Origin: a bacterium
Lineage (GTDB): Bacteria; CG2-30-53-67
Length of the DNA stretch: 64,000 nucleotides
Direction: 5' to 3'
Assembly (NCBI GenBank): GCA_919901565.1
Contig: CAKKPE010000050.1
Location: 1-64,000 of the forward strand
Each line of letters opens with the position of its first letter. Within the stretch, counting starts at the first letter, position 1. The notes beneath the pieces are model-generated. The model was given only the letters and a program-made list of their open reading frames with translations. It was not told where the DNA came from and searched no databases. Both the position numbers and the translations under genes were made by a program. Shown in pieces: positions 1 through 64,000 of this stretch.

Positions 1-554
1 AAGCTGAACAACATCGCACGCGGGATTTTTTTCAAGTTCTGCCCGATCTCACGCATCGAGAGCTCGCCTTCCTGAGTTCCCAGTGCCCCCCTCAGGGATG
101 AGGATACCGCCTTGATGTCATCCGCAATCGAGGAGAGTTTGCTGACCAGTTTCCCGATGTCCTCGCTTCCCGGGGGCGCCACGATGGTATCTCCATCCTT
201 GATGGACTCGCCGGACCTTCCGAGGGCGATCTCGAGATACTTGTCTCCCAATAACCCGAGAGATCGGATATAGGCCTTGGAGTCCCGGTCAATCGAGATT
301 CCGGGATCGATCCGGGCTATAACATTGGCCTTCCCGTTCTTGAGCTGGATATCATAGACCTTGCCCACTTCCACGCCGGCGATCTGAACGGACGAGTCCT
401 TGCTCAGCCCGGCCGCAGAATCGAAGATGAGGTTGATCATCTTTCCCGGCTTTCTGCTGACATGGATTTCTCCGACACGGAAGGACATATAGGTCAGGAT
501 CAGGATCCCCATGAATACGAAGAGGCCTACTTTGGCCTCGGCACTGAGTTTCAT
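1..554 (-). CDS. mlaD: MCE-domain protein MlaD-like (3' end cut by window edge)
   Basis: Periplasmic, inner-membrane-anchored MCE subunit of a lipid-trafficking ABC transporter. The visible N-terminus starts MKLSAEAKVGLFVFMGILIL, a single membrane anchor, and is followed by one MCE domain with the family pattern SVQIAGVEVGKV and later GLLGDKYLEI. The start codon overlaps the mlaF stop in an ATGA arrangement, so it is translationally coupled to the ATPase and is the third gene of mlaE-mlaF-mlaD. The C-terminus continues beyond position 1, so full length and any coiled-coil tail are unknown. Family assignment is firm; the lipid substrate is inference. Confidence 0.88.
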   Translation of the reverse strand, partial: MKLSAEAKVGLFVFMGILILTYMSFRVGEIHVSRKPGKMINLIFDSAAGLSKDSSVQIAGVEVGKVYDIQLKNGKANVIARIDPGISIDRDSKAYIRSLGLLGDKYLEIALGRSGESIKDGDTIVAPPGSEDIGKLVSKLSSIADDIKAVSSSLRGALGTQEGELSMREIGQNLKKIPRAMLFS

Positions 555-1330
555 TTTGCACTCCTCTCCATTAATTCTTTTTCAAGATCTTCAGTGATCG
601 GGCCCACTGCGCTGCCTGAGATGAACTGGCGGACAAAGGGATTGTCCGTATTCTGGATCTCCCTTGGGGTGCCGACCTGCAGGATCTTTCCCTTATAGAG
701 CATGGCAATTCTGTCCGCTATCTTGTATGCACTGACCATGTCATGGGTGATCGCCACAGAAGTTACGTTCAGCTTTTCCCGCATGCCGATGATCAGGTTG
801 TTGATCATGTCGGCGTTGATCGGATCAAGTCCGGTGGTCGGCTCGTCATACAGGAGGATCTGGGGTTCCAGAGCGATGGCCCTGGCCAGACCCACCCGTT
901 TCTGCATGCCGCCGGAAAGCTCGGACGGGCGAAGGTCTTCCACATCATAGAGCCCCACCATGGCCAGTTTTTCACGGGCTTTTTCCCGGATCTCCTGGTC
1001 CGAAAGGCCGGTATGCTGCTTCAGGCCGAATCCCACGTTTTCCCATACCGAAAGGGAGTCGAACAGGGCCGCCGCCTGAAAAAGCATCCCGAATTTTTTT
1101 CTTACACTGTTCAGGTCCTGTTCATTCAACTGGGTAATATCTTCGCCGGCTACGTAGATCCGTCCCGTGTCCGGACGGAGGATGCCGATAATGTGCTTGA
1201 TCAGGACACTCTTGCCGGATCCGCTCCCTCCGATAACGACCATGCTCTCTCCTTCCTGGATCTCCAGGTCCACGCCCTGAAGGACCTGGTTGTTTCGGAA
1301 GGATTTTTTCAGCTCTACAATCTTGATCAT
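551..1330 (-). CDS. mlaF: MlaF-like ABC transporter ATP-binding protein
   Basis: Cytoplasmic ATPase (259 residues, normal for MlaF) that would power phospholipid movement through the MlaE permease. Visible motifs are Walker A GGSGSGKS near residue 34, ABC signature LSGGMQKR near 140, Walker B ILLYDEPTTGLDP and switch His in AITHD. It lies between mlaE, 71 bp upstream, and mlaD, which overlaps it by 4 bp. An ATG start is used. The family call is secure; the direction of lipid transport cannot be told from sequence. Confidence 0.92.
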   Translation of the reverse strand: MIKIVELKKSFRNNQVLQGVDLEIQEGESMVVIGGSGSGKSVLIKHIIGILRPDTGRIYVAGEDITQLNEQDLNSVRKKFGMLFQAAALFDSLSVWENVGFGLKQHTGLSDQEIREKAREKLAMVGLYDVEDLRPSELSGGMQKRVGLARAIALEPQILLYDEPTTGLDPINADMINNLIIGMREKLNVTSVAITHDMVSAYKIADRIAMLYKGKILQVGTPREIQNTDNPFVRQFISGSAVGPITEDLEKELMERSAK

Positions 1331-1401
1331 AGGTTTTCAGTTCTCAAAAACGAATGTCCTGCCTCTCCGGGTTCTTAAACACAACGCTGTTCCAGACCGG
1401 A

Positions 1402-2202
1402 TTAGAACAAGATGGCCGTCAGGAAATAGTCCGATATCAGAATCAGCATGGAAGAGATGACCACGGAACCCGTGGTGGCTTTCCCCACCCCTTCGGCTCC
1501 TCCCTGGGTGTAAAAGCCTTTGTAGCAGCCGATTAGGGAGATGATCAGCCCGAAAACAGCAGCCTTCAGCAGCCCGCTGTAGATGTCGTTGAACGTCAGG
1601 TAATCCCAGGTTCTGCGGAGATAGACGGTCCGATTCGCATCCAGGATGGTTACGCTCACAAAAAGACCACCGTAGATTCCCACGATGTCCGAGAGTACCG
1701 TCATGACCGGGAGCATGACCAGGCCGGCGATCAGCCGGGGAACCACCAGATATTTGATCGGGTTGGTGGCCAGGGTGTAGAGTGCGTCAATCTGTTCGGT
1801 CACCCGCATGGTCCCGAGTTCCGCTGCCATGGCCGATCCGGCCCGTCCGGCGACGATCAGTCCGGTGAGCACGGGGCCGAGTTCCCGGGTCATGGAGAGG
1901 GCCACCACCGTGCCGACCAGGCTTTCGGCATTGAAGCGCTGGAATCCGGTATGGGTCTGAAGGGCGAGGACCATTCCGGTAAAAGTGGCCGTGATCAGCA
2001 CCACCGGGATGGAGTGTACACCCACCTCCAGCATCTGTTTAATGGTATTCCTTAAAAAGAAAGGGGGCTGGAAGGCCCAGACCAGGGCCTTGAAGAAAAG
2101 CAGGATCACTTTTCCGATCTCCTCGATCCCTTCCATGATCCAGTCACCCAGGACTTCCAGTAAGTCCGTCACGTAACCGGCCCCTTGACCTTTAAGCTCC
2201 AT
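1402..2202 (-). CDS. mlaE: MlaE-like lipid ABC transporter permease
   Basis: Integral inner-membrane permease of the MlaE/YrbE family (266 residues). It has several hydrophobic segments and the conserved stretch TRELGPVLTGLIVAGRAGSA, followed by AAELGTMRVTEQIDAL, the cytoplasmic coupling region. An upstream in-frame extension exists, but the ATG at 2200-2202 is preceded by a GAGGAGAAC ribosome site, so the shorter start is chosen. It overlaps the 3' end of alr by 11 bp and is probably cotranscribed with rplI-dnaB-alr. Confidence 0.9.
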   Translation of the reverse strand: MELKGQGAGYVTDLLEVLGDWIMEGIEEIGKVILLFFKALVWAFQPPFFLRNTIKQMLEVGVHSIPVVLITATFTGMVLALQTHTGFQRFNAESLVGTVVALSMTRELGPVLTGLIVAGRAGSAMAAELGTMRVTEQIDALYTLATNPIKYLVVPRLIAGLVMLPVMTVLSDIVGIYGGLFVSVTILDANRTVYLRRTWDYLTFNDIYSGLLKAAVFGLIISLIGCYKGFYTQGGAEGVGKATTGSVVISSMLILISDYFLTAILF

Positions 2203-3328
2203 GTTCTCCTCGCAAGTAGATTCGGGGGACCCTGCGGCCGATGCCGCAGAGGACCTCATAGGCAATGGTATTTCCCCACCGGGCCAGGTCCCATGCCGTG
2301 ATCCGGTCTTCTCCGTCCTCTCCGATCAGGGTTGCCTGGTCTCCCAGGTTTGCCTTAGGGATGTCTGTAACATCGGTGAGGACCATATCCATGGTGACCC
2401 TTCCCACCACCGGGGCCCGCCTGCCGTTCACCAGGACCTCGGCCCGGTTTGAGAGGGAGCGGGAATATCCGTCCGCGTATCCCACGGCAAGGGTGGCAAT
2501 TCGGCTCTTCCGCCGGGTCACAAAAGTGCGCCCATAGCTGAGCGGGGTCCCGGCCGGGACTTCCTTGAGATGGATGATCCTGGTCTTCCATGAAAGGACC
2601 GGCTGCAATTCCACCTTGCCTGGAAATGAATCCGACGGCATATATCCATACAACATGATCCCGGGCCGGACCATATTGAAAAGCGCCGGCTGGAAATCCA
2701 TGACTGCCGCGCTGTTGGAGATGTGCCAGAAGGGTATACGGAGCCCGATACCAGAAAGATGCTCCCGAAGCACCAGGAATTTCCCGAGTTGTCCTTCTGT
2801 AAAAGCCTTGTCCTCCAGGTCCGCATCGGCGAAATGGGAAATAACCCCCTCCACGCTCAGGCCCGGGAGACTGGCGATCTTCGGGATGGCCGCCTGGGCT
2901 TCTTCCGGGTTCAAACCCAGGCGTCCCATGCCGGTGTCCACCTTGATATGGACTGCGATCTTCTCTCCCCGGGCCTGGACCGTTCGGGATAATTCTTCGG
3001 CCCATGGAAGATGGTAAAGTACAGGGGATAGCTTCCAGTCCAGCAGAAGGCCGTGCTGTTCGGGGAAGGCCCCCCCTAAAACCGTGATGGATGCATCAAT
3101 GCCCGCCTGCCTGAGTTCAATCCCTTCTTCCACAGTGGCCACGCCGAGGAACCGGACCCCTTCCCGTTCCAGCGCCCGGCTGATTTCAACGGCGCCGTGC
3201 CCGTAGGCGTCAGCCTTGACTACAGCCAGAATCTTTCTTTCAGCGCCGGTCAACCTCATGACCTGATGAAGATTATGCTGCAGGGCCTGCAGGTTGATTT
3301 CAGCTATAGTGGGACGTGGACTCGGCAT
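2192..3328 (-). CDS. alr: Alanine racemase
   Basis: PLP enzyme interconverting L- and D-alanine for peptidoglycan. It is 378 residues from the ATG at 3326-3328, which has an AGGAAAAGG ribosome site; the longer open frame upstream overlaps dnaB and lacks family similarity. The PLP lysine lies in AVVKADAYGHG near residue 36. The opposite-face catalytic tyrosine is expected in VGYADGYSRS, and LSYGRTF is another family motif. The 5' end overlaps the dnaB stop by 29 bp, so alr is embedded in a replication/ribosome operon and leads into the Mla genes. Confidence 0.93.
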   Translation of the reverse strand: MPSPRPTIAEINLQALQHNLHQVMRLTGAERKILAVVKADAYGHGAVEISRALEREGVRFLGVATVEEGIELRQAGIDASITVLGGAFPEQHGLLLDWKLSPVLYHLPWAEELSRTVQARGEKIAVHIKVDTGMGRLGLNPEEAQAAIPKIASLPGLSVEGVISHFADADLEDKAFTEGQLGKFLVLREHLSGIGLRIPFWHISNSAAVMDFQPALFNMVRPGIMLYGYMPSDSFPGKVELQPVLSWKTRIIHLKEVPAGTPLSYGRTFVTRRKSRIATLAVGYADGYSRSLSNRAEVLVNGRRAPVVGRVTMDMVLTDVTDIPKANLGDQATLIGEDGEDRITAWDLARWGNTIAYEVLCGIGRRVPRIYLRGEHGA

Positions 3329-4694
3329 AGTCCTTTTCCTGTTCCCGCGGGCTGTAATTCTGAAACAGGGTATATTTCTTTTCAAAGTGGAGGGAAACCG
3401 TTCCCGTTGGCCCGTTCCTCTGTTTCCCGATAATGATCTCGGCCTTGCCCAGGTTCTCCTCGGTCTCTTTATAGACCTCATCCCGATAGACAAAGAGGAT
3501 GACGTCTGCATCCTGTTCGATGGCCCCGGATTCGCGAAGGTCCGCCAGCATGGGTTTTTTATCCTGCCGCGCCTCCACACCCCGGTTGAGCTGGGACAGG
3601 GCGATGACCGGGATATTCAGTTCCTTGGCCAGGGCCTTGAGTGAACGGGAGATCTCGGAGATCTCCTGCTCCCGCCTTTCAGAAGAGGTCTGCCCGCGCA
3701 TCAGCTGCAGATAGTCCACAATGATCATGGAGATGCCGTGTTCCATGGTCAGCCTTCGGCTCTTGGCCCGCATCTCCAGAATGGAAATGGCCGGCGTATC
3801 ATCGATAAAGATAGGCGCCTCTGAGAGTTCTCCCGCCGCTCTCGTCAGTCTCGGCCAGTCGGACTTTCCAAGCTGGCCGGTGCGGAGTCGGTGGGCGTCC
3901 ACCTTGGCCTCTGCGCAGAGCATGCGTATGACTAGCTGCTCCTTGGACATCTCCAGGGAGAAGATCGCCACGGGCTTCTTTGTCCTGATTGCAGCGTACT
4001 GGGCGATGTTCAGGCAGAGAGAGGTCTTCCCCATGGAGGGCCGCCCTGCGACGACAATCAGGTCCGATGGCTGGAATCCCGATGTCTTGATGTCCAGGTC
4101 TGTAAAGCCGCTGGGAACGCCGGTGACCAGCTCCTGTTTTTCGTAGAGGCGCTCGATGACCTCAAAACTGTCCTTGAGGATGCTGCGGATGTCCACGAAA
4201 CCCCGCCGGATGTTCTCGCCCGAGATTTCGAAGATCCGTTTTTCCGCGGACTCCAGCAGCTGTTCCACGCTCTGCCCCTCACTGAAGCCCTCGCGTACGA
4301 TATCCGTGGCTACATGGATCAGTCTGCGTGCGATGGATTTCTGCTTGACGATACGGATATAATGCTGGATGTTTGCTGCGGTAGGGACGACATCGGTCAG
4401 CAGTGAAAGATACGCTGTTCCGCCCACGCCTTCTATCAGGTCCTTCCGCGATAGGTACTCCCGGAGGGTAACCAGGTCTATGGCCTCTCCGGCCACGTTC
4501 ATCTGGGTCATCGCGGAAAAAATCTTCTGGTGGGCGCTCTTATAGAAATCGGAACTGACGATCTGCTCCAGGGCCTTGTTCATGGCCGTGTTCTGAAGCA
4601 GGATCGCCCCCAGCACGGCCTGTTCAGCCTCAATGTTCTGAGGAGGGACCTTTTCCAGGATATCTCCGGATGGGAGCAATGTTTGTTTCCTCAC
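3300..4694 (-). CDS. dnaB: Replicative DNA helicase DnaB
   Basis: Hexameric 5'-3' helicase at the replication fork, about 464 residues, full length. The N-terminal domain starts VPPQNIEAEQAVLGAILL; the RecA-like domain carries Walker A GRPSMGKTS near residue 216 and the DnaB motif VDYLQLM. Two starts are possible: GTG at 4692-4694, or an in-frame TTG at 4677-4679, which has a better-spaced GAGG in front of it. No intein is visible. It sits 75 bp downstream of rplI, the usual partner. Confidence 0.95.
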   Translation of the reverse strand: MRKQTLLPSGDILEKVPPQNIEAEQAVLGAILLQNTAMNKALEQIVSSDFYKSAHQKIFSAMTQMNVAGEAIDLVTLREYLSRKDLIEGVGGTAYLSLLTDVVPTAANIQHYIRIVKQKSIARRLIHVATDIVREGFSEGQSVEQLLESAEKRIFEISGENIRRGFVDIRSILKDSFEVIERLYEKQELVTGVPSGFTDLDIKTSGFQPSDLIVVAGRPSMGKTSLCLNIAQYAAIRTKKPVAIFSLEMSKEQLVIRMLCAEAKVDAHRLRTGQLGKSDWPRLTRAAGELSEAPIFIDDTPAISILEMRAKSRRLTMEHGISMIIVDYLQLMRGQTSSERREQEISEISRSLKALAKELNIPVIALSQLNRGVEARQDKKPMLADLRESGAIEQDADVILFVYRDEVYKETEENLGKAEIIIGKQRNGPTGTVSLHFEKKYTLFQNYSPREQEKDYAESTSHYS

Positions 4695-4769
4695 GAATCA
4701 ATCAGGTTTTTTGAGAAGAATATGGCGAATCTTTCCGTTCAATTAATGATTGAAACATCCAGGAAGACA

Positions 4770-5216
4770 TCAATTCTCTTCTACGATCCAGACCTTGAGA
4801 TTCGCAGTCACATCTGTGTGCAGCTTGATGGGGACGCTATAGACTCCGAGTTGCTTGATCGGTTCTTCCAGAAGGATCTTCTTCTTGTCTACTTCAATCC
4901 CTTCTTCCTTCAAGGCATCCGCAATGTGCATGGTCGTGACCGAACCGAAGAGGCGGTCGTTTTCGCCCACCTTCTGTGAAAGGGTCACGGAAATGGACGC
5001 TATTCTCTGTGCAAGGGCCTCGGCAGACTTGATGGTCTTCATGATCCGGTCCTGCACCAGTTTCTTCTGATGTTCAAGCACCTTGACATTACGGACCGTG
5101 GCCTCGGAGGCCTTCCCCTGCGAAATCAGATAATTCCGTGCATAGCCGGGTTTGACCTGCACCAGATCACCGATCTTCCCGAGATTTTCAACATCCTCCC
5201 TGAGAATGACTTTCAT
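4770..5216 (-). CDS. rplI: 50S ribosomal protein bL9
   Basis: Ribosomal protein bL9, 148 residues. The N-terminal RNA-binding signature is MKVILREDVENLGKIGDLV with GYARNYLI, and the long helix and C-terminal domain are present. The ATG at 5214-5216 follows a GGAGGTATC ribosome site, so the longer open frame upstream is rejected. First gene of the inferred rplI-dnaB-alr-mlaEFD transcript. rpsF and rpsR, common neighbours in other bacteria, are not adjacent here. Confidence 0.96.
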   Translation of the reverse strand: MKVILREDVENLGKIGDLVQVKPGYARNYLISQGKASEATVRNVKVLEHQKKLVQDRIMKTIKSAEALAQRIASISVTLSQKVGENDRLFGSVTTMHIADALKEEGIEVDKKKILLEEPIKQLGVYSVPIKLHTDVTANLKVWIVEEN

Positions 5217-5253
5217 GAACGATACCTCCAATATAACAATAAAATTATGATGA

Positions 5254-5282
5254 AATATATAATAGGGGTGAAGACGTGTCAA
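5254..5282 (-). promoter_or_regulatory. Sigma-70-type promoter for rplI operon
   Basis: On the minus strand TTGACA (5282-5277) and TATATT (5259-5254) are separated by exactly 17 bp, about 35 bp upstream of the rplI start. Near-consensus housekeeping promoter; transcription start expected near 5247. Confidence 0.75.
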
Positions 5283-5398
5283 GGTCAAAACGTTTTGGAA
5301 AGGTCTTCGGGGCGGAGCTTTTGCGGGTGTCATTCAAAAATCATTGTGAGATATCAAATTTTTATGCTAACTTGGGGTAAACTTGAATCAGGATTCTT

Positions 5399-5914
5399 AT
5401 GGCATCCCAGTCCTTTTTGTATTATACCCGTGTTCCTGCGGTTTTCGGAACTCTGGGCCTCTTTTCCACGGCAAGAGGGATCTGCAGGGTTTCATTGCAG
5501 GAAAACGCATTCCAGGACTTTTTTGAGAAGGCCGTGACTGCTTCCCATATAAAGCCTGTTCGGGACGATGATCGATTGCAGGAAACAGCAAGAGAACTGG
5601 AGAATTACTTCAAAGGGAGGATCCATAAATTCCGCTCGAAAATAGATCTTGGCGGGATGACTCCTTTTCAGCAGCGTGTGCTGAGGGTCTTGCTTGAAAT
5701 CCCCTACGGAACGGTACGAAGTTACCAGTGGGTTGCAGGGCGGATAGGGAATCCCCCGGCATGCCGGGCCGTCGGAGCTGCATGCGCGGCCAATCCTGTC
5801 CCCATCCTGGTTCCGTGCCACAGGGTTATTGCGAAAGACGGCACCCTTGGCGGTTTCAGCGCTGGATTGCAGATCAAACAGCGGCTCCTGGATCTGGAGC
5901 GCGGAGACCTTTAG
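5399..5914 (+). CDS. ogt: Methylated-DNA--[protein]-cysteine S-methyltransferase
   Basis: Suicide repair protein removing alkyl groups from O6-alkylguanine. It is 171 residues, normal for the Ogt type. The active-site motif VPCHRV lies near residue 141, preceded by the DNA-binding helix segment PYGTVRSYQWVAGRIGNP and the conserved RAVGAA. The N-terminal ribonuclease-like domain is also present. It is divergent from rplI; the CDF transporter follows after 48 bp on the same strand. Confidence 0.93.
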   Translation: MASQSFLYYTRVPAVFGTLGLFSTARGICRVSLQENAFQDFFEKAVTASHIKPVRDDDRLQETARELENYFKGRIHKFRSKIDLGGMTPFQQRVLRVLLEIPYGTVRSYQWVAGRIGNPPACRAVGAACAANPVPILVPCHRVIAKDGTLGGFSAGLQIKQRLLDLERGDL

Positions 5915-5962
5915 CTTATCGTTTTCAGGGGTACCCGGATAGAGAACCGGGGAGAGGGGATC

Positions 5963-6892
5963 ATGACGTTTGCTGACGAACAAAAAAAAATGAAGGCCGC
6001 GCGATTCTCAGTCGCTGCGGCGATTTTCCTCTCTGTGTTCAAGGTTTCCACTGGGCTGATGTTCCACTCTCTGGGGATGCTCTCGGCCGGTTTGGATTCC
6101 ATGATGGACGTACTTGTCTCGACCATCAATTTTCTCTCCATGAAACAATCGGTCCAGCCGGCTGACAAGGACCATCCCTATGGACATGGAAAAATTGAGA
6201 ATATCGCCTCACTGCTCCAGGGCCTGTTTCTTGGGATCATGGGCCTGATCCTGATCGGAGAAGGAGTCCGGGAGGTGATTTTCGTTCACAGGGTTCCTGA
6301 CTTCGATGCCGGAATACTGGTGATGATCTGCTCCAGCATTATCAGTTTCTGGGTGGGGAGGAGACTGGCAAGGGTCGGGAAGGAGACCGACTCTCCGCTC
6401 CTGCAGGCCGATTCCTTTCATTTTGCCATGGATACCTACACCAATACCGGTGTGGTGATCGCCCTGGTCCTTGCTCAGTGGCAAGGCAAGATCATCTTCG
6501 ATCAGATCATCGGGATTCTGATCGGGCTCTGGGTGATTTACTCGGCCTTCCGGATTTTTCGTTCGTCCACAGATGTCCTGATGGATAAATATATACCCGA
6601 GGATATTCAGAAAGATATCAACAGGATCATTCTCAGCCACTCACCGGAAATCATTGAATATCACAAGATGAGAACGAGACGCTCAGGATCCATGAAGCTG
6701 ATTGATCTTCACCTCGTGACCTGTAAGGATCTGAGCCTTGCCGAGGCGCACAGGATTACGGATCATATTGAAAAAGAGATCCAGGCTGCGATCAAGAACT
6801 CGGATGTGGTCATACACATGGAGCCTTGCCTTTTAAAATGCCCTGACACCAAGGAAAAATGCAGGTTCCAGCATCACCCGGAAACCCGCTGA
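5963..6892 (+). CDS. Cation diffusion facilitator (CDF) family efflux protein
   Basis: Inner-membrane proton-coupled divalent metal exporter, 309 residues. About six membrane segments are followed by a cytoplasmic C-terminal domain. Metal-site motifs: LDSMMDV near residue 44, DKDHPYGHGKIE with family histidines, and DSFHFAMDTYTN in the fifth segment region. The extreme C-terminus has CPDTKEKCRFQHH, a Cys/His-rich tail that could bind metal. Substrate (Zn, Fe, Mn or Co) cannot be assigned. Good ribosome site GGAGAGGGG before the ATG. Confidence 0.9.
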   Translation: MTFADEQKKMKAARFSVAAAIFLSVFKVSTGLMFHSLGMLSAGLDSMMDVLVSTINFLSMKQSVQPADKDHPYGHGKIENIASLLQGLFLGIMGLILIGEGVREVIFVHRVPDFDAGILVMICSSIISFWVGRRLARVGKETDSPLLQADSFHFAMDTYTNTGVVIALVLAQWQGKIIFDQIIGILIGLWVIYSAFRIFRSSTDVLMDKYIPEDIQKDINRIILSHSPEIIEYHKMRTRRSGSMKLIDLHLVTCKDLSLAEAHRITDHIEKEIQAAIKNSDVVIHMEPCLLKCPDTKEKCRFQHHPETR

Positions 6893-6905
6893 TGAGGAAA
6901 CCCGC

Positions 6906-7112
6906 CTAATCCGCATCTACCAAAACGCCCTTGATCTTCTGCCCGTTGATAAAGGTCTTCTTTGGGCCCAGGCCTGTCATAAAATGATTATGACCGCACA
7001 TCAGGCATTTATAGAAAAAATCGTCGCTCAGGACAGAGAAATTGTTCATGCCATTGGATTCATACGTGAGGCTGGTCTTATACATCTTTGACGAACATTT
7101 TGGGCAATTCAT
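6906..7112 (-). CDS. Small zinc-ribbon protein
   Basis: A 68-residue protein with two CxxC knuckles, MNCPKCSSK at the start and YKCLMCGHN in the middle, giving a four-cysteine zinc-ribbon. No membrane segment or signal peptide. GGAGATTTTAT precedes the ATG. The function is unknown; such proteins are often nucleic-acid binding or metallochaperone-like, but nothing here decides this. It converges with the CDF gene. Confidence 0.65.
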   Translation of the reverse strand: MNCPKCSSKMYKTSLTYESNGMNNFSVLSDDFFYKCLMCGHNHFMTGLGPKKTFINGQKIKGVLVDAD

Positions 7113-7233
7113 ATAAAATCTCCATATTTTATAATGGTTTATATAGCAATATTAATATAGTTCAAATAATCATAATGGTATTATATCTATTTTTCAGAAT
7201 TTGTCAAGATGCATCTTCATAAATGATCAGATC

Positions 7234-7272
7234 ACAAAAAAAGAGGGGCGTCTATTCTATAGCGCCCCTCTT
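7234..7272 (-). terminator. Rho-independent terminator of the repeat lipoprotein gene
   Basis: Stem GAGGGGCG (7243-7250) pairs with CGCCCCTC (7263-7270). Read on the minus strand it is followed by a run of seven T. It lies downstream of the lipoprotein gene ending at 7364. Confidence 0.8.
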
Positions 7273-7363
7273 CATCAAACAATGATTATGAGCTTTAGGT
7301 TATTTCGGTTCAGTTACCGGCTCCAGGCACGGCCGGCATCTTTTCTTCGATCTTTTGTTCTAA

Positions 7364-7837
7364 CTACTTTCCGGTTTCAGTGGCTTTCTCTTGCATAGCT
7401 TCGCCTGCATCTTCCATCTTCTGACCTGCGTCTTTCAGCATCTGGCCTGCCTCTGTGTCAGGATTAGTTGCACTTGCAGGGGCCTCCTGGCTCGGCGGGG
7501 TTTCTGCCTGAGGAGCTGTTTGTTCAGCAGGTGCTGAACCTGCTTCTTCGGGATTCCCCATTTCGGCGGCTTTTTCCTCAATGGCCGATCCTGCATCCTG
7601 AACCGCCTGTCCAACCTTCTCCATCTCGTTCTGAGCCTGATCCTCTGCGGGTTTCTCCATTTCGGCGGCTTTTTCCTCAATGGCCGATCCTGCATCCTGA
7701 ACCGTCTGTCCAGCTTTCTCCATCGCGTTCTGGGCCTGTTCCTCGGCGCTTTTTTTGCATGCACTCAGCCCGAAGAGACCGATTACGAGAAGCAGACTGA
7801 CCATCAAGGACAATAAGATTGTGGATTTTTTCATCAT
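7364..7837 (-). CDS. Lipoprotein with internal 33-residue repeats
   Basis: 157 residues. Type II signal peptide with lipobox GLSAC (Cys near residue 27), then an Ala/Glu/Lys-rich, helix-forming body. Two consecutive units share the core VQDAGSAIEEKAAEM and a weaker related segment, MLKDAGQKMEDAGEAMQEKA, closes the protein. A Pro/Ala-rich linker separates them. Excellent ribosome site AAGGAGGTGACAC before tandem ATG codons. The pattern resembles stress-related helical-repeat lipoproteins, but no specific function can be assigned. Confidence 0.8.
   Translation of the reverse strand: MMKKSTILLSLMVSLLLVIGLFGLSACKKSAEEQAQNAMEKAGQTVQDAGSAIEEKAAEMEKPAEDQAQNEMEKVGQAVQDAGSAIEEKAAEMGNPEEAGSAPAEQTAPQAETPPSQEAPASATNPDTEAGQMLKDAGQKMEDAGEAMQEKATETGK
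7561..7738. repeat. Intragenic tandem repeat, period 99 bp
   Basis: Bases 7561-7639 and 7660-7738 are nearly identical, with only a few substitutions, and are offset by 99 bp, i.e. 33 codons. They encode the repeated helical unit of the lipoprotein, so the frame is preserved by the duplication. Confidence 0.85.
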
Positions 7838-8036
7838 GTGTCACCTCCTTTTATAATGGATTCCAAACAAAAATTTCTTAACCGTTTGTTACCAAGCAAG
7901 AAATATACCACGTTTTTTCAAAAAGTAAAGCACAAACTAAAAATATTGGAATTGTTTTTCTGAGTTTCTCGAAGACAGGTATCTTGACATGAGATCATTA
8001 AGAAGAAAAAGTCATATGCGCGGACGGGGATATTTC

Positions 8037-8062
8037 CCGGCGGACACATCAGTGTCCGCCGG
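8037..8062 (-). terminator. Strong hairpin downstream of glnA
   Basis: Perfect 11-bp stem, CCGGCGGACAC (8037-8047) with GTGTCCGCCGG (8052-8062), and a 4-base loop, 15 bp after the glnA stop. It lacks a clear T run on the minus strand, so it may act as a terminator or as a 3'-end stabiliser. Confidence 0.65.
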
Positions 8063-8077
8063 AGAGGAATTCAGAGT

Positions 8078-9490
8078 TTATATGTCATAGTAAAGGTAGA
8101 ACTCGTACGGATGCGGACGCATGCGGACGGGATCGATCTCATTCTCCTGCTTGTAAGAGATCCAGGTGTCGATCACGTCCTGAGTGAAGACATCCCCCTT
8201 GAGAAGGTATTCGTGGTCTTCTTCGAGCGCCTTCATGGCAGCGTCCAGGGAGCCTGGAACCGATGGGACCCCGGCCAATTCCTCCGGGGCAAGATCATAG
8301 ATGTTCTTGTCCAGGGGGTCTCCTGGATCGACCTTGTTCTCGATTCCATCCAGTCCCGCCATGAGCATGGCCGAGAAGGCCAGGTAGGGGTTACAGGATG
8401 CATCCGGGAAGCGGACCTCTACACGCTTGGCCTTGGGGTTGGCCGAGTACATGGGAATCCGGATGGCGGCGCTCCGGTTCCTGCAAGAATAGGCCAGGTT
8501 CACCGGAGCTTCATACCCCGGCACGAGCCGTTTAAAAGAGTTGGTGGTGGGGTTGGTCAGGGCCACCAGGCTTGCCGCATGCTTCAGGATGCCGCCGATG
8601 TAATGGAGGGCCATATCGCTCAGCCCGCCGTACCCGTTGCCGGAGAACAGGGGCTTGCCTTCCTTCCATATGGACTGATGGACATGCATGCCTGAACCGT
8701 TGTCGCCGAAGATCGGCTTGGGCATGAAGGTAGCGGTCATGCCGTGTTTGTAAGCGACATTCTTGACGACATACTTGAACCGCAGCAGTTGGTCCGCCAT
8801 CCTGGACAGGGGGGCAAATTTCATGTCGATCTCGGCCTGTCCGGCTGTGGCCACCTCATGGTGCTGGGCCTCGATCTCAATGCCCATCTGTTCAAGCACC
8901 AGGCTCATCTCCGTCCGGATGTCCTGATATTTGTCCGTGGGAGGGACAGGGAAATACCCTTCTTTGTACCGGGGTTTGTATCCGAGGTTCGGTTTTTCGT
9001 CCCGGCCTGAATTCCAGATTCCCTCGTCGGAATCCAGGAAATAGTAACCGCAGTGCTGATTCTGGTCATATCGGACATCGTTGAAGATAAAGAACTCCGC
9101 TTCCGGGCCGAAATAGGCCGTATCCCCGATTCCCGTGGATTTAAGATAGGCCTCGGCCTTATGGGCGATATATCTCGGATCCCTGGAGTAGCGTTCCTTG
9201 GTGATCGGGTCCACAATATTGCAGTTCATGATGAGGGTGGGGTGTTCCGTAAAGGGGTCCATGACCGCCGTCTCGGGGTCCGGCAATACCAGCATATCCG
9301 AGGCATGGATGGCCTGCCATCCCCGGATACTGGACCCATCAAATCCTAATCCCTCCTCAAATACAGAGAGTTCGAGTCTGCTGATTGGTACGGAAAAGTG
9401 CTGCCACAGTCCCGGGAAATCCATGAATCGAAGGTCCAGCATCTTTGCATTATTCTTCTTGGCATACTCTAAAACCTTTTGGGGTGTCAT
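8078..9490 (-). CDS. glnA: Glutamine synthetase type I
   Basis: ATP-dependent condensation of glutamate and ammonia, 470 residues (GSI size). Motifs: [10 protein letters not shown] near the start, metal and ATP region MHVHQSIW, and [17 protein letters not shown]. The adenylylation loop KNIYDL places the modifiable tyrosine at residue 398, equivalent to Tyr397 of the enterobacterial enzyme. This suggests control by GlnE adenylylation, though glnE is not in the window. Ribosome site AAGGAGATC. It is the second gene after glnB, 40 bp apart. Confidence 0.97.
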
Positions 9491-9530
9491 TGCTGATCTC
9501 CTTTCTGAGAGATAATTGTAAAATCTAAAT

Positions 9531-10357
<827 letters not shown>

Positions 10358-13300
10358 TCAGTCCTGCCTGATCAGGGTGTCCCTGACTGGTTTCGGGATC
10401 TCTTTGAAAGAAGTGCTCTTCATCCGGGCCGCTTCTTTTTTACCCCGGAACGTGTTGGAAGTAAGCCCAGTGTAATGATAATAAACCGCATAGAGGCTTT
10501 CATCCTTGCCGGTCAGCATCTTGCCGGCGATCGGAACCTTCTTGACGATATAGGTGGCCAGAGAGAAAGGCTGGGCCATGATGTAACAGTCGATGTCCGA
10601 ACTGAGGAAATCATAGCTCCCTGCCGCTCTGATATTGTATTTCACCCGGATGGGGACCGCTGCAGTCAGCTTGTCCAGCGTCAATCCTGAGACATCGAAC
10701 GTGTTGTAATGTTTGATGGTGAAGTTCGTCGAGTGGAACTTTCCGTCATGGATGGTGAAGTCCCCGCCCATGGTGTCGTACTCAAGGATAAGAAAGAGTT
10801 CGTCCTTCCTTCCTGCCATGATCTCGACCCGGCTGATGATCTCCTTGATGAGATTGAACAGATAATTGCGTTCCCGTGTGGAGCGGATCAGCAGGTGGGC
10901 CCCTCCGGTCATTTCCCGGGACGTTTCTTCGAGAGACTTGTAGAAGTTGCCTCCCACCCGGATGGATCCGCTGATCTCGCCGGCATAGAAGGTGCGGTTG
11001 CCCGGGAAAAGCTGGAGGTATTTTTCGGCGCTTACTCCGGCGATCTGCGTCTCGGCCTGGAATACCGGGGTCTCCGCGGAAAGGAAGTCCACGCTTGCCT
11101 TGCCTGTTGCCGTACCCGCCAGGCCGGATGTGGTGAAGGATGGGATCGTCAGCACCCCGTCTTTCATGATCAGCCCGGCCAGGAAGTCCTGCAGTTCATA
11201 TTGTTTGTATCGGACCTTGTCCATGGTGAGATCGGCCTTGAACCGGGGTTTCTTCCAGGCAGCCCTGTCGATCTTCTGAGAGGTGTTATCGGCTGAAAAA
11301 AACTCCTTTTCAAGAGGGGCCAGGTCCAGGTCATGGAGAGCGATCCGGAGTTCCGGTTCCGTAGAACCCATCCTCGGGATCTTGAGGTCCAGGGAAAGGG
11401 GCGTATTCCCCCATTCGCACAGGATCCCCTTGGCCGAAACCTCCTGCCCGGCAAAATGCAGGGTCCCGGCTGTATTACGGAACGTCCAGGGGCTGATGCG
11501 GGGATGGGCCGAGACATGATTCAGGACAAGGTCCCCTTTTACGTCCACGGGGTCTTTATCCTTGGGCCTGTAAGAAAGTGTGAGATCCCCTGACACACTG
11601 GCGTTGGGCGGAGATCCGGAGAAAACAGGGAAAACCTGTGAGAGAGACTGCATGGAAACCGCCGCGTTCCTGATATCGAGCGTGATGGAGAGCGCCTCGC
11701 TGTCCTGGACGCTGCCTGTAAAGAGGAGGGATTCGCCGGCGAGTTTCCATTCCCCCTTCCGGATGATCATCTGCTTTCCGTTCAGGACATGGCCGGTAAA
11801 AGCAAAACGGCTGCTGGTGCCCGCGGTCTTTGACATCCAGTCCGACAGAGTAAAAGATGTCCTGGTCAGGTCCAGGCTGGTATCAATATTCATGTCTCCG
11901 GGGGTGCCGTCGAGCAGTAGGGTGAGTCCAGGGTTCTCATTGCTGATCTTCAGTATCCCGCTGAGCAGGGGAAACCATGAGCTGAGATCCTGTTCCGTGG
12001 GGTTGGCCGAGATCTTTAATCGGAGGTAGGGATCGCTGCTGGCGACCCTGGAGGCCATCCCCTCGATCAGGCTCGGGAGATTGCCGATCTTTGCCTTCAG
12101 TGAGAAGGGGAGGACCTCGTTCTCTTTGAAGTTAAGCCTCCCCTGTATCCCGGAGATCGAGAAGGGAGACAGGGGAAAGGCGAACCCCGCTCCATCCAGG
12201 TCTACGATCCCCTGGAGTGAAACCGGCGCATTCTGGCTTTTTGAAGAGAGCAGGCGGATCTGTATGCCGGCATATCCCACGAACTGGCGGATGTGGGATA
12301 GGGGGAGGGTATTGCGCAGGGCTTCGGGTAATTGCATGCTCAGGTCCTGGATCTCCTTGAGGTTCAGGCCTGCATCGATGCCGAGGTCCGTTTCTCCGGC
12401 CATGGTCCGGGAAAAAGTTCCGGTAATCCTCTTGAAATCGGAGTTTCCGTAGCTTCCGCTCATGTCCATGAACTGTACGGACTCCTGGTCCACGGAGATT
12501 CCCCCGTTGATCGACGTTAGAGGGAGGAGGTTTCCGCCCTGTTTAAGACCGAAATCATGAAAGGCCACCTTGATGGAGAAATGCTTTTCGTATCCTGCAA
12601 GACCTTCACCGGCGGCGCTTTTTAAAGCCGTGCCCGAGGGCGATTGACCGGATGCCGTGATCTCAAGCAAAGGGATGTCCATGCTTCCGGTTGAAACGGC
12701 ATTTCGGACAGAGCGTGCTATGTCTTCAGAAAGGAGCCGGTCCGGAAGGTACCCCCGCAGTCCGTCAAAGGAGAGATTCGATGCGTGCAGGGAGATTCCG
12801 TACCAGGGTTTCCCGTTCAGGTCGCCGGTCCAGATGCCGTGCCCCCAGGCCGAGATCTCACCCAGCCGGAGGTCCAGGTGGTTGACACTGACGATCCCTT
12901 CCCCTCTGTGGAGAGAGAAACTCACGACCGCCTCTTTTCCCTTCAGGGGCTGAGTGGCATACCGGTCGGCGAGAAAGTGGAAATTTTCAAGCGAGAGTTC
13001 TCCGGACATGTCGAGCTCGTTGTCAGGGTTAAGCGTGCAATGGGCCTTAAGGCCGGTCTCTCCGGAGATCTGCTGGATGCCGAGAAACTCCAGCAGATAG
13101 GGACTGGATATCTTCGCCGGCATCCGGGATATGGCAAGGTCGGCATTGAGCTTCAAATACCGGAGGTCCCATGGCCCTGCTCCCAAATCAATCTCCCCGT
13201 TCATGGAAAAGGAATTCAGCTCGAGGAGCCTGTGCGGGAACTGTGCTTTGACCCTTAACTGGATGGGGGCCTCCCCGGAAGTCCTTCTCAGGGAGCCGTA

Positions 13301-13858
13301 TACTTCCTGAAGCACAAGATGGGGCCTTCCGGATGGGTCCCGCTGGTCCATGATCACAAAGGATGCGTCCTTGAAGAAAATGCTTTTGATGGTTGTTTGC
13401 AGCGAAAGAGCGGATCCGTTTTCTTTGATCTCATGTTCCGCAGGGGCGGCAGGAGAATGGCCCATGAATAGCCATTTCCCATGCTCGTCTCTCCGGACCA
13501 GGATCTCCGGGCGGTTCAGATAGATTTTGTAAGCAAGGGCCTTGCCGAGAATAAGTGGGAAAAATTTCAGTTTGACCTCCAGGGATTCAGCCCGGATCCA
13601 ATCCGTACCTGTTTTCAGATCCGAGAACCGGATGTTGTGCATCCGTATGGACGGGCACGGAATGACGCTCAGGCTCACATCCTCTATGGAGGTCTGCACG
13701 GAAAGCTTCTCTTCCATGATTCGGGCGACCCAGTTCGTGATCGTATGGGGGGGAAGTATCCGTTGAAGCGTGGCCTGAATCGAGACGATCAGGAGAATCA
13801 GGGCAAACGCCAGGATCAGGGGTAAAAGGATCTTCTTTCTTAGGATTTTTAAGGTCAT
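10358..13858 (-). CDS. Large AsmA/YhdP-like membrane-anchored protein
   Basis: 1166 residues. One N-terminal membrane helix, LPLILAFALILLIVSI, then an AsmA-type N-terminal segment (ILPPHTITNWVARIMEEKL, SVQTSIEDVSLSVIPCPSIR) and a very long beta-rich periplasmic body ending in an AsmA-like C-terminal domain (about residues 850-1100). The YhdP, TamB and AsmA group forms hydrophobic grooves bridging the inner and outer membranes and is linked to phospholipid transport. This matches the abundance of Mla genes in the window. Which family member it is cannot be fixed by eye. Confidence 0.8.
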   Translation of the reverse strand: MTLKILRKKILLPLILAFALILLIVSIQATLQRILPPHTITNWVARIMEEKLSVQTSIEDVSLSVIPCPSIRMHNIRFSDLKTGTDWIRAESLEVKLKFFPLILGKALAYKIYLNRPEILVRRDEHGKWLFMGHSPAAPAEHEIKENGSALSLQTTIKSIFFKDASFVIMDQRDPSGRPHLVLQEVYGSLRRTSGEAPIQLRVKAQFPHRLLELNSFSMNGEIDLGAGPWDLRYLKLNADLAISRMPAKISSPYLLEFLGIQQISGETGLKAHCTLNPDNELDMSGELSLENFHFLADRYATQPLKGKEAVVSFSLHRGEGIVSVNHLDLRLGEISAWGHGIWTGDLNGKPWYGISLHASNLSFDGLRGYLPDRLLSEDIARSVRNAVSTGSMDIPLLEITASGQSPSGTALKSAAGEGLAGYEKHFSIKVAFHDFGLKQGGNLLPLTSINGGISVDQESVQFMDMSGSYGNSDFKRITGTFSRTMAGETDLGIDAGLNLKEIQDLSMQLPEALRNTLPLSHIRQFVGYAGIQIRLLSSKSQNAPVSLQGIVDLDGAGFAFPLSPFSISGIQGRLNFKENEVLPFSLKAKIGNLPSLIEGMASRVASSDPYLRLKISANPTEQDLSSWFPLLSGILKISNENPGLTLLLDGTPGDMNIDTSLDLTRTSFTLSDWMSKTAGTSSRFAFTGHVLNGKQMIIRKGEWKLAGESLLFTGSVQDSEALSITLDIRNAAVSMQSLSQVFPVFSGSPPNASVSGDLTLSYRPKDKDPVDVKGDLVLNHVSAHPRISPWTFRNTAGTLHFAGQEVSAKGILCEWGNTPLSLDLKIPRMGSTEPELRIALHDLDLAPLEKEFFSADNTSQKIDRAAWKKPRFKADLTMDKVRYKQYELQDFLAGLIMKDGVLTIPSFTTSGLAGTATGKASVDFLSAETPVFQAETQIAGVSAEKYLQLFPGNRTFYAGEISGSIRVGGNFYKSLEETSREMTGGAHLLIRSTRERNYLFNLIKEIISRVEIMAGRKDELFLILEYDTMGGDFTIHDGKFHSTNFTIKHYNTFDVSGLTLDKLTAAVPIRVKYNIRAAGSYDFLSSDIDCYIMAQPFSLATYIVKKVPIAGKMLTGKDESLYAVYYHYTGLTSNTFRGKKEAARMKSTSFKEIPKPVRDTLIRQD

Positions 13859-15645
<1,787 letters not shown>

Positions 15646-15743
15646 CCATCGCTGATTGCACAGCTCCATCGAATCATTTTACAAACAGAGCGTGAATAAA
15701 GGTTCTTTCGTAAGAAAGCTGAGCGGCTATAGAAATTAAATAT

Positions 15744-15995
15744 AAAGAATCAAAAATCAAAATGACAGAGTAAGGGTCAAAAATGAGTATTCAAGACGGG
15801 TTCTAAGATTTGCTCTTTTATGGCGCTATGTTATCGACGTGCGATAGAAAGGAGAGATCTGTAGAATCATTCGTAATCGGGTGCTTTGGCGTCTTACCTG
15901 TTTAGGATCTCATGTCCTGAATTTAGGCATGCTTTAAGAGGCGGCGCCATTTTTATATTTTGATTTGTCATTTTGATTTTTTATCTTTGATTCTT
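15744..15995. repeat. MITE-like segment with imperfect terminal inverted repeats
   Basis: The guaB-guaA gap (15646-16071) has no gene. AAAGAATCAAAAATCAAAATGACA near 15744-15767 recurs inverted at 15966-15995, where it differs by a short insertion of about six bases. The ends bound a 252-bp block without coding potential. This could be a miniature inverted-repeat element or a large regulatory hairpin. No target-site duplication was obvious. Confidence 0.5.
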
Positions 15996-16071
15996 AAATG
16001 TGTGCAAGAAAACTTTTTGATTTCCAATTTCTGCGTGATTCAACTTAAACACGAAAGAGACTGAATAAGCC

Positions 16072-17616
16072 ATGCCGGCAAAGCAGGAAAAAATTCTTAT
16101 CCTCGATTTCGGGTCCCAGTATACGCAGCTGATCGCCCGCCGTATCCGCGAGCTCAAGGTCTACTCCGAGATCCGGCCTTTTTCCGAGCCCCTGGATGGG
16201 ATCCGTGCCTTCAGCCCTTCGGGCCTGATCCTCTCAGGCGGCCCCTCCAGTGTGGCAGATCCCGGGGCCCCGCTCCCTGACCCGGGGATTTTCGGCCTGG
16301 GCATCCCCATCCTCGGCATCTGCTACGGCATGCAGTTGATGACACACATGCTGGGCGGCAGGGTCGCCGCTGCTCTGCACCGTGAATACGGCGCGGCCGA
16401 ACTGGAACTTCTGGCAGAGTCCGATCTTTTTTCCGGATTGGGTAAACGTCTCCGGGTATGGATGAGCCACGGCGACCGGATCGATGCGCCGCCGCAGGGT
16501 TTCTCCCCCATAGCCGGCACACCGAACTCGCCGGTGGCCGCGATGGCCGATGCCGGACGGGGTTATTATGCCCTGCAGTTCCATCCCGAAGTGGCCCACA
16601 CCCCCCAGGGCATGGAGATACTCAAGAACTTCGCCTATCGGATCTGCGGGTGCGGGCCCAACTGGACCATGCATTCCTTTGTGGAACAGGCCGTATCCGA
16701 TATCCGGGCCCGTGCGGGGAATGGGAAGGTGATCTGCGCCCTTTCAGGAGGGGTGGATTCCTCGGTTGCCGCCGTGCTGATCCACAGGGCCATCGGGGAC
16801 CGGCTCACCTGCATCTTTGTGGACAACGGACTGCTCCGGCGGAACGAACCCGAAAAAGTGGTCAAGGCGTTCCGTGACGAGTTCCGCATCCCTCTGGTCT
16901 TTGTGGATGCCGCAGAGAGGTTCCTTAAAAAACTGGCCGGGGTCACCGATCCTGAGAAGAAGCGCAAGATCATCGGGAACGAGTTCATCCGGGTTTTTGA
17001 AGAAGAGGCGGGCAAGCTCGGCAAGGTCGATTTCCTGGCCCAGGGGACACTCTATCCGGACGTAATCGAGAGCGTCTCCTTCAAAGGTCCGTCGGCCACC
17101 ATCAAGAGCCACCACAACGTGGGCGGGCTCCCTGAACGCATGAAACTCAAGCTGATCGAACCCTTAAGGGAGCTCTTCAAGGACGAGGTCCGGCTGGCAG
17201 GCAAGGAGCTGGAGATCCCCGATGAGATCCTCTTCCGCCAGCCTTTCCCGGGCCCGGGTCTGGCCGTGCGCGTACTCGGGGAGGTCACCCGGGATCGCCT
17301 CGATATTCTGCGCAGGGCCGATGCCATCGTGATCGAGGAGGTCAAGGCAGCAGGGCTCTACCGGCAGATCTGGCAGTCCTTTGCCGTGCTCCTTCCGATC
17401 CGGACCGTGGGGGTCATGGGCGACGAGCGGACTTACGAGCACGTGATTGCCGTGCGGGCAGTCACGAGCCAGGACGGCATGACCGCCGACTGGGTCCAGT
17501 TACCCTATGATCTCCTGGCCCGCATCTCCAACCGGATCATCAACGAGGTCAAAGGGGTCAACCGCGTGGCCTACGACATCTCCTCCAAACCGCCGAGCAC
17601 CATCGAGTGGGAATAA
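16072..17616 (+). CDS. guaA: GMP synthase (glutamine-hydrolysing)
   Basis: Converts XMP to GMP using glutamine, 514 residues. The class I amidotransferase domain has the nucleophile in GICYGMQLM (Cys84) and the His/Glu pair in QFHPEVAHT. The ATP pyrophosphatase domain carries the PP-loop SGGVDSSV near residue 225, and the C-terminal dimerisation domain ends with the conserved KPPSTIEWE. Complete. It is three bases from the convergent lipoprotein stop. Works directly after guaB. Confidence 0.97.
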
Positions 17617-17619
17617 AAT

Positions 17620-18147
17620 TCAGTTCTCACCCTTCTGCGACCGGGTGATCTGGATCTGGGTCCCTTTCTTTTCCTTGTTTTCGACCAGCATAATGTGTGT
17701 GGCGCTTCCCTGTTTATCCATGGCGATACTCACCATCTTCCCGTCCGGCATGGCCATCTCGTATGTCTTCGGATCATCCCCTTTCAGCTTCTCCTTGTAA
17801 AACGCAGACACCAGGTCGATGGGGTCCTTGGAAAAAAGGACCGTAGAAGAAAAGCCCTTTCCTCCCGCCTTGTCCATTCCCGTCATGCTTACTGTCCCTC
17901 CCTGTTCCTGCGTCGCGCCGGGGTATATCGGCACACCCAAATCCGCGGGAATCGTGTCGTTCCCTATCTTCATGGTTGCCGTTCCATCTTCAGTCTTGAC
18001 CGTCATCTCATGGGCGCTCCCGTCACCTTTCCTCGTGACCTCCACCTTGCCTTCGGGCGTTGAATAGACCTTGGTTTCCTCTTTCTTGCCGCAGGCCGCG
18101 GACATGATAAGGCAAAGCATCATAACGAACAGGACAATGTTTTTCAT
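17620..18147 (-). CDS. Hypothetical lipoprotein
   Basis: 175 residues. Signal peptide MKNIVLFVMMLCLIMSAAC with lipobox SAAC, so a lipid-anchored exported protein is likely. The mature part contains PADLGVPIYPGA followed by a region with SAFYKEKL, a pattern seen in small secreted beta-rich proteins of unknown role in anaerobic proteobacteria. GGAGGGCCC precedes the ATG. Converges with guaA; no functional link is evident. Confidence 0.75.
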   Translation of the reverse strand: MKNIVLFVMMLCLIMSAACGKKEETKVYSTPEGKVEVTRKGDGSAHEMTVKTEDGTATMKIGNDTIPADLGVPIYPGATQEQGGTVSMTGMDKAGGKGFSSTVLFSKDPIDLVSAFYKEKLKGDDPKTYEMAMPDGKMVSIAMDKQGSATHIMLVENKEKKGTQIQITRSQKGEN

Positions 18148-18741
18148 GGGCCCTCCTTCATCATCGCAGGATATGGATTACTAAAAAAAAGACCGGATGG
18201 TTATTTCATACTATGTCCCGGAGCCGCCTGTCAACCGAATCTTCAGGAACACGTTCGGGGAAGGGTCCGGGCGGGTTGTTCAATCAGGCTGGAAATCCGG
18301 GAGTGAAGAGATGACCTTTGCGGATGCGTAGATGAACAAGAAGGAGCGGAAGATGCCGGCGAAATCCATTAATTCGGAAAAAAAGCAGGGCCTTTTATAA
18401 ATATTTTTTTTGAAACTATCCATTTTTTCATGGCACTCTGATGGAAAACGAGCTTTTTTATTCCGGAAAGAACCTCTCTCCGGTTCTGGTATACCGATAC
18501 CATCTTTTTTAAAATTATCAATGATTCAATGAGTTGCAGGATAATCAGCATCAACGGCTGTTTGGGCGGAAAAATATTTTAAAAAAATGCATTTTTTTTG
18601 TGACCTTTTGATGAAATTTACCACTAATACACAGAACCGTAGAGCGGGATAGGTTCTCTATGCGCTCTATGTGTGAGATTCAATAAATTAAACCGGTTCG
18701 GGTTGCACCATACGGCCCGGCCAATCAGGGGGGGGGGCGAA
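18148..18741. other. 594-bp AT-rich intergenic region
   Basis: Lies between divergent lipoprotein and PEP-CTERM genes. It contains homopolymer A/T runs near 18375-18410 and 18580-18600 and a run of ten G close to 18727. Short open frames here lack ribosome sites and family resemblance. I found no -24/-12 element and no convincing sigma-70 pair. Confidence 0.4.
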
Positions 18742-19341
18742 ATGATGAAAAATTTTGCGAAAAAGTCTCTACTGGTTTTGGCATGTATATTATTGCCATG
18801 CCTCAGCAGCATCTCGGAGGCGGTTCCGCTCACCTTCTCGGATAGCGTGATCAACCCCGGGAGTCCAAGTTATGTGCATGTGCTCAATGATAATGTCATT
18901 GTTCCGGCGGACTCGGACGGAGAAACGGCCACACAGTCTTTCACAATCGATTCCGCCATACTGACCATCAATGCCGATATCAATCTCGGGACATTGGATG
19001 CTCATCCAGACGATTTGACCCTTGGCATGTCCGTGATAAGAACTTCGGGGAATTCCATCTTCATGGGGAGACGTGTCTTCTTAAGCAGGCATGCCGACAC
19101 GGTCCTTAAGAGCCAAATCCTCCAGTTCAGACTTACGGGCCCGGTCCTTGAGGCGCTTGGCTCAGACCTAAAGCTTCAGGTTGATCTGACCATGAATCCT
19201 CTTTTCGGCGGCAGTATAAGGGTGAATGAATCAACGCTTTCGGGCATAGCGACCATGGTCCCGGTACCCGAGCCGTCATCCCTGCTGCTTGTCGGAAGCG
19301 GAATCCTCGGCCTTTTCAGTGTATACCGCAGACGAGGGTGA
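18742..19341 (+). CDS. PEP-CTERM sorting-domain protein
   Basis: About 199 residues from the tandem ATG codons at 18742/18745; the longer frame upstream lacks a signal peptide at its end. It has an N-terminal signal peptide (KKSLLVLACILLPCLSSISE), a beta-rich body of unknown function, and a C-terminal tripartite PEP-CTERM signal: VPEPSSLLL, hydrophobic segment, then YRRRG. Such proteins are processed by exosortase in exopolysaccharide-producing Gram-negatives. No exosortase gene is in the window. The G-rich stretch before the start is an unusual ribosome site. Confidence 0.82.
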   Translation: MMKNFAKKSLLVLACILLPCLSSISEAVPLTFSDSVINPGSPSYVHVLNDNVIVPADSDGETATQSFTIDSAILTINADINLGTLDAHPDDLTLGMSVIRTSGNSIFMGRRVFLSRHADTVLKSQILQFRLTGPVLEALGSDLKLQVDLTMNPLFGGSIRVNESTLSGIATMVPVPEPSSLLLVGSGILGLFSVYRRRG

Positions 19342-19391
19342 ACCCTGCACCACGCCTTTACCCGGTTAGAGCAGAAAAATTGTCTATTACA

Positions 19392-19430
19392 TTTACCCCG
19401 TTAGAGGTCACAAGGCCTCTGACGGGGTAA
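19392..19430. terminator. Long hairpin downstream of PEP-CTERM gene
   Basis: TTTACCCCGTTAGAGG (19392-19407) pairs with CCTCTGACGGGGTAAA (19415-19430) with a single G.T wobble and a 7-base loop. No T run follows on the plus strand, so it may be a weak terminator or a 3'-protective structure. Confidence 0.55.
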
Positions 19431-19623
19431 AGATCGTCCGGAAAGCCTTTTCCAAAAACACCTTCCCATGTGAATCATAAAATATTTTTTCCCCTGGTTC
19501 TTGTTTCCTGCAGCATGGAGAACCTCTTACGTGATCTTTCCTGCCGGGAATTTTTAAACGGGCCTTGATATGGACCCGCGTTATTCGGCTCATTGGAGCG
19601 GATGGCTAAAAAGGTCCTTTCCA

Positions 19624-19653
19624 TTGACAAATCAAGAGTTTTCATAATAATAT
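19624..19653 (+). promoter_or_regulatory. Sigma-70-type promoter for the tandem-permease Mla operon
   Basis: TTGACA (19624-19629) and TAATAT (19648-19653), spacer 18 bp, about 50 bp before the first permease start. Confidence 0.6.
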
Positions 19654-19701
19654 AAGGACGTCCACGGAAAATTACTCTCTTTATTTCGGAGCCGGTCGGA
19701 T

Positions 19702-20481
19702 ATGGAATGGGCTTTGCATACGATTTCCCGCTACTTCCCCTTTGTAACGGTACTCGGGAGGATGGCCGGCTTTTTTCTGGAATCCGTGGCCGCTATTTTC
19801 ACGCCGAAATTCTATTCAGTCAGGATGCTGGAGCAGATGCAGCGGATGTGCGTCCACTGCATGGTGCCGGTCCTCTTCGTACTGGCCCCCATGGGAGCGG
19901 TTGTGGCCATGGAGAGCCTCAAGGTCTTTTCCATATTCGGCGCCTCCGGCATGACCAGCAGCCTCCTCTCCGTGGCCCTGTTCCGGGAACTTGCGCCGGT
20001 TCTGGTCTCGGTCATGGTGGCGAGCCAGGCCGGGGCGGAGACCGCTGCCGAACTCGGGGCCATGCGGGTCAGAGAGCAGATCGATGCCATGGAGGTCATG
20101 TCCGTGGATCCCCTCAAGGCCATGATTGTGCCGAGACTTCTGGCCGGGTTTTTTATCACGCCCATTCTGACCCTGGTCGGGACTTTCACCGGAATACTCG
20201 GTGGCTACATCATCGCGGTGATGGTCAAGGGATCGAACAGCGGCGCCTATATGGGAAACCTTTTTGTCTGGCTGAACATGATGGATGTGATGGGCGGTGT
20301 TATCAAGGCGGCGATTTTCGGCCTGCTGATCATGGTGATCAGCTGTCACCAGGGTTTCTACGCGAGCGGCGGGGCCGCAGGCGTGGGCCAGGCCACCAAC
20401 AATTCAGTGGTGCATTCAGTGGTTTCGATCCTGGTGGTGAATTACTTTCTGACCACCGCGTTCTTTGGGTTTAATATATGA
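19702..20481 (+). CDS. MlaE-family permease, first of a tandem pair
   Basis: 259-residue inner-membrane permease. Family signature FRELAPVLVSVMVASQAGAE, then AAELGAMRVREQIDAMEVM; C-terminal ISCHQGFYASGGAAGVGQAT is the conserved tail loop. GGAGCCGGTCGGAT precedes the ATG. A second, different MlaE protein is encoded immediately downstream, so the pair may form a heterodimer, as do the YrbEA/YrbEB permeases of actinobacterial mce operons. The TGA stop is provided by the first bases of a 126-bp repeat. Confidence 0.9.
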   Translation: MEWALHTISRYFPFVTVLGRMAGFFLESVAAIFTPKFYSVRMLEQMQRMCVHCMVPVLFVLAPMGAVVAMESLKVFSIFGASGMTSSLLSVALFRELAPVLVSVMVASQAGAETAAELGAMRVREQIDAMEVMSVDPLKAMIVPRLLAGFFITPILTLVGTFTGILGGYIIAVMVKGSNSGAYMGNLFVWLNMMDVMGGVIKAAIFGLLIMVISCHQGFYASGGAAGVGQATNNSVVHSVVSILVVNYFLTTAFFGFNI

Positions 20482-20605
20482 CGGCTTCGTAAAAAGTCCA
20501 TCTGCGGCGTTGCGCTGCGTCCTTCGTCATTGCAGCGTAGCTGTAAGTACGCCTCATTCCTCAGGACTTGCGCGCCTTGCATCTGGGCCTTTTTACTTTG
20601 CCGTC
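20480..20605 (+). repeat. 126-bp interspersed repeat with terminal inverted repeats (copy 1)
   Basis: Starts GACGGCTTCGTAAAAAGTCC and ends with the inverted GGCCTTTTTACTTTGCCGTC. A second near-complete copy lies in opposite orientation at 34477-34601, and end fragments occur at 27089-27121 and 49050-49062. Noncoding, MITE-like. Here it sits inside an operon between two permease genes and overlaps the stop codon of the first. Confidence 0.85.
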
Positions 20606-20638
20606 CCATTTGAGGATTTTTTCAAATATAGGCGGCTC

Positions 20639-21412
20639 ATGGAAGTTGTCAACGTACAGGTGCTGGGCCTTTTCGGATACCTCTTTGCAGAGGTCGGCAG
20701 GTATGCCTATTTCGTCGCGGAGACATTCCGCAACCTGTTTTACAAGAAGTTTTATTTTCTCAACCTGATCGACGAGATGAACACCATAGGGAGCCGGTCC
20801 CTGCTTGTGCTGGCCCCGGTGTCGGTCTTTGTGGGGATGAACCTCTGCGTAGAGGGGTTCATCTTCTTCAAGAAATTCGGTGCGCAGAACCTGGTCGGGA
20901 TGTTCGTGGCCGTGGCCAACATCCGTGAGCTTTCCCCGCTGATTGCGGGACTGATTACGGGGGCCAAGGCCGGCACACAGATGGCCGCCCGGATCGCGAC
21001 CATGCGGATAACCCAGCAGGTTGACGCCATGGAGGTTATCGGGGTCAATCCCTACGCCTACATGATCATCCCCAGGGTGATAGGCGCCATACTCGTCATG
21101 CCGTTCCTGGTGGTGGTCGCCTACTTTGTGAGCACGCTCTCGGCCTATCTGGTTGCGGTCTACCAGCTCGGCCTGAACGGGGATGCATTCATGAACCTGG
21201 TCTTTGCCAACATTACCATGCAGGACATGTACAAGGGGATGATCAAAGGGGCTGTCTTCGGCGGGATCATCGCCACAGTCTCCTGCTACAGCGGCTACAC
21301 GGCCTCGGGCGGGGCCCGCGGTGTGGGGGCGGCCACGAACCTGGCGGTGGTCCGGATGTCCACGGCAGTGGTTTTTTTCAATATCTTTCTAACGGAATGG
21401 ATGTTCATGTAA
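20639..21412 (+). CDS. MlaE-family permease, second of a tandem pair
   Basis: 257 residues from the ATG at 20639. The open frame extends upstream through the 126-bp repeat, but that part is repeat-derived and not MlaE-like. Signature IRELSPLIAGLITGAKAGTQ, then AARIATMRITQQVDAMEVI; tail VSCYSGYTASGGARGVGAAT. It differs from its neighbour in the coupling loop (GTQMAARIA against GAETAAELG), so this is not a recent duplication. It precedes the ATPase gene by 9 bp. Confidence 0.88.
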   Translation: MEVVNVQVLGLFGYLFAEVGRYAYFVAETFRNLFYKKFYFLNLIDEMNTIGSRSLLVLAPVSVFVGMNLCVEGFIFFKKFGAQNLVGMFVAVANIRELSPLIAGLITGAKAGTQMAARIATMRITQQVDAMEVIGVNPYAYMIIPRVIGAILVMPFLVVVAYFVSTLSAYLVAVYQLGLNGDAFMNLVFANITMQDMYKGMIKGAVFGGIIATVSCYSGYTASGGARGVGAATNLAVVRMSTAVVFFNIFLTEWMFM

Positions 21413-21421
21413 GAGGGGTTC

Positions 21422-22243
21422 ATGATCGAGTTTCGCCATGTGTACAAATCCTTCGGTGACCTTGTGGTTCTGGATGATGTCTCCTGCGAGATCCCCGAGG
21501 GGAAGATCACCATGATCATCGGGCCGAGCGGGACCGGGAAGAGCGTTTTTATCAAACTTATGGTCGGTATCGTAAAACCTGACAGCGGAGATGTCATCGT
21601 GGACGGCCATGTGATCTCGAGTCTCCCGACCCATGAACTCTATGAGGTGCGCAAAAAATTCGGCGTCCTTTTCCAGGATGGGGCGCTTTTTGATTCCATG
21701 AGCGTGGGGGAGAATGTGGCCTTCCCGCTCCGGGAGCATACCCGTCTTTCGAATGCAGAGATCTCAAGGATCGTTTCGGACAAGCTGACATCGGTCGGGA
21801 TGCCGAACTCCGAATGCCGTCTGCCCAGCGAGCTCTCGGGCGGCATGAAGAAAAGAGCGGCCCTGGCCCGTGCCATCGTTATGGAGCCGGACATCGTGGT
21901 CTTTGACGAGCCCTCTTCGGCCCTGGACCCCGTGACCGCGGATTCCATTGACAACCTGATCCTGGAAATGCAACAGAGGCTCCAGTGCACCTTCGTGGTG
22001 GTGAGTCACGATATTGAAAGCACCTTCAAGATTGCAGACTATATCGGGATGCTGTGGCAGGGGAAGCTGATAGCCTTCGGAGAAAAAGATAAAATCATGA
22101 ACATGAACAACGACGTCCTCCGGCAGTTTTTCAGCCGGCGTGCCCAGGGGCCGATCCAGATCGTGCCGCCGATATGCAAGGACCTTGATGAAGCAGGAAG
22201 CAGGGGTGCGGGGAACGGCCGGGATGTCTCAAGCAAAAAATAG
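21422..22243 (+). CDS. MlaF-like ABC transporter ATP-binding protein
   Basis: 273-residue ATPase for the tandem-permease system. Walker A GPSGTGKS near residue 37, signature LSGGMKKR, Walker B IVVFDEPSSALDP, switch VVSHD. The C-terminus has a short basic extension. GAGGGG lies before the ATG. Compared with the other two MlaF proteins in the window, the D-loop PSSALDP replaces PTTGLDP or PTTGQDP, so the three ATPases are distinct paralogues. Confidence 0.92.
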   Translation: MIEFRHVYKSFGDLVVLDDVSCEIPEGKITMIIGPSGTGKSVFIKLMVGIVKPDSGDVIVDGHVISSLPTHELYEVRKKFGVLFQDGALFDSMSVGENVAFPLREHTRLSNAEISRIVSDKLTSVGMPNSECRLPSELSGGMKKRAALARAIVMEPDIVVFDEPSSALDPVTADSIDNLILEMQQRLQCTFVVVSHDIESTFKIADYIGMLWQGKLIAFGEKDKIMNMNNDVLRQFFSRRAQGPIQIVPPICKDLDEAGSRGAGNGRDVSSKK

Positions 22244-22290
22244 ATCCATGTGCGTCATGATTTTAAGGGCTGCGGGATAAGGAGAACCAA

Positions 22291-23214
22291 ATGGGTCAGA
22301 ACCGATTCGTGGTATTAGGGCTGTTCGTGCTTCTCGCTATGGCGATGTTCTTTTACCTTGCCTACAAAGTGGAGTCGTTCTCCCTGGGCCGGGGGACCGA
22401 GGTGACGGTCCTGTTCGAAGACGCCACCGGCCTGAAGAAGGGTGGGGATGTCAAGATCAAGGGGGTGATCTTCGGGAAAATCACGTCGCTTGATTACCAG
22501 GACAACCGGGCTGAGGTCAGGATCCGGCTCCCGCGGGACGTCAAGGTCCCACGGGATGTCATGGCCAGGATCCGTCCGGAAAGCCTGCTCGGTGAGAATT
22601 TCCTCGAACTGATCATCCCGGCGGGAAGCACTGCGGAACCGCTCAAGTCCGGGGACGTGATCACCAATTCCAGCAAGGCCATTGACATCAACCAGTTCGT
22701 GGACAAGGTAGGGGTCTTCATCGAACGATTCGATGCCTCGAACTTTCCGGATAATCTCAGCAAGATTGTGGCAACCCTGGCGGACAACAGCGGAAGAATC
22801 CAGGAGACGATCAAGAACCTCGACAAACTGGCCCTGGATGCCAGTGCCCTGATCTCCGGAAACAAGGATTCGCTCCAGAGGACCATCCAAAACTTCGACA
22901 GGCTTACTGCCGCTTTTGGCAAGGAGGCTCCGAAGAGCGCGGAAAATCTCAATCAGATCCTCGCCCGCCTGGAGAAATTGACAGGCGACCTGGAACAGAA
23001 GTCTCCGGACCTGGCCGAGGACCTGGGCAGGACCATGAAGAACCTCTCCGCTGCTTCCGAGGAACTTCCCAAGACCTTGCAGGATGTTCAGGAACTTTCA
23101 GCAAGACTTCATACCACGCTGGACAATGTGGACCATTTCTTTCTTGAGGATACCCCTGATATCAAGGACATCCTGGAAAACCGGGGGATCAAGACAAGAG
23201 TCAGGATCTGGTAA
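22291..23214 (+). CDS. MCE-domain protein MlaD-like, long form
   Basis: 307 residues: N-terminal anchor VVLGLFVLLAMAMFFYLAY, one MCE domain (GGDVKIKGVIFGKI to SLLGENFLELI), then about 170 residues of helical, coiled-coil-like sequence with many Leu/Asn/Lys. Long tails of this type in PqiB- or MCE-like proteins can form periplasm-spanning channels. Much longer than the 157-residue MlaD at 37.3 kb. GGAGAACCAA ribosome site. Last transport gene of this operon; no MlaC or MlaA is adjacent. Confidence 0.9.
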   Translation: MGQNRFVVLGLFVLLAMAMFFYLAYKVESFSLGRGTEVTVLFEDATGLKKGGDVKIKGVIFGKITSLDYQDNRAEVRIRLPRDVKVPRDVMARIRPESLLGENFLELIIPAGSTAEPLKSGDVITNSSKAIDINQFVDKVGVFIERFDASNFPDNLSKIVATLADNSGRIQETIKNLDKLALDASALISGNKDSLQRTIQNFDRLTAAFGKEAPKSAENLNQILARLEKLTGDLEQKSPDLAEDLGRTMKNLSAASEELPKTLQDVQELSARLHTTLDNVDHFFLEDTPDIKDILENRGIKTRVRIW

Positions 23215-23216
23215 TC

Positions 23217-23597
23217 ATGAACCGACGCCTGTTCAACATCAAAGAGCTCCTGGATAAGATGCCTTCCGAGGCCAACCGGATCGTCCTCTTCGCGGATGCA
23301 TATGTCATGGGGAGCCTCTGGAGGCTGGGTCCGGGTGAAGAGATCTACCCGCACCAGCATCCCGGCTCCGATGATGTCTGGGTGGTGCTGAAAGGGGAGG
23401 GGGAATACTGGATGGAAAAGGACACTCCCCCATGCAGGCTGAGCGAGGGGATGGTGGCCCTGGCCCCGGCACGCCATGCCCACGGCGTGCGGAACACGGG
23501 CAAAGAGGCCCTGGTTTTTATTTCCATGACGGCGCCCCAGCCTCTGGATATTGAGCCTGTGGAAGGTCTTGCTGATAAGAATACGGAAAAAGGATAA
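23217..23597 (+). CDS. Cupin-domain protein
   Basis: 126-residue single-domain cupin. Motif 1 contains PHQHPGSDDVWVVLKGEGEYW and motif 2 PARHAHGVRNTG, giving the usual His-rich metal site of a small beta barrel. Two bases after the MCE stop, so cotranscribed with the Mla-type operon. Substrate unknown; single-domain cupins range from isomerases to sensors. Confidence 0.82.
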   Translation: MNRRLFNIKELLDKMPSEANRIVLFADAYVMGSLWRLGPGEEIYPHQHPGSDDVWVVLKGEGEYWMEKDTPPCRLSEGMVALAPARHAHGVRNTGKEALVFISMTAPQPLDIEPVEGLADKNTEKG

Positions 23598-23765
23598 CCC
23601 CCGGTCTCTGTTTTTTCCTGCTCCCTTATCCCGGAAAGCCCCGTGCTTCAGCTCCGGTGAAAAATTTATTACGATCACCCGGCTCTTTGGGATTGAGTTC
23701 GCCGCCGTCTTGTGATACACATATTAAATTAAAGAAAAAGGCCTGTTTTAACTTTGGAGTGATCA

Positions 23766-24845
23766 ATGCCGAAAGAATTTGTCCCCAAGTGGATTGCCTG
23801 GGAGACCACGCAGCGGTGCAACCTGCGGTGCGTGCACTGCCGCTGTTCTTCGGATATGGAGGCCTCGGAGGGGGACTTCACCACAGAAGAGGGTAAAAAG
23901 CTCATTGACGATATCGTCGAGTTCTGCAGCCCCGTACTGGTCCTCTCCGGCGGCGAACCGCTTCTCAGAAAGGATATCTTCGAAATTGCCAGGTACGGGA
24001 CTGACAAGGGGCTGCGCATGTGCATGGCCACCAACGGGACCCTGATCGACGATACGGTCTGCGAGAAGATCAAGTCCTCGGGAATCCGGATTGTCTCCCT
24101 GAGCCTGGACGGATCCAGGGCCGAGATCCACGACAATTTCCGGGCGTGCCCCGGCTCTTTTGACGGGATTCTCCGGGGAGCCGCGATGCTGAAGAAATAC
24201 GGGATCGAGTTTATCATCAACTCCTCCTTTACCAAGAGGAACCAGCACGATATCGCCAATGTCTTCAAACTGGCCAAGTCCATCGGGGCCACGGCGTGGT
24301 ACATGTTCATGATCGTTCCTACGGGCCGAGGTGAGGAGATCATGTCCGAGCTCATCTCCAAGGAGGACTATGAGGAGATCCTCAAGTGGCACTATGAACA
24401 GGAGAAGTTGGAGAAGGATATCCTGATGCGGCCCACCTGCGCCCCGCATTACTACCGGCTGGTGCCTCAGCTCGCGAAGAAAGACGGGAGCCGCTTCGAA
24501 CGGCGGACTCTGAAGTTTTCCACCGGAGGGGCCAAGGGGTGTATAGCAGCGCAGTCCATCTGCCTGATCGACTGCTTCGGGAATGTGAAGCCCTGCAGCT
24601 ACTTCCAGAGGTCGGCCGGGAATGTGAAGCAGCAGAAATTCAGGGAGATCTGGGAAAACTCGCAGCTTTTTAAAGACCTCAGGGATTTTAAGCAGTACAA
24701 GGGAAAATGCGGCGTCTGCGAATACATCAACGTATGCGGCGGATGCCGGGCCCGGGCCGATTCGGTCTACGACGACTATATGGCCGAGGAGCCCTTCTGC
24801 AATTATATTCCGGTGAAGATGCAGAAGACCGGAGATAATAAATAG
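23766..24845 (+). CDS. Radical SAM/SPASM protein, AhbD/NirJ-like
   Basis: 359 residues. The radical SAM 4Fe-4S cluster motif is at Cys18, Cys22 and Cys25 (CNLRCVHC), with GGEPLL and a SAM-binding region behind it. A C-terminal SPASM-type domain has several cysteines ([31 protein letters not shown]) for auxiliary clusters. This architecture fits the haem-synthesis radical SAM proteins AhbC/AhbD/NirJ, and hemE and hemH follow directly, which supports a tetrapyrrole role. The exact reaction is not settled by sequence alone; a peptide-modifying SPASM enzyme is the alternative. Confidence 0.75.
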
Positions 24846-24946
24846 ACGGCAGAGGGCAGAGGACGGAAGAACAGTAAAAGAAGTGGGCGGTAAAATCAGA
24901 AGGCTGAAGGCTGAACGCAGTGTGCGGACGGCAGACGACAGAGGGG

Positions 24947-25037
24947 CCCCCTCACCTTTATCCTCCCCTTAGGGGAGAGGAGAGAAGAAAAGAAAAGCGT
25001 GGCCCTCTCCCCTGCGGGGAGAGGGGAGGGTGAGGGG
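24947..25037. repeat. Palindromic intergenic repeat before hemE
   Basis: CCCCTCACC at 24947 and GGTGAGGGG at 25029-25037 bracket a GC-rich block containing CCCCTTAGGGGAGAGGAG and CTCTCCCCTGCGGGGAGAGG hairpins. Upstream, 24843-24945 is purine-rich low-complexity sequence related, in opposite orientation, to 60985-61225. Confidence 0.65.
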
Positions 25038-25081
25038 TTTATGATGTTTTATAATCTTCAAACTCCTTGAAAGGGGATGAG

Positions 25082-26119
25082 ATGGCATTCAATGATCTTT
25101 TTCTCAGGGCATGCAGGCGGGAACCCGTGGAGATGACCCCGGTCTGGATGATGCGCCAGGCGGGAAGGTTCCTGAAAACTTACCGGGACCTGCGTGAAAA
25201 GGCGGACTTTCTCACCATGTGCAAGACCCCTGAGCTTGCAGCGGAAGCCACGCTTCTCCCTGTCAACGAACTGAATGTGGATGCAGCCATCCTCTTTTCC
25301 GATATCCTGATTCCGGTGGAGGCCATGGGCATGGCGCTTGACTTCACGCCGGCCCCGGTTTTTGCCGAACCCATACGGAACGGCAAACAGATTGAGGCAT
25401 TGCGTATACCCGATCCAGAGGAGTCGGTCCCTTTTGTCATGGAGGCCATCCGGATTCTGCGTCGGGAACTCACCGGCCGGGTGCCGCTCATCGGATTCTC
25501 CGGCGCGCCGTTTACTCTGGCCTCCTACATGGTGGAAGGTGGGGGGTCCAAAAACTATATCCCTTTCAAGAGCCTTATCTATCAGGAGCCGGAACTCTAT
25601 GCCCGGCTCATGGACAAGATCACCGAGACCGTGATCCGCTACCTTAATGCTCAGATCGCAGCCGGGGCCCAGGCCGTGCAGATCTTCGATACCTGGGGCG
25701 GCATCCTCACCCCCGAGGATTTCGAGACCTATGACCTCCCCTATACCGTAAAGGTCATCCGGGGACTGAAAAGAAAAGGCGTCCCGGTCATCCACTACGT
25801 GGGAACCGGATCCGCTCTCCTGGGCAGGATAAAAAATTCCGGCGCCGATGTCATCGGAATAGACTGGCGCATCGGGATTGACGAGGCCCGGCGGATACTG
25901 GGTCCGGATCTTGCCGTGCAGGGGAACTTTGACCCCACGGCCCTGTTTGCACCCATCCCGGAGATACAGCGGAGAGTCCGGGAGATCCTGGACAAGGCCG
26001 GTGATGCTCCGGGACATATCTTCAACCTGGGGCACGGGATCCTTCCCGCCACGCCTGAGGCGCATGCCAGGGCTCTGGTGGATGCGGTGCACAACTACAG
26101 CCGAAAAAAGAACGCATGA
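25082..26119 (+). CDS. hemE: Uroporphyrinogen III decarboxylase
   Basis: Decarboxylates uroporphyrinogen III to coproporphyrinogen III. 345 residues from the ATG at 25082, preceded by AAAGGGGATGAG; the frame is also open from a TTG five codons earlier. Hallmark N-terminal PVWMMRQAGRFL, then LFSDILIPVEAMGM, and the C-terminal GNFDPTALFAP and NLGHGILP. Overlaps hemH by four bases (ATGA). Confidence 0.95.
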   Translation: MAFNDLFLRACRREPVEMTPVWMMRQAGRFLKTYRDLREKADFLTMCKTPELAAEATLLPVNELNVDAAILFSDILIPVEAMGMALDFTPAPVFAEPIRNGKQIEALRIPDPEESVPFVMEAIRILRRELTGRVPLIGFSGAPFTLASYMVEGGGSKNYIPFKSLIYQEPELYARLMDKITETVIRYLNAQIAAGAQAVQIFDTWGGILTPEDFETYDLPYTVKVIRGLKRKGVPVIHYVGTGSALLGRIKNSGADVIGIDWRIGIDEARRILGPDLAVQGNFDPTALFAPIPEIQRRVREILDKAGDAPGHIFNLGHGILPATPEAHARALVDAVHNYSRKKNA

Positions 26120-27090
26120 CAGACAAGACCGCGGTCATCCTCCTGAATCTGGGCGGCCCCGAAAACGAGGAGCAGATCCGTCCTTTCCTGCTCAGGCTCT
26201 TTTCCGACCGCGACATCATCCGGCTCCCCATGCAGCCGCTTCTCTCCCGTCTCATCGTCCACTTCCGGTCCCCAAAGGTTATTGAAAATTACAGGAAGAT
26301 CGGTGGCGGCTCCCCGCTATTGAAGATCACCATGGCCCAGGCTGAGACCCTGGAAGCGGCGCTTCACGAAAGGGGTCTCGATGCACACGTCCTCGTAGCC
26401 ATGCGTTATACGGCTCCGCGCTCGGATGATGCGGTGCGTGAAGCATTGTCCAGAGGGGCAAAAACGATCCTAGCACTCCCGCTTTACCCGCATTTCTCAC
26501 AGGCTACTACGGGGTCGAGCCTGAGTGACCTTGGCCGGGCCGCGGCCAAGGCCGTTACATCAGGTGCGATCCGCATCAAGGAGGTCAAAAGCTTCTGCGA
26601 TCATCCGACGTATCTGGATGTGCTTGCCGACAAGGTAAGGCAGGGATTGAATTCCTTCTCGTCTGAACATCACGGAAAGGTAGAGGTCATCTTTTCGGCC
26701 CATGCCCTTCCGCAGAAGATGATCGATCAGGGGGATCCCTATCTTTCCGAGATTCAAAAGACCATTCAGGGCGTATTGCAGAGGGTCGAACCGGTGTCCC
26801 ATCATCTTGCCTTTCAGAGCCGGAGCGGACCGGTCCGATGGATGAAGCCCGGAACCGATGAGGTCATCCGTGCTCTCGCCGCGCAAGGAAAGAAAGCCCT
26901 GCTCCTCGTTCCCGTGAGTTTCGTCTCGGATCATATCGAGACGCTCTACGAGATCGACATCCTTTACAAGGAACTCGCCCTCTCCTCCGGGATTCTGGAA
27001 TACAGAAGAACCGAATCCCTGAACACCGACCCGGCCTTCATCTCGGCCCTGGCCCGGATCGTTACAGATAGGCTTTCTGCTAAGTTTTGA
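26116..27090 (+). CDS. hemH: Ferrochelatase
   Basis: Inserts iron into a porphyrin (protoporphyrin IX or, in some lineages, coproporphyrin III), 324 residues. N-terminal LLNLGGPENEEQIRPFL, the catalytic His in VIFSAHALP, and the acidic partner in SFVSDHIETLYEID are all present. Coupled to hemE. The TGA stop forms the first bases of a truncated copy of the 126-bp repeat family. Protoporphyrinogen oxidase is not in the window. Confidence 0.94.
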   Translation: MTDKTAVILLNLGGPENEEQIRPFLLRLFSDRDIIRLPMQPLLSRLIVHFRSPKVIENYRKIGGGSPLLKITMAQAETLEAALHERGLDAHVLVAMRYTAPRSDDAVREALSRGAKTILALPLYPHFSQATTGSSLSDLGRAAAKAVTSGAIRIKEVKSFCDHPTYLDVLADKVRQGLNSFSSEHHGKVEVIFSAHALPQKMIDQGDPYLSEIQKTIQGVLQRVEPVSHHLAFQSRSGPVRWMKPGTDEVIRALAAQGKKALLLVPVSFVSDHIETLYEIDILYKELALSSGILEYRRTESLNTDPAFISALARIVTDRLSAKF

Positions 27091-27121
27091 CGGCTTTGCA
27101 AGAAGTCCATCTGCGATGTTG
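27089..27121 (+). repeat. End fragment of the 126-bp repeat (after hemH)
   Basis: GACGGCTTTGCAAGAAGTCC followed by ATCTGCGATGTTG matches the left end of the repeat at 20480, then diverges. As at 20480, the preceding base makes TGA, the stop of the upstream gene. Confidence 0.7.
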
Positions 27122-27161
27122 AGTTTTTCAGCCATAGATCCAAAACAATGGGACATTAGCA

Positions 27162-27188
27162 TTGACAAAATGATGAATATAATATAAA
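27162..27188 (+). promoter_or_regulatory. Candidate promoter for the fic gene
   Basis: TTGACA (27162-27167) followed by TATAAA (27183-27188) at 15 bp, or by TAAATT two bases later at 17 bp, in a distinctly AT-rich stretch 50 bp before the Fic start. Confidence 0.5.
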
Positions 27189-27237
27189 TTAAGCATGTAA
27201 ATACAAATAATTAGATTTAGTTTATATTGGGACATCA

Positions 27238-28413
27238 ATGAGGACATTTGAAAAGACACATCCTTGGATAAAATTTGAACTTGATCTGAGGAAATTTGAC
27301 TACAAACTTTGGATGGCGCTTGGAGAGGCCGAATCAAAATGCGAGCACATCGCCGGGGTTCCTTTACAACCGCCTACAGCAGAAAAGCTTCATCTTTTAT
27401 ACCTTGCAAAAGGCGTCAGGGCTACAACGGCAATTGAGGGAAACACGCTTACCGAAGAGGAAGTGATTGAGCGCATAGAAGGGAAGCTTTCTCTGCCGCC
27501 TTCGCGCGAATACCTTGGAAAAGAAGTGGACAATATTGTCAAAGGCTGTAATGAGATTAAGGGACAATTGATGAGAGGGGGTTCATCCGGCTTAAGCGTT
27601 GCGGAAATGACGGCATTTAACAAAACGGTTCTGGACGGGCTGGAACGGGCTTCAGATATTGTGCCAGGAGTCATTAGAAAATATTCGGTAGGAGTGGCGG
27701 GATACAAGGGGGCGCCGGCCGAGGATTGCGAGTATCTTCTTCAGCGCATGTGCGACTGGCTGAATGCACCAGAGTTCAACCCGTCGGAACATGCTATAAT
27801 ATACAGCGTGATAAAGGCGATTGCTGCCCATCTCTATATTGCGTGGATACACCCCTTTGGGGATGGCAATGGACGTACTGCCCGGCTGCTGGAGTTCAAG
27901 ATACTCCTCTCGTCCGGCATCCCCACACCTGCCGCTCACCTGCTGAGCAACCACTACAACCTTACGAGAACCGAATATTACCGGCAACTTGATTATGCAA
28001 GTAAATCAAAAGGGGACATCATTTCCTTCATACGGTATGCGGTGGAAGGTTTTGTTGATGGTCTGCGGTTACAGCTCAAGGTCGTACAGCAGCAGCAATT
28101 ACTCGTTGCCTGGCGCGATTACGTGTATGAGCGTTTCCGGGACAAGTCCGGGAAAATGAACGAGCGCCTGAGAAGATTGGTGTTGGATCTTTCAGAGCAG
28201 AGGGAACCCGTGGCCTTTACAAAGCTCAGTCAAGTCAGCTCCCGGATAGCGGAATTGTACGCCACAAAAACGCAGAAGACCATCCGTCGCGATGTCGCCG
28301 CATTGCTGAAACTCAATCTGATCCGGCAGGAGGAAAGCGGCTTTGTTGCAAACAAAGAAATCATGCTCTCGTTTCTGCCGGAACGTAACAGAACGGCGAA
28401 AATAAAGCAGTAA
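27238..28413 (+). CDS. Fic-domain protein (class II, self-inhibited type)
   Basis: 391 residues. Catalytic Fic motif HPFGDGNGRTAR near residue 204, expected to transfer AMP to a target hydroxyl. Upstream, TTAIEG near residue 64 matches the inhibitory (S/T)xxxE(G/N) motif, whose position before the Fic core defines class II. A Fic N-terminal domain precedes the core, and a C-terminal winged-helix-like region (residues about 300-390, RRDVAALLKLNLI) suggests DNA binding. The ribosome site is weak. First gene of the accessory block; target unknown. Confidence 0.88.
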   Translation: MRTFEKTHPWIKFELDLRKFDYKLWMALGEAESKCEHIAGVPLQPPTAEKLHLLYLAKGVRATTAIEGNTLTEEEVIERIEGKLSLPPSREYLGKEVDNIVKGCNEIKGQLMRGGSSGLSVAEMTAFNKTVLDGLERASDIVPGVIRKYSVGVAGYKGAPAEDCEYLLQRMCDWLNAPEFNPSEHAIIYSVIKAIAAHLYIAWIHPFGDGNGRTARLLEFKILLSSGIPTPAAHLLSNHYNLTRTEYYRQLDYASKSKGDIISFIRYAVEGFVDGLRLQLKVVQQQQLLVAWRDYVYERFRDKSGKMNERLRRLVLDLSEQREPVAFTKLSQVSSRIAELYATKTQKTIRRDVAALLKLNLIRQEESGFVANKEIMLSFLPERNRTAKIKQ

Positions 28414-28500
28414 GAAAAACCGATACCCTGCACCAACCTGCGCAATCTGGTAAGCAAGACGAGATGGTTTTTCCATTATTCCAGGCGGTTGTTTTCATCC

Positions 28501-28541
28501 TTGACAAACCCTTCTTGTGTGTTGTACAGTTATTACAACAC
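28501..28541 (+). promoter_or_regulatory. Promoter with palindromic operator for the XRE-ImmA pair
   Basis: TTGACA (28501-28506) and TACAGT (28525-28530), spacer 18. A perfect inverted repeat, GTGTTGTA (28519-28526) and TACAACAC (28534-28541) with a 7-base centre, covers the -10 box. This is the expected layout for autorepression by the XRE protein encoded just downstream. Confidence 0.75.
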
Positions 28542-28564
28542 TGACGAAAGGAGGTGTGGGCATC

Positions 28565-28939
28565 ATGCCAACGAAAGTTACATTCGGCGAGTTTTTTAAA
28601 CAGAAAAGAATTGGTCTGAAAAAGACCCTACGTCAATTCTGCGCAGAAAACAAACTTGATCCTGGAAACATCAGCAAACTTGAAAGAGGTCTTCTATCAC
28701 CGCCGCAGGGGAGTGACAAGCTCGAAGAATATGCAGGCTACCTGCATATAAAAAAGGGCTCTGACGATTGGTATAAATTCTTCGATCTTGCCCGCATAGA
28801 GGCGGGACGCATTCCCGAAGAGTTGTTGAAGGACGATGCAGTTGTGGCGAGTTTGCCTATCCTGTTCCGGACTCTGCGGGGACAGAAAATATCAGAAAAG
28901 AAACTCGATGAACTGGTGCAGTTGATCCGCAAATCATAA
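28565..28939 (+). CDS. XRE-family HTH transcriptional regulator
   Basis: 124 residues from the ATG at 28565 with the strong ribosome site AAAGGAGGTG; the longer open frame begins inside the promoter. The helix-turn-helix spans about residues 14-45 (LRQFCAENKLDPGNISKLER). The remainder resembles the antitoxin/repressor half of XRE-ImmA pairs. Probably binds the palindrome in its own promoter. The downstream peptidase gene starts 4 bp later but is broken. Confidence 0.85.
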   Translation: MPTKVTFGEFFKQKRIGLKKTLRQFCAENKLDPGNISKLERGLLSPPQGSDKLEEYAGYLHIKKGSDDWYKFFDLARIEAGRIPEELLKDDAVVASLPILFRTLRGQKISEKKLDELVQLIRKS

Positions 28940-28942
28940 CCT

Positions 28943-29323
28943 ATGACCGAAATTCCTCACTACAGTTATGAAGATTTGCGCAAGAAGGCTGATGAATTCC
29001 TGCGAGAGCATCATCCTTCCGGTGAAATTCCCATCCCAATCGAAGAGATAGTCGAATTTGATTTCAACGTCAATATCGTACCCGTGCTGGGTCTGCAACG
29101 AGAGTTTGAAGTGGAAGGCTTTACCTCGGGAGACCTGAAGAACATCTATGTGGATGAATACGTTTTTACAGACCGCATCACCCGTTATCGTTTCACCCTT
29201 GCCCACGAAATAGGCCACATTGTGCCTCTGCCGAAGAAGCTGGAAAAGCTTACGAAGAAGTTACACCTAATGTCAGATCAATTAGCTCTGAGAAAAAGCA
29301 AGATGATGTTGTTTTCCAATTAG
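28943..29323 (+). pseudogene. Truncated ImmA/IrrE-type metallopeptidase
   Basis: 126 residues. The first about 95 match the N-terminal part of ImmA/IrrE peptidases, ending with the zinc motif in FTLAHEIGHIV. The family then normally continues for 50-150 residues with a third metal ligand; here it is replaced by KKLEKLTKKLHLMSDQ and stops. A break at about 29225 joins unrelated sequence in another frame. Likely inactive, so the XRE regulator may have lost its partner. Confidence 0.75.
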
Positions 29324-29724
29324 CACCACTCAACGATCAGCAAATTCGGTATTTTGCCGAACAGAAGGGTGTAAATGATGCGAAAGAATTTATCGATGCT
29401 ATTGAACGGGCCGACGCCGGGATGTTTACTGAACGCCCTCAAGATCTTTTAGAGTTTATTGATTACTGGAAATCAAACGGTCGCCTTGGACGACATGCTG
29501 AAATGCTGGATTTCAATATCCAAGTGAAGCTTCGCGAGCACGATCTAGATCGTGATACACGGAGACCACTGTCCACGGACGATGCCCTATTGGGTGCAGA
29601 ACGCCTGGCAGCTACGATTATCTTCCAAAAAAAAAGGATCAAGTCAACATTTAATGTTTTGGAAGTAACCCCATTAGAAATATCCTGGCCTGCTTGCAAA
29701 TCATATGGATTTAGAATAGTCTGA
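29225..29724 (+). pseudogene. 3' remnant of a large NTPase-like gene
   Basis: In frame with 29422, an open stretch from about 29221 to 29724 lacks a good start. It encodes segments such as PLNDQQIRYFAEQKGV, TERPQDLLEFIDYW and GAERLAATIIFQ. These recall the region after the ATPase core in large STAND/NACHT-like proteins of defence islands; this is pattern memory, not a search result. It looks fused by deletion to the immA 5' part at about 29225. Confidence 0.45.
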
Positions 29725-29763
29725 AACCCAAAGAAGATGCTAATTCCCCACAGGAAGAAAACC

Positions 29764-30369
29764 ATGAGCGGTGAGATTGATTTTCAGAAGGTCTACGAAG
29801 AATATCAGCCTAAGATCGCGCGCTATTTGTCCCGGCTCACAGGCAGGGATGAGGCAGAGGATATGGCCCAGGATGTTTTCGAGAAGGTACACCTCGGACT
29901 TGCGGGTTTTGAGGGAAGATCAAAACTGTCGACCTGGATATACCGTATTGCGACCAACACGGCATTGGACAAACTCCGGTCCCGGTCATTCATTCGCTTA
30001 ACGGATATAAAACCCTTGGAGGAGAACCAGAATATCGAAGACAGGAATGTCTGGACCGGGCAGACCAGGACCCCTGTGGACCAGGAGCTGATCAGCAGGG
30101 AGATGAACAGTTGTATCAGGGGTTATGTTGAAAAGCTCCCGACGGATTATAAAACCGTGATCATCCTCAGCGAAATCGAGGGGTTCAGGAACACGGAGAT
30201 TGCCGAGATCCTTGAGGCTTCACTTGAGACTGTAAAGATCAGACTCCACCGGGCCAGGGCCCGCTTGAAAAAAGAACTGGAGGCCCATTGCACCTTTTAC
30301 CAGAATGAACGGAACGTGCTCGCCTGCGACATCAAGACCGCATTGGAAAAACCCGAAAAATCGGATTAA
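29764..30369 (+). CDS. ECF-type RNA polymerase sigma factor
   Basis: 201 residues from the ATG at 29764. Region 2 (RYLSRLTGRDEAEDMAQDVF, STWIYRIATNTALDKLRSR) and region 4 (LPTDYKTVIILSEIEGFRN, TVKIRLHRARARLKKEL) are complete. The C-terminus has HCTFYQNERNVLACD, a Cys-x9-Cys extension that could be redox- or metal-sensing. No recognisable anti-sigma gene follows; instead a 55-residue membrane protein begins 56 bp later. Confidence 0.9.
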   Translation: MSGEIDFQKVYEEYQPKIARYLSRLTGRDEAEDMAQDVFEKVHLGLAGFEGRSKLSTWIYRIATNTALDKLRSRSFIRLTDIKPLEENQNIEDRNVWTGQTRTPVDQELISREMNSCIRGYVEKLPTDYKTVIILSEIEGFRNTEIAEILEASLETVKIRLHRARARLKKELEAHCTFYQNERNVLACDIKTALEKPEKSD

Positions 30370-30425
30370 GGGTGTATCCTTTTCCCCGGAAACTCCGTCT
30401 ACAGAGTGAAAAGGAGGTGATGGGG

Positions 30426-30593
30426 ATGTGTGCTTCAGAATTCTGTAATCTTTCCTGGTGGTGGTTATTGCCCCTTGTTATGATCGTCCTCTGTTTTTTC
30501 ATGTTGAGGGGATGTGGAACCGGCAAGGCAATCTGCACGTGCGGGCCGTTCCGCAAAGGACATGATCGAGCCGAGATATCTGAGGAGGATTAG
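30426..30593 (+). CDS. Small cysteine-rich membrane protein
   Basis: 55 residues from the ATG at 30426, chosen because AAGGAGG lies 8 bp upstream; the ATG at 30420 is too close to it. Layout: MCASEFCNLSWWW, one hydrophobic helix (LLPLVMIVLCFFML), then GCGTGKAICTCG and a charged tail. Five of the six cysteines flank the membrane helix (two before, three after). Unknown function. Position next to an ECF sigma gene makes it a candidate sensor or anti-sigma partner, which is inference only. Confidence 0.6.
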   Translation: MCASEFCNLSWWWLLPLVMIVLCFFMLRGCGTGKAICTCGPFRKGHDRAEISEED

Positions 30594-30671
30594 AAGGTGA
30601 TAAAAAGCAAGTTACCAACCGGATGTCTGGTACCTTGGTGACATTTATGCTTTCTCCAGGTATGCATTGAA

Positions 30672-31298
30672 ATGAAATATTTAGTCCTATCAACGTTCTG
30701 GATCATCTGGTGCGTGATTCACAGCGCCATGATATCCATGACCGCAACGGATTATCTGAAATCCCGTTTGGGCCGCGGGTTTCGATTTTACCGCCTGTTT
30801 TACAATAGTGTCGCTGTGGCAACCTTGATCCCTGTGTTGATCTACACCTATGCAATCCATGACCGCCCGGTTTTTCTCTGGGATGGATACCTTCGAGTGA
30901 TTCAGATTCTCCTGCTAACTGCAGCGGTCCTTTTGTTCTATGGAGGGGCAAGACGTTTTGACATGTTCCGATTGCTGGGTATTCGTCAGATACAGGAAAG
31001 AGAAGTGAGGGAGCCCATATCCTCCGGCAATCCATTAGACATGACCGGTGTTCTCGGGATGGTCCGTCATCCCTGGTATCTCGGTGTGATTTTGTTCATC
31101 TGGGCACGGGACATGAGTCCTTCGGTATTCATCGTGAACATGATCTTGACCATCTATGTCGTGGTTGGCACATTACTTGAAGAGCGGAAACTGGTGTTCG
31201 AGTTCGGTGACGCCTATCGAGAATATCAGAAGAGAGTGCCCATGCTCATCCCCTTTTCTCGGATACTGTGGGGACGTCCAAGATGGGAGAGGTCCTGA
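30672..31298 (+). CDS. ICMT/PEMT-family membrane methyltransferase
   Basis: 208 residues with about five membrane helices. The C-terminal part has the family motif VRHPWYLGV, followed by EERKLVFEFGDAYREYQKRVP, the SAM-binding signature shared by isoprenylcysteine carboxyl methyltransferases, phospholipid N-methyltransferases and NnrU-like proteins. Substrate not determinable. Probably in one transcript with the ECF sigma factor and the small Cys-rich protein. A terminator follows. Confidence 0.8.
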   Translation: MKYLVLSTFWIIWCVIHSAMISMTATDYLKSRLGRGFRFYRLFYNSVAVATLIPVLIYTYAIHDRPVFLWDGYLRVIQILLLTAAVLLFYGGARRFDMFRLLGIRQIQEREVREPISSGNPLDMTGVLGMVRHPWYLGVILFIWARDMSPSVFIVNMILTIYVVVGTLLEERKLVFEFGDAYREYQKRVPMLIPFSRILWGRPRWERS

Positions 31299-31337
31299 GG
31301 AGGATCTGTCTTTGTATGTTGAATTCAGATGGGGAAA

Positions 31338-31359
31338 GGGGCTGTTGCCCCATTTTTTT
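31338..31359 (+). terminator. Rho-independent terminator
   Basis: GGGGC (31338-31342), loop TGTT, GCCCC (31347-31351), then A and seven T. Ends the sigma factor/methyltransferase unit. Confidence 0.8.
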
Positions 31360-31363
31360 ATTC

Positions 31364-31392
31364 TTGACATAGAGTTTACGTAAATATACAAT
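31364..31392 (+). promoter_or_regulatory. Promoter of the AbiE-type toxin-antitoxin pair
   Basis: TTGACA (31364-31369) and TACAAT (31387-31392), spacer exactly 17. The expected start near 31399 lies after the ATG at 31394, so translation should begin at 31421. Confidence 0.75.
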
Positions 31393-31420
31393 TATGTATA
31401 TTAAAGTAAAAGGATTGCTC

Positions 31421-32275
31421 ATGAAACCCTTTGCGTCACGCGTGATTCAGGACCTGGAGATTTTCCAGCTTCTCATCCTGGATGTGATTTATTCTCAACC
31501 GTTCTCCCGGAAGCTCCTGTTTCAGGGAGGGACGTGTCTGCGCTGGGCCTATGCGGGGACCCGCTATTCCGAGGATCTGGATTTTCTGGGAAGGACTTTG
31601 GAGGACCCGGAGATCCTCGGCTTGAAGCAGGCCCTTGAAAAAGGATTGGAGAAAAAGATCCCGGTGCAGTTCGGTCCAGGTTCACTTGAGGTCACCGGAG
31701 GGGAAAAGAGGAAAGGATCGCTTCACACGACCTGGATCAAATATCGGCGTGAAGGGGAGCGGAGCAAGATGGCGGTCAAGATCGAGATGCAGGAGGCCGA
31801 GTGGAAAGAGGCCGAACGTTTAACCCTCCGTCAGATCCCGGAAGTCAACCGTTTTCTCCGGGAGGCGGCGATCCGCGTACCCTTCGGCAGGAGCGTGATC
31901 CTCTGCGCACCGGCGCCCGAGATCCTGGCTGAGAAGATCAAGGCCATGGTGGAACGGACCTATGTAAAGGGAAGAGACCTCTACGATATCTGGTTCCTGA
32001 CGCGTACACTGGGTGTGGCCGCGCCGCCCGCATTGGTTGTGGAAAGGACCCAGGCATATCCCGGGAGGTTTGTTTCCAAACGGAGCCTGCGATTCTTTTT
32101 AGATCCCAAGCAAAGCAAGGAACTGCTCAAGGGGCTGGATGAGCTTCGCCGATTCCTTCCTCCGGAGGAGTTGGAATACTTCAAAGAGCTGGGCTACAAA
32201 GAGATCCTGTCGGCGGTTGAAACAACCGTGAAGGATCTGTTGGAGCAGGGACTTCATGAAAGGATCATCGGCTGA
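31421..32275 (+). CDS. AbiEii/AbiGii-family nucleotidyltransferase toxin
   Basis: 284 residues from the ATG at 31421, with AAAGGA seven bases upstream. Nucleotidyltransferase motifs: LLFQGGTCLRW near residue 33 and YSEDLDF near 48, then EKIKAMVERTYVKGRDLYDI, all typical of AbiEii toxins of type IV toxin-antitoxin and phage-exclusion systems. Overlaps the following gene by 20 bp. In the classic locus the antitoxin comes first; here the toxin does. Confidence 0.85.
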   Translation: MKPFASRVIQDLEIFQLLILDVIYSQPFSRKLLFQGGTCLRWAYAGTRYSEDLDFLGRTLEDPEILGLKQALEKGLEKKIPVQFGPGSLEVTGGEKRKGSLHTTWIKYRREGERSKMAVKIEMQEAEWKEAERLTLRQIPEVNRFLREAAIRVPFGRSVILCAPAPEILAEKIKAMVERTYVKGRDLYDIWFLTRTLGVAAPPALVVERTQAYPGRFVSKRSLRFFLDPKQSKELLKGLDELRRFLPPEELEYFKELGYKEILSAVETTVKDLLEQGLHERIIG

Positions 32276-32849
32276 GACGAAACCCAGGGGCCGAACCCCG
32301 GCGGGCGACCTTCTTTCACGGCTTCCTGAAGTGTTTGGTGTCAGGGAGCTTGAGAAGTTTGTCCGTTATCCGGCCCAATGGCTGGTCCGCGCCGCCGCTT
32401 CAGGAAAGATCGTTCGTCTCCAACGGGGGACCTATTGGAACCGATACCGGTATCCGGGCCTGACCGTTCCCTATCTCGCCTGTCACATCAGGGAGGCCCC
32501 TTCCTATATCTCCTGTGAGTGGGCGCTTCATGACAGAGGGATACTGCTTCAACGCCCGTTTGTCTGCTCGGTGGTTACACTGAGTACATCCGTGGGGCGG
32601 GAGCGGCAGATCCGCCTGATGGGTGAGACCATCGAGTTCTCCCACATTTCAAAGAGGCTTTTCTGGGGTTTTGAGCCCGTTGAAGGATATTTCCTGGCCA
32701 CGGCGGAAAAGGCCTATCTCGACACGCTCTATTACGGCAGAGACCCGGAACAGTGGGGAGAACTAGAGAAAGACGCTCTCAACCGTGAAGTGCTCCGGGA
32801 CATGGCGGAGAAGTTCCCGCAGTGGGTCGCAAACAGGCTGAGGCCTTGA
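32256..32849 (+). CDS. AbiEi-like antitoxin/transcriptional regulator
   Basis: 197 residues. N-terminal winged-helix-like segment (FVRYPAQWLVRAAASGKIV, then LQRGTYW) followed by the region found in AbiEi-type antitoxins (PSYISCEWALHDRGI, TAEKAYLDTLYYG). GGAGCAGGG precedes the ATG inside the toxin gene, so translation is coupled. Expected to repress the promoter at 31364 and counter the toxin; this is family-based inference. Confidence 0.75.
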   Translation: MKGSSAETKPRGRTPAGDLLSRLPEVFGVRELEKFVRYPAQWLVRAAASGKIVRLQRGTYWNRYRYPGLTVPYLACHIREAPSYISCEWALHDRGILLQRPFVCSVVTLSTSVGRERQIRLMGETIEFSHISKRLFWGFEPVEGYFLATAEKAYLDTLYYGRDPEQWGELEKDALNREVLRDMAEKFPQWVANRLRP

Positions 32850-32859
32850 TTCAAAAGCA

Positions 32860-34425
32860 TTATGCCTCCATAGCAAGCAGGATTTCCTTTTCTGCCCCGA
32901 ATACAACATCCCCCTTGTCTGAGGAATCGATCCGGATCTTGTTTTCTGCCGGGACCTCGGTGACGGGTTCGGCGGTCTGCTTCTGCGCCTGGTAGATTTC
33001 CCATCGTCCGTCCGAAGAAACCCCGGCCTGCTGCAGGCGGAGTGACAGCCGCCGCTCGACCTCCTGTTCCGGGCAGGTTACCTCGATCACAAAGAACGGG
33101 ACCCCGATCTGCTCTGCGATCCGGTAGGCCTGCACCCGGTCCTCTTTTTTCAGGAAGGTCGCATCCATGATTACGGACTGTTGGTTTTTTAATGCTTCCT
33201 CGGCCTTGTGCATGAGGGCCTGATAGGTCCGCCGGGTGAACTCCGCGGAGTAGATCCCCTGGTCAAAGGATTCAAACCGGTGTTCCTCCACGGGGATATC
33301 GGCAAGCTCCTTTCGGATCCGGTCGCTCTGAAACAGGGCTGCATCCATTTCCCGGGAAAGGGGTTCGGCCACCGTGGTTTTCCCTGTCCCGGTCAGGCCG
33401 GTCATGATCATGAGGTACGGTCTCCCGCCGGCATACGAATCGGCCAGGGTGAAATAGGCCTGGGCCGAGGCGAGAGCCGCCTTCCGCTCCTCGTCGGGAA
33501 GGTGCGTGTCGTTGTAGTTGAAGCTTTCCACCTTGCCCCGCACGTAGGCGCGGTAGCACTTGTAAAAGCGGATCAGTTTGAGCAGGTCGAGGTCATGCGT
33601 ATAATCCACGTAGGTCCGGACCAGATGGCGGGAGAGATCCCTCGCCTTATGGAAGTCGAGATCCATGGCCAGGAAGGCCAGGTCCGAGGCCACGTCAATA
33701 TACCGGAACCTGCGATTGAATTCCACACAGTCGAAGATCACAATGGGGTCATCAATGCAGATGTGCTCCATGCGGATGTCGCCGTGGCCGTCGCGGATCT
33801 TGTTCTCCTGCATTCTCTTCCGCAGGAGGGGGGCGTGCTGCCCGATGAATCGGCGGGTGAAATCCGAGATGCGGTGATACGCTTCGGGGCTGATACAATC
33901 GCCCACGAAGGATTCGCTCTGGTTGAAATTCTCTTCGGTGTTCTTGGAGATGCGCTGGGGAGAGCCGTAGATGGAGATCTCCGGATCGGTATGGGCGCGG
34001 CTGTGGAACCCGATCAGGAGCAGGGCGATCTTCCGGACCGTATCCTCCCGGATCTTTCCTTGTTGGAGCAGGACGTCCATCATCCGTTCTTTGGGAAGGC
34101 GCCGCATCTTTACGGCGTATTCCACAGCGGGGCCTCCGGACGCTAGGGTGAACCCGCGGTCGGTCTTCCTGATCTCCACCACGTCGAGATAGACATTGGG
34201 GGAGAGCCGCTGGTTCAGCAGCACTTCCTGCTCGCAAAAGAACTTGCGGGCGGAAAGGCCGGTGAAATCCAGGAAGCCGAAGTTCACGGGCTTCTTGATC
34301 TTGTAGACAAAACCGTCGGTGACGAAGAGCGTGGAGATGTAGGTCTCCAGAATTTCCACCCGGGAAGGATGGTCTGGATAGAACCCGGGGTCCTTCATGG
34401 CCTTGAGGATTTCCGACTGATCCAC
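32860..34425 (-). CDS. Aminoglycoside-phosphotransferase-like/ATP-binding fusion protein
   Basis: 521 residues. N-terminal kinase-like domain of the APH fold (HGDIRMEHICIDDP, then FDCVEFNRRFRYIDVASDLAFL) and a C-terminal P-loop kinase domain with Walker A GLTGTGKTT near residue 345. Such two-domain proteins are widespread and uncharacterised; the second domain resembles zeta-toxin or gluconate-kinase-like small-molecule kinases. Start is GTG at 34425 with GAGGGG in front. Convergent with the AbiEi gene. Not an established resistance determinant. Confidence 0.82.
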   Translation of the reverse strand: MDQSEILKAMKDPGFYPDHPSRVEILETYISTLFVTDGFVYKIKKPVNFGFLDFTGLSARKFFCEQEVLLNQRLSPNVYLDVVEIRKTDRGFTLASGGPAVEYAVKMRRLPKERMMDVLLQQGKIREDTVRKIALLLIGFHSRAHTDPEISIYGSPQRISKNTEENFNQSESFVGDCISPEAYHRISDFTRRFIGQHAPLLRKRMQENKIRDGHGDIRMEHICIDDPIVIFDCVEFNRRFRYIDVASDLAFLAMDLDFHKARDLSRHLVRTYVDYTHDLDLLKLIRFYKCYRAYVRGKVESFNYNDTHLPDEERKAALASAQAYFTLADSYAGGRPYLMIMTGLTGTGKTTVAEPLSREMDAALFQSDRIRKELADIPVEEHRFESFDQGIYSAEFTRRTYQALMHKAEEALKNQQSVIMDATFLKKEDRVQAYRIAEQIGVPFFVIEVTCPEQEVERRLSLRLQQAGVSSDGRWEIYQAQKQTAEPVTEVPAENKIRIDSSDKGDVVFGAEKEILLAMEA

Positions 34426-34476
34426 GGGCTTGCCCCTCTGCTTAAGGAAGTTCTATTCGTTGAATTATAAATCTGT

Positions 34477-34601
34477 GACGGCAAAGTAAAAAGCTCCAGA
34501 TGCAAGGCGCGCAAATCCTGAGGAGTGAGGCGTACTTATAGCTACGCTGTAGCGACGAAGGATGCAGCGCAACGCCGCAGATGGACTTTTTACAAAGCCG
34601 T
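34477..34601 (-). repeat. 126-bp interspersed repeat (copy 2, inverted)
   Basis: Reverse-complement copy of 20480-20605 with scattered substitutions. Its ends are GACGGCAAAGTAAAAAGCTC and ATGGACTTTTTACAAAGCCG. Lies between the kinase gene and rnpB, directly at the 3' side of the RNase P RNA. Confidence 0.85.
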
Positions 34602-34611
34602 GGTAAAAGAT

Positions 34612-34973
34612 CCCAAGCAGATCTGTAAGCCGGGTTCTGTATCCCGCCGAAGCGGGACGGTAATCATTCCTCTAGCCCCGACGTCGCCATCGGGGTCAAG
34701 CGACCTAACCCGGAGGCATCGGACGGGCCATCCTCAATCGCCTCCCTATTTGGTCTTGCTCCGGATGGGGTTTGCCAGGCTGCCCGGTCACCCGGACACC
34801 GGTGGGCTCTTACCCCGCCATTTCACCTTTACCCCGGACGGATCCGGGGCTGTGTATTTTCTGTGGCACTTTCCTTCCCGTCACCGGGACTTCCCGTTAG
34901 GAAGCATCCTGCCCTGCGGAGCCCGGACTTTCCTCCCCGGTAAAAACCGGGGCGATTACCCGATCTGCTTGGG
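34612..34973 (-). ncRNA. rnpB: RNase P RNA, bacterial type A
   Basis: Catalytic RNA that removes tRNA 5' leaders. The ends form a perfect 12-bp P1 helix: CCCAAGCAGATC at the 5' end (34973-34962) with GATCTGCTTGGG at the 3' end (34623-34612). The 5' part has the conserved AATCGCCCC stretch and the 3' part the RNase P segment read as ACAGAACCCGGCTTAC on the minus strand. About 362 bases, a normal size. The ends may extend a few bases. Confidence 0.9.
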
Positions 34974-34981
34974 ACGGACCT

Positions 34982-35010
34982 ATTGTAGCCTGAAACCGGG
35001 GTTTCGTAAA
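34982..35010 (-). promoter_or_regulatory. rnpB promoter
   Basis: Minus strand TTTACG (35010-35005) and TACAAT (34987-34982), spacer 17, which places transcription start within a few bases of the P1 helix. Confidence 0.65.
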
Positions 35011-35235
35011 GGGAAAGAGTTTGGACGGCGGTAGACAAGGACGCTCAAAAATGGCTTCCTTATTTCATTGAATGTGTGTACAATGCAAAACGGATGCACT
35101 CAGCCTTGGGATATCGGCCTTCCAATGAGTTTGAAAACATTCTGAATCAGGAACAAAACTTTAATCCATCCTGTATGTGGACTCTAACTTGATCGAAGAA
35201 TCTGTCCAGACAGAGGGGTTCACTCCAGAACATAC

Positions 35236-36072
35236 ATGAAAGAACGGGGAAGAGCTGAAGAGATGGAGTCGACGATAAAACACAACTTCCTTAGGCTGTT
35301 CTTTGATTTTCTCGGCAAAAAGACGGTCGCGGCGATACGCGATACAGGGGCGGTAGCGATATTTTTTACGGTTTCCTTTCTCAAGATTTTTCAGCCCAGG
35401 CAGCTGCGGGAGATCGTCCAACAGGTCTTTTACATCGGAGCCAAGTCGGCAAGTATTGTGATGCTCATCGGCCTCTTTACCGGCATGGTGCTCGGTCTTC
35501 AGCTTTTCTTTACGCTGACGAAATTCGGCTCTCAGGGCGTACTCGGTTCGGTCGTTGCCCTCTCGCTCATCAGGGAACTGGGCCCTGTGCTTACGGCGAT
35601 CATGATTACCGCACGGGCCGGCTCCGCTATGGCCGCGGAAATCGGCATCCTGCGCATTTCCGAGCAGATCGACGCCCTGTATACCATGCGGATCGATCCT
35701 CAACGATACCTCATCAGTCCGCGTCTTGCCGCCTCCGTCATTAGCTTCCCCCTTCTCACCGCATTTTTTGATCTGATCGGAATACTCGGGGGATATCTCA
35801 CCGGTGTGCTCCTGCTCGGTGTGGATAGGGGCGCCTACTTTTATCGAATCCATTCCTATGTGGACCTGGCCGATATCAGGGTCGGCTTCATCAAATCGCT
35901 CATCTTTGCCGTGATCGTGTCGACGACCTGCTGCTACCAGGGATATTTCACCCACCTCCGTACCGACAGCTACGGCGCAAAAAGCGTCAGTCTTTCGACG
36001 ACGTCGGCGGTTGTATTCTCGTGCGTCCTGATCCTGATCGCAGATTACATCGTGACGTCCTTGCTCATGTAG
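35236..36072 (+). CDS. mlaE: MlaE-like permease of the complete Mla operon
   Basis: 278-residue permease. Signature IRELGPVLTAIMITARAGSA and AAEIGILRISEQIDALYTM; C-terminal CCYQGYFTHLRTDSYGAKSV differs from the usual GGAEGVG loop of the other copies. The start could be 35236 or the ATG at 35263; neither ribosome site is strong. First gene of mlaE-mlaF-mlaD-mlaC-mlaA, which implies a full system linking inner and outer membranes. Confidence 0.88.
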   Translation: MKERGRAEEMESTIKHNFLRLFFDFLGKKTVAAIRDTGAVAIFFTVSFLKIFQPRQLREIVQQVFYIGAKSASIVMLIGLFTGMVLGLQLFFTLTKFGSQGVLGSVVALSLIRELGPVLTAIMITARAGSAMAAEIGILRISEQIDALYTMRIDPQRYLISPRLAASVISFPLLTAFFDLIGILGGYLTGVLLLGVDRGAYFYRIHSYVDLADIRVGFIKSLIFAVIVSTTCCYQGYFTHLRTDSYGAKSVSLSTTSAVVFSCVLILIADYIVTSLLM

Positions 36073-36080
36073 AGGTGCCT

Positions 36081-37331
36081 GTGGAAACGCCGTTGATAGA
36101 ATTCAAAGAAGTCACCAAGCGGTTTGACGAAAAGACTGTTTTCGACAAGTTGAATTTCACGATTTACGAGAACCAGATCACGACCATCATCGGGAAGAGC
36201 GGAAGCGGCAAGAGCGTTCTCCTCAAACACATCATCGGGCTGCTTTTTCCTGAGGAAGGGAGCATTCTTTTCAAAGGAAGGCCCGTTCACGAGATGAAGA
36301 AGGGCGAATGGGACGGATACCGGAGCCGGATCAGCTACATGTTCCAGGGCAATGCCCTTTTTGATTCAATGACGGTCTTTGAAAACATAGCCCTTCCGCT
36401 CAGGCAGACAACAAACCTCGTCAGGAAGCAGGTCGAACAGAAAGTGATGTCGCGGATCGAACAGATGGAGATCATAGACGCTGTTCATCAGTACCCGTCG
36501 GAGCTCTCGGGGGGAATGCAGAAACGGGTGGCCCTTGCCCGCGCTCTCGTAACAGAACCGACCATCGTGCTTTTTGACGAGCCTACAACCGGGCAGGACC
36601 CTATCAGGAAAAACGCCATCCTGAGCATGATCGCCCATTACCGGAAACAGCTCGGCTTCACCGCCGTTCTCATCAGCCATGACATCCCCGACGTTTTTTT
36701 TATTTCCGACCGCATTCTCCTGCTCTGGGAAGGAAAGATGGCCTTCAGCGGGACCTATGAAGAACTGACGCACCTGAAACATCCGCTGATTGATGAATTT
36801 CTCCGGAGCCTCGAAGGCCTGAGGGACGAGCTCACCGGGCTGCTTTCCAAAGAGATATTCAGGTCCCGGTATGCCCTGACGCTGGGCGGCGGGCGTGTCG
36901 ACACCACCATCACGGCCGTGCTTTTCAGCGTCCACCTTGACCTTCTTGGGGATGTGTTCGTTCCCCAAGCTGTTGCAGAGGTCCTCAAAGCCCTCGGTGA
37001 GTATGTAAACAAAGTTTTCGGTCCCCTCGGAGGGTTCTCGGCCCGCCACAGCAGGGACAAGATACTTAGCATTTTGCAGCACATAGGAATTGAAAAAGTC
37101 GGGCAATTAGTACATGATATAGCCCAGGAGCTCCAGAACAAAGCTCTTCCCGATTTCCAAGCTCATGCCGGTGGCAGGATAGGAGTCAAGCAATGTTTCG
37201 AAATATCGGTGACCGCAGGCATGACTGAAGGCAGCTCTACTGATGACATTGAACAGATCATGGAGAAGGCCGAAGCAAATCAAAAGATAATAGCGAAGTA
37301 TCGGTGCGGCAAGGAGGGTGGTTCACCATGA
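36081..37331 (+). CDS. mlaF: MlaF-like ATPase fused to a degenerate GGDEF-like domain
   Basis: 416 residues from GTG 36081, which has AGAGG five bases upstream. Residues 1-245 are a complete MlaF: Walker A GKSGSGKS, LSGGMQKR, LFDEPTTGQDP, ISHD. From about 248 a further 168 residues begin LRDELTGLLSKEIF, like the opening of diguanylate cyclase domains, and end VTAGMTEGSSTDDIEQIMEKA, like their C-terminal half. The GGDEF signature site reads ARHSRDKI, so cyclase activity is not expected. MlaF normally ends near 270 residues, so the tail is unusual. Overlaps mlaD by 4 bp. Confidence 0.87.
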   Translation: METPLIEFKEVTKRFDEKTVFDKLNFTIYENQITTIIGKSGSGKSVLLKHIIGLLFPEEGSILFKGRPVHEMKKGEWDGYRSRISYMFQGNALFDSMTVFENIALPLRQTTNLVRKQVEQKVMSRIEQMEIIDAVHQYPSELSGGMQKRVALARALVTEPTIVLFDEPTTGQDPIRKNAILSMIAHYRKQLGFTAVLISHDIPDVFFISDRILLLWEGKMAFSGTYEELTHLKHPLIDEFLRSLEGLRDELTGLLSKEIFRSRYALTLGGGRVDTTITAVLFSVHLDLLGDVFVPQAVAEVLKALGEYVNKVFGPLGGFSARHSRDKILSILQHIGIEKVGQLVHDIAQELQNKALPDFQAHAGGRIGVKQCFEISVTAGMTEGSSTDDIEQIMEKAEANQKIIAKYRCGKEGGSP

Positions 37332-37801
37332 AAAAGTATTCGATCGAAACGGTTGTGGGCATTTTTGTGATTGCCGGCCTTCTCAGTATTGTATATATGA
37401 CTGTGAAACTCGGCAAGGTCTCCCTGTTCGGAGATGATTACTATTCACTTTATGCTAATTTTGGAACGGTGTCCGGTTTGCGGGTCGGCAGCCCTGTTGA
37501 GATTGACGGTATCGAGGCCGGCCGGGTGGAACGATTGAGTATAGACCAGGAAAAACAGGTGGCGGTGGTCGAATTAAAGATCAAGAAAGGAATCAAGGTT
37601 TATGATAACGCCGGAGCGTCAGTCAAGACGGCCGGTCTCATCGGCGATAAATTCATAAAAGTCGATCCCGGAGGCGGAGGCGAGGTCCTTAAGCCGGGCG
37701 AAAGGATTACCGAGACCACATCTCCCCTCGATATAGAGGATATGATCGGTAAATACGCATTCGGAGATATCAAAAAAGACAATAAAGAGGATACCAAATA
37801 A
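37328..37801 (+). CDS. mlaD: MCE-domain protein MlaD
   Basis: 157 residues from the ATG at 37328 with AAGGAGGGTGG ahead. One N-terminal membrane anchor (VVGIFVIAGLLSIVYM), one MCE domain (VGSPVEIDGIEAGRV, GLIGDKFIKV) and only a short charged tail, the compact E. coli-like form. Translationally coupled to the MlaF-GGDEF gene. Expected to form the hexameric ring that receives lipid from or passes it to MlaC. Confidence 0.92.
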   Translation: MKKYSIETVVGIFVIAGLLSIVYMTVKLGKVSLFGDDYYSLYANFGTVSGLRVGSPVEIDGIEAGRVERLSIDQEKQVAVVELKIKKGIKVYDNAGASVKTAGLIGDKFIKVDPGGGGEVLKPGERITETTSPLDIEDMIGKYAFGDIKKDNKEDTK

Positions 37802-37818
37802 ACTTTCAGGAGGAAACA

Positions 37819-38412
37819 ATGAAGAAACATCTCGTTATCGCGGCACTCATTTTGTGCCTGATCGTTCCGGTTTCCGCCCTTGCAGGGGTTCCGCTTGATA
37901 TGGTGAAAGGTAATGTCGACAAAGTGCTGGAGGTACTGCGCGACCCGTCGCTCAAGGCCGAATCCGCCAAGAAGATCAAGAAGGATAAAATCATGGACAT
38001 TGCGGATAAGATGTTCGACTTTACCGAACTTTCAAAAAGGACGCTGGCCCAGTACTGGAACAAGTTAAATGCAGCGCAGCAGAAGGAGTTTGTCGATCTC
38101 TATAAGTCTCTGCTCGCGGATACCTATGCGGACAAGATACTGCAGTACACCGAGGAGAAGATAGTCTTCGGCAAAGAGGTGCCGCTTGCCGAAAAGACCG
38201 TGGAAGTCCAGAGCACGGTCATGAGAAAAAATGGGGATGTCTCGATCTACTACAGAGTGATACAGGATGACGGCTCATGGAGGATCTACGATGTGGTCAT
38301 CGAAGGCGTAAGCCTCATCAGTAACTACCGCTCCCAGTTTAAAGAGATCCTTGCGAACAAGCCGCCGGAATCATTACTCGAGACGCTCAGAAAAAAAACT
38401 GGCAAAACGTAA
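37819..38412 (+). CDS. mlaC: Periplasmic phospholipid-binding protein MlaC
   Basis: 197 residues with a cleavable signal peptide (LVIAALILCLIVPVSALA). The mature MlaC/Ttg2D domain includes MFDFTELSKRTLAQYW, NAAQQKEFVDLYKSLL and the beta stretch DGSWRIYDVVIEGVSLISNY. Shuttles lipid between MlaA and the MlaFED complex. Ribosome site AGGAGGAAAC, 17 bp after mlaD. Confidence 0.93.
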   Translation: MKKHLVIAALILCLIVPVSALAGVPLDMVKGNVDKVLEVLRDPSLKAESAKKIKKDKIMDIADKMFDFTELSKRTLAQYWNKLNAAQQKEFVDLYKSLLADTYADKILQYTEEKIVFGKEVPLAEKTVEVQSTVMRKNGDVSIYYRVIQDDGSWRIYDVVIEGVSLISNYRSQFKEILANKPPESLLETLRKKTGKT

Positions 38413-38448
38413 GCCGCTCATGAAGAAACCGCAAAAAAGGACAAAACG

Positions 38449-39390
38449 ATGAAACTCATATCTATTTCTATACTTACCGCTGTTTTTGCACTCTGTCCGG
38501 CCTTGTTAAGGGCAGATATGTTTTTGATAAATCCCGATATACGAACAGCTCAGCCGGTAGTGCCGGATGCAAATACAGCCTCGCAGATACCGCCGTCATG
38601 TACCTCACCGGACTATACCCTACCGCTCTGTTATCAGGTTCATGCTCCGAGCGGAGAGATGCAAATCCTCCTGACGCAGCGCAACGAGGCTGAAGAAAAA
38701 ATGATCGTGGAGCCGGTGCCTGCTGCAAACACGTATGTTCCTGATGAGAGTAAAAAGGAAACCCCGCAGATTCTTGACCCTCTTGCTCCCGTGAACAAGG
38801 TCATGTTCCATGTTAATGACAAGCTGTACTTTTGGGTACTCAAGCCGGTGGCTCAGGGATATTCCTTTGTTGTTCCCGAACTGGTGAGAACAGGCCTCGG
38901 CAATGCTTACGACAATCTCAAGTCGCCGGCCAGAATAGTGAACAATCTGCTGCAACTGAGGCTCAAACGGTCAGGGAATGAACTCATCAGGTTTCTTTTC
39001 AATTCCGTTGTAGGGATCTGTGGCCTTGGCGATGTTTCCAAGGGACTTCTCGGCATCGATAAACAGGAGGCTGATTTCGGCCAGACGCTGGGCCGTTACG
39101 GCGTGGGCCACGGTTTGTATCTCGTATTGCCCATACTCGGGCCTTCTTCAGTTCGTGACGGGGTCGGGCTTGCCGGAGATACGTTTATGTATCCCATGAC
39201 TTATGTGAGTATTCATTATCTGAACTTTTGGGAAGGTGCAGCGCTCTATACACACGAAAAGGTGAATGATACCTCATTCAGGATCGGAGATTATGAGGCT
39301 TTCAAGCAGGCGGCCATAGATCCTTATGTCTCCATGCGCGACGCCTTTGTCCAGTATCGGCAGAAAAAAGTTGAGGAAGCAAGGCGATAG
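38449..39390 (+). CDS. mlaA: Outer-membrane lipid-asymmetry protein MlaA (VacJ)
   Basis: 313 residues. The conserved MlaA domain covers roughly 105-300: DPLAPVNKVMFHVNDKLYFW, PARIVNNLLQLR, FGQTLGRYGVGHGLYLVLPI and GPSSVRDGVG. Unlike the enterobacterial protein, the signal sequence lacks a proper lipobox; the only nearby Cys is in FALCP, so a soluble or peripherally attached form, or another anchoring mode, is implied. About 80 extra residues precede the domain. Last gene of the operon. Confidence 0.92.
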   Translation: MKLISISILTAVFALCPALLRADMFLINPDIRTAQPVVPDANTASQIPPSCTSPDYTLPLCYQVHAPSGEMQILLTQRNEAEEKMIVEPVPAANTYVPDESKKETPQILDPLAPVNKVMFHVNDKLYFWVLKPVAQGYSFVVPELVRTGLGNAYDNLKSPARIVNNLLQLRLKRSGNELIRFLFNSVVGICGLGDVSKGLLGIDKQEADFGQTLGRYGVGHGLYLVLPILGPSSVRDGVGLAGDTFMYPMTYVSIHYLNFWEGAALYTHEKVNDTSFRIGDYEAFKQAAIDPYVSMRDAFVQYRQKKVEEARR

Positions 39391-39419
39391 TACATTGTAA
39401 ACTTAATTATTAATTCGCG

Positions 39420-40130
39420 CTATGTCTCAGAATAAAGGATCCGTCCGCAGTAGGAACAGGTGATGATGGAGTTGGCCTTGCGAACGTCGTTGTAGACCTG
39501 GGGAGGGAGGGTCATATGACACCCCTGGCAGGTTCTTTCTATGATCGGGACCAGTGCAGGGGGGCCCTTGTGCGCCAGGATCCTGTTATAATGGTTCAGT
39601 TGTTTCGGACTGATCTCGCGCGAGATGTCCTCTCTTTTCAATTTCAGCTCCTTGTTCTCGGCATTAAAATGGGTATTCGCATTTTCCATCTCCTGTTTTT
39701 TCTTGAGGAATGCCGCCTCTTCAACCTGGCACTGAGACGAGACCTCATCCCTTTCCTTCTGCAGTTCTTCGAGGGTCCCCATCCTGGCGAGGAGGTCCTG
39801 CTCCAGCCTGCTTTTCTCCTTCTGCATGGTCTCGATCTCTTTCTGGAGGGCGAAATATTCTTTTTGGGTGGTGATCAGGGGGAGCTTGTCCCTGGACTTC
39901 TGAATCTTGTCGTCATCCTCCTTGATGGATTGTTCGAGGCGGAGCATTTCACGGTGGATCTCGGAGATGCGGCTGATCAGCTCATCCCTCCTGGTTTCCA
40001 GTTGCGTGAGCGGGGCCTTTACTCCCCGAATATCCAGTTGCAGTCTTTTCATCATCTCTTCAACTTCCTGCAGACGGGTGTCAACTGTCTGAAGATGGAT
40101 AAGTCCGCTGATGTCTTCTTTGATGGTCAT
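39420..40130 (-). CDS. Coiled-coil protein with C4 zinc ribbon (CdsZ/DUF-type)
   Basis: 236 residues: a long antiparallel coiled coil (about 15-180) followed by a zinc ribbon with CQGCHMTLPP and CSYCGRILY. This matches the conserved family annotated as C4-type zinc-ribbon protein, often encoded near macromolecular-synthesis genes. Role uncertain; RNA or protein binding has been suggested for relatives. Last gene of the minus-strand block starting at rpsU, though separated from the tRNA by a terminator. Confidence 0.82.
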   Translation of the reverse strand: MTIKEDISGLIHLQTVDTRLQEVEEMMKRLQLDIRGVKAPLTQLETRRDELISRISEIHREMLRLEQSIKEDDDKIQKSRDKLPLITTQKEYFALQKEIETMQKEKSRLEQDLLARMGTLEELQKERDEVSSQCQVEEAAFLKKKQEMENANTHFNAENKELKLKREDISREISPKQLNHYNRILAHKGPPALVPIIERTCQGCHMTLPPQVYNDVRKANSIITCSYCGRILYSET

Positions 40131-40195
40131 GGTTTCACTCCTATCACAGTGCTCTCTTCCATTTCATGTATGAAAGTTACTGCATGATGGATGCC

Positions 40196-40230
40196 AAAAA
40201 AAATGCACTTTAGCAGTCTAAAGTGCATTT
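40196..40230 (-). terminator. Rho-independent terminator after the tRNA
   Basis: 12-bp perfect stem AAATGCACTTTA (40201-40212) with TAAAGTGCATTT (40219-40230), followed on the minus strand by eight T. Ends the rpoD/tRNA transcript. Confidence 0.88.
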
Positions 40231-40294
40231 CGTGTAAACCTGTGATATATCTCTGTTGAAAAGAAAAGCAAACTCATCCATGGGTCTCTGTAAA

Positions 40295-40371
40295 TGGTGG
40301 GCCCACCAGGATTCGAACCTGGGACCAACCGGTTATGAGCCGGTGGCTCTGACCAGCTGAGCTATAGGCCC
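40295..40371 (-). tRNA. tRNA with CAU anticodon, probably tRNA-Ile2
   Basis: 77 bases including encoded CCA. Cloverleaf: acceptor GGGCCTA pairs with TGGGCCC, D-arm AGCTCAGCTGGTCAGAGC, anticodon loop CTCATAA, T-arm CCAGGTTCGAATCCTGG. CAU can be Met or, after lysidine modification, Ile2. The acceptor stem has C4-G69 and C5-G68 and the loop A37-A38, which are TilS recognition features, favouring Ile2. Elongator Met remains possible. Confidence 0.9.
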
Positions 40372-40517
40372 TGCTGAATTTCCTGTGGGGTCTTCCGGCC
40401 ATATGCCATAAGCCTTCTTTACCGGGCAAGAAGCCCTATACTCCTGGAAAAAAAATACTTTATAAAATAATCGTTATGATGTCAAGAATATTTTATATGT
40501 TTCCCAAACCGGACGAA

Positions 40518-42392
40518 TTATGAGCCTTCAATGAAGGCCTTGAGTATCCTGCTCCTGGTCGGGTGCCTGAGTTTTCGAAGCGCCTTGGCCTCGATCTGGC
40601 GGATACGCTCACGCGTGACCTTGAATTCCTGCCCGACCTCTTCCAGGGTGTGGTCGGTGGCCTCCCCGATGCCGAAACGTTTCCGCAGGACCTTCTCTTC
40701 CCTGGGAGTCAGCGTCTGCAGGACCTTTCCTACGGTTTCCTGGAGATTAATTTTGACCACGGCCTCAGACGGGGACATGATCTTTTTGTCTTCGATGAAG
40801 TCGCCGAGATGGCTGTCTTCCTCCTCTCCGACAGGGGTTTCCAGGGATATGGGTTCCTTGGCTATCTTCAGTACCTTGCGGACCTTCTCAACCGGGAGGT
40901 CCATTTCCTTGGAGATCTCCTCGGGCGTGGGTTCTCTCCCCATTTCCTGGACCAGGAGCCTTGTGGTTCTGATCAGCTTGTTAATGGTCTCGATCATGTG
41001 CACCGGGATCCGGATGGTCCTGGCCTGGTCCGCAATGGCCCGGGTAATGGCCTGCCGGATCCACCAGGTGGCATAGGTGCTGAACTTGTACCCCCGGCGG
41101 TATTCAAATTTGTCCACGGCCTTCATGAGACCGATATTCCCTTCCTGGATCAGGTCCAGAAAGAGAAGGCCCCGGTTGGTATATTTCTTGGCAATGCTCA
41201 CAACCAGCCTCAGGTTGGCTTCAACCATTTCCGCCTTGGCGCTCTGGGCCTCGACTTCACCGGCCTTGAGTTTCTTGAGTGCCTTCTTGAAGTAATCGGA
41301 ATCCTGCTCAAATGTCCTTTCAATCAGGCGGATCTGTTTCAGCGCCCTCTTGAGTCTGAGTCCGGTGAGTCTGAGCCTCTCCGGCTTGACCCTCGCTGTT
41401 TTCTCGAGTTTCTTGCACCTTGGAGTTATACGCTTGGCGTTGACATAGGCCAGGATATCTTCGGAAGAGAGCCCGGCGGCTTTTTCGCAGTTCTTGAGTT
41501 CTTTCTGAAGGACATCGATCCGTTCCACGATGGTCTTGAGCCGAAGTGTGAAGCGTTCGATCTGGTCCGGATGGAAGTCGATCTGCTTCATCAATGAGAT
41601 CACCTTCTCCTTGGTTTCCTCGATCTCGCGCCTGTATTTCTCCAGGGTCTCTTTCTTCTTGATCCTTGGGTCCTGGATGCGGCCCTGGAGATAAATGATC
41701 TGATCGTTCAACTCCTGTATATCATCGATGAGCTTGAGGGTTTGTTCCCGGAGTTCATTGTCCGAGGTCCCGGATGAAAACTCCTCGCCGAAGTCCTCTT
41801 CGCTGCCGCAAACCACGTCCCGGATATAGGCCCTGCCCTTCCTGAGCCGTTTTCCCAGGGAAAGGACCATGCGAATTACAAAAGGAGAGTTCATGAGGAC
41901 TTCCGTGGTTTTTTTCTGGCCGGCCTCGATTCTTTTGGCAATCCTGACCTCTCCCTCCCGGTTCAGGAGAGGGATGGTCCCCATCTCTTTGAGATAAAGG
42001 CGCACAGGGTCGTCGGTTTTGCCGACCGCTCCCGGGGAGAGGTCGAGATGCAGGTGGCTCTCTTCAGTATCCTCGGGCTCTTCCATTCCGGCGTCCATGT
42101 CCATGTCCACGCCTTCTTCCTTGAAGTCCACCTCGAAGCCCTTGATCTCTTCTTCTTCCTGGTCCAGTTCGTGATCCAGGCTGATTTTGCCATGCACCTC
42201 CCCATCCTGGGTGGTCTCCATGATCTCTATATTCATGTTGTTGAGCATGATGATCAGCTCATCGATCTGTTCGGAATTCACCATATCTTCCGGAAGGGCA
42301 TCGTTCAGCTCATCATAGGTCAGAAAACCTTTTTCCTTGCCCAGGGTGATGAGCGATTTGACTTCAGGGCTTCGTCTGATTTTTTTTGTCAT
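40518..42392 (-). CDS. rpoD: Primary sigma factor RpoD (sigma-70)
   Basis: 624 residues. Region 1.1 (N-terminal 80), an acidic linker, region 1.2 ([16 protein letters not shown]), a large non-conserved insertion (about 180-360), region 2 ([35 protein letters not shown]), region 3 and region 4 ([20 protein letters not shown]). Start overlaps the dnaG stop (ATGA). Housekeeping sigma of the macromolecular-synthesis operon; consistent with the many TTGACA-17-TATAAT-like promoters in the window. Confidence 0.97.
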
Positions 42393-44203
42393 TCTCTTAC
42401 GTTCCTCCGTTCAGAACCGAGTTTCTGCTGGAGCGTCTCAACCTCCAGCGAAATGTTGTATATTTCTCTTGCAAGCTGCGTGGCGTCCTGGTCTCTTCCT
42501 TGTTTTTCGGCAGTTTCAGCCTCTTGCTGAAGTGTTTTTTTCGTTCTCTTGAGATATTCCTGCCGGACCCTGTCGATCAGGCCATGCAGGTCTATGGGCT
42601 CATGATCCTTTATGAAAAATCCCGAGAGCACTCCCGCAAGGGAATCGTCATCATCCGGAATCAGAGATCTGATTGCATCGGTGCCGGGTTTGCCACCGGG
42701 ATAATCAAATATCCGCTGTACCACGGACCGAAGTCCGGGACTGCTGAAATAGCCCGGTTCGATACGCTCCTTGACCTGCTGGACCAGGTCAGGGTGATTG
42801 ATCATGAGGCCCACCATGGCCCCTTCCCAGACCGGGGTCCCTTTTACTACGGGGGCTGTCCCTTGCCTGCTTAACGGATCCTCCCTGCCCCAAGGTTTTG
42901 CGGCATTGGACCGGATGGTGGCCTTCATGGTCCTTGGGTCTATCCCCACGAGAGAGGCGACCTGATTCGTATAGAGTTCCTGCTCGATCGGGTTGGGGAT
43001 CATGGCAAGAAGAGGGATCAGCCGTTCGGCAATCGCCACCTTCTCGTCCAGGGTCTGTTGCGGCATCTCCTGAATGGCATGTTCAATCATGAAGTCCATG
43101 ATCGGTTTGGCCTCGGCCATCCTGTCCGAGAATCCCTTTTTGCCGTATTTTCCAAGAAAACTGTCCGGGTCCTCACCCTGGGCAAGGGTGACCACCTTGA
43201 TTTTCATCCCCTCTGGTACACAGATGTCAAAAGAGCGTTTGGCGGCCTTGATCCCGGCCTCGTCCGAGTCGAAAAACAGGGCCAGGTTCCGGGTATACCG
43301 CTGGAGTTTGCGGACATGCGCTCTGGTCAGGGCGGTCCCGAGTGTGGCAGCAATGTTCCTGATGCCGTTCTGGAAGGTTGTGATCACGTCCATATACCCT
43401 TCGACCAGGATGGCGTACTCCTGTTTGCGGATCGCCTCATACGATAGGTTCAGCCCGTACAGGCTGGCCCCCTTGTCAAAGACCGGCGTCTCCGGAGAAT
43501 TGAGGTACTTGGGAGTGGAATCGTCAAGGACCCGGCCCCCAAAACCAAGAACCCTTCCGTAGATGTCCACGATGGGGAACATAATCCGGTTGCGGAACCG
43601 GTCATAGCAGCCGTCTCCGCTTTTCTTTTTCAGGGCCAATCCGGCCAGTTCTATCTCCTTTTCATTGAAACCGAGTCCCTTGAGGTGAAGGGTCAGGGCA
43701 TCCCAGGAGTCCGGTGCATACCCGATCCGGAAGACCGAGATGGTCTCATCGGTGACGCCACGGTCATTGAGGTAGGACTGGGCGGTGCTGGTTTTCTTTC
43801 CGGCCTCGGAAAAGAACGATGCGGCCGCCTCATTGATCTCAAAGATTTGGTCCTTTGTTTTTTTCTGGGCCAGGTCTTCGGGGGTCCGCTCGATCTCGGG
43901 AACAGGCCTGCCGCAGCGTTCAGCCAGGGCGCGGACCGAATCCGGAAACCCCATGTGCTCATGTTTCATCAGGAAGTGGAAGACGTTCCCCCCTTCACCG
44001 CAGCCGAAACAGTGAAAGATCTGCTTGGACGGGTTGACCATAAAAGATGGTGTTTTCTCCGAGTGGAATGGACAGAGACCTTTATAATGGCTCCCCGATT
44101 TTTTAAGGGAGACATAATTGGAGATCACATCCACGATGTCACTCTCTTCCCTGACCGTATTGATAAATTCCTCCGGGAAAAACATAGCCTTGACCGCTTT
44201 CAT
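42389..44203 (-). CDS. dnaG: DNA primase
   Basis: 604 residues. CHC2 zinc ribbon near residue 40 ([22 protein letters not shown]), then the catalytic core and Toprim motif ([21 protein letters not shown]), and a C-terminal helicase-binding domain that would contact DnaB. Overlaps mutS2 upstream and rpoD downstream by four bases each, so all three are translationally coupled. Confidence 0.96.
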
Positions 44204-46542
44204 GAAACCAGTTCCACCAGGGTAACGCCCGGGCCGCCCTCTTCCATATGCCCGGACCTGAAATCGGCCACGAACGGATGCGCCCTCAAGGTCTTCGCGA
44301 TAGCGTCCCGAAGGGCCCCGGTCCCGATTCCATGGATGATCTTGACCGTGCGCAGGTTCCCAAGGTGAGCGTGATCCAGGTATCTCCCGGTCTTTTCCAC
44401 GGCCTCTTCCACCCTGAGGCCGATAAGGTTAATGCTGGGACAAACCTCCTCCCGGGAGAACGCCTCCGCCTCCATGGTTACCACGGGCCGCTCTTTGGGA
44501 CGGCCTTGCGATACATGCTGAAGCTGATGAACCGAAACCTGTACCCGGAGGCCGTTGCAGAAGACCTGGACCCGTTTTTTCTTGTCCGGGCCGCTTACGA
44601 CCATTCCTTTTTTGCCGGTCCCCATGATTTCAACTTCAAGTCCGGGCTGAATACGCTCCAGGTCCACCGGCTCAGAGGGGGAGAGAAGCGGATTCGCCGG
44701 TTTCAGTTCCTGATCGATCTTTTTTACTTCTTCCTCAAAACGCATACGGTTTCCCTGCTCTGCAATTTTTAACAGCCTTCTCGACCTCACCTTGGCCCGG
44801 TCGGCCATGGACATGGTTTCATTCAGGACCTGATAGGCCTGTTTGAGTGTCTTTTCTTTCTCTTTGGCCATGGCAGACAGCGCCCTTTGCATCTCTTCCT
44901 TGTTCCTCTCCAGTTCATGCCGGACCGTCTCGTTGTCCCGGATCTTCTGTTCCAGCTCTTCGATCAGATGGGTCGTGCTCCTGTCGAGGTCGGGAATATT
45001 CTCCCTGGCCCGGTCCAGGACCTCCCTGGGCATCCCGATCCTTTCGGATATCTCAAAGGCGTGACTGGTTCCCAGGTGGCCGTACCTGAGCGTATAGGCC
45101 GGGCGCAGCAGTTCCGTGTCATAAGCCACCGAGGCATTCATCATTCCCCGGGTTGTGTAGGCAAATTGTTTGATCTCCTCGTAATGCGTGGTGGCCGCTG
45201 TCAGTGCCCCCTTGAGAGAAAGCGCTTCAAGGATGGCGATGCCGAGAGCGGCCCCTTCTCTTGGGTCAGTCCCGGTCCCCAGTTCATCGAGCACAACAAG
45301 GGATTCAGGGCCGGCGTGCTCAAGAATCCGGACGATATTCCGGATATGAGACGAAAAGGTGCTCATCTCCTCCTGAATGCTCTGTTCATCTCCGATGTCC
45401 GCAAATACATCCCTGAAAATCCCCATGGAACTCCCTTCTGCGGCAGGGATGGGGATCCCGGCCTGGGCCATGAGGACCAGAAGCCCCAGGGTTTTCAGGG
45501 CAACGGTTTTTCCGCCCATGTTGGGGCCTGTGATCATGAGTGTCCTGTATGATTCTCCTACCTCAAGGTCAATAGGCACGATCTCTTTTCCAGCCCCCGG
45601 TTTCTTTTCCAGAAGGAGCGGGTGCCGGGCCCCCTTGAGCTCAATCTTTTTCTCCGAAAGAATCCGGGGGATCACCGCCCGGTAGTCCTCGGCAAAGAGC
45701 GCTTTGGAGAGATGGAGATCCACGTGCGCCAGGACCGAAACATCCTGCCGGAGCGACTCCTCCGATGCGCGTACCAGATCACTGATCTCCAACAGGATCC
45801 GGTGGATCTCTTTGGACTCCTCGGAAGCAAGGCATGAGAGATGGTTGTTCATCTTCACGGTTTCCGAGGGTTCCACAAAGACGGTCATTCCGCTGGCAGA
45901 CTGGTCATGAATGATCCCCTGTATCTTTGATGAGAAGTCCGGTCTGAGAGGAATCACATACCGGTTGTTCCGCACGGTAACCAGCCTCTCCTGGACAACG
46001 GTTTTCAGCCTTTCCGAACTGAGGATCGCATCCAGCCTTTGTTTGATCGCCTCCTTCTGCTCACGGATCCGGCGCCGGATGCCCGCCAGATCATCGCTGG
46101 CTGAATCCCTGACTTCTCCGTTTTCGTCAATGCACTTTTCTATGGCCTCCACAAGTTCGAACAGCGGCTCGATCCGTCCGATCTCCGCCTGAAGAAGAGG
46201 GAAAGCGCCGCACTCTTTCTTCATGAACCGCTTGAGTCCCTGGGCGGCCCGGAGTACATTCCATACGGAAATCAGGGCCCCTGGCTGAAGCAGGGATCCT
46301 TGTATATGGACCTCTTTTAAAAAGGGGCGGATATCGGATACTCGCTGAAGGGACGGTCTGCCCCGCTCCTTAACCAGAGACTTCATTTCAGCAGCGCAAT
46401 TGAGGAGGTACTCGATCTGAACAGGATCATGTTGTATCGTCAGGCTGTCAATCTCGGACTGGCCAAGAGGGGATTGAGCATATCGTTTTAGAATATCCTG
46501 CACCCGGTTAAATTCCAGGATCCGAATGGTCTGTGTGTCCAT
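44200..46542 (-). CDS. mutS2: Endonuclease MutS2
   Basis: 780 residues. MutS-like core with Walker A GPNMGGKT near residue 335 and STFSSHIRNI, then a coiled-coil linker and the C-terminal Smr nuclease domain (IIHGIGTGALRDAI). The N-terminal mismatch-recognition domain of MutS is absent, as expected. Known relatives suppress recombination or rescue collided ribosomes. It is inserted between yqeY and dnaG of the classic operon, an order also known from Geobacter-like bacteria. Confidence 0.95.
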   Translation of the reverse strand: MDTQTIRILEFNRVQDILKRYAQSPLGQSEIDSLTIQHDPVQIEYLLNCAAEMKSLVKERGRPSLQRVSDIRPFLKEVHIQGSLLQPGALISVWNVLRAAQGLKRFMKKECGAFPLLQAEIGRIEPLFELVEAIEKCIDENGEVRDSASDDLAGIRRRIREQKEAIKQRLDAILSSERLKTVVQERLVTVRNNRYVIPLRPDFSSKIQGIIHDQSASGMTVFVEPSETVKMNNHLSCLASEESKEIHRILLEISDLVRASEESLRQDVSVLAHVDLHLSKALFAEDYRAVIPRILSEKKIELKGARHPLLLEKKPGAGKEIVPIDLEVGESYRTLMITGPNMGGKTVALKTLGLLVLMAQAGIPIPAAEGSSMGIFRDVFADIGDEQSIQEEMSTFSSHIRNIVRILEHAGPESLVVLDELGTGTDPREGAALGIAILEALSLKGALTAATTHYEEIKQFAYTTRGMMNASVAYDTELLRPAYTLRYGHLGTSHAFEISERIGMPREVLDRARENIPDLDRSTTHLIEELEQKIRDNETVRHELERNKEEMQRALSAMAKEKEKTLKQAYQVLNETMSMADRAKVRSRRLLKIAEQGNRMRFEEEVKKIDQELKPANPLLSPSEPVDLERIQPGLEVEIMGTGKKGMVVSGPDKKKRVQVFCNGLRVQVSVHQLQHVSQGRPKERPVVTMEAEAFSREEVCPSINLIGLRVEEAVEKTGRYLDHAHLGNLRTVKIIHGIGTGALRDAIAKTLRAHPFVADFRSGHMEEGGPGVTLVELVS

Positions 46543-46671
46543 GTGAGAGATCCCGGCCCCTTGGCTTAATCATTATCGAAGGAGGCGCAGCCTATACCCC
46601 ATATATCAGGCCCCAACCCGGCCTTTACAGAATTTGCTCCGCGATGCGGGATGGGTGTAACAGGGTTTAAG

Positions 46672-46699
46672 AAAAAAAGGGCCTTATCCGGCCCTTTTT
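46672..46699 (-). terminator. Rho-independent terminator after yqeY
   Basis: AAAGGGCC (46676-46683) pairs with GGCCCTTT (46690-46697), with a T run on the minus strand. It begins right after the yqeY stop, so mutS2-dnaG-rpoD probably needs read-through or its own promoter. Confidence 0.85.
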
Positions 46700-47142
46700 C
46701 AGGATAAACCTTCCTGTACCAGCTTCTGTACCAGTTTACCATCGGCTCTTCCGGCGACCTCTGCCATGACTTTCTTCATCACAGCGCCCATGTCATTCAA
46801 CGAGGAAGCACCGGCTTCTGTTATGGCCTTGTTGACGATATCTCTCAGTTCCTCGGTGGAAAACGGGCTTGGCAGGTATTCGAGAACAAAACCAAGCTCT
46901 TTGCTCTCTTTCCGAACCAGATCCTCCCTCCTTCCGAGCTGAAACTGCGAGATGGACTCCTTGTGCCTCTTGGCTGTTTTTGAGAGGAGGGAGACCACGT
47001 CGTTTTCCTGCAATGGACCTCCTGCCTTGATTTCCTGGTTCTTTATTTCGGACAGGATCATCCGGATAACTGAAAGCCTCTCTTTGTCGCCTGTTTTCAT
47101 TGCAGACTTCATGTCTGCTTCCAGTCTCGCCTTGAGGCCCAT
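46699..47142 (-). CDS. yqeY: GatB/YqeY-domain protein
   Basis: 147 residues, full-length stand-alone YqeY domain, related to the C-terminal tRNA-binding tail of GatB. Motifs: MKTGDKERLSVIRMILSEIK near the start and MGAVMKKVMAEVAGRADGK at the end. 16 bp after rpsU, ribosome site AAAAGGAGATGG. Role in vivo unclear, possibly tRNA-linked. Confidence 0.93.
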   Translation of the reverse strand: MGLKARLEADMKSAMKTGDKERLSVIRMILSEIKNQEIKAGGPLQENDVVSLLSKTAKRHKESISQFQLGRREDLVRKESKELGFVLEYLPSPFSTEELRDIVNKAITEAGASSLNDMGAVMKKVMAEVAGRADGKLVQKLVQEGLS

Positions 47143-47158
47143 CCATCTCCTTTTCTAT

Positions 47159-47356
47159 TTATTTTTCTGTGTATTTCTGGATCTTCAGCGCCTTTTTCTG
47201 GGCTGCGATGGTTTTCCTCTTTTTCTTAATGGAGGGCTTTTCATAATGTTCGCGCTTGCGGATCTCAGACAAAAGCCCTGACTTTTCACACAGTTTCTTG
47301 AACCGCCTCAGCGCTCCTTCAAAGGATTCGCCTTCTCTGATTTTGATGCCAAGCAT
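47159..47356 (-). CDS. rpsU: 30S ribosomal protein bS21
   Basis: 65 residues, strongly basic: [20 protein letters not shown], then the Lys/Arg-rich tail. ATG at 47356 with GGAGGG ahead. First gene of the macromolecular synthesis region, driven by a near-consensus promoter. Confidence 0.96.
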
Positions 47357-47407
47357 GCATTTTCCCCTCCCTCCATCGTAGAATAAGTTTAAAAAAACTA
47401 AATGTTA

Positions 47408-47436
47408 ACTATAATTAAACATTACATTTTTGTCAA
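47408..47436 (-). promoter_or_regulatory. rpsU promoter
   Basis: Minus strand TTGACA (47436-47431) and TATAGT (47413-47408), spacer 17 bp, in an AT-rich region about 50 bp before rpsU. Confidence 0.8.
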
Positions 47437-47501
47437 GCTTGTTTTTATATAAATCTGTATTAAAAAGAGGTATTCTTTCTTGAGGAAAAGCACAAAATAT
47501 C

Positions 47502-47530
47502 TTGACTTTATCAATAGAGTACAATATATA
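47502..47530 (+). promoter_or_regulatory. Promoter of the Rrf2 regulator-cysK unit
   Basis: TTGACT (47502-47507) and TATATA (47525-47530), spacer 17, 32 bp before the Rrf2 ATG. Rrf2 proteins commonly bind such AT-rich promoter DNA themselves; no clean palindrome is evident. Confidence 0.65.
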
Positions 47531-47561
47531 TCCGAAACACTATTTATTTGGTAAAGAACTT

Positions 47562-48023
47562 ATGAAACTTTCAAATCGAAGCCAGTATGGCGTCCGGGCA
47601 CTCTTTGATGTGGCCTATTTTTCCGAAGGGAGAAGGGTGCAGATCCATGCGATTTCCAGAAGGCAGGGAATTTCGAGGCGGTTCCTGGAGCAGATCTTTT
47701 ATTCACTGAAAAAGGCAGGGCTTGTCGAGAGTAAGCGCGGGCCTAAAGGGGGGTATTTACTTACCCGTCCCCCCGGTGAGATCACGATCGGGAAAATCAT
47801 CCGGGTTCTTGAAGGCCCGATTGAGCCGGTCCCCTGCAAAACCATGGAGCAGGATGGTTCTGCCTGCAAGTATATGGAAAAGTGTGTTACCCGGATGGTC
47901 TGGGATGAAGCAGGCATGATGATCAGCCGGTATTTTGATTCCATCACGATTCAGGATCTCTGCCTCCGGGCAGATCAAATGGGATTGGAAAAGGAAGAAA
48001 AAATGATGATGTATAACATATGA
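47562..48023 (+). CDS. Rrf2-family transcriptional regulator (IscR/CymR-like)
   Basis: 153 residues from the ATG at 47562 (MKLSNRSQYGVRALFDVAYF, the invariant Rrf2 opening). Winged helix with RRFLEQIFYSLKKAGLVESK and RGPKGGYLL. Three cysteines at PCKTMEQDGSACKYMEKC (spacing 10 and 5) fit an iron-sulfur cluster, as in IscR and NsrR, whereas CymR lacks it. Adjacent to cysK, so control of cysteine or Fe-S supply is likely. Confidence 0.87.
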   Translation: MKLSNRSQYGVRALFDVAYFSEGRRVQIHAISRRQGISRRFLEQIFYSLKKAGLVESKRGPKGGYLLTRPPGEITIGKIIRVLEGPIEPVPCKTMEQDGSACKYMEKCVTRMVWDEAGMMISRYFDSITIQDLCLRADQMGLEKEEKMMMYNI

Positions 48024-48118
48024 GGGAATAATCGGCATCGTGGAGAAGAAAGAGTGGTTCCGGATGCAGCAGCGGATATAGTTGGTCAACCGGATTAACC
48101 AGTTTAGACGGAGGAACA

Positions 48119-49045
48119 ATGGGCAATGATCGAGTCGAATGGATTACCGGTCTGATCGGGAATACCCCCATGGTCCGGATACAAAGACTGGTCGGGCCAT
48201 CTGATGCCGCTATCTGGGCCAAGCTCGAGTCCTTCAATCCCGGCGGCAGTGTCAAGGACAGGATCTGCCTGAGCATGATCGAGGCGGCGGAGCGGGAAGG
48301 GAAACTCAGACCCGGCGGGGTTATCGTCGAGCCGACCAGCGGCAATACGGGAATCGGCCTGGCTTTTGTTGCTGCGGTCAAGGGGTATCTGGCCATCTTT
48401 ACCATGCCGGAGACCATGAGCCTCGAACGGAAAAAACTCCTGCAGGCCTACGGCGCCGAGGTGGTACTTACGCCGGGAACAGAGGGGATGAGAGGGGCCA
48501 TACGCAAGGCCGAAGAGATGGTCGAGAAAAATCCCGGGTATTTCATGCCCCAGCAGTTCAGGAACCCCGCCAATCCCGAGGTGCACCGGAAAACCACAGC
48601 GCAGGAAATTCTCAGGCAGGCCGGTTCTGATTTCCATGCCTTTGTCGCGGGAGTGGGGACCGGGGGGACGGTCACCGGTGTGGGTGAGGTGCTGAAAGAT
48701 AAAAATCCGGGCATCAGGATCGTGGCCGTGGAACCCGTGGAATCTCCGGTCCTGTCCGGCGGAAAACCCGGTCCGCACAAGATCCAGGGTATCGGCGCCG
48801 GATTTGTTCCGGATGTCCTGAACATGGAGATCATCGATCAGGTTGTCCAGGTGAGCGGTGAAGATGCCGCAACCACGGCCCGGGCACTGGCTGCCAAGGA
48901 AGGGATCCTTTGCGGTATCTCATCGGGAGCGGCATGCTTCGCGGCCCTCGGAATCGCCAGGGAACTCGGGTCGGGAAAGACCGTTGTGGTGATCTTTCCG
49001 GATACCGGGGAGCGTTACCTGAGTACGGATCTGTATACAAAATAA
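48119..49045 (+). CDS. cysK: Cysteine synthase (O-acetylserine sulfhydrylase)
   Basis: PLP enzyme making cysteine from O-acetylserine and sulfide, 308 residues. PLP lysine in [10 protein letters not shown] (near residue 44), phosphate loop TSGNTGIGL, and the glycine-rich [12 protein letters not shown]. Ribosome site GGAGGAAC. A short dyad, TGGT and ACCA, in the 95-bp gap after the Rrf2 gene could be an operator. A truncated piece of the 126-bp repeat begins 5 bp after the stop. Confidence 0.94.
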
Positions 49046-49049
49046 AATT

Positions 49050-49062
49050 GACGGCTTCGTGG
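49050..49062 (+). repeat. Short end fragment of the 126-bp repeat (after cysK)
   Basis: TTGACGGCTTCGT matches the left terminus of the repeat, then gives way to a GGCCTTTTGGGG direct duplication. Weak evidence by itself, but it sits at a gene 3' end like the other copies. Confidence 0.4.
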
Positions 49063-49119
49063 GCCTTTTGGGGGCCTTTTGGGGTCAGACCTACAGTGCG
49101 ACCGGGCAAGGAGTTGAAT

Positions 49120-49548
49120 ATGTTATTTCATAAACTTGACAAGCATCGTGATAAAGGCCTTCTCATTTTAAGGGTCGGCATTGGTATAATGTTTATGTGT
49201 CATGGTTTTCCTAAACTGACAGCAGGGCCGGAAGTATGGACAAAGCTTGGTGGAGCATTATCAGCCATGGGTATAAACTTTGCTCCTACCTTTATGGGTT
49301 TTATGGCAGCTATCTCTGAATTTGGAGGTGGTTTATTGCTAGTGCTGGGGCTATTTACGCGCTCTGCGTGTTTCTTTTTGTTAAGCACAATGGTTGTAGC
49401 CGCGCAGATGCATTTAAAAAGTGGTGATCCATTTGTAAAGTATTCTCATGCTCTTGAGGCAGCTATCCTTTTTTTCAGTCTTCTATTTATTGGTCCGGGC
49501 AAAATTTCGTTAGATGAGAAATTAGCTAAAAATAAAGAAAAAACCTAA
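49120..49548 (+). CDS. DoxX-family membrane protein
   Basis: 142 residues from the ATG at 49120 with AAGGAG upstream; the frame is open into cysK but only this part is DoxX-like. Four hydrophobic segments, with LLILRVGIGIMFMCHGFPKL at the start and SEFGGGLLLVLGLFTR in the middle. Composition is visibly more AT-rich than cysK, hinting at separate ancestry. Family members are linked to thiosulfate or oxidative stress; the role here is unknown. Confidence 0.85.
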   Translation: MLFHKLDKHRDKGLLILRVGIGIMFMCHGFPKLTAGPEVWTKLGGALSAMGINFAPTFMGFMAAISEFGGGLLLVLGLFTRSACFFLLSTMVVAAQMHLKSGDPFVKYSHALEAAILFFSLLFIGPGKISLDEKLAKNKEKT

Positions 49549-49617
49549 CAAATCAATGGAGCGGACGCGTAAACGCGCCGCTCATTTTAATCATTATCCG
49601 AAGGAAGAAATATAATA

Positions 49618-49690
49618 GGATTTAGAAATCAGGATTTGTTTTTTCCCTTTCCTGTGATCCTCTCCGGACAGGTGTAGACGTTCATCCGAT
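49618..49690 (-). pseudogene. Duplicated 3' end of fdhD (direct repeat, left copy)
   Basis: Minus strand encodes RMNVYTCPERITGKGKNKS and a stop, matching the FdhD C-terminus RMNVYTCPERITGTGRKGRS at 50471-50530. DNA similarity runs through the stop into the following bases: 49618-49690 against 50460-50535, same orientation, roughly three quarters identical. The two copies flank the higBA module. Confidence 0.8.
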
Positions 49691-49730
49691 CTTTGTTAAA
49701 TTCTTTCTCCCCCGCAACCAGCATAATGGC

Positions 49731-49759
49731 TTGACAAAGGTTATCATATTTGCTAACAT
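49731..49759 (+). promoter_or_regulatory. Promoter of higBA module
   Basis: TTGACA (49731-49736) and TAACAT (49754-49759), spacer 17. GTTA and TAAC arms inside it may be part of an antitoxin operator. Confidence 0.65.
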
Positions 49760-49766
49760 GGAGAAC

Positions 49767-50098
49767 ATGAAATATACCATCCCATCGAGTATTTTCATGC
49801 CCGCGTTAAAAAAGAGATCGAAAGCCGGCCCGATGGTATATTGGCAGATTATGCGCTGTTGGTGGAACTCCTGATGGAGTTCGGGCCGAATCTGCGGATG
49901 CCGCATTCACGTGCCATGGGCGAGGGCCTCTTTGAGTTAAGGCCGCGTGGTAGTGAAGGCATTGGTCGTGCGTTATATTGCTTCGTTGTGGGTAAACGCA
50001 TCGTGATACTGCACGCTTTTGTAAAAAAAACTCAGGAAACTCCGGAGAAAGAATTACGTCTTGCCAGGAAAAGAATGAAGGAGGTACGAGATGGCTGA
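49767..50098 (+). pseudogene. higB: HigB/Gp49-type toxin, frameshifted near the N-terminus
   Basis: The natural start, ATG 49767 with GGAGAAC, reads MKYTIPSS and stops after 34 codons. The toxin sequence is in another frame: EYFHARVKKEIESRPDG, ILADYALLVELLMEFGPNL, AMGEGLFELRPRG and FVVGKRIVILHAFVKKTQ, ending at 50098. The break lies at about 49779-49785, where the sequence ACCATCCCATCGAG looks to have two extra bases or one missing. The downstream frame lacks a usable early start. Toxin is therefore probably inactive unless this is a sequencing error. Confidence 0.75.
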
Positions 50099-50450
50099 TG
50101 TAAAATATAAACCCGTTCCCCATGACCATGAGGCGTTCCTCAAAAAGGCCTCGAAACGGAAAGAGTTCGGGAAAGCATATGATGATCTCGAAGAAGAATA
50201 TCGGCTTACGCGAGAGATGCTTGCCGCTCGTTCTAAGTTTGGTCTCACTCAGGAAGCTGTTGCAGAACTGATGGGGACGACAAAAAGCGCGGTATCTCGC
50301 TTGGAAGCCGCCGGCAAGCATGCCCCGTCTCTGACCACGCTCAAGAAGTATGCAAGGGCGGTCGGTTGTCGCTTGGAGATCAAGCTCGTTCCCAACGCTC
50401 GCTTAACCAGGCGCTCAATACGGGCCGCGAAAAAGCAGGCGGCAGGTTAG
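50091..50450 (+). CDS. higA: HigA-type antitoxin, XRE family
   Basis: 119 residues, ATG overlapping the toxin stop by 8 bases, ribosome site GAAGGAGGTACG. The HTH lies at about 45-80 (LTQEAVAELMGTTKSAVSRL). Basic C-terminus RRSIRAAKKQ. Partner of the adjacent Gp49-like toxin; intact although the toxin is frameshifted. Confidence 0.87.
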   Translation: MADVKYKPVPHDHEAFLKKASKRKEFGKAYDDLEEEYRLTREMLAARSKFGLTQEAVAELMGTTKSAVSRLEAAGKHAPSLTTLKKYARAVGCRLEIKLVPNARLTRRSIRAAKKQAAG

Positions 50451-50470
50451 CTTTGCATAGGATTTAGAAA

Positions 50471-51289
50471 TTAGGATCTGCCTTTTCTCCCCGTTCCCGT
50501 AATTCTCTCCGGGCAGGTATAGACGTTCATACGGCTTCCCCGGGCAAATCCGATCAGGGTGATGTTCATGGCCTCTGCAATCCGGATCACCTGGTCGGTG
50601 GCCGCGGCCCGGGTGGCGAGGATGGGAAATCCGCTGCGGCCCACCTTCATGATGATCTCCGAAGAAATCCTTCCGCTCGCAAGGACCGCCTTATCCCCGG
50701 TCGGGATCCGGTTGAGAAAACAGAACCCCAGGACCTTGTCCACGGCGTTATGCCGTCCCAGGTCTTCTGCAAAGGCCAGAAGGGATCGGCCGTCGGTCAC
50801 GGCTGCGCTATGGGTCCCTCCGGTCTTGAGATAGGTTGAGGAAAGATGATGCAGCTCGTGCATCCGTTCGATGATCTCAACCGGGGAAAGTGCCATACTT
50901 CCGGAGACCCGGGGTTGGCTGAGGGTATCCATGACATCGCATAGAATGGTCCCCCGTCCGCAGCCTGAAGTCAACGTGATCTTTTTGATCCGGTCTTCGA
51001 AGTTGATTTCAATGCCGGTCAACTCCACGGAGATCAGGTCCTCTTTTTCTCTCAGATCCATGGACACGATCTGTTCCGGGGATTGGATAATCCCCTCGGA
51101 GAGAAGGAACCCCGCTGCCAGTTCCTTTCTCTGGACCGGCGTGCAAAGGAGCGTTATAAAATCCCTTCCGTTGATCTCCAGGTGCAGGGGGCGCTCCAGG
51201 GTGACCTGGTCGTTCAGCTCGCTCCAGGAGCCCTTGTCATAGCGCATGATCCTGCGTTCCGTGTAAAGTGCCGCTGTCTTATCCTGCAT
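50471..51289 (-). CDS. fdhD: Formate dehydrogenase accessory sulfurtransferase FdhD
   Basis: 272 residues from the ATG at 51287-51289. Transfers sulfur from IscS to the molybdenum/tungsten cofactor of formate dehydrogenase. Conserved TSGCGRG carries the loop cysteine; other motifs are TGGTHSAAV, FAEDLGRHNAVDKV and ASGRISSEI. A second cysteine two residues after the first, as in E. coli, is absent. Follows the LysR gene by 44 bp. Its 3' end is duplicated at 49618. Confidence 0.93.
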   Translation of the reverse strand: MQDKTAALYTERRIMRYDKGSWSELNDQVTLERPLHLEINGRDFITLLCTPVQRKELAAGFLLSEGIIQSPEQIVSMDLREKEDLISVELTGIEINFEDRIKKITLTSGCGRGTILCDVMDTLSQPRVSGSMALSPVEIIERMHELHHLSSTYLKTGGTHSAAVTDGRSLLAFAEDLGRHNAVDKVLGFCFLNRIPTGDKAVLASGRISSEIIMKVGRSGFPILATRAAATDQVIRIAEAMNITLIGFARGSRMNVYTCPERITGTGRKGRS

Positions 51290-51333
51290 GGGCCTGCCTT
51301 TATCATGTGCGGGGAGTGGGGCTCTCCAGTATG

Positions 51334-52239
51334 TCAAAGCCCCTGCGTCATAGGGTATTTTTTCAGAAGTTCTATAAACTTTTCCGCAGGTTGGGTGTGG
51401 AAGGACTTTTTGTGGTAAACGAGACTGAAATCACGTTTGAAACGTATGTCTTTGAAGGAAAGGGCCTTGAGCACCTTGAACCGCACTTCTTTCTGCACGG
51501 CCCATCCCGATAAGATGGAGACACCCAAACTGTTTTCCACCGCCGTCTTGATCGCTTCCGTGCTCCCCAGGTACATGACGATGTTCAGCTGATCCGTATA
51601 GATCCCTGCCTTTTCCAGGGTGCTTTCAACCACCTGCCGGGTCCCTGACCCTTCTTCACGCATGATGAACGGCTGGTCCTGAATCTCGTGGATGGAGATG
51701 TCTTCGCGGTCCGCCCATGGATGCGTGCTGCTGACGATCAGGAGGAGTTCGTCCGAGTCCATCTTTTCCACATCGAGGCGCTGGTCCCTGACCTCGCCTT
51801 CCACCAGGCCGAGGTCAATCCTTGCCTTGAGAAGGCTGTCAATGATATTCTGGGTATTGCCTCTCTCGAAATCGATCAAAATGTCCGGGTAACTCTTTTT
51901 GAAATCCACAATGATATTGGGAAGGTAGTAGGTGGCCAGGGTGGTGCTCGCCCCGATCAGGAGCTTTCCTTTGACCATACCGGTGGCCTCGTTGATCTCT
52001 TTTTCAATCGCGGCGTAGGAGGAGAGGATCTTCTTGGCATGTTTGTAGATGATCTCCCCGGTCTTGGTCAAGGAAACCGATTTGTTGCTCCGGGTAAAGA
52101 GTTTGGTCCCCAGTTGTTCCTCCATGGAACGGATCTGCAGGCTGATGGCGGGCTGCGTCAGGTACATGGCCTTGGATGCCTTGGAGAAACTCTTGGTTTC
52201 GGCTACGGAACAGAATACTTTGAGTTTATGATCATCCAT
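51334..52239 (-). CDS. LysR-family transcriptional regulator
   Basis: 301 residues. N-terminal winged HTH (FCSVAETKSFSKASKAMYLT, QPAISLQIRSMEEQLGTKLF), then a periplasmic-binding-like effector domain with VKGKLLIGASTTLATYYLP. Resembles CysB/CysL-type members that sense sulfur or small anions. Cotranscribed with fdhD, so regulation of formate or sulfur metabolism is a reasonable guess only. Confidence 0.9.
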   Translation of the reverse strand: MDDHKLKVFCSVAETKSFSKASKAMYLTQPAISLQIRSMEEQLGTKLFTRSNKSVSLTKTGEIIYKHAKKILSSYAAIEKEINEATGMVKGKLLIGASTTLATYYLPNIIVDFKKSYPDILIDFERGNTQNIIDSLLKARIDLGLVEGEVRDQRLDVEKMDSDELLLIVSSTHPWADREDISIHEIQDQPFIMREEGSGTRQVVESTLEKAGIYTDQLNIVMYLGSTEAIKTAVENSLGVSILSGWAVQKEVRFKVLKALSFKDIRFKRDFSLVYHKKSFHTQPAEKFIELLKKYPMTQGL

Positions 52240-52538
52240 GGAACACCCTATTAGTTTTTCTTAAAAGGCTATAAGGATTTTTAATAATATAGCACAGGTT
52301 GCCAAGGTGGTCAACTATTAACAAAACTTATTGAGAAAGGTTTTAAGGGCGGCTATCCGCCGGGTTTTTAAAATATTTCTGTAATTTTTCTGTTTTTTCC
52401 GCGACTTCTTGCCCTGAAATGTTACTAACCATATAGCAGATCGCAGTTTGATCTATATTATAAAAACAGAGGCTGAATTCCGGTTCCGGGTTGGCCGGGG
52501 CAGGATTCTCATTATACATTGATAGAGGAGGTTGTAAA

Positions 52539-53156
52539 ATGTTTACACCGAAGATTTTAAAATTATGGACCGCACTTTTGTTGATTTTAGGGCTGACCGC
52601 AACTTCCCAGGCCGCCCTCATTGACCGAGGGAGTGGGCTGATTTATGATACCGACTTCGACATAACCTGGCTGCAGGACGCCAACTATGCCAAGACCTCA
52701 GGCTATGATGCGGATGGAGCGATGAACTGGTCTGGCGCCATGACTTGGGCCGATGGCCTGGTATATGGGGGGTATAATGACTGGCGGCTTCCCACGTCCC
52801 TGAATCAGAATGGCTCCGGCCCTTGTGGTCCAGGCTACGACTGCACGGGGAGTGAGATGGGGCATCTGTATTATACAGAGCTGGGAAACCCGGCGGGCGG
52901 ACCGTTAACCAACACCGGCCCCTTTACCAACCTGCAGCCCTACTACTGGTCGGGTACGGATTTCAGTTCTGGCTACGCGTGGGCCTTCTATTTAAGTGGC
53001 GGCTTACAGACCGGCGGCCCCAAGGGCGACGGCTTCTACGCCTGGGCTGTTCGTCCCGGCGATTCAGCAGCCGTCCCGGAGCCAGGCACATTACTTCTCC
53101 TCGGATCCGGGCTGGCCGGCATGGCGGCATGGAGAAAGAGGACCGGCAAACGCTGA
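52539..53156 (+). CDS. DUF1566/Lcl-domain protein with PEP-CTERM signal
   Basis: 205 residues from the ATG at 52539, ribosome site GAGGAGGTTG. Signal peptide ending LTATSQA, a DUF1566-like body (YDTDFDITWLQDANYAKTSG, GGYNDWRLPTSLN, YYWSGTDFSSGYAWAFYL) and a C-terminal sorting signal VPEPGTLLLLGSGLAGMAA with basic end WRKRTGKR. Exported and exosortase-processed by prediction. The second PEP-CTERM protein of the window. Confidence 0.85.
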   Translation: MFTPKILKLWTALLLILGLTATSQAALIDRGSGLIYDTDFDITWLQDANYAKTSGYDADGAMNWSGAMTWADGLVYGGYNDWRLPTSLNQNGSGPCGPGYDCTGSEMGHLYYTELGNPAGGPLTNTGPFTNLQPYYWSGTDFSSGYAWAFYLSGGLQTGGPKGDGFYAWAVRPGDSAAVPEPGTLLLLGSGLAGMAAWRKRTGKR

Positions 53157-53163
53157 TGATTTT

Positions 53164-54206
53164 GTAGAAGCGCCGGCCTCGGCAAAACTATCCTCGCACC
53201 TGGAAGGTGCTCCTACAATGGGATTCGGCAATCGCACCTGGAAGGTGCTCCTACGGGGGAATCTGTCCGGTAGCACCTTTGGAATTGCACGGCCCCACCC
53301 ATCGTAGGAGCGCCATCCCTGGCGCGACTATACCTCATACATACAATGCCAAAACGGATAATTCCTGAAGTCTTCGACCAATCCCTTTCGAACCGGATTC
53401 TCCAGACAATACCTCACGGTTTGCATTAACGCCTTTTCGTTCCTGATGCCATGCTCATAATACTGTCTATCCCAGACCGAACCTTTACGATTCAATGCCT
53501 TGTTTATTTCATTGGCAGTAAAGCTCTTCAAAGAATGCATGACCTTTGATAAGGCGTCATCCTCGCACCTGGAAGGTGCTCCTACAATGGGATCCGGAAA
53601 ATCGCACCTGGAAGGTGCTCCTACGGGGGAATCTGTCTGGCCGAACCTTGGGAGTTGCACGGCCCTACCCATCGTAGGAGCGCCATCCCTGGCGCGACCA
53701 TCATCACATCTGAAAGGTACTCCTACGGGGGATTGTATAGGATTGGTTTGTGCGGGACGGGCATCTTGCTGCGATTGGTTTGCCTTCAACTCAGCAACGA
53801 AGTGGAGATGGTCCGGCATTACCACGGCGGCAATCAGGGTAATACGATCACGGTCGTTCAGCCATTGAAGAGCATCAAGCACAATCATGGCAGCCGCTCT
53901 GTGCAAAAAAATCTTTTCGCGGTTTTTTGTATTGGTTGTGATGAAGTAATAAAACCCGGTTTCAACATATCGTTCCTGCCTCAAGTTTTTTTGATGTGGT
54001 TTATTATTCAGCATGTTTTGCCTCAAGGATGTCCGTATGCAATCGCACCTGGAAGGTGCTCCTACGGGGGAATCTGTCCGGTAGCACCTTTGGAATTGCA
54101 CGGCCCCACCCATCGTAGGAGCGCCATCCCTGGCGCGACCATTATCGCACCTGGAAGGTGCTCCTACCTTGTAATTCGTGCTCTCGCACCTGGAAGGTGC
54201 TCCTAC
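53164..54206. repeat. REP/BIME palindromic repeat cluster around and inside a transposase gene
   Basis: Eight copies of a 23-base unit, TCGCACCTGGAAGGTGCTCC then TAC, start at 53194, 53232, 53563, 53602, 53704 (divergent), 54043, 54145 and 54184. Inverted-type units, GTAGGAGCGCCATCCCTGGC then GCGA, start at 53304, 53674 and 54115, with a degenerate one at 53164. Each contains a short hairpin (GCACC/GGTGC or GCGCCA/TGGCGC). A composite of about 98 bp recurs at 53231, 53601 and 54042. Confidence 0.92.
53328..54014 (-). CDS. REP-associated tyrosine transposase (RayT/TnpA-REP) with in-frame REP insertion
   Basis: 228 residues from the ATG at 54014 (GAGG six bases upstream). N-terminal part FYYFITTNTKNREKIFLH and the HUH motif VMPDHLHFV; after about 65 residues the C-terminal part resumes with SKVMHSLKSFTANEINKAL, NRKGSVWDRQYYEHGIRNE (catalytic Tyr) and CLENPVRKGLVEDF. 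Between them, 53556-53740 consists of REP units, translated as repeats of SPVGAPSRCD. The frame stays open, so the enzyme may still work. Single-strand transposase that acts on REP sequences in related bacteria. Confidence 0.85.
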   Translation of the reverse strand: MLNNKPHQKNLRQERYVETGFYYFITTNTKNREKIFLHRAAAMIVLDALQWLNDRDRITLIAAVVMPDHLHFVAELKANQSQQDARPAQTNPIQSPVGVPFRCDDGRARDGAPTMGRAVQLPRFGQTDSPVGAPSRCDFPDPIVGAPSRCEDDALSKVMHSLKSFTANEINKALNRKGSVWDRQYYEHGIRNEKALMQTVRYCLENPVRKGLVEDFRNYPFWHCMYEV

Positions 54207-54333
54207 AGGGGGTGAATCTTAATGCCTATACCTGGATGTTTCAAGCCATAAATTTAAGCAGAAATTAACAAAACCTATAACATCTTCCCATGCATCCGTC
54301 AGGATAGGGGCCGCCTTTAAAGAACCTGCGGCA
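54015..54333. other. REP-containing intergenic region upstream of the transposase gene
   Basis: 319 bp between the start of the transposase gene and the 3' end of tatC. It carries three forward and one inverted REP units (54043-54206) and then unremarkable sequence to 54333. No gene. Confidence 0.7.
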
Positions 54334-55086
54334 TTATGCCTGATGATCGAGTGCAGCGGTCTCGGCGGGAGGGGCTTTTTTCCCGAAGATCCGGGTCAGG
54401 TAGATGCTGAGCTCGTACATGATCACGAGAGGGCTGGCCATACAGGTCTGGGTCACCGGGTCAGGGGGGGTGAGGATTGCTGCGACGATGAAGATGATGA
54501 CGATGGCGTATCTTCTTTTTTCTGCGAGCCCCTTGGATGTGACCAGACCGATTCTGCCCAGGACCACCATGATCAGGGGAAGCTGAAACACAAGTCCGAA
54601 AACCAGGGTCATTGAGATGTAGAAACTGATATAGCTTGCAATATTGATGTTGGACTGGAGAGAGGGATCAAAGCTGAGAAAGAACTCGGTTCCATAGGGG
54701 AGGATGACAAAGTAGCACAGGGCTGCGCCGAGCAGAAAAAAGATGCTCCCCATGGTAATGAACGGCATGACATATTTTCTTTCTTTTTCCAGGAGCCCGG
54801 GCGCCACAAACATCCACATCTGGTAGAGGATGACCGGGATTGAGAAGAAGAGGCCGGCGTAGACCGAGACCTTGATATGGACAAGGAACGGTTCCATGAG
54901 CGAGAAATACCTGAGAGGCTCGCCTTTCATGGATTTCCTGATGGGCGCCTGTATGAATTCCAGGATCTGGAACCGGAAGATGTAGCATAGGATCGAGGCC
55001 GCCACGATGCAGAGGGTGATCTTAATCAGCCTGGAACGGAGTTCCTCCAGATGTCCGGTAAGCGGCATTTTTTTATCTTCAAGCAT
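54334..55086 (-). CDS. tatC: Sec-independent protein translocase TatC
   Basis: 250 residues, six predicted membrane helices. Conserved cytoplasmic N-terminus LTGHLEELRSRLIK and the periplasmic loop FVAPGLLEKERKYVMPF; later LPLIMVVLGRIGLV and TPPDPVTQ. Recognises twin-arginine signals of folded, cofactor-bearing enzymes. 43 bp downstream of selA, so probably cotranscribed with it; tatA is divergent at 56.7 kb. Confidence 0.95.
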   Translation of the reverse strand: MLEDKKMPLTGHLEELRSRLIKITLCIVAASILCYIFRFQILEFIQAPIRKSMKGEPLRYFSLMEPFLVHIKVSVYAGLFFSIPVILYQMWMFVAPGLLEKERKYVMPFITMGSIFFLLGAALCYFVILPYGTEFFLSFDPSLQSNINIASYISFYISMTLVFGLVFQLPLIMVVLGRIGLVTSKGLAEKRRYAIVIIFIVAAILTPPDPVTQTCMASPLVIMYELSIYLTRIFGKKAPPAETAALDHQA

Positions 55087-55129
55087 GGCTTAGACCCAAA
55101 AAACCTTATATAAACTTAAAAGGGTTCAA

Positions 55130-56542
55130 CTAAGTTCTAAAGCCCATGGCCTGTTCTGCAGCGAGGGCGATCTCTTCCAAATCATGATCATAGATAGTCC
55201 TTGCATCCAGGATGAACCGGTCTTTGCTGATTCTTCCGATGACCGGCGGGTCTGCGGAACGGAAGCATCTCTCCAGGGTGTTTACCGGGATCTTTGCAGA
55301 GTAGAGGGAGACCACCCATGTGGGCAGCGGGGTTTCCGGCAAGGCGCCGCCGCCGACCTGGGAGAGGTCCTGCTCCACCTCGACAACAAGGGCCTCTCCA
55401 ATCCTTGAGCGGATCATCTCCGATAATTTTTCGGCCCTCAATTTCAGTTCGGCGGATGACAGGGTCAGCATTCTCAGAGCGGGTATTCGTTTCAGCGCCT
55501 GCTCGGGGTCCATCCATTCCCGCAGGGTTATTTCCAGGGCAGCCAGGGTCATTTTATCTACCCGGAGTGCCCGGGTGAGCGGGTTCTTTTTGATTCTGTC
55601 GAGGATCGTCTTCTTGCCGACCAGGATACCGGCCTGAGGCCCGCCCAAAAGTTTATCCCCGCTGAAGGTGACCAGATCCACGCCTTCTTCAATGGCCTCC
55701 TGTACCGTGGGTTCTTTGCGGAGACCGTACGTAGAGAGATCAATCAGGTTCCCGCTCCCCAGATCCTCCACGAGCGGAAGATCCGACTCCCGGGCGATCT
55801 GCACGAGTTCTTTTCGTGAAACCTCCAGCACAAAACCTTTCATCTCGAAATTGCTCAGATGGACCCTGAGCAGGCAGGCGGTTTGCGGAGTCACGGCGTT
55901 CCGATAGTCCCTGGGGTGGGTCTTGTTTGTGGTCCCCACCTCGATCAGGGTGCACCCGGATTTTTTGATCACGTCCGGGATACGGAAGGAGCCCCCGATC
56001 TCCACGAGCTGACCCCTGGAAACGATGACCTCTTTGTCCTCGGCCAGGGTGTTCAGTGCAAGGAGCACGGCGCCGGCATTGTTGTTGACGACCAGGGCCG
56101 ACTCACTGCCGGAGAGACGGCAGAGGATCTCTTCCACATGGCTGTAGCGGGAACCGCGGTTGCCTGTAACGAGATCGTACTCCAGATTGGAATAGCGGGA
56201 CGATACTTCCGTTACATGTGACATGGTTTCCCGGGACAGGACCGAGCGGCCGAGATTGGTATGGATGACCACACCAGTTGCGTTGATCACAGGCCGGAGA
56301 TGGTTGCGGCCAAGGGCCTTTACAGACTCCAGGACGAGCGGAATGATCCTATCCAAACCGGTCTCCTCGTCGGATATCGGGACGCCGGATAGGATTTTCT
56401 CACGGATCTGGTCGAGGGCAGTCCGTATGGCATCCAGGACCAGCCATCTCGGCGTCTCCTTGAGCGCCTGCTGAATGTCCGGGGCATTCAAGACGGTTTC
56501 CACGGCCGGCAGATTCCTCAGTTTTTTGTTCCCTTGATTCAT
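55130..56542 (-). CDS. selA: L-seryl-tRNA(Sec) selenium transferase
   Basis: 470 residues from the ATG at 56540-56542 (GGAGCTGAAG). PLP enzyme converting Ser-tRNA(Sec) to Sec-tRNA(Sec). Hallmarks: NATGVVIHTNLGRSVLS, NNNAGAVLLALN and the PLP lysine in TFSGDKLLGGPQAG. Its presence implies the organism inserts selenocysteine; selB, selC and selD are not in the window. Confidence 0.95.
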   Translation of the reverse strand: MNQGNKKLRNLPAVETVLNAPDIQQALKETPRWLVLDAIRTALDQIREKILSGVPISDEETGLDRIIPLVLESVKALGRNHLRPVINATGVVIHTNLGRSVLSRETMSHVTEVSSRYSNLEYDLVTGNRGSRYSHVEEILCRLSGSESALVVNNNAGAVLLALNTLAEDKEVIVSRGQLVEIGGSFRIPDVIKKSGCTLIEVGTTNKTHPRDYRNAVTPQTACLLRVHLSNFEMKGFVLEVSRKELVQIARESDLPLVEDLGSGNLIDLSTYGLRKEPTVQEAIEEGVDLVTFSGDKLLGGPQAGILVGKKTILDRIKKNPLTRALRVDKMTLAALEITLREWMDPEQALKRIPALRMLTLSSAELKLRAEKLSEMIRSRIGEALVVEVEQDLSQVGGGALPETPLPTWVVSLYSAKIPVNTLERCFRSADPPVIGRISKDRFILDARTIYDHDLEEIALAAEQAMGFRT

Positions 56543-56618
56543 CTTCAGCTCCCTGTCTGATCCCCGGTGCGATCTCAATGACTTCTAACGGTTTCCAACC
56601 GGCTGTTCAGATCGCTGT

Positions 56619-56648
56619 AAAATACCCTATCCCTCTTGTTCAAGTCAA
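56619..56648 (-). promoter_or_regulatory. Candidate promoter for selA-tatC
   Basis: Minus strand TTGACT (56648-56643) and TATTTT (56624-56619), spacer 18 bp, 77 bp before selA. Confidence 0.5.
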
Positions 56649-56660
56649 GATGGTTTCACC

Positions 56661-56689
56661 TTGACAAATTTTCAATGAGCGCATAATAT
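56661..56689 (+). promoter_or_regulatory. Promoter for tatA
   Basis: TTGACA (56661-56666) and TAATAT (56684-56689), spacer exactly 17, 40 bp before the tatA start. Near-consensus, back to back with the selA promoter. Confidence 0.8.
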
Positions 56690-56728
56690 TGAAACGAGTT
56701 TTTGATGATTTTTATAAGGAGAAAAATT

Positions 56729-57055
56729 ATGTTTGGAATAGGGATGCCGGAACTCTTGGTCATACTTGTCGTGGCCCTGATTATCTTCGGCCCCAAGAAG
56801 CTTCCGGAACTGGCCAGATCCCTGGGCAAGGGATTTGCGGAGTTCAAGAAAGCCTCTCAGGAATTCAAGAATGCCATGGATATGGAGATCGATAAGAACG
56901 AGAAGCATGAAGCATCCGACAAGACGGCCGCCATACCCAGGGAGACGATTTCTGTAGCGACTCAACCGTTACAGACACAGGCAACTGTCGGCGTAAACCA
57001 TGCAGCGGTGCCGGAACAAGAACCTGCAAAAGCCGGCCCGGAACCCAAAGTCTGA
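56729..57055 (+). CDS. tatA: Twin-arginine translocase subunit TatA
   Basis: 108 residues from the ATG at 56729 with AAGGAG upstream. One N-terminal membrane helix ([15 protein letters not shown]), the [16 protein letters not shown] hinge and amphipathic helix, then a low-complexity polar tail. TatB-specific features are not evident, so a TatAC-type system is possible. Starts a unit with the glycosyltransferase-like gene and tupB. Confidence 0.92.
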
Positions 57056-57063
57056 CCTTCTTC

Positions 57064-57723
57064 ATGAAGTCTCGATCCATACTGATTTTTGCCAAGGAGC
57101 CGCGGCCGGGTTTTGTCAAGACAAGGATGTGCCCTCCCTGGTCTCCCTTGCAGGCAGCTGAGCTTTCCCTCTGTTTCATCCGGGATACCTTACTGGCGGC
57201 ATCCAGGGTTCAGGATGCGTCCCCCTATCTTTTTGTTGATCCTCCGGAGGCGATTTCTTTTTTCAGGGACATCGCTCCGGCCGGGTTTGTTATCATCCCA
57301 CAGCAGGGGGACGGCTTCACCGAACGCTGTGCTCATTCCGTGAAAGAGGCCTTCAGGAGAGGGCACACGGAGATCGTTCAGATCGGGACGGATACCCCTC
57401 AGATCCGGGCTGAACATATTGAAGCGGCATTCGGACTGCTTGTAGAATACAACATAGGTTTCGGTCCCACAGAGGACGGAGGCTATTATCTGTTGTCGCT
57501 TTCCCGGCCCGCCATAGAAATCTATGATGGTGTGGTCATGGGCCGGGATACGGTCGGCAAAAAAATGCTGGCCAATGCCCGAAGGCTCGGACTCAGGATC
57601 AAGATCCTTGATGAATGGATAGATGCGGACACCCATGCGGATCTATCTGCTCTTCATGCAGATCCCGAAGTCACCTTGGGAAGAAATACCCGTGACTATC
57701 TTTTGTCAAGACCGGGTCCATGA
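57064..57723 (+). CDS. DUF2064/TIGR04282-type glycosyltransferase-like protein
   Basis: 219 residues, GT-A-like nucleotidyltransferase fold. N-terminal ILIFAKEPRPGFVKTRM is the family signature, with QIGTDTPQIRAEHI and GPTEDGGYYLLSL in the core. Relatives are annotated as arsenosugar-biosynthesis-associated or unknown glycosyltransferases. Nine bases after tatA with no clear ribosome site, so possibly coupled. Its link to tungstate uptake or Tat export is unclear. Confidence 0.82.
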   Translation: MKSRSILIFAKEPRPGFVKTRMCPPWSPLQAAELSLCFIRDTLLAASRVQDASPYLFVDPPEAISFFRDIAPAGFVIIPQQGDGFTERCAHSVKEAFRRGHTEIVQIGTDTPQIRAEHIEAAFGLLVEYNIGFGPTEDGGYYLLSLSRPAIEIYDGVVMGRDTVGKKMLANARRLGLRIKILDEWIDADTHADLSALHADPEVTLGRNTRDYLLSRPGP

Positions 57724-57741
57724 ATCCGGAGATATGTATCT

Positions 57742-58434
57742 ATGAATTTATTGTGCCATGGCGTTCAAGACGCGGTCCGGCTGATCCTCTCCCTGGACAG
57801 GTCTCTTCTTGATATCCTTCTCCTTTCCCTCAGGGTCTCCTGCACCTCTGTTTTGTTCGGGGCATTGATCGGGATCTCCCTGGGGTCTCTGGTCGGACTC
57901 AGGCACTTTCCCGGCCGGGACGTGATCATAACGCTTCTCAACACCTTCATGGGTCTGCCTCCGGTGGCAGTGGGCCTGATGGTCTACCTGCTCCTTTCAC
58001 GAAGCGGCCCGTTCGGTGTTTTGGGGCTCCTCTATACCCCGGCGGCCATGATCATTGCACAGACACTTCTGGTCACTCCGATCATCGCGGCCCTGACCCA
58101 CGCGGCCGTGACGGGCGTGGACCCCCTGATCGGGGATGCGGCCAAATCCCTGGGGGCGGACTCTCTGTATCAGGGATTTGCTGTGCTCAGGGAGTCGAGA
58201 TATGCCATTCTGGCAGGCGTGATCGCCGGTTTCGGCAGAGCCATCGGAGAAGTGGGCGCCGTGATGATCGTAGGAGGGAATATCACCGGTTCGACCCGGA
58301 CCATGACCACGGCCATGGTCCTCGAGACCGGCATGGGGAACTTTGAGCTGGCCCTGGCCCTGGGGATCCTGCTCCTGATGCTCGCCTTCCTGGTGAACAT
58401 GGGGCTGCATCTGCTTCAGGGGAGGGGTTATTAA
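57742..58434 (+). CDS. tupB: Tungstate ABC transporter permease TupB
   Basis: 230 residues, about five to six membrane helices with the BPD-permease EAA-like loop AAKSLGADSLYQGFAVLRES. The pattern MGLPPVAVGLMVYLLLSRSGP and GRAIGEVGAVMIVGGNITG is characteristic of the Tup/Wtp/Mod permease group; the neighbouring binding protein fixes it as tungstate-type. Separated from tupC by a 182-bp repeat-bearing gap. Confidence 0.88.
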   Translation: MNLLCHGVQDAVRLILSLDRSLLDILLLSLRVSCTSVLFGALIGISLGSLVGLRHFPGRDVIITLLNTFMGLPPVAVGLMVYLLLSRSGPFGVLGLLYTPAAMIIAQTLLVTPIIAALTHAAVTGVDPLIGDAAKSLGADSLYQGFAVLRESRYAILAGVIAGFGRAIGEVGAVMIVGGNITGSTRTMTTAMVLETGMGNFELALALGILLLMLAFLVNMGLHLLQGRGY

Positions 58435-58467
58435 GGTTCTCATAATAGAAACGACATTATATCGAAA

Positions 58468-58540
58468 ATCCCTCCTAACCTCCCTTTTGCAAAGGGAGGA
58501 ATTTCCACTCTTTGGAAAAGAGGGGCAAGGGGAGATTTTA
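58468..58540 (+). repeat. Palindromic intergenic repeat (CCTCCCTTT type)
   Basis: AAATCCCTCCTAACCTCCC leads into a hairpin: CCTCCCTTT (58479-58487), loop TGC, AAAGGGAGG (58491-58499). A related element in opposite orientation lies at 60942-60980 (CCCCCTTTGTCAAAGGGGG). It interrupts the tupB-tupC operon. Confidence 0.7.
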
Positions 58541-58616
58541 TGAACCATGTCTATTCTATTTCAAGACTATTAATAAGTGGCTTGTCACCGGAGCGGATCT
58601 TTATTAGGATCGGAAG

Positions 58617-59345
58617 ATGATGACACATGCCCTGCAGATCCAAGACCTCAGGAAATGTTACGGAGGACTTGAAGTCCTTTCCGGGTGCAGTCTCGAATTC
58701 GAGGCCGGGAAGGTTCATGTCCTGCTGGGCCCCAACGGGGTCGGCAAGACCACCCTGCTCAGGATACTCAACCTTCTTGAAGAGCCGACAGAGGGGGTCA
58801 TCCAATTCAACGGATTCAAAGAGGATGGGCAGGACGGGAGTCTGATCCGAAGAGAGATCACCATGGTCTTTCAGCGGCCTGCCCTGTTCAAGACCACGGT
58901 TTATCGGAATGTCGCCTATGGCCTGAAACTCCGAAAGGTATCTCGAGAAAAGATACGGGAACGGGTAGGCGAGGTTCTGGATCTGGTGGGGATGTCGGGC
59001 TGTGCCGGGCGGGAGGCGCGCACCCTCTCCGCAGGGGAAGCCCAGCGCGTGGCCCTGGCACGGGCGCTGGCCGTCCGGCCAAGGATCCTTTTTCTGGACG
59101 AGCCCACGGCCAACCTGGACCCGTACAACGCCCGGAAGGTGGAGGAGATTATTCTCGAGATCAAGTCACGGGACCAGACTACCATCCTTCTGGCCACGCA
59201 CAATCTCTTTCAGGCTCAACGGATCTCCGACCGGGTCGTCTTTCTTTATGCGGGAAGGGTGGTAGAAACCGCAGACACCCGGACCTTCTTTGAACATCCC
59301 AAGGAGGAACTCAGCCGTCAATTCATCAGAGGAGAATGGATATGA
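58617..59345 (+). CDS. tupC: Tungstate ABC transporter ATP-binding protein TupC
   Basis: 242 residues. Walker A GPNGVGKTT near residue 40, signature LSAGEAQR, Walker B LFLDEPTANLDP, switch LATHN. Starts MMTHALQIQDLRKCYGG. The 3' end overlaps the ribosome site of tupA. Works with TupB and TupA to import tungstate. Confidence 0.9.
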   Translation: MMTHALQIQDLRKCYGGLEVLSGCSLEFEAGKVHVLLGPNGVGKTTLLRILNLLEEPTEGVIQFNGFKEDGQDGSLIRREITMVFQRPALFKTTVYRNVAYGLKLRKVSREKIRERVGEVLDLVGMSGCAGREARTLSAGEAQRVALARALAVRPRILFLDEPTANLDPYNARKVEEIILEIKSRDQTTILLATHNLFQAQRISDRVVFLYAGRVVETADTRTFFEHPKEELSRQFIRGEWI

Positions 59346-60172
59346 AAAGAATCGCATTGTTTTGGATTGCAGTCTGCATACTTTTTTCCATGCCTTTGCC
59401 GTCTGTATCTGCAGAGGATGCCGTCCGGATCCGGATGGCATCCACTACCAGCACCCAGAACTCCGGGCTTCTGGACGTTCTGTTCCCGGCCTTTGAGAAG
59501 GCCACGGGCGGGAGGATCAAGGTGGATCTGATTGCCGTGGGCACGGGGCAGGCCCTGGAGATCGCGGAACGGGGGGATGCGGACCTGGTCTTTGTCCATG
59601 CCCCGGAGTTGGAGGAAGAGTTTGTAAAAAATGGCTTCGGCGTCAACCGGCACCCGGTCATGCACAACGATTTTGTGGTCCTTGGTCCGGCATCCGATCC
59701 TGCGGGAGTCAAGGATGCACATACGGCCATTGATGCCTTTCAAGCTATTGCAAAACAGAAGGCCCTCTTCATCTCACGAGGGGACCGATCCGGTACCCAT
59801 CTCAAGGAGCTGGCTGTCTGGGACAAGGCCGGGGTGAACCCCAAGGGAGAGGCGTGGTATATCGAAGCAGGCTCGGGCATGGCAGCGGCACTCCGGGTGG
59901 CCGAAGAAAAACGCGCCTATACCCTCTCGGACCGGGGGACTTACCTGAACTACCGGACCAGAATAAGCCTTGGAATCCTCTTCCAGGGGGACCCGGCCTT
60001 ATACAATCCTTACGGGATCATGGCCGTGAACCCCAAGCGTTTCCCCCATGTCCATTACAAAGAGGCCATGCGCTTTATCGAGTGGATCCTGTCGCCTGAA
60101 GCGCAGAGTCTGATTGCGTCATATCAGATCAACGGGGAGCAGCTCTTTTATCCGGATGCCCGTGGAAATTAG
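59342..60172 (+). CDS. tupA: Tungstate-binding periplasmic protein TupA
   Basis: 276 residues from the ATG at 59342; the ATG at 59336 lies too near the GAGGAG ribosome site. Signal peptide FWIAVCILFSMPLPSVSA, then the TupA anion site MASTTSTQNSGLLD, DLVFVHAPELEEEFV and FISRGDRSGTH. The TTSTQNSG motif is the tungstate/molybdate-binding hallmark of the family, which is very selective for tungstate. Confidence 0.92.
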   Translation: MKRIALFWIAVCILFSMPLPSVSAEDAVRIRMASTTSTQNSGLLDVLFPAFEKATGGRIKVDLIAVGTGQALEIAERGDADLVFVHAPELEEEFVKNGFGVNRHPVMHNDFVVLGPASDPAGVKDAHTAIDAFQAIAKQKALFISRGDRSGTHLKELAVWDKAGVNPKGEAWYIEAGSGMAAALRVAEEKRAYTLSDRGTYLNYRTRISLGILFQGDPALYNPYGIMAVNPKRFPHVHYKEAMRFIEWILSPEAQSLIASYQINGEQLFYPDARGN

Positions 60173-60190
60173 GGACAACCACATATTTCC

Positions 60191-60228
60191 CCTTGCCGCC
60201 ATCCCCATTTCTTCGTATAATCTTTGCA
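60191..60228 (+). repeat. 38-bp direct repeat flanking the ORF6N module (left copy)
   Basis: CCTTGCCGCCATCCCCATTT then CTTCGTATAATCTTTGCA at 60191-60228 recurs at 61231-61268 with one mismatch (CCGCC against CCTCC). The copies are 1040 bp apart and enclose the ORF6N gene and its low-complexity tail. Confidence 0.85.
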
Positions 60229-60370
60229 ATTGCCTGACATCGAACGGCTTGTGCGACACTCTAAAGATCATCGCCTGCCCTGAGCAAAGCCGTCATCCTG
60301 CTCCAACATAGCGCCCCAACCCGCGTCAATCATCCCGACAAACGCGGCGCACCTCAAGAGGAGAATGCCC

Positions 60371-60919
60371 ATGGGAAAGGATATAATTCCGCAGGACGTC
60401 ATTGAACAGAAGATCTTCCTGATACGCGGCCATAAGGTCATGATTGACAGCGATCTTGCTGAGCTTTATGGCGTTACAACAAAGAGACTGAATGAACAGG
60501 TCAAGCGCAATCTGAAACGCTTCCCTCGTGACTTCATGTTCCAGTTAAGCGAGAAGGAACTTGAAAGCTTGAGGTCGCATTTTGCGACCTCAAGTTCATG
60601 GGGTGGCCGTCGGTATCCGCCATACGCTTTCACCGAACACGGTGCGATTATGGCAGCCAGTATCCTCAATACGAACCGAGCAATTGAAGTGAGCGTGTAC
60701 GTGGTGAGGGCCTTTGTCAAGCTTCGCGAAATGATCGCATCCCACAAGGATCTGGCACGAAAACTCGAAGAACTCGAAAAGAAATACGACGCCCAGTTTA
60801 GAGTCGTCTTCGATGCCATCAGAGAGTTGATGCGTGAACCTGAGCGAGGACAGCAAAAAAAGATAGGTTTTATTGCCAAGGAAGGCAGACCCAAGTACAA
60901 AGCGGAGCGCCCCCGTTAG
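60371..60919 (+). CDS. ORF6N-domain protein
   Basis: 182 residues from the ATG at 60371 (GAGGAG eight bases upstream). The ORF6N/KilA-N-type DNA-binding domain covers residues 5-95: FLIRGHKVMIDSDLAELYGV, FPRDFMFQLSEKE, YAFTEHGAIMAASIL. A coiled-coil C-terminal part (KLEELEKKYDAQFRVVFDAI) follows. Typical of phage antirepressors and of mobile, multicopy chromosomal genes. Lies between 38-bp direct repeats, suggesting insertion. Confidence 0.85.
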   Translation: MGKDIIPQDVIEQKIFLIRGHKVMIDSDLAELYGVTTKRLNEQVKRNLKRFPRDFMFQLSEKELESLRSHFATSSSWGGRRYPPYAFTEHGAIMAASILNTNRAIEVSVYVVRAFVKLREMIASHKDLARKLEELEKKYDAQFRVVFDAIRELMREPERGQQKKIGFIAKEGRPKYKAERPR

Positions 60920-61326
60920 ACGCATGGCGCGTAACGGGGCTTAAGTCCCCCTTTGTCAAAGGGGGATATAGGGGGATTTTTAAATGCTATCCTCCGTCCT
61001 TTGCCTTTCTTCCGTCTTCTGCCCTCCGCCCCTCCGCCCCTCCGCCCTCTGTCGTCTGTCTTTTGCCGTCCTCCGACCTTCCGCCCTCTGCCATCTGTCG
61101 TCTATCTTTTACCGTCCGTCCTTTACCTTATCTTCCGTCTTCTGTCCTTCTGTCCTTCTGTCCTTCCATCCTCTGATCTTACTGCCCACCGTTCTTACCG
61201 CACACTGGTCTTAATCCGTCCTCTGTTTTTCCTTGCCTCCATCCCCATTTCTTCGTATAATCTTTGCATTCCGACCGCTTGGGATGAATTCGATACCGCG
61301 ACCACGGTGGAGGGACCGGACATCAT
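60920..61326. other. 407-bp noncoding region with hairpin, low-complexity tract and direct repeat
   Basis: 60942-60980 is the CCCCCTTTGTCAAAGGGGG repeat element. 60985-61225 is a pyrimidine-rich tract of near-repeats such as CCGTCTTCTGCCCTCCG and CTGTCCTTCTGTCCTT, related in reverse to 24843-24945. 61231-61268 is the right copy of the 38-bp direct repeat. No gene is credible here. Confidence 0.75.
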
Positions 61327-64000
61327 ATGCCCCGCATATTTGATAACATCGAGCAGCATCTCCTTTCAGCACTCCAGGAAACTTTAAACGTCACCAACCG
61401 TGCTGATTTCTGTGTAGGATACTTCAATCTGAGAGGCTGGAAACAGCTTGACTCCTACATCGAACGCTGGTCAGGCGGGGAGGGGAACTGCTGCCGCCTT
61501 CTTGTCGGCATGCAAAGGCTTCCGCACGACGAATTACAGGAGGCGATGAGACTAATCAAGCAGGAAGAGGGTATCGACAACCAAACAGCGAGCCGGCTCA
61601 AAAAGAAGCTGGCTGAGCAGTTCCGAGAGCAGCTCACCTTCGGCGTGCCCACGAACGAAGACGAAGCCGGTCTCCGCAGGCTTGCGTCGCAAATAAAGGC
61701 AAAGAAAGTCATCGTCAAACTTTTCCTCCGCCATCCCCTTCATGCAAAGCTTTATCTTCTTTTCCGTCCTGACCCTGTCAATCCTTCAATCGGCTTTCTC
61801 GGCAGCAGCAACCTCACGCTTGCGGGCCTCTTGCACCAGGGAGAGCTGAACGTTGATGTCCTTGACCATGACTCCTGCCAAAAGCTCGCAAAATGGTTCG
61901 AAGATCGCTGGAATGACCGCCTGTGTCTTGACATCTCCGAGGAGCTTGCCCAGATTATAGGTGAAAGCTGGGCGCGTGAAGACTTGATCCCGCCTTATCA
62001 TATCTACGTAAAGATGGCCTATCACTTGTCCCAGGAGGCCAGAGCAGGGTTATCCGAGTTCCGTATCCCCAGGGATTTCGGCAACAAGTTGTTTGAATAT
62101 CAGATTGCAGCGGTAAAGATAGCCGCTCACCATCTCAACAATCGCGGCGGTGTCCTGATCGGCGACGTGGTCGGTCTCGGAAAGACTCTCATGGCTACGG
62201 CCCTCGCGCGCATCTTTGAAGACGATCATGGATTGGAAACTTTGATCATTTGCCCCCCCAATCTTGAACCCATGTGGAATGATTATCGGATTCAGTACCG
62301 ACTGCACGCTACGGTGATGTCCATCGGTCGTGTAATTCAGGAGCTACCCGACCTTCCGCGCCATCGGATTATCATTATTGATGAGAGCCATAATCTTCGT
62401 AATCGTTTCGGGAAAAGGTACAGCGCTATTCAAACCTATATTGAAAAAAACGAAAGCAAGTGCATCCTGCTCTCCGCCACGCCGTACAACAAGACCTATC
62501 TCGATCTCTCGAACCAGATCCGTCTCTTTGTGCCCGATGAAAAAGAACTCGGCATCAGACCTGAGCAACTGCTCCGTGTTATGGGCGAGACAGAGTTTAT
62601 CCGCCGCCATCAATGCTCGGTACGGTCGCTATCCGCCTTTGAAAAGAGCGAATACGCCGATGACTGGCGGGATCTCATGCGCCTTTATATGGTCCGCAGG
62701 ACGAGGAGCTTCATCCAGACGAATTATGCCGTCACCGACCCGGCAAACGGCCGCAAGTATCTGACTTTTGCGGACGGCAGCAGATCCTATTTCCCGACGA
62801 GACAGCCTCAGACTGTGAAGTTTGAGATTGAAGATAATGATCCCACAGACCAGTACGCCCGACTCTACTCAGACGACGTTGTTAACACCATCAATGCCCT
62901 GAGTCTTCCACGCTACGGCATGGGCAACTACGTCCATGCCACCCCCCATGAAGCGCCTACTCCGGCGGATGCGAAGCTCCTGCAAGACCTGTCACGAGCA
63001 GGAAAGCGACTCATGGGTTTCTGCCGTACCAATCTGTTTAAGCGACTGGAAAGCGGCGGACAAGCCTTCATCCAGTCGGTTGAGCGCCATATCCTTCGAA
63101 ATTACATCTTTCTCCACGCCATCGAACAGGGCAAACCTATTCCTCTCGGGACTCAGGACGCAAGCCTGCTGGACAGCCGCATTTACGATGCAGACGCTGA
63201 CGATGTCTGCGTCACAACAAGTATGTTCGATGATGACAACGACGAGCCCTGTGCGACCTCGACGCCAACAGCCCTGCGGACAGAAACAGAGTTTAAGGCT
63301 CGCGCCGATGAGATATACAAGGAATATGCAGCAGCCAACAGGAATCGTTTCAAGTGGCTCCGGCCGGATCTTTTTGTGAAAGCCCTTGCCAAGGATCTCG
63401 AAAGCGATGCCAAGGCCCTTCTCAAGATTCTTCAGACCTGCGGCGCATGGGATCCCGTCAAGGACACCAAGCTGAATGCCTTGACTACTCTTCTGGGACG
63501 GAGCCATTTGAAAGAAAAAGTTCTTATCTTTACCCAGTTCGCTGATACGGTCCGCTATTTGGAATCCCAGCTCAAGGCGAGGGGCCTCCGTCACCTTGCG
63601 GGTGTTACCGGGGACACGAGTGACCCCACGGCCCTCGCGTGGCGGTTCAGCCCGGTGAGCAACGAAAAACGCGACAGGATAAAACCGGAAGAGGAACTCC
63701 GCGTCCTCGTCGCAACGGACGTATTGAGTGAAGGCCAGAACCTCCAGGACGGCGCCATCGTCGTGAACTACGACCTCCCCTGGGCCATCATCCGCCTGAT
63801 CCAACGGGTCGGCCGCGTGGACCGCATCGGCCAGAAAGCGGACACGATTCTCTGCTACTCCTTCCTTCCGGCGGATGGAGTCGAACGTATCATCCGGCTC
63901 CGAAGCCGCGTGCGCCGGCGGCTACAAGAGAACGCCGAGGTTGTGGGCGCCGACGAATGTTTCTTTGAGGATGACAGGAACGATCAGGCCGTGCTCGATC
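61327..64000 (+). CDS. PLD-like/SNF2-family helicase protein (3' end beyond window)
   Basis: At least 891 residues; the C-terminus is cut by the window edge. N-terminal phospholipase-D-like domain with HAKLYLLF and LGSSNLTLAGL near residues 140-165. Then an SF2/SNF2 helicase: Walker A GDVVGLGKTLMATA, DESH box IIIIDESHNLRN, motif III LLSATPYNK, and the C-terminal lobe FTQFADTVRYL with VGRVDRIGQKA. Such fusions occur in defence islands and near methyltransferases. ATG at 61327 with GGAGGG ten bases before. Partners would lie to the right. Confidence 0.88.
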   Translation, partial: MPRIFDNIEQHLLSALQETLNVTNRADFCVGYFNLRGWKQLDSYIERWSGGEGNCCRLLVGMQRLPHDELQEAMRLIKQEEGIDNQTASRLKKKLAEQFREQLTFGVPTNEDEAGLRRLASQIKAKKVIVKLFLRHPLHAKLYLLFRPDPVNPSIGFLGSSNLTLAGLLHQGELNVDVLDHDSCQKLAKWFEDRWNDRLCLDISEELAQIIGESWAREDLIPPYHIYVKMAYHLSQEARAGLSEFRIPRDFGNKLFEYQIAAVKIAAHHLNNRGGVLIGDVVGLGKTLMATALARIFEDDHGLETLIICPPNLEPMWNDYRIQYRLHATVMSIGRVIQELPDLPRHRIIIIDESHNLRNRFGKRYSAIQTYIEKNESKCILLSATPYNKTYLDLSNQIRLFVPDEKELGIRPEQLLRVMGETEFIRRHQCSVRSLSAFEKSEYADDWRDLMRLYMVRRTRSFIQTNYAVTDPANGRKYLTFADGSRSYFPTRQPQTVKFEIEDNDPTDQYARLYSDDVVNTINALSLPRYGMGNYVHATPHEAPTPADAKLLQDLSRAGKRLMGFCRTNLFKRLESGGQAFIQSVERHILRNYIFLHAIEQGKPIPLGTQDASLLDSRIYDADADDVCVTTSMFDDDNDEPCATSTPTALRTETEFKARADEIYKEYAAANRNRFKWLRPDLFVKALAKDLESDAKALLKILQTCGAWDPVKDTKLNALTTLLGRSHLKEKVLIFTQFADTVRYLESQLKARGLRHLAGVTGDTSDPTALAWRFSPVSNEKRDRIKPEEELRVLVATDVLSEGQNLQDGAIVVNYDLPWAIIRLIQRVGRVDRIGQKADTILCYSFLPADGVERIIRLRSRVRRRLQENAEVVGADECFFEDDRNDQAVLD

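Follow-up and report, generated by a model that had tools for sequence, protein, structure and literature searches.

Tandem genes for two unlike MlaE-family permeases, followed by a single ATPase gene and a single gene for a long MCE protein, raise the question of whether the four products form one lipid transporter with a heterodimeric permease. They lie on the forward strand at positions 19702-23214 of the window, i.e. the 64,000-nucleotide stretch of DNA analysed here, from a bacterium whose phylum is little known. ORF calls and Pfam matches bore out the preliminary description of the locus as four tandem forward-strand ORFs, in which two adjacent MlaE-family permeases carrying the motifs it quoted are followed by one ATPase and one long MCE protein of 307 residues. 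Permease A (19702..20481, 259 aa) was identified from its ORF, its Pfam match, and its place in the A lineage of the permease trees, and permease B (20639..21412, 257 aa) from Pfam, the start sites of its orthologs, and its place in the B lineage. The ATPase (21422..22243, 273 aa) displays Walker A, LSGG, Walker B, and H-loop patterns, and the MCE protein (22291..23214, 307 aa) comprises an N-terminal helix, an MCE domain at approximately residues 35-130, and a predicted helical tail at approximately residues 133-285.

The second permease required a corrected gene call. The mechanical ORF at this position (20465-21412, 315 aa) begins inside the end of permease A and reads through a dispersed repeat copy whose inverted ends are imperfect. 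This copy lies between A and B (20479..20622, forward strand), outside of the transporter, and when read in frame accounts for approximately residues 4-60 of that ORF. Orthologs start at the equivalent of the ATG at 20639, which is preceded by AGGCGG, and permease B was hence taken to start at this ATG, and not at the upstream TTG, giving a protein of 257 aa. A scan of genome contigs with the 315-aa ORF recovered no relative because its patterns included repeat-encoded residues, while the scan with the ortholog alignment recovered three loci (in genomes G005, G004, and G002).

Both permeases match the Pfam MlaE family (PF02405) across 209-211 of its 212 positions, with 226.7 bits for A and 214.5 bits for B (cut-off 22.5), and both score under the 212.2-bit cut-off of TIGR00056 (MlaE family lipid ABC transporter permease subunit), at 196.2 and 183.2 bits, respectively. 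The third gene product is an ABC ATPase according to Pfam; the pattern check used for ATPase motifs was coarse and overlooked them in several rows, so that only the intact motifs of the window family were used. The MCE protein matches the MlaD/MCE domain (PF02470, 62.3 bits, cut-off 25.1) and, more weakly, Mce4_CUP1 in its tail (35.2 bits, cut-off 32.6). This genome has four MCE systems, the operon among them, with five MlaE and four MCE matches in total. One of these systems is a canonical Mla set at 35236-39390, including MlaC and MlaA genes at 37819-39390, and a Pfam scan of the operon neighbours (17620-24845) found no MlaC, MlaA, or MlaB, although components encoded elsewhere could serve the operon. 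The term “Mla-type” used previously thus holds for membership of the MlaE/MCE family and not for the Mla pathway. The operon has one MCE gene, where actinobacterial mce operons combine yrbEA-yrbEB with six mce genes.

The pair is not peculiar to one genome, a possibility raised in the preliminary description and ruled out by finds elsewhere: five of the eight phylum genomes examined encode it, two lack it, and one could not be judged. The pair adjoins an ATPase gene in G002-G005, and the same A and B lineages stand in tandem in four further, distant genomes (G060, G324, G048, and G322), around two of which class-level surveys covered one genome (G060) and two genomes (G048). Within the window family there is one ATPase and one MCE gene per two permeases. 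This make-up is not uniform, since the G060 locus carries two ATPase and two MCE genes and the 10 kb examined of G322 yielded no recognisable MCE gene. In G005, permease A is interrupted by an in-frame stop, which may be an assembly error. Pairwise dN/dS values are similarly low for B (0.059-0.170), A (0.082-0.167), the ATPase (0.062-0.100), and the MCE protein (0.097-0.156), and B as a decaying copy is ruled out by values as low as those of A.

Phylogenies of the permeases placed A and B in separate lineages. In a tree of 59 permeases, A grouped with its counterparts from G048 and G060 (99/97), as did B (98/99), and in a tree of 66 permeases the B and A lineages were supported at 99/99 and 94/91, respectively. 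In the latter, the branching order G060,(G324,(G048,G322)) was identical in both lineages; the place of the window sequences inside their family differs between the A tree and the B tree. Two G005 permease A fragments (in-frame stop), two G012 fragments, a contig-end fragment of G000 contig 8, and the cut second permease of G177 were left out of the trees, and the long-branch permease pair of G145 was omitted from the 66-row tree. Among the ATPases of A/B operons, seven of eight fell in one set (96/96), which also included the ATPase of G145. The comparison with mycobacterial YrbEA/YrbEB, suggested earlier as a check, dismissed just one of the four possible groupings, that of B and YrbEA (p-AU 0.011 and 0.018); A with YrbEA (supported at 90/77 in the 66-row tree), B with YrbEB (p-AU 0.40), and A with YrbEB (p-AU 0.16) are all compatible with the data. 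A and B as a single clade, i.e. the product of their own duplication, scored 13 log units lower and is not favoured, and not rejected either (p-AU 0.093 and 0.105). A rather improbable reading is that A/B represent the diderm branch of the ancient duplication behind YrbEA/YrbEB, in which case heterodimeric MCE permeases would be far older than the mycobacterial systems. The operon would then preserve an intermediate, its permease heterodimeric and its MCE needle homohexameric, whereas Mla combines a homodimer with a homohexamer and Mce1 a heterodimer with a heterohexamer.

Fixed residues in TM1 and around the coupling helix also set the two lineages apart (E. coli MlaE numbering; TM2 and coupling-helix naming follows PMC7790496 and PMC7784689, each in part). 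In permease A, the end of TM2 towards the coupling helix (20026..20067, forward strand) runs from Gln109 (E. coli 111) through GAETAAELGAMR (residues 111-122), with Glu117 corresponding to E. coli 119; in permease B, the same region (20966..21007, forward strand) runs from Lys110 (E. coli 111) through GTQMAARIATMR (residues 112-123), with Arg118 corresponding to E. coli 119. Position 111 is Gln in all eight A rows, Lys in all nine B rows, and Arg in 29 of 30 single permeases, and position 119 is Glu in 8/8 A rows, 0/9 B rows, and 27/30 single permeases. In TM1, position 65 is P in A and F in B, and position 69 is V/I in A and N/S in B. Arg97, Glu98, and Lys205 are retained in both lineages, the contact residue E127 is variable in each, and every A and B row has Asn in place of Asp250, as do all five YrbEA rows. 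A decaying second permease lacking conserved coupling residues had been named earlier as a refuting outcome; the conserved Glu of the AAE motif is indeed absent from B, as a fixed trait of its lineage and not as a sign of decay. Each of these fixed differences may reflect a single old event. As a general mark of heterodimers, the complementary 111/119 pattern was rejected: other pair types (T2 and T3) have R or K at 111 and E at 119, and YrbE proteins also lack the Gln/Lys and Glu/non-Glu split.

For the MCE protein, the modelled MCE domain superimposes on E. coli MlaD (5uw8_B) over 95 residues with a Z-score of 17.2 and an rmsd of 1.2. Tail helices are predicted at residues 133-145, 149-187, 192-237, and 239-285, with pLDDT mostly under 50, and the tail sequence matches Mce1F and another Mce1 chain up to residues 285-287. 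The proposal of a periplasm-spanning helical tail is thus backed by the match to Mce1 chains, while the tail model itself is of low confidence. In the model, approximately ten residues follow the last predicted helix, and no C-terminal outer-membrane beta-barrel is present. The protein ends in GIKTRVRIW (23185..23211, forward strand), and a similar stretch ends the other pair-linked MCE proteins seen.

Taken together, we consider it likely that A and B form a heterodimer on one ATPase dimer beneath a long MCE needle, as a single lipid ABC transporter. The four genes would encode one transporter of the MlaE/MCE kind, with A paired to B, two copies of the single ATPase powering it from the cytoplasm, and, in the simplest case, six copies of the single MCE protein forming a ring over the permease, whose helical needle would cross the periplasm and end in a short strand from each subunit. 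The asymmetry of the permease might serve an asymmetric or different lipid. A stoichiometry of two ATPase and six MCE subunits is proposed by analogy with MlaFEDB and Mce1. The data directly establish what the four genes encode, that the pair is conserved, that selection on A as well as on B is purifying, that the separate A and B lineages recur together, and that each lineage has its own fixed residues in TM1 and around the coupling helix; the A:B heterodimer itself and the needle are inferred. An AlphaFold2 model of permease B alone had a mean pLDDT of 34.6. A precedent exists in the solved structure of a YrbE1A:YrbE1B heterodimer with an MceG homodimer (PMC9882608, in part).

Homodimers are conceivable because each of the two permeases has preserved almost the whole residue set of a self-sufficient MlaE (97, 98, and 205), along with a full MlaE domain. 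Each permease might then homodimerise and share the ATPase and MCE ring, yielding two transporters with different lipid preferences from one operon. Sharing of a single ATPase type among permeases has a parallel in MceG, which serves several Mce systems. We consider this arrangement unlikely, however, as the A and B lineages occur jointly in four further genomes, where their branching orders agree, the tandem pair of mycobacteria is a heterodimer in the solved structure, and positions 111 and 119 carry opposite lineage-fixed changes. That B (or A) is a duplicate with a redundant or regulatory role and heading for loss, with the other permease working as a homodimer, appears very improbable: the absence of Glu119 from all nine B rows and the in-frame stop in the G005 permease A (possibly an assembly error) would fit, but B evolves under dN/dS as low as that of A, and both permeases are kept in five of eight phylum genomes and four others.

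A different proposal concerns the substrate, and is compatible with an A:B heterodimer: the transporter may carry a non-phospholipid lipid, e.g. a haem-pathway compound or a hopanoid. In G048, the same strand carries a squalene-hopene cyclase gene downstream of the operon; a radical SAM gene with AhbD as its nearest match (454 bits, under the 500-bit cut-off), hemE, and hemH follow the operon in the window, G003, G004, and G005; and Asp250 is Asn throughout A, B, and the five YrbEA rows. Each such neighbourhood has, however, been observed in a single lineage, no cyclase was found in the window or the other loci examined, and the phosphate-binding Arg97 of MlaE is retained, making this substrate improbable.

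Among known systems, mycobacterial Mce1 (YrbE1A, YrbE1B, Mce1A-F, and MceG) shares unlike tandem MlaE-family permeases, one ATPase type, and, as the sequence match also indicates, long MCE chains, whose helical needle (PMC9882608, in part) has a predicted counterpart here, whereas the window operon has one MCE gene instead of six and includes its ATPase gene. The Mla pathway (MlaFEDB with MlaC and MlaA) shares an MlaE-family permease, an MlaF-like ATPase, and an MlaD-type MCE domain, but the window operon has two unlike permeases, no adjoining MlaC or MlaA gene, and an MCE protein of 307 aa compared to 183 aa in E. coli. Minimal MlaEFD systems with a long MlaD, from Veillonella parvula and others, likewise consist only of permease, ATPase, and long MCE protein with a long helical part (PMC10665443, in part), which is predicted for the window protein; here there are two permeases, and the C-terminal stretch is too short for an outer-membrane barrel. 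It could resemble the two barrel-less long MlaD cases for which tiny six-strand barrels were predicted in the same source. Other tandem operons (G144, G268, G045, G177, G230, and G145) also have adjacent MlaE genes with MCE and ATPase genes where the contig allows, but their permeases belong to other lineages, and G144, G268, and G045 have two ATPase genes. Among the open-licence papers listed by literature searches, none described the diderm A/B pair. Its novelty is limited, since permease gene duplication in mce-like operons of Gram-negative bacteria was already noted in 2007 (PMC1810536, in part), the YrbE1AB heterodimer has been solved, and long MlaD proteins are reported to be the majority (PMC10665443, in part).

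Overall, the operon represents a genuine and conserved, though modest, departure from an established type of pump. The fixed opposite changes between A and B at positions 111, 119, 65, and 69 provide testable residues. If the heterodimer is real, an asymmetric permease would stand under an MCE ring made of one protein, separating features that are joined in mycobacterial Mce1, and permease asymmetry could be tested without six unlike MCE subunits.

The four genes at 19702-23214 lie on the + strand and carry the motifs quoted in the preliminary description when the open reading frames are read again in the window, and profile matches bear out the families named there, namely two MlaE permeases (A, then B), one ATPase, and one MCE protein. 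Orthologs of permease B align from the ATG at 20639, giving a protein of 257 residues. The second open reading frame as called mechanically was rejected as permease B; its TTG start falls within the last part of permease A, and a dispersed repeat is then translated as part of it. The operon is real and conserved: rather than being unique to the window genome, the tandem pair occurs in five of the eight genomes compared within the phylum CG2-30-53-67 (G000, the window genome, and G002, G003, G004, and G005). The G001 contig includes the downstream genes and stops just short of the operon position, so that absence of the pair there cannot be judged, and in G006 and G007 hemE is present with no operon trace beside it and no tandem pair. 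Pairwise dN/dS ranged from 0.082 to 0.167 for A, 0.059 to 0.170 for B, 0.062 to 0.100 for the ATPase, and 0.097 to 0.156 for the MCE protein, so that B has been conserved no less strictly than A. In G005, a single in-frame stop interrupts permease A within the coupling-motif region (2251-2253 of locus L013); the gene is otherwise intact, and the stop reflects either real gene disruption or an error in the assembly.

A radical SAM gene, hemE, and hemH follow the operon in the window, G003, G004, and G005, and the G002 contig ends within the ATPase gene. The window's radical SAM protein, encoded with the adjoining hemE and hemH at 23766-27090, is nearest to heme b synthase AhbD (454 bits, short of the 500-bit cut-off), and an AhbD-like gene beside hemE and hemH combines two haem routes in an unusual way. 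A dispersed repeat beginning TGACGGCTTCGTAAAAAG has one copy (20479-20622) between the two permeases and a further copy at 34474-34601 on the - strand. With 40 of 72 candidates scored, this repeat has 41 matching stretches genome-wide including the junction copy, one of only 29 bases; the others are 83-98% identical, and 12 aligned copies display inverted-repeat-like ends. The repeat is absent from the A-B junction in the four relatives G002 to G005, in which A and B are spaced by 9-15 bases.

MlaE matches were obtained in 254 of 319 sampled genomes. Matches listed for genomes outside the phylum with two or more of them (26 + 73 genomes) revealed same-strand neighbouring permeases in at least 8 of the 312 genomes beyond the phylum. 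Gene order is A-B-ATPase-MCE in G048; A-B, two ATPases, and two MCE genes in G060; two unlike ATPases, two unlike permeases, and one MCE gene in G144, G268, and G045 (loci L034, L035, and L036); permeases-ATPase-MCE in G230; and ATPase-MCE-permeases in G145, while the G177 operon is cut by the contig. Across 386 genomes, a B-lineage profile scored best, among the matches listed, in G005, G003, G048, G060, and G324 (at least 334 bits; next 259.5), and a second permease adjoins the match in G324. A tandem pair is also present in G322, from the same class as G048, and its B scored only 252.8 bits. The gap in scores is therefore no sharp boundary, and the pair counts given here are lower bounds. 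The G048 junction (L033 6900-6986, -) contains a different repeat-like reading, MNVIPAKAGIQ...LDPRLRGDD, presumably a common palindromic-repeat peptide. The G048 operon is followed on its own strand by an aspartyl-protease-like frame and then a squalene-hopene cyclase gene (L033 1445-3463, -); no such cyclase gene was found in the window or the other operon loci examined. The second G060 ATPase (L032 8679-9614, +) shows no Walker A or H-loop by crude pattern and falls outside the group of other operon ATPases in the tree, and is possibly degenerate.

Maximum-likelihood analysis of 59 permeases placed A together with the first permeases of G048 and G060 (99/97) and B together with their second permeases (98/99), the remaining tandem pairs falling in other groups and those of G144, G268, and G045 forming separate lineages of their own. 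A 66-row tree, to which G324, G322, and further YrbE sequences were added and from which the long-branch G145 pair was left out, recovered the B lineage at 99/99 and the A lineage at 94/91, below the starred level. Both lineages branch as G060,(G324,(G048,G322)), with some weak forks (88/60 in B, 94/86 in A), and within the phylum they place the window differently. Seven of eight ATPases from A/B operons form one set with the G145 ATPase (96/96). Inheritance of A and B as a unit is the best explanation for the recurrence of both lineages together. Regarding the paired YrbEA and YrbEB permeases of mycobacterial mce operons, grouping B with YrbEA was rejected (p-AU 0.011 and 0.018), and none of A with YrbEA, B with YrbEB, A with YrbEB, or A with B was. 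By profile score, MlaE is the nearest solved structure for both; A scores higher against YrbE1A (115) than against the other Mce1 permease chain (94), which we take to be YrbE1B, and B slightly lower (85 vs 90.5). One duplication common to A/B and YrbEA/YrbEB is possible.

The modelled MCE domain of the 307-residue protein is sound, matching E. coli MlaD (5uw8_B) with a Z of 17.2 and an rmsd of 1.2 over 95 residues. The tail is predicted as helical from ~133 to 285, with pLDDT mostly under 50 in a model from only three sequences, and sequence matches to Mce1 chains extend through residues 285-287. If extended, its about 150 helical residues would span roughly 230 Å at 1.5 Å per residue, similar to the about 225 Å reported for Mce1 (PMC9882608). 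A C-terminal GIK-x-x-x-R-x-W is common to this protein and both G060 MCE proteins (EGIKVHIRAY, EGIKGHIRAW), with partial likeness in G048 (EGIKVNFLSH), and was not found in those of G145 and G230. If each MCE subunit contributed one strand, the result would resemble the tiny six-strand barrels predicted for two long MlaD proteins classed as barrel-less (PMC10665443). Long MlaD proteins are reported to account for 85% of homologues in a survey (PMC10665443). The genome holds five MlaE and four MCE matches in total, including a canonical Mla set (MlaE, ATPase, MlaD, MlaC, and MlaA) in the window (35236-39390), a single-permease system (~225-2265), and one system truncated where contig 8 ends. 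In the window's other system (551-4694, -), genes for dnaB, alr, an MlaE-type permease, and an ATPase stand in an order that recurs in G001, G006, and an Azospirillum plasmid, including locus L052 3166-7510.

Casali and Riley (2007) describe duplication of the DUF140 (permease) or ATPase gene in some Gram-negative mce-like operons, and YrbEA and YrbEB as having evolved as a pair (PMC1810536); YrbE1A:YrbE1B is reported as a solved heterodimer (PMC9882608). No account of the A/B permease class was found in searches of open-licence papers. The distinct coupling motifs noted in the preliminary description are right, and residue alignment (8 A, 9 B, and 30 single permeases; E. coli MlaE numbering) reveals a lineage-fixed difference. 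At position 111, all 8 A carry Gln, all 9 B carry Lys, and 29/30 single permeases carry Arg; at position 119, Glu is found in 8/8 A and 27/30 single permeases, the 9 B having Arg, Asn, His, Ser, or Ala instead. This opposite pattern was not seen in the other tandem pair types. A and B also differ at positions 65 (Pro vs Phe) and 69 (Val or Ile vs Asn or Ser), and the cavity is described as lined by TM1, TM2, and TM5, with the coupling helix linking TM2 and TM3 (PMC7784689, PMC7790496). Arg97, Glu98, and Lys205 are retained in every A and B row, Asp250 is replaced by Asn in all of them and in 5/5 YrbEA, and E127, a published ATPase contact, is variable in both. Overall, the operon probably encodes an MCE transporter with a heterodimeric permease, and the loss of a positive residue in A and of a negative one in B may signal a division of labour between its halves.

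Follow-up and report, generated by a model that had tools for sequence, protein, structure and literature searches.

The window analysed here, a 64,000-nucleotide stretch of a bacterial contig, carries a tightly packed mla operon on its forward strand in the order mlaE-mlaF-mlaD-mlaC-mlaA, assigned with Pfam. The permease gene mlaE (35236..36072, 278 aa; MlaE, 4.1e-74) is followed by the gene under study, an mlaF fused to a degenerate GGDEF domain (36081..37331, 416 aa), and then by an mlaD of the short E. coli-like type (37328..37801, 157 aa; MlaD, 2.3e-19), mlaC (37819..38412; MlaC, 1e-47) and mlaA (38449..39390; MlaA, 4.4e-67). The fused gene is open in one frame from a GTG at 36081 to a stop at 37329-37331, which is overlapped by the ATG of mlaD at 37328, and it is likewise a single open frame in all 24 full-length members of the family described below. 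The GTG start is supported by the homologues, which begin M(E/D)TPLIEF at the equivalent position. In all relatives mlaE lies directly upstream of the fused gene. Apart from mlaE, mlaD, mlaC and mlaA, the four genes with which an MlaF is expected to be encoded, their loci show no partner gene joined to the operon by fusion or by constant linkage.

Just upstream of the operon an Rfam scan places a class A RNase P RNA (317 bits) at 34610-34971 on the minus strand; a 169-residue ORF at 34525-35034 (+), reading '...KPGSVS...GARTFLP', is an artefact, being the antisense translation of rnpB. A dispersed repeat of about 122 bp is seen at 34480-34601 and 20481-20602 (-), with at least 41 matches of 84-93% identity in the 2.96-Mb genome. 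It folds into a single long hairpin (-52.1 kcal/mol, z -6.0) and belongs to no Rfam family, and one copy adjoins rnpB near the mla operon. Other MCE-type loci in the window comprise mlaE/F/D-like genes at 1-2265 (-) and a set of two permeases, an ATPase and an MCE protein at 19702-23214 (+); the ATPases of both are ordinary and tail-less.

The first 246 residues of the fused protein (36081..36818, +) form an MlaF-type ABC ATPase domain (Pfam ABC_tran, 7.9e-36) with a complete set of catalytic motifs: Walker A GKSGSGKS at residues 38-45 (36192..36215, +), invariant among the aligned homologues, the signature LSGGMQKR at residues 142-149 (36504..36527, +), Walker B LFDEP and the H-loop SHD. The Met of the signature is typical of Mla/TGD ATPases and has been noted for Mla-type nucleotide-binding domains (NBDs; PMC7367683). 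The best of 196 NCBIfam models is that of MlaF (PRK11831, 2.6e-57), and because its score of 194 bits falls below the strict equivalog cut-off of 441 the protein is best described as a distant MlaF. A fold search with the full-length model also places MlaF structures at the top, at 37% identity. The preliminary description, which had recognised in this 416-residue frame a complete MlaF followed by a GGDEF-like tail, is thus borne out for the ATPase half, and its reading of the tail sequence, with RDELTGLLSKEIF and with ARHSRDKI at the GGDEF site, proved exact.

The tail itself spans residues 247-416 (36819..37328, +). Taken alone, it scores below the curated cut-off of the Pfam GGDEF family (E = 0.0019, 18.4 bits against 23.8), and a single-sequence phmmer search of the PDB with it returned chance matches only. 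The wider family is more informative: 20 of 20 homologous tails match Pfam GGDEF, the best at 1.8e-12, with almost no other family matched, and a profile of the tails searched against PDB chains picks up, at low significance (best E = 0.008), diguanylate cyclases or related c-di-GMP proteins, and no clearly unrelated protein is named among the matches. Aligned with hhalign to ten canonical GGDEF domains, the tails give a probability of 98.8% over 155 columns and a reversed control 0.1%, in a comparison that is not fully independent, the ten domains being themselves matches of the tail profile. An AlphaFold model of the tail from nine sequences (pLDDT 82, pTM 0.79) has the element order helix-beta-helix-beta-beta-helix-beta-helix-beta, and the top 18 matches in a PDB fold search with it are all either GGDEF proteins or Cya2, a related cyclase (E 1e-4, probability 1.00). 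The query-normalised TM-scores to these 18 structures are only 0.35-0.55, as expected because the member is divergent and its alignment shallow. Fold and profile similarity extend along the whole tail, as they should between homologues, and on this evidence from profiles and prediction the roughly 170 residues that follow the MlaF ATPase are a degenerate domain of the GGDEF (diguanylate cyclase) fold, as first proposed.

The fate of the functional sites was mapped by comparing 24 fused members with ten canonical GGDEF domains. At the start of the tail the DxLT hinge, here DELT (residues 249-252; 36825..36836, +), keeps its D, L and T in 24/24 fused proteins and in 10/10 canonical domains, and the Arg preceding the old GGDEF motif is also kept in all 24. 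The motif itself has been destroyed across the whole family, as had been noted for the single sequence: the former loop, placed by alignment to canonical domains, now reads SRDKI (residues 324-328; 37050..37064, +), none of the 24 members contains a GGDEF-like motif, and the second Gly is replaced in every one, by Arg in 21. Of the two metal-site Asp residues the first is missing from 23/24 and the second, like the guanine-binding Asn, from 24/24. No RxxD occurs anywhere near the place of the I-site in any of the 24; that place is occupied by a near-invariant, family-specific strand, GGFSAR (residues 317-322; 37029..37046, +). No member, then, has the loop, the two Asp and the Asn of a diguanylate cyclase, nor the RxxD upstream of the loop that marks an I-site-type c-di-GMP receptor. 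Judged by these residues, catalysis by any known mechanism is excluded and canonical binding of GTP or c-di-GMP by the tail is very unlikely.

The distribution of conserved positions follows the same lines. From residue 237 to the end 22 residues are invariant, concentrated in E239-Y264, which covers the last part of the ATPase as well as the DxLT hinge and first helix, and in GGFSAR. Conservation peaks at the joint of ATPase and tail (residues 237-264, mean 3.6-3.8 bits) and at GGFSAR (3.97 bits), and the former substrate loop, at 2.0 bits, is the least conserved part of the tail. The hinge to the ATPase is conserved and the old nucleotide site is not. These results bear directly on the suggestion in the preliminary description that the domain might link lipid transport to c-di-GMP or GTP. 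A tail that still sensed either nucleotide, and so coupled the transporter to a second messenger, would fit the intact fold, the retained DxLT and pre-motif Arg, and the fact that fusion-bearing genomes also encode active-looking diguanylate cyclases. Against it stand the loss of metal ligands, Asn, GG loop and RxxD just described and the poor conservation of the substrate loop, and on this mapping of residues we reject this part of the earlier proposal as very improbable.

The fusion is not peculiar to the window. A whole-protein search of genome contigs gave nine fused loci, two of them broken by a frameshift or a contig end, all in Nitrospirota. Searches with the tail profile covered the Nitrospirota and the window's own phylum; in 396 Nitrospirota genomes they found about 20 fusions (E < 1e-44), the rest being weak matches (1e-7 to 1e-3), which, where their sequences were read, were canonical GGDEF proteins or diguanylate cyclases. 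In the order to which one member belongs the fusion is present in 23 of 177 genomes. When the ATPase half was used as query, every match of 71-83% identity lay in a frame of 419 residues or more, apart from those interrupted by a frameshift or stop; the matches that came next, at 46-49%, lay in tail-less frames of 250-286 residues. Every intact orthologue above 70% identity thus keeps the tail; frameshifted copies (L003, L009 and G340), presumed to be probable assembly errors or cases of local decay, were left out of the count of losses.

In the tree the 24 full-length fused proteins form one clade on a branch with 100/100 support. All are from Nitrospirota except the protein of the window's own genome, which is nested among them. 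The phylogeny indicates that the fusion is an old family with a single origin, captured once in an ancestor within the Nitrospirota. The window's phylum is represented in the sample by eight genomes, and the other seven have no tail. Since this small phylum otherwise lacks it, the operon in the window was probably gained horizontally, which is the simplest reading of a sample of eight that is also compatible with loss in the other seven. The absence of the tail from genomes of the same phylum also raised the question of contamination or mis-binning of the contig, which was rejected: rpoD, 3 kb from the tail on the same contig, is 90% identical to that of a same-genus genome and places the contig in its genome. 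In the same-genus genome G003 (locus L040), rpoD and an adjoining primase-like gene (window 42389-44203) are found in the same order as in the window (39420-44203), and other genes occupy the place of the mla operon.

As to the source of the domain, outside its own family the tail profile finds its best matches, with E of about 1e-7 to 1e-6, in GAF-GGDEF cyclases (L099-L102) that the same Nitrospirota genomes encode. Unlike the fused tail, these cyclases carry a sensor region at the N-terminus, retain the GGDEF motif intact and are not fused to a transporter; by profile similarity they are a possible donor type.

Could the tail be a functionless passenger, captured once and now decaying? The lost catalytic residues would suit such a history, as would the pace of change: identity to the window sequence is 41-69% for tails and 70-83% for ATPases, and the median pN/pS is 0.42 in the tail against 0.17 in the ATPase, making the tail the faster-evolving half. 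However, the tail is of full length in every intact member, even where its sequence has diverged to 41% identity, 22 residues from 237 onward are invariant, and dN/dS for the tails of the closest pairs is only 0.12-0.25. On these ratios the tail is clearly under purifying constraint, and decay into a pseudogene was rejected; of all the explanations considered here, a passenger is the least probable. Conservation in 24 full-length homologues, the window included, together with this constraint makes the tail more than a chance observation.

What the tail replaces is best seen by comparison with E. coli MlaF, as known from the MlaFEDB structures (PDB 6XGY/6XGZ). The two proteins have in common the ATPase domain, the signature Met and the operon partners, but E. 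coli MlaF ends in an extended C-terminal extension (CTE) of about 25 residues and pairs with MlaB. The short 'handshake' extension is absent from the window protein, where a globular GGDEF-fold domain of about 170 residues stands in its place and no MlaB is encoded in the operon. The E. coli CTE begins at residue 247 and is essential, and its loss is largely rescued by a GCN4 dimerisation domain (PMC7367683). The tail starts at the same place, so that a dimerising domain there is functionally plausible. MetNI, MalFGK and ModBC have regulatory C-terminal domains that self-associate beneath their NBDs (PMC7367683), and the window protein is predicted to carry a folded domain after its NBD in the manner of MetN, MalK and ModC. 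In MetN, of the methionine importer MetNI, an alpha/beta domain likewise follows the ABC ATPase at a similar C-terminal position, but that domain is ferredoxin-like, belongs to a different fold family and has its own ligand. MetN structures are near the top of the fold search with the full-length model, aligned over 326-337 columns and hence over both domains, the model being poor over the ATPase; in this AlphaFold model from seven sequences pLDDT is below 50 over most of the ATPase.

The comparison with GGDEF proteins is equally instructive. The tail has in common with diguanylate cyclases (the GGDEF domain of DgcB, PDB 6TTS; DgcR, PDB 6ZXM) the fold, the order of elements, DxLT and the pre-motif Arg, but it lacks their GGDEF motif, both metal Asp residues, the guanine-binding Asn and RxxD, and it follows an ABC ATPase rather than a sensor. 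In DgcR, DxLT is the hinge between the input helix and the GGDEF domain (PMC8041772).

We favour, at a probability of roughly one half, the view that the tail serves as a C-terminal regulatory or dimerisation domain of MlaF, analogous to that of MetN and in place of the handshake extension, because it sits at the position of the CTE and because the DxLT hinge itself is invariant. In the assembled transporter two tails would lie beneath the two ATPase domains and pair with each other, and by way of the retained hinge they would keep in place or bias the ATPase dimer and its attachment to MlaE. The tail would thereby take the part that in E. coli falls jointly to MlaB and the extension of about 25 residues, and that the ferredoxin-like C-terminal domain plays in MetNI. 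Should it receive a signal, a protein partner would be a likelier source than a guanine nucleotide.

Action through protein contacts is an established role of degenerate GGDEF domains, and many of them bind a partner instead of dimerising. The tail may, with appreciably less likelihood, be a module that recruits a partner or receives a signal, tying the transporter to a cytoplasmic regulator or to a location in the cell. Such a role would account for a tail that for the most part evolves faster than the ATPase and yet keeps GGFSAR, near-invariant and specific to the family; the faster evolution fits a lineage-specific partner as well as it fits a scaffold. It is weakened by the absence of any fused or constantly linked gene other than mlaE, mlaD, mlaC and mlaA, and by the fact that the strongest conservation is shared with the joint to the ATPase.

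The preliminary description had also noted the absence of mlaB and proposed that the tail takes its place as a regulatory domain. A STAS profile that recovers 29 of 30 STAS loci finds no STAS gene anywhere in the window or in 39 fused loci, a set that includes repeat views of the same genomes, so the absence is confirmed, and the survey of homologues extends it, with no mlaB found beside the fused gene in any relative. Neither of the two observations named beforehand as contrary, a tail fold unrelated to GGDEF or an mlaB accompanying the fused ATPase in relatives, was made. A tail that substituted for MlaB would dock on the helical subdomain of MlaF where MlaB does and stabilise MlaF on MlaE, and E. 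coli MlaF does require MlaB to remain on MlaED (PMC7367683). In 11 fusion-bearing Nitrospirota genomes, moreover, a STAS_2 gene adjoins a different, tail-less MlaE/MlaF paralogue pair; this stand-alone gene, of the YIDSSGIATFVE type and seen beside the second pair in eleven loci, is a candidate for the MlaB of another MCE system.

The nearest unfused operons of Nitrospirota, with a tail-less MlaF of 46-49% identity, have no STAS or MlaB gene in the flanks examined either, and the same holds for the flanks examined of unfused MlaF loci, in MCE-type operons, of the window's phylum. Because these unfused relatives also lack the gene, its absence is not tied to the fusion and either predates it or is independent of it. 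MlaB, moreover, is not universal as an operon partner of MlaF, and its distribution among diderms is reported to be sparse (PMC10665443). GGDEF and STAS domains differ in fold, and we know of no binding surface common to them. The lack of MlaB beside the fused gene stands and a regulatory role for the tail is likely, but a specific trade of one for the other is not supported, and docking at the MlaB site seems to us doubtful. The unfused Nitrospirota operons (L175-L178, for example L176:3638-7555) run mlaE-mlaF-mlaD-TolC-like-mlaC, with an extra gene of about 1.35 kb between mlaD and mlaC. Its translation, inspected by eye, resembles TolC, which hints that a protein other than MlaA may be the partner in the outer membrane.

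Each half of the fused protein is familiar, and it is a variant both of Mla ATPases and of degenerate GGDEF domains with a new job; in the open-access literature we could find nothing relevant on an ABC-GGDEF or MlaF-GGDEF fusion, and neither their combination nor its fixation in one lineage appears to have been described. The fusion shows plainly that a domain of c-di-GMP enzymes can be reused as part of an ABC motor. More speculatively, and on balance unlikely, the GGDEF domain may have been converted into an allosteric module that switches the outer-membrane lipid-asymmetry transporter on and off, its signal being a protein partner or a new ligand rather than c-di-GMP; if true, this would add a new mode of regulation for MCE/Mla transporters. 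The regulation of Mla transporters, and the need of E. coli MlaF for both its handshake extension and MlaB, are poorly understood (PMC7367683). A lineage that may solve the problem of assembly or regulation with a repurposed second-messenger domain offers a natural comparison and a protein in which to test it.

Follow-up and report, generated by a model that had tools for sequence, protein, structure and literature searches.

In-frame insertion of REP sequences between the HuH motif and the tyrosine motif of a RAYT (TnpA-REP) protein has been described before and is called unique to subclass 2.4 of TnpA-REP (PMC6006769, 2018). The same publication assigns RAYT group 4 of Bertels et al. 2017 to this subclass, for which its table lists NH[IFV]H, WQ and YIxNNP as typical motifs. 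Intragenic GTAG/CGTC REPs lying in frame are further known from many other genes, with the Rickettsia RPEs cited alongside (PMC3733652, 2013). Here, we describe a RAYT gene with such repeats from a window of 64,000 nucleotides (the whole stretch of bacterial DNA that was analyzed). As REP insertion into a RAYT gene is already known, this gene is a clear new example and a modest extension. It shares with subclass 2.4 the in-frame REP insertion between the HuH and Y motifs and differs in that its insert comprises a several-unit BIME plus an apparently older unit. With intragenic REPs and Rickettsia RPEs it has in common palindromic repeats that lie within genes, in frame, and code for short peptides, and a repeat copy in the ORF that is absent from homologues is found here as well. 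The host genes described in PMC3733652 mostly serve DNA repair, replication and other functions, whereas here the host encodes a transposase thought to recognise the repeats.

The RAYT gene and its insertion

The gene spans 53328-54014 on the minus strand (ORF call, profile matches), starts with ATG at 54014, ends with TAG at 53330-53328 and encodes 228 amino acids. A GAGG resembling a ribosome-binding site is seen in the sequence at 54021-54024 (minus strand), 6 nt upstream of the ATG. The preliminary description had placed a transposase gene at exactly these coordinates, and its match to NF047646 (REP-associated tyrosine transposase, NCBIfam; 123.3 bits versus the cut-off of 80, split over two stretches) identifies it as a RAYT. 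Y1_Tnp (Pfam PF01797) is matched by the protein too. Both the HuH motif (PDHLH, residues 67-71) and a single catalytic tyrosine with NP motif (YCLENP, residues 202-207, Y202 being catalytic) are present; catalytic tyrosine and NP are invariant across a 15-row alignment. The GC content amounts to 42-44% in both gene halves versus 53% for the window, and no strong match to this RAYT subfamily occurs in the other genomes searched of the same small phylum (8 genomes), so that the gene was likely acquired horizontally.

Seven homologues of 153-154 amino acids (L053-L059), which come from Desulfobacterota and gammaproteobacterial MAGs and reach 46-56% identity in the best segment, can be aligned over their full length with the window protein, only the middle of which is left unmatched. 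The profile from these seven sequences alone matches as positions 4-79 and then 78-154 in one open frame, with a clean break between positions 79 and 78. The two parts are separated by about 222 nt of inserted DNA (74 codons; 53559-53780, minus strand, ends uncertain by a few nt) that the homologues lack. The distance from HuH to YxxxNP is 54-58 residues in 78 of the 100 RAYT/Y1 sequences having both motifs and 56-57 residues in every member of the window's clade that could be measured; in the window protein it is 130. Among the listed close members (>200 bits) from 389 genomes of the class of L053 no split RAYT was found. The preliminary description had given the insert as about 185 bp (53556-53740); a REP array is indeed located there, but the full insertion is longer because a decayed REP of another type adjoins the array.

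The alignment also bears on the reading that the linker is ancestral coding sequence and that the gene was the source from which the flanking arrays were copied. Such an origin would agree with the insert holding all unit types of the flanks, and with flanks that are mutually identical over 99 nt while the insert differs. The linker occurs in no homologue, however, and in the homologues checked the cognate REPs (GTGGGAGC or GTAGGAGC) lie outside the gene, which is the canonical RAYT arrangement (PMC2817692). Since close homologues without repeats are also without the linker, it represents an insertion and not ancestral protein sequence. An ancestral linker is thus refuted by the homologue alignment and hardly credible.

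REP units inside and around the gene

The REP array inside the gene is BIME-like, about 180 nt long (53559-53740, minus strand) and open in the gene's frame. Its first exact unit, GTAGGAGCACCTTCCAGGTGCGA at 53563-53585 (minus), is read as VGAPSRC; a second one at 53602-53624 (minus) follows at 39 nt in the same frame, and the exact unit GTAGGAGCGCCATCCCTGGCGCGA lies in opposite orientation at 53674-53697 (plus). For the exact units, folding gives GTAG-footed hairpins of -5.8 and -7.8 kcal/mol, whereas the degenerate unit GTAGGAGTACCTTTCAGATGTGA at 53704-53726 (minus) has lost its hairpin and does not fold.

The array 3' of the gene (53190-53327, plus strand) contains units at 53194-53216 (minus), 53232-53254 (minus) and 53304-53327 (plus), the last of which abuts the stop codon. 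At its outer end a further, probably decayed unit is found at 53164-53187 (plus; five mismatches, weak alone). The array 5' of the gene (54041-54211, minus strand) contains units at 54043-54065 (minus), 54115-54138 (plus), 54145-54167 (minus) and 54184-54206 (minus). The unit nearest to the gene is thus on the minus strand at the 5' side and on the plus strand at the 3' side. The insert is 93% identical to the 3' flank over 140 nt (E 7e-52) and 91% identical to the 5' flank over 127 nt (E 1e-41), which bears out the earlier statement that it is built from the same REP/BIME units as the flanks with the frame remaining open.

Next to this array lies a decayed REP of about 30 nt (53749-53778, plus strand) that is part of the insertion. 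Its core GGGACGGGCATCTTGCTGCGAT at 53754-53775 resembles GTGGGAGCGGCATCTTGCCGCGAT, the REP flanking the homologue L053. A match with one mismatch over 16 nt is not expected in shuffled windows, and of 2951 randomly drawn window segments none reached the score of 53754-53775 against the REP set of the relatives. As the pattern was picked with the sequence already in view, these small figures make the case look somewhat stronger than it is. A decayed REP of the L053 type beside an array of the present type suggests two insertion layers, the putatively older one belonging to another REP type.

The exact 23-nt unit TCGCACCTGGAAGGTGCTCCTAC is present in seven copies in the 1-kb stretch around the gene, two of them inside it. 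Elsewhere in the genome it occurs only in degenerate form, on contig C95, and a reversed control pattern gave no match. For GTAGGAGCGCCATCCCTGGCGCGA three copies were counted around the gene (one inside it) and one on C95, where the array is small and sits 3' of an Lcl_C plus PEP-CTERM gene. Since units are carried by two loci only, these REPs do not form a large population in the genome, and a genome-wide proliferation is ruled out. Both REP arrays are located directly 3' of Lcl_C/PEP-CTERM genes (52491-53156 in the window, 12221-12907 in L079), which share 65% identity over about 220 nt.

Frame, divergence and predicted structure

The window RAYT is probably an enzyme with a tolerated linker, in which an older REP and a BIME-like array entered a loop, with the fold probably and the activity most likely kept. 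A REP unit of the older type would first have entered the gene in the loop that connects the HuH half (beta-3) to the helix leading to the DNA-binding and tyrosine half, and a BIME-like array of the present type would later have entered the same loop. The length of the inserted DNA is divisible by three and no stop interrupts the gene's frame, so that a disordered linker of 74 residues would result. The array may have been put in place either by single-strand transfer mediated by the RAYT or through recombination with the arrays that flank the gene; that the repeats were moved by the RAYT itself is what we infer.

The structure prediction agrees with a disordered linker. AlphaFold2 (15 sequences) predicted most of residues 21-80 and 154-228 at pLDDT values of about 95-98, and residues 83-150 fell below 50, i.e. 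the insert is predicted to be disordered. Among PDB entries 4er8, in which E. coli TnpA-REP is bound to a REP hairpin, matches best (E 3e-8), and the sequence profile leads to it as well. The insertion site falls in the loop between the strand carrying or following the HuH motif (beta-3 in the numbering of PMC6006769) and the next helix. The models therefore point to an intact RAYT core with the insert as a disordered linker off the catalytic core.

Compared with the 3' flank, the insert shows nine substitutions and a 1-nt indel between its first and last exact unit, all of them in spacers; the REP cores show no change in 70 positions versus nine in 64 spacer positions (p 0.0009). Units are spaced by 39 nt in the gene and by 38 nt in the 3' flank, and because of the latter spacing the flank array would run into a TAG if read in the gene's frame. 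By the 1-nt indel this stop is avoided and the frame remains open. The 39-nt spacing is only modest evidence for selection on the frame because it reflects a single event. An intact frame as proof of function has to be rejected: in simulated drift (indels not counted) the whole gene was stop-free in 33% of runs with 30 substitutions and in 11% with 60, so that in about one third of the former the frame survives without any constraint and alone is weak evidence.

A rival reading is that of a pseudogene at an early stage of decay, in which the array inactivated the protein and the frame is open by chance, as REP arrays are open in many frames. When the three arrays are read on both strands in three frames, seven of the 18 readings are indeed open by chance, and the insert must be of some age, given its spacer changes and the one degenerate unit. 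The protein has D182, within WDRQYYEHGIR (residues 181-191) and directly after W181, where a near-invariant Q is expected; the equivalent E. coli Q95 is among the residues involved in GTAG recognition (PMC6006769). With 30 of the 36 near-invariant positions retained, it ranks low within its clade. These two points and an allele known from one genome only speak against a tolerated linker; its own phylum (8 genomes), 193 relatives, viral contigs and plasmids yielded no close relative, carrying the insert or lacking it, by which the insertion could be dated. W, E, H and R of the GTAG-recognition set are retained. Against decay stands that the gene contains no stop or frameshift anywhere, that start, ribosome-binding-site-like motif and catalytic motifs are all present, and that the insertion has the right length modulo three and sits in a loop where other RAYTs carry REP inserts, with a spacing that keeps the frame where that of the flank would not. 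A pseudogene is thus unlikely. Of the two outcomes offered in the preliminary description, the tolerated linker fits best, given the intact frame, start, HuH motif and catalytic tyrosine and the position and spacing of the insert, whereas a silent scar in a decaying gene is less likely.

Placement among RAYT subclasses and related loci

The motif set of subclass 2.4 is absent from the window protein, which has DHLH, WD and YCLENP instead. In profile searches it scored 198.7 bits against relatives with DHLH / WQ / YCLxNP versus 84.3 bits against a 2.4-like (NHxH / YIxNNP) set. A tree of 40 rows places it in a group of 24 rows (95/87), while the 2.4-like rows form a group of their own (100/100) without it; an AU test does not reject a grouping of the window protein with the 2.4-like rows (p 0.29). 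The larger tree of 98 rows and 132 columns is poorly resolved and no weight is placed on its branching. By motifs, profile and tree the gene does not resemble a member of subclass 2.4, although a sister position is compatible with the AU test, and the statement of uniqueness probably needs widening.

RAYT group 3, or subclass 2.5 (Stenotrophomonas, Pseudomonas type; PMC6006769, PMC8266576), resembles the window protein in DHLH, in GTAG-footed REPs with perfect short hairpins and in WQ and D at the GTAG-recognition positions of the window's homologues. Of the motifs of this subclass (DH[LF]H, WQ, YI[VI]ANP) the window protein itself has only DHLH, with WD and YCLENP differing. Further differences are the tyrosine motif, which is YCLxNP in place of YI[VI]ANP, the relatives found, which are Desulfobacterota and gammaproteobacterial MAGs, and the insert, none being reported in subclass 2.5.

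REPs of the flanking type occur at the same HuH-Y site in RAYTs of other genomes (L050, L046, L033 and L036), the first three having NHxH and YIxNNP-like motifs and hence being 2.4-like by motif. Verrucomicrobia/Kiritimatiellae-type RAYTs (L068, L069, L070 with core 4905-5318, and L073 with core 2236-2571) carry a REP identical or near-identical to the flanking ones directly after HuH, at normal HuH-Y distance, and L070 has a second, inverted copy near the N terminus. They point the same way, to in-gene REPs outside subclass 2.4. That insertions into the HuH-Y loop arose in several RAYT lineages (2.4-like, the gene described here, L036, L068-L070/L073) and that, in addition, the in-gene hairpins are kept for self-recognition of gene or transcript, e.g. 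in autoregulation, is unlikely when taken together.

Some other transposase loci deserve mention. In L042 (G134:C113, core 1327-2001, minus strand) the HuH-Y linker consists of about 20 tandem IGQAQ copies and ends in the REP-like GGGGCCTGCCCCTAC, perhaps a REP-derived tandem expansion within the gene. In L138 (G425:C1, 4914002-4918164) the C-terminal part of the RAYT gene, about 150 bp, is repeated a short distance downstream and once more some 3.4 kb beyond. L081 (G000:C103, 38493-39404), close to the end of a contig, has a tandem pair of identical transposase cores of 366 bp at a distance of 546 bp, and G005, G055, G139, G167 and others show Y1 transposase matches in frames of more than 1000 amino acids, possibly fusions or long frames driven by GC content.

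In the case described here a repeat resides inside the gene for the very enzyme presumed to spread it, and the protein appears to have survived. This well-resolved example, apparently outside subclass 2.4 and with a putatively older repeat layer beside a younger one, suggests that RAYT proteins in general tolerate insertions in this loop.
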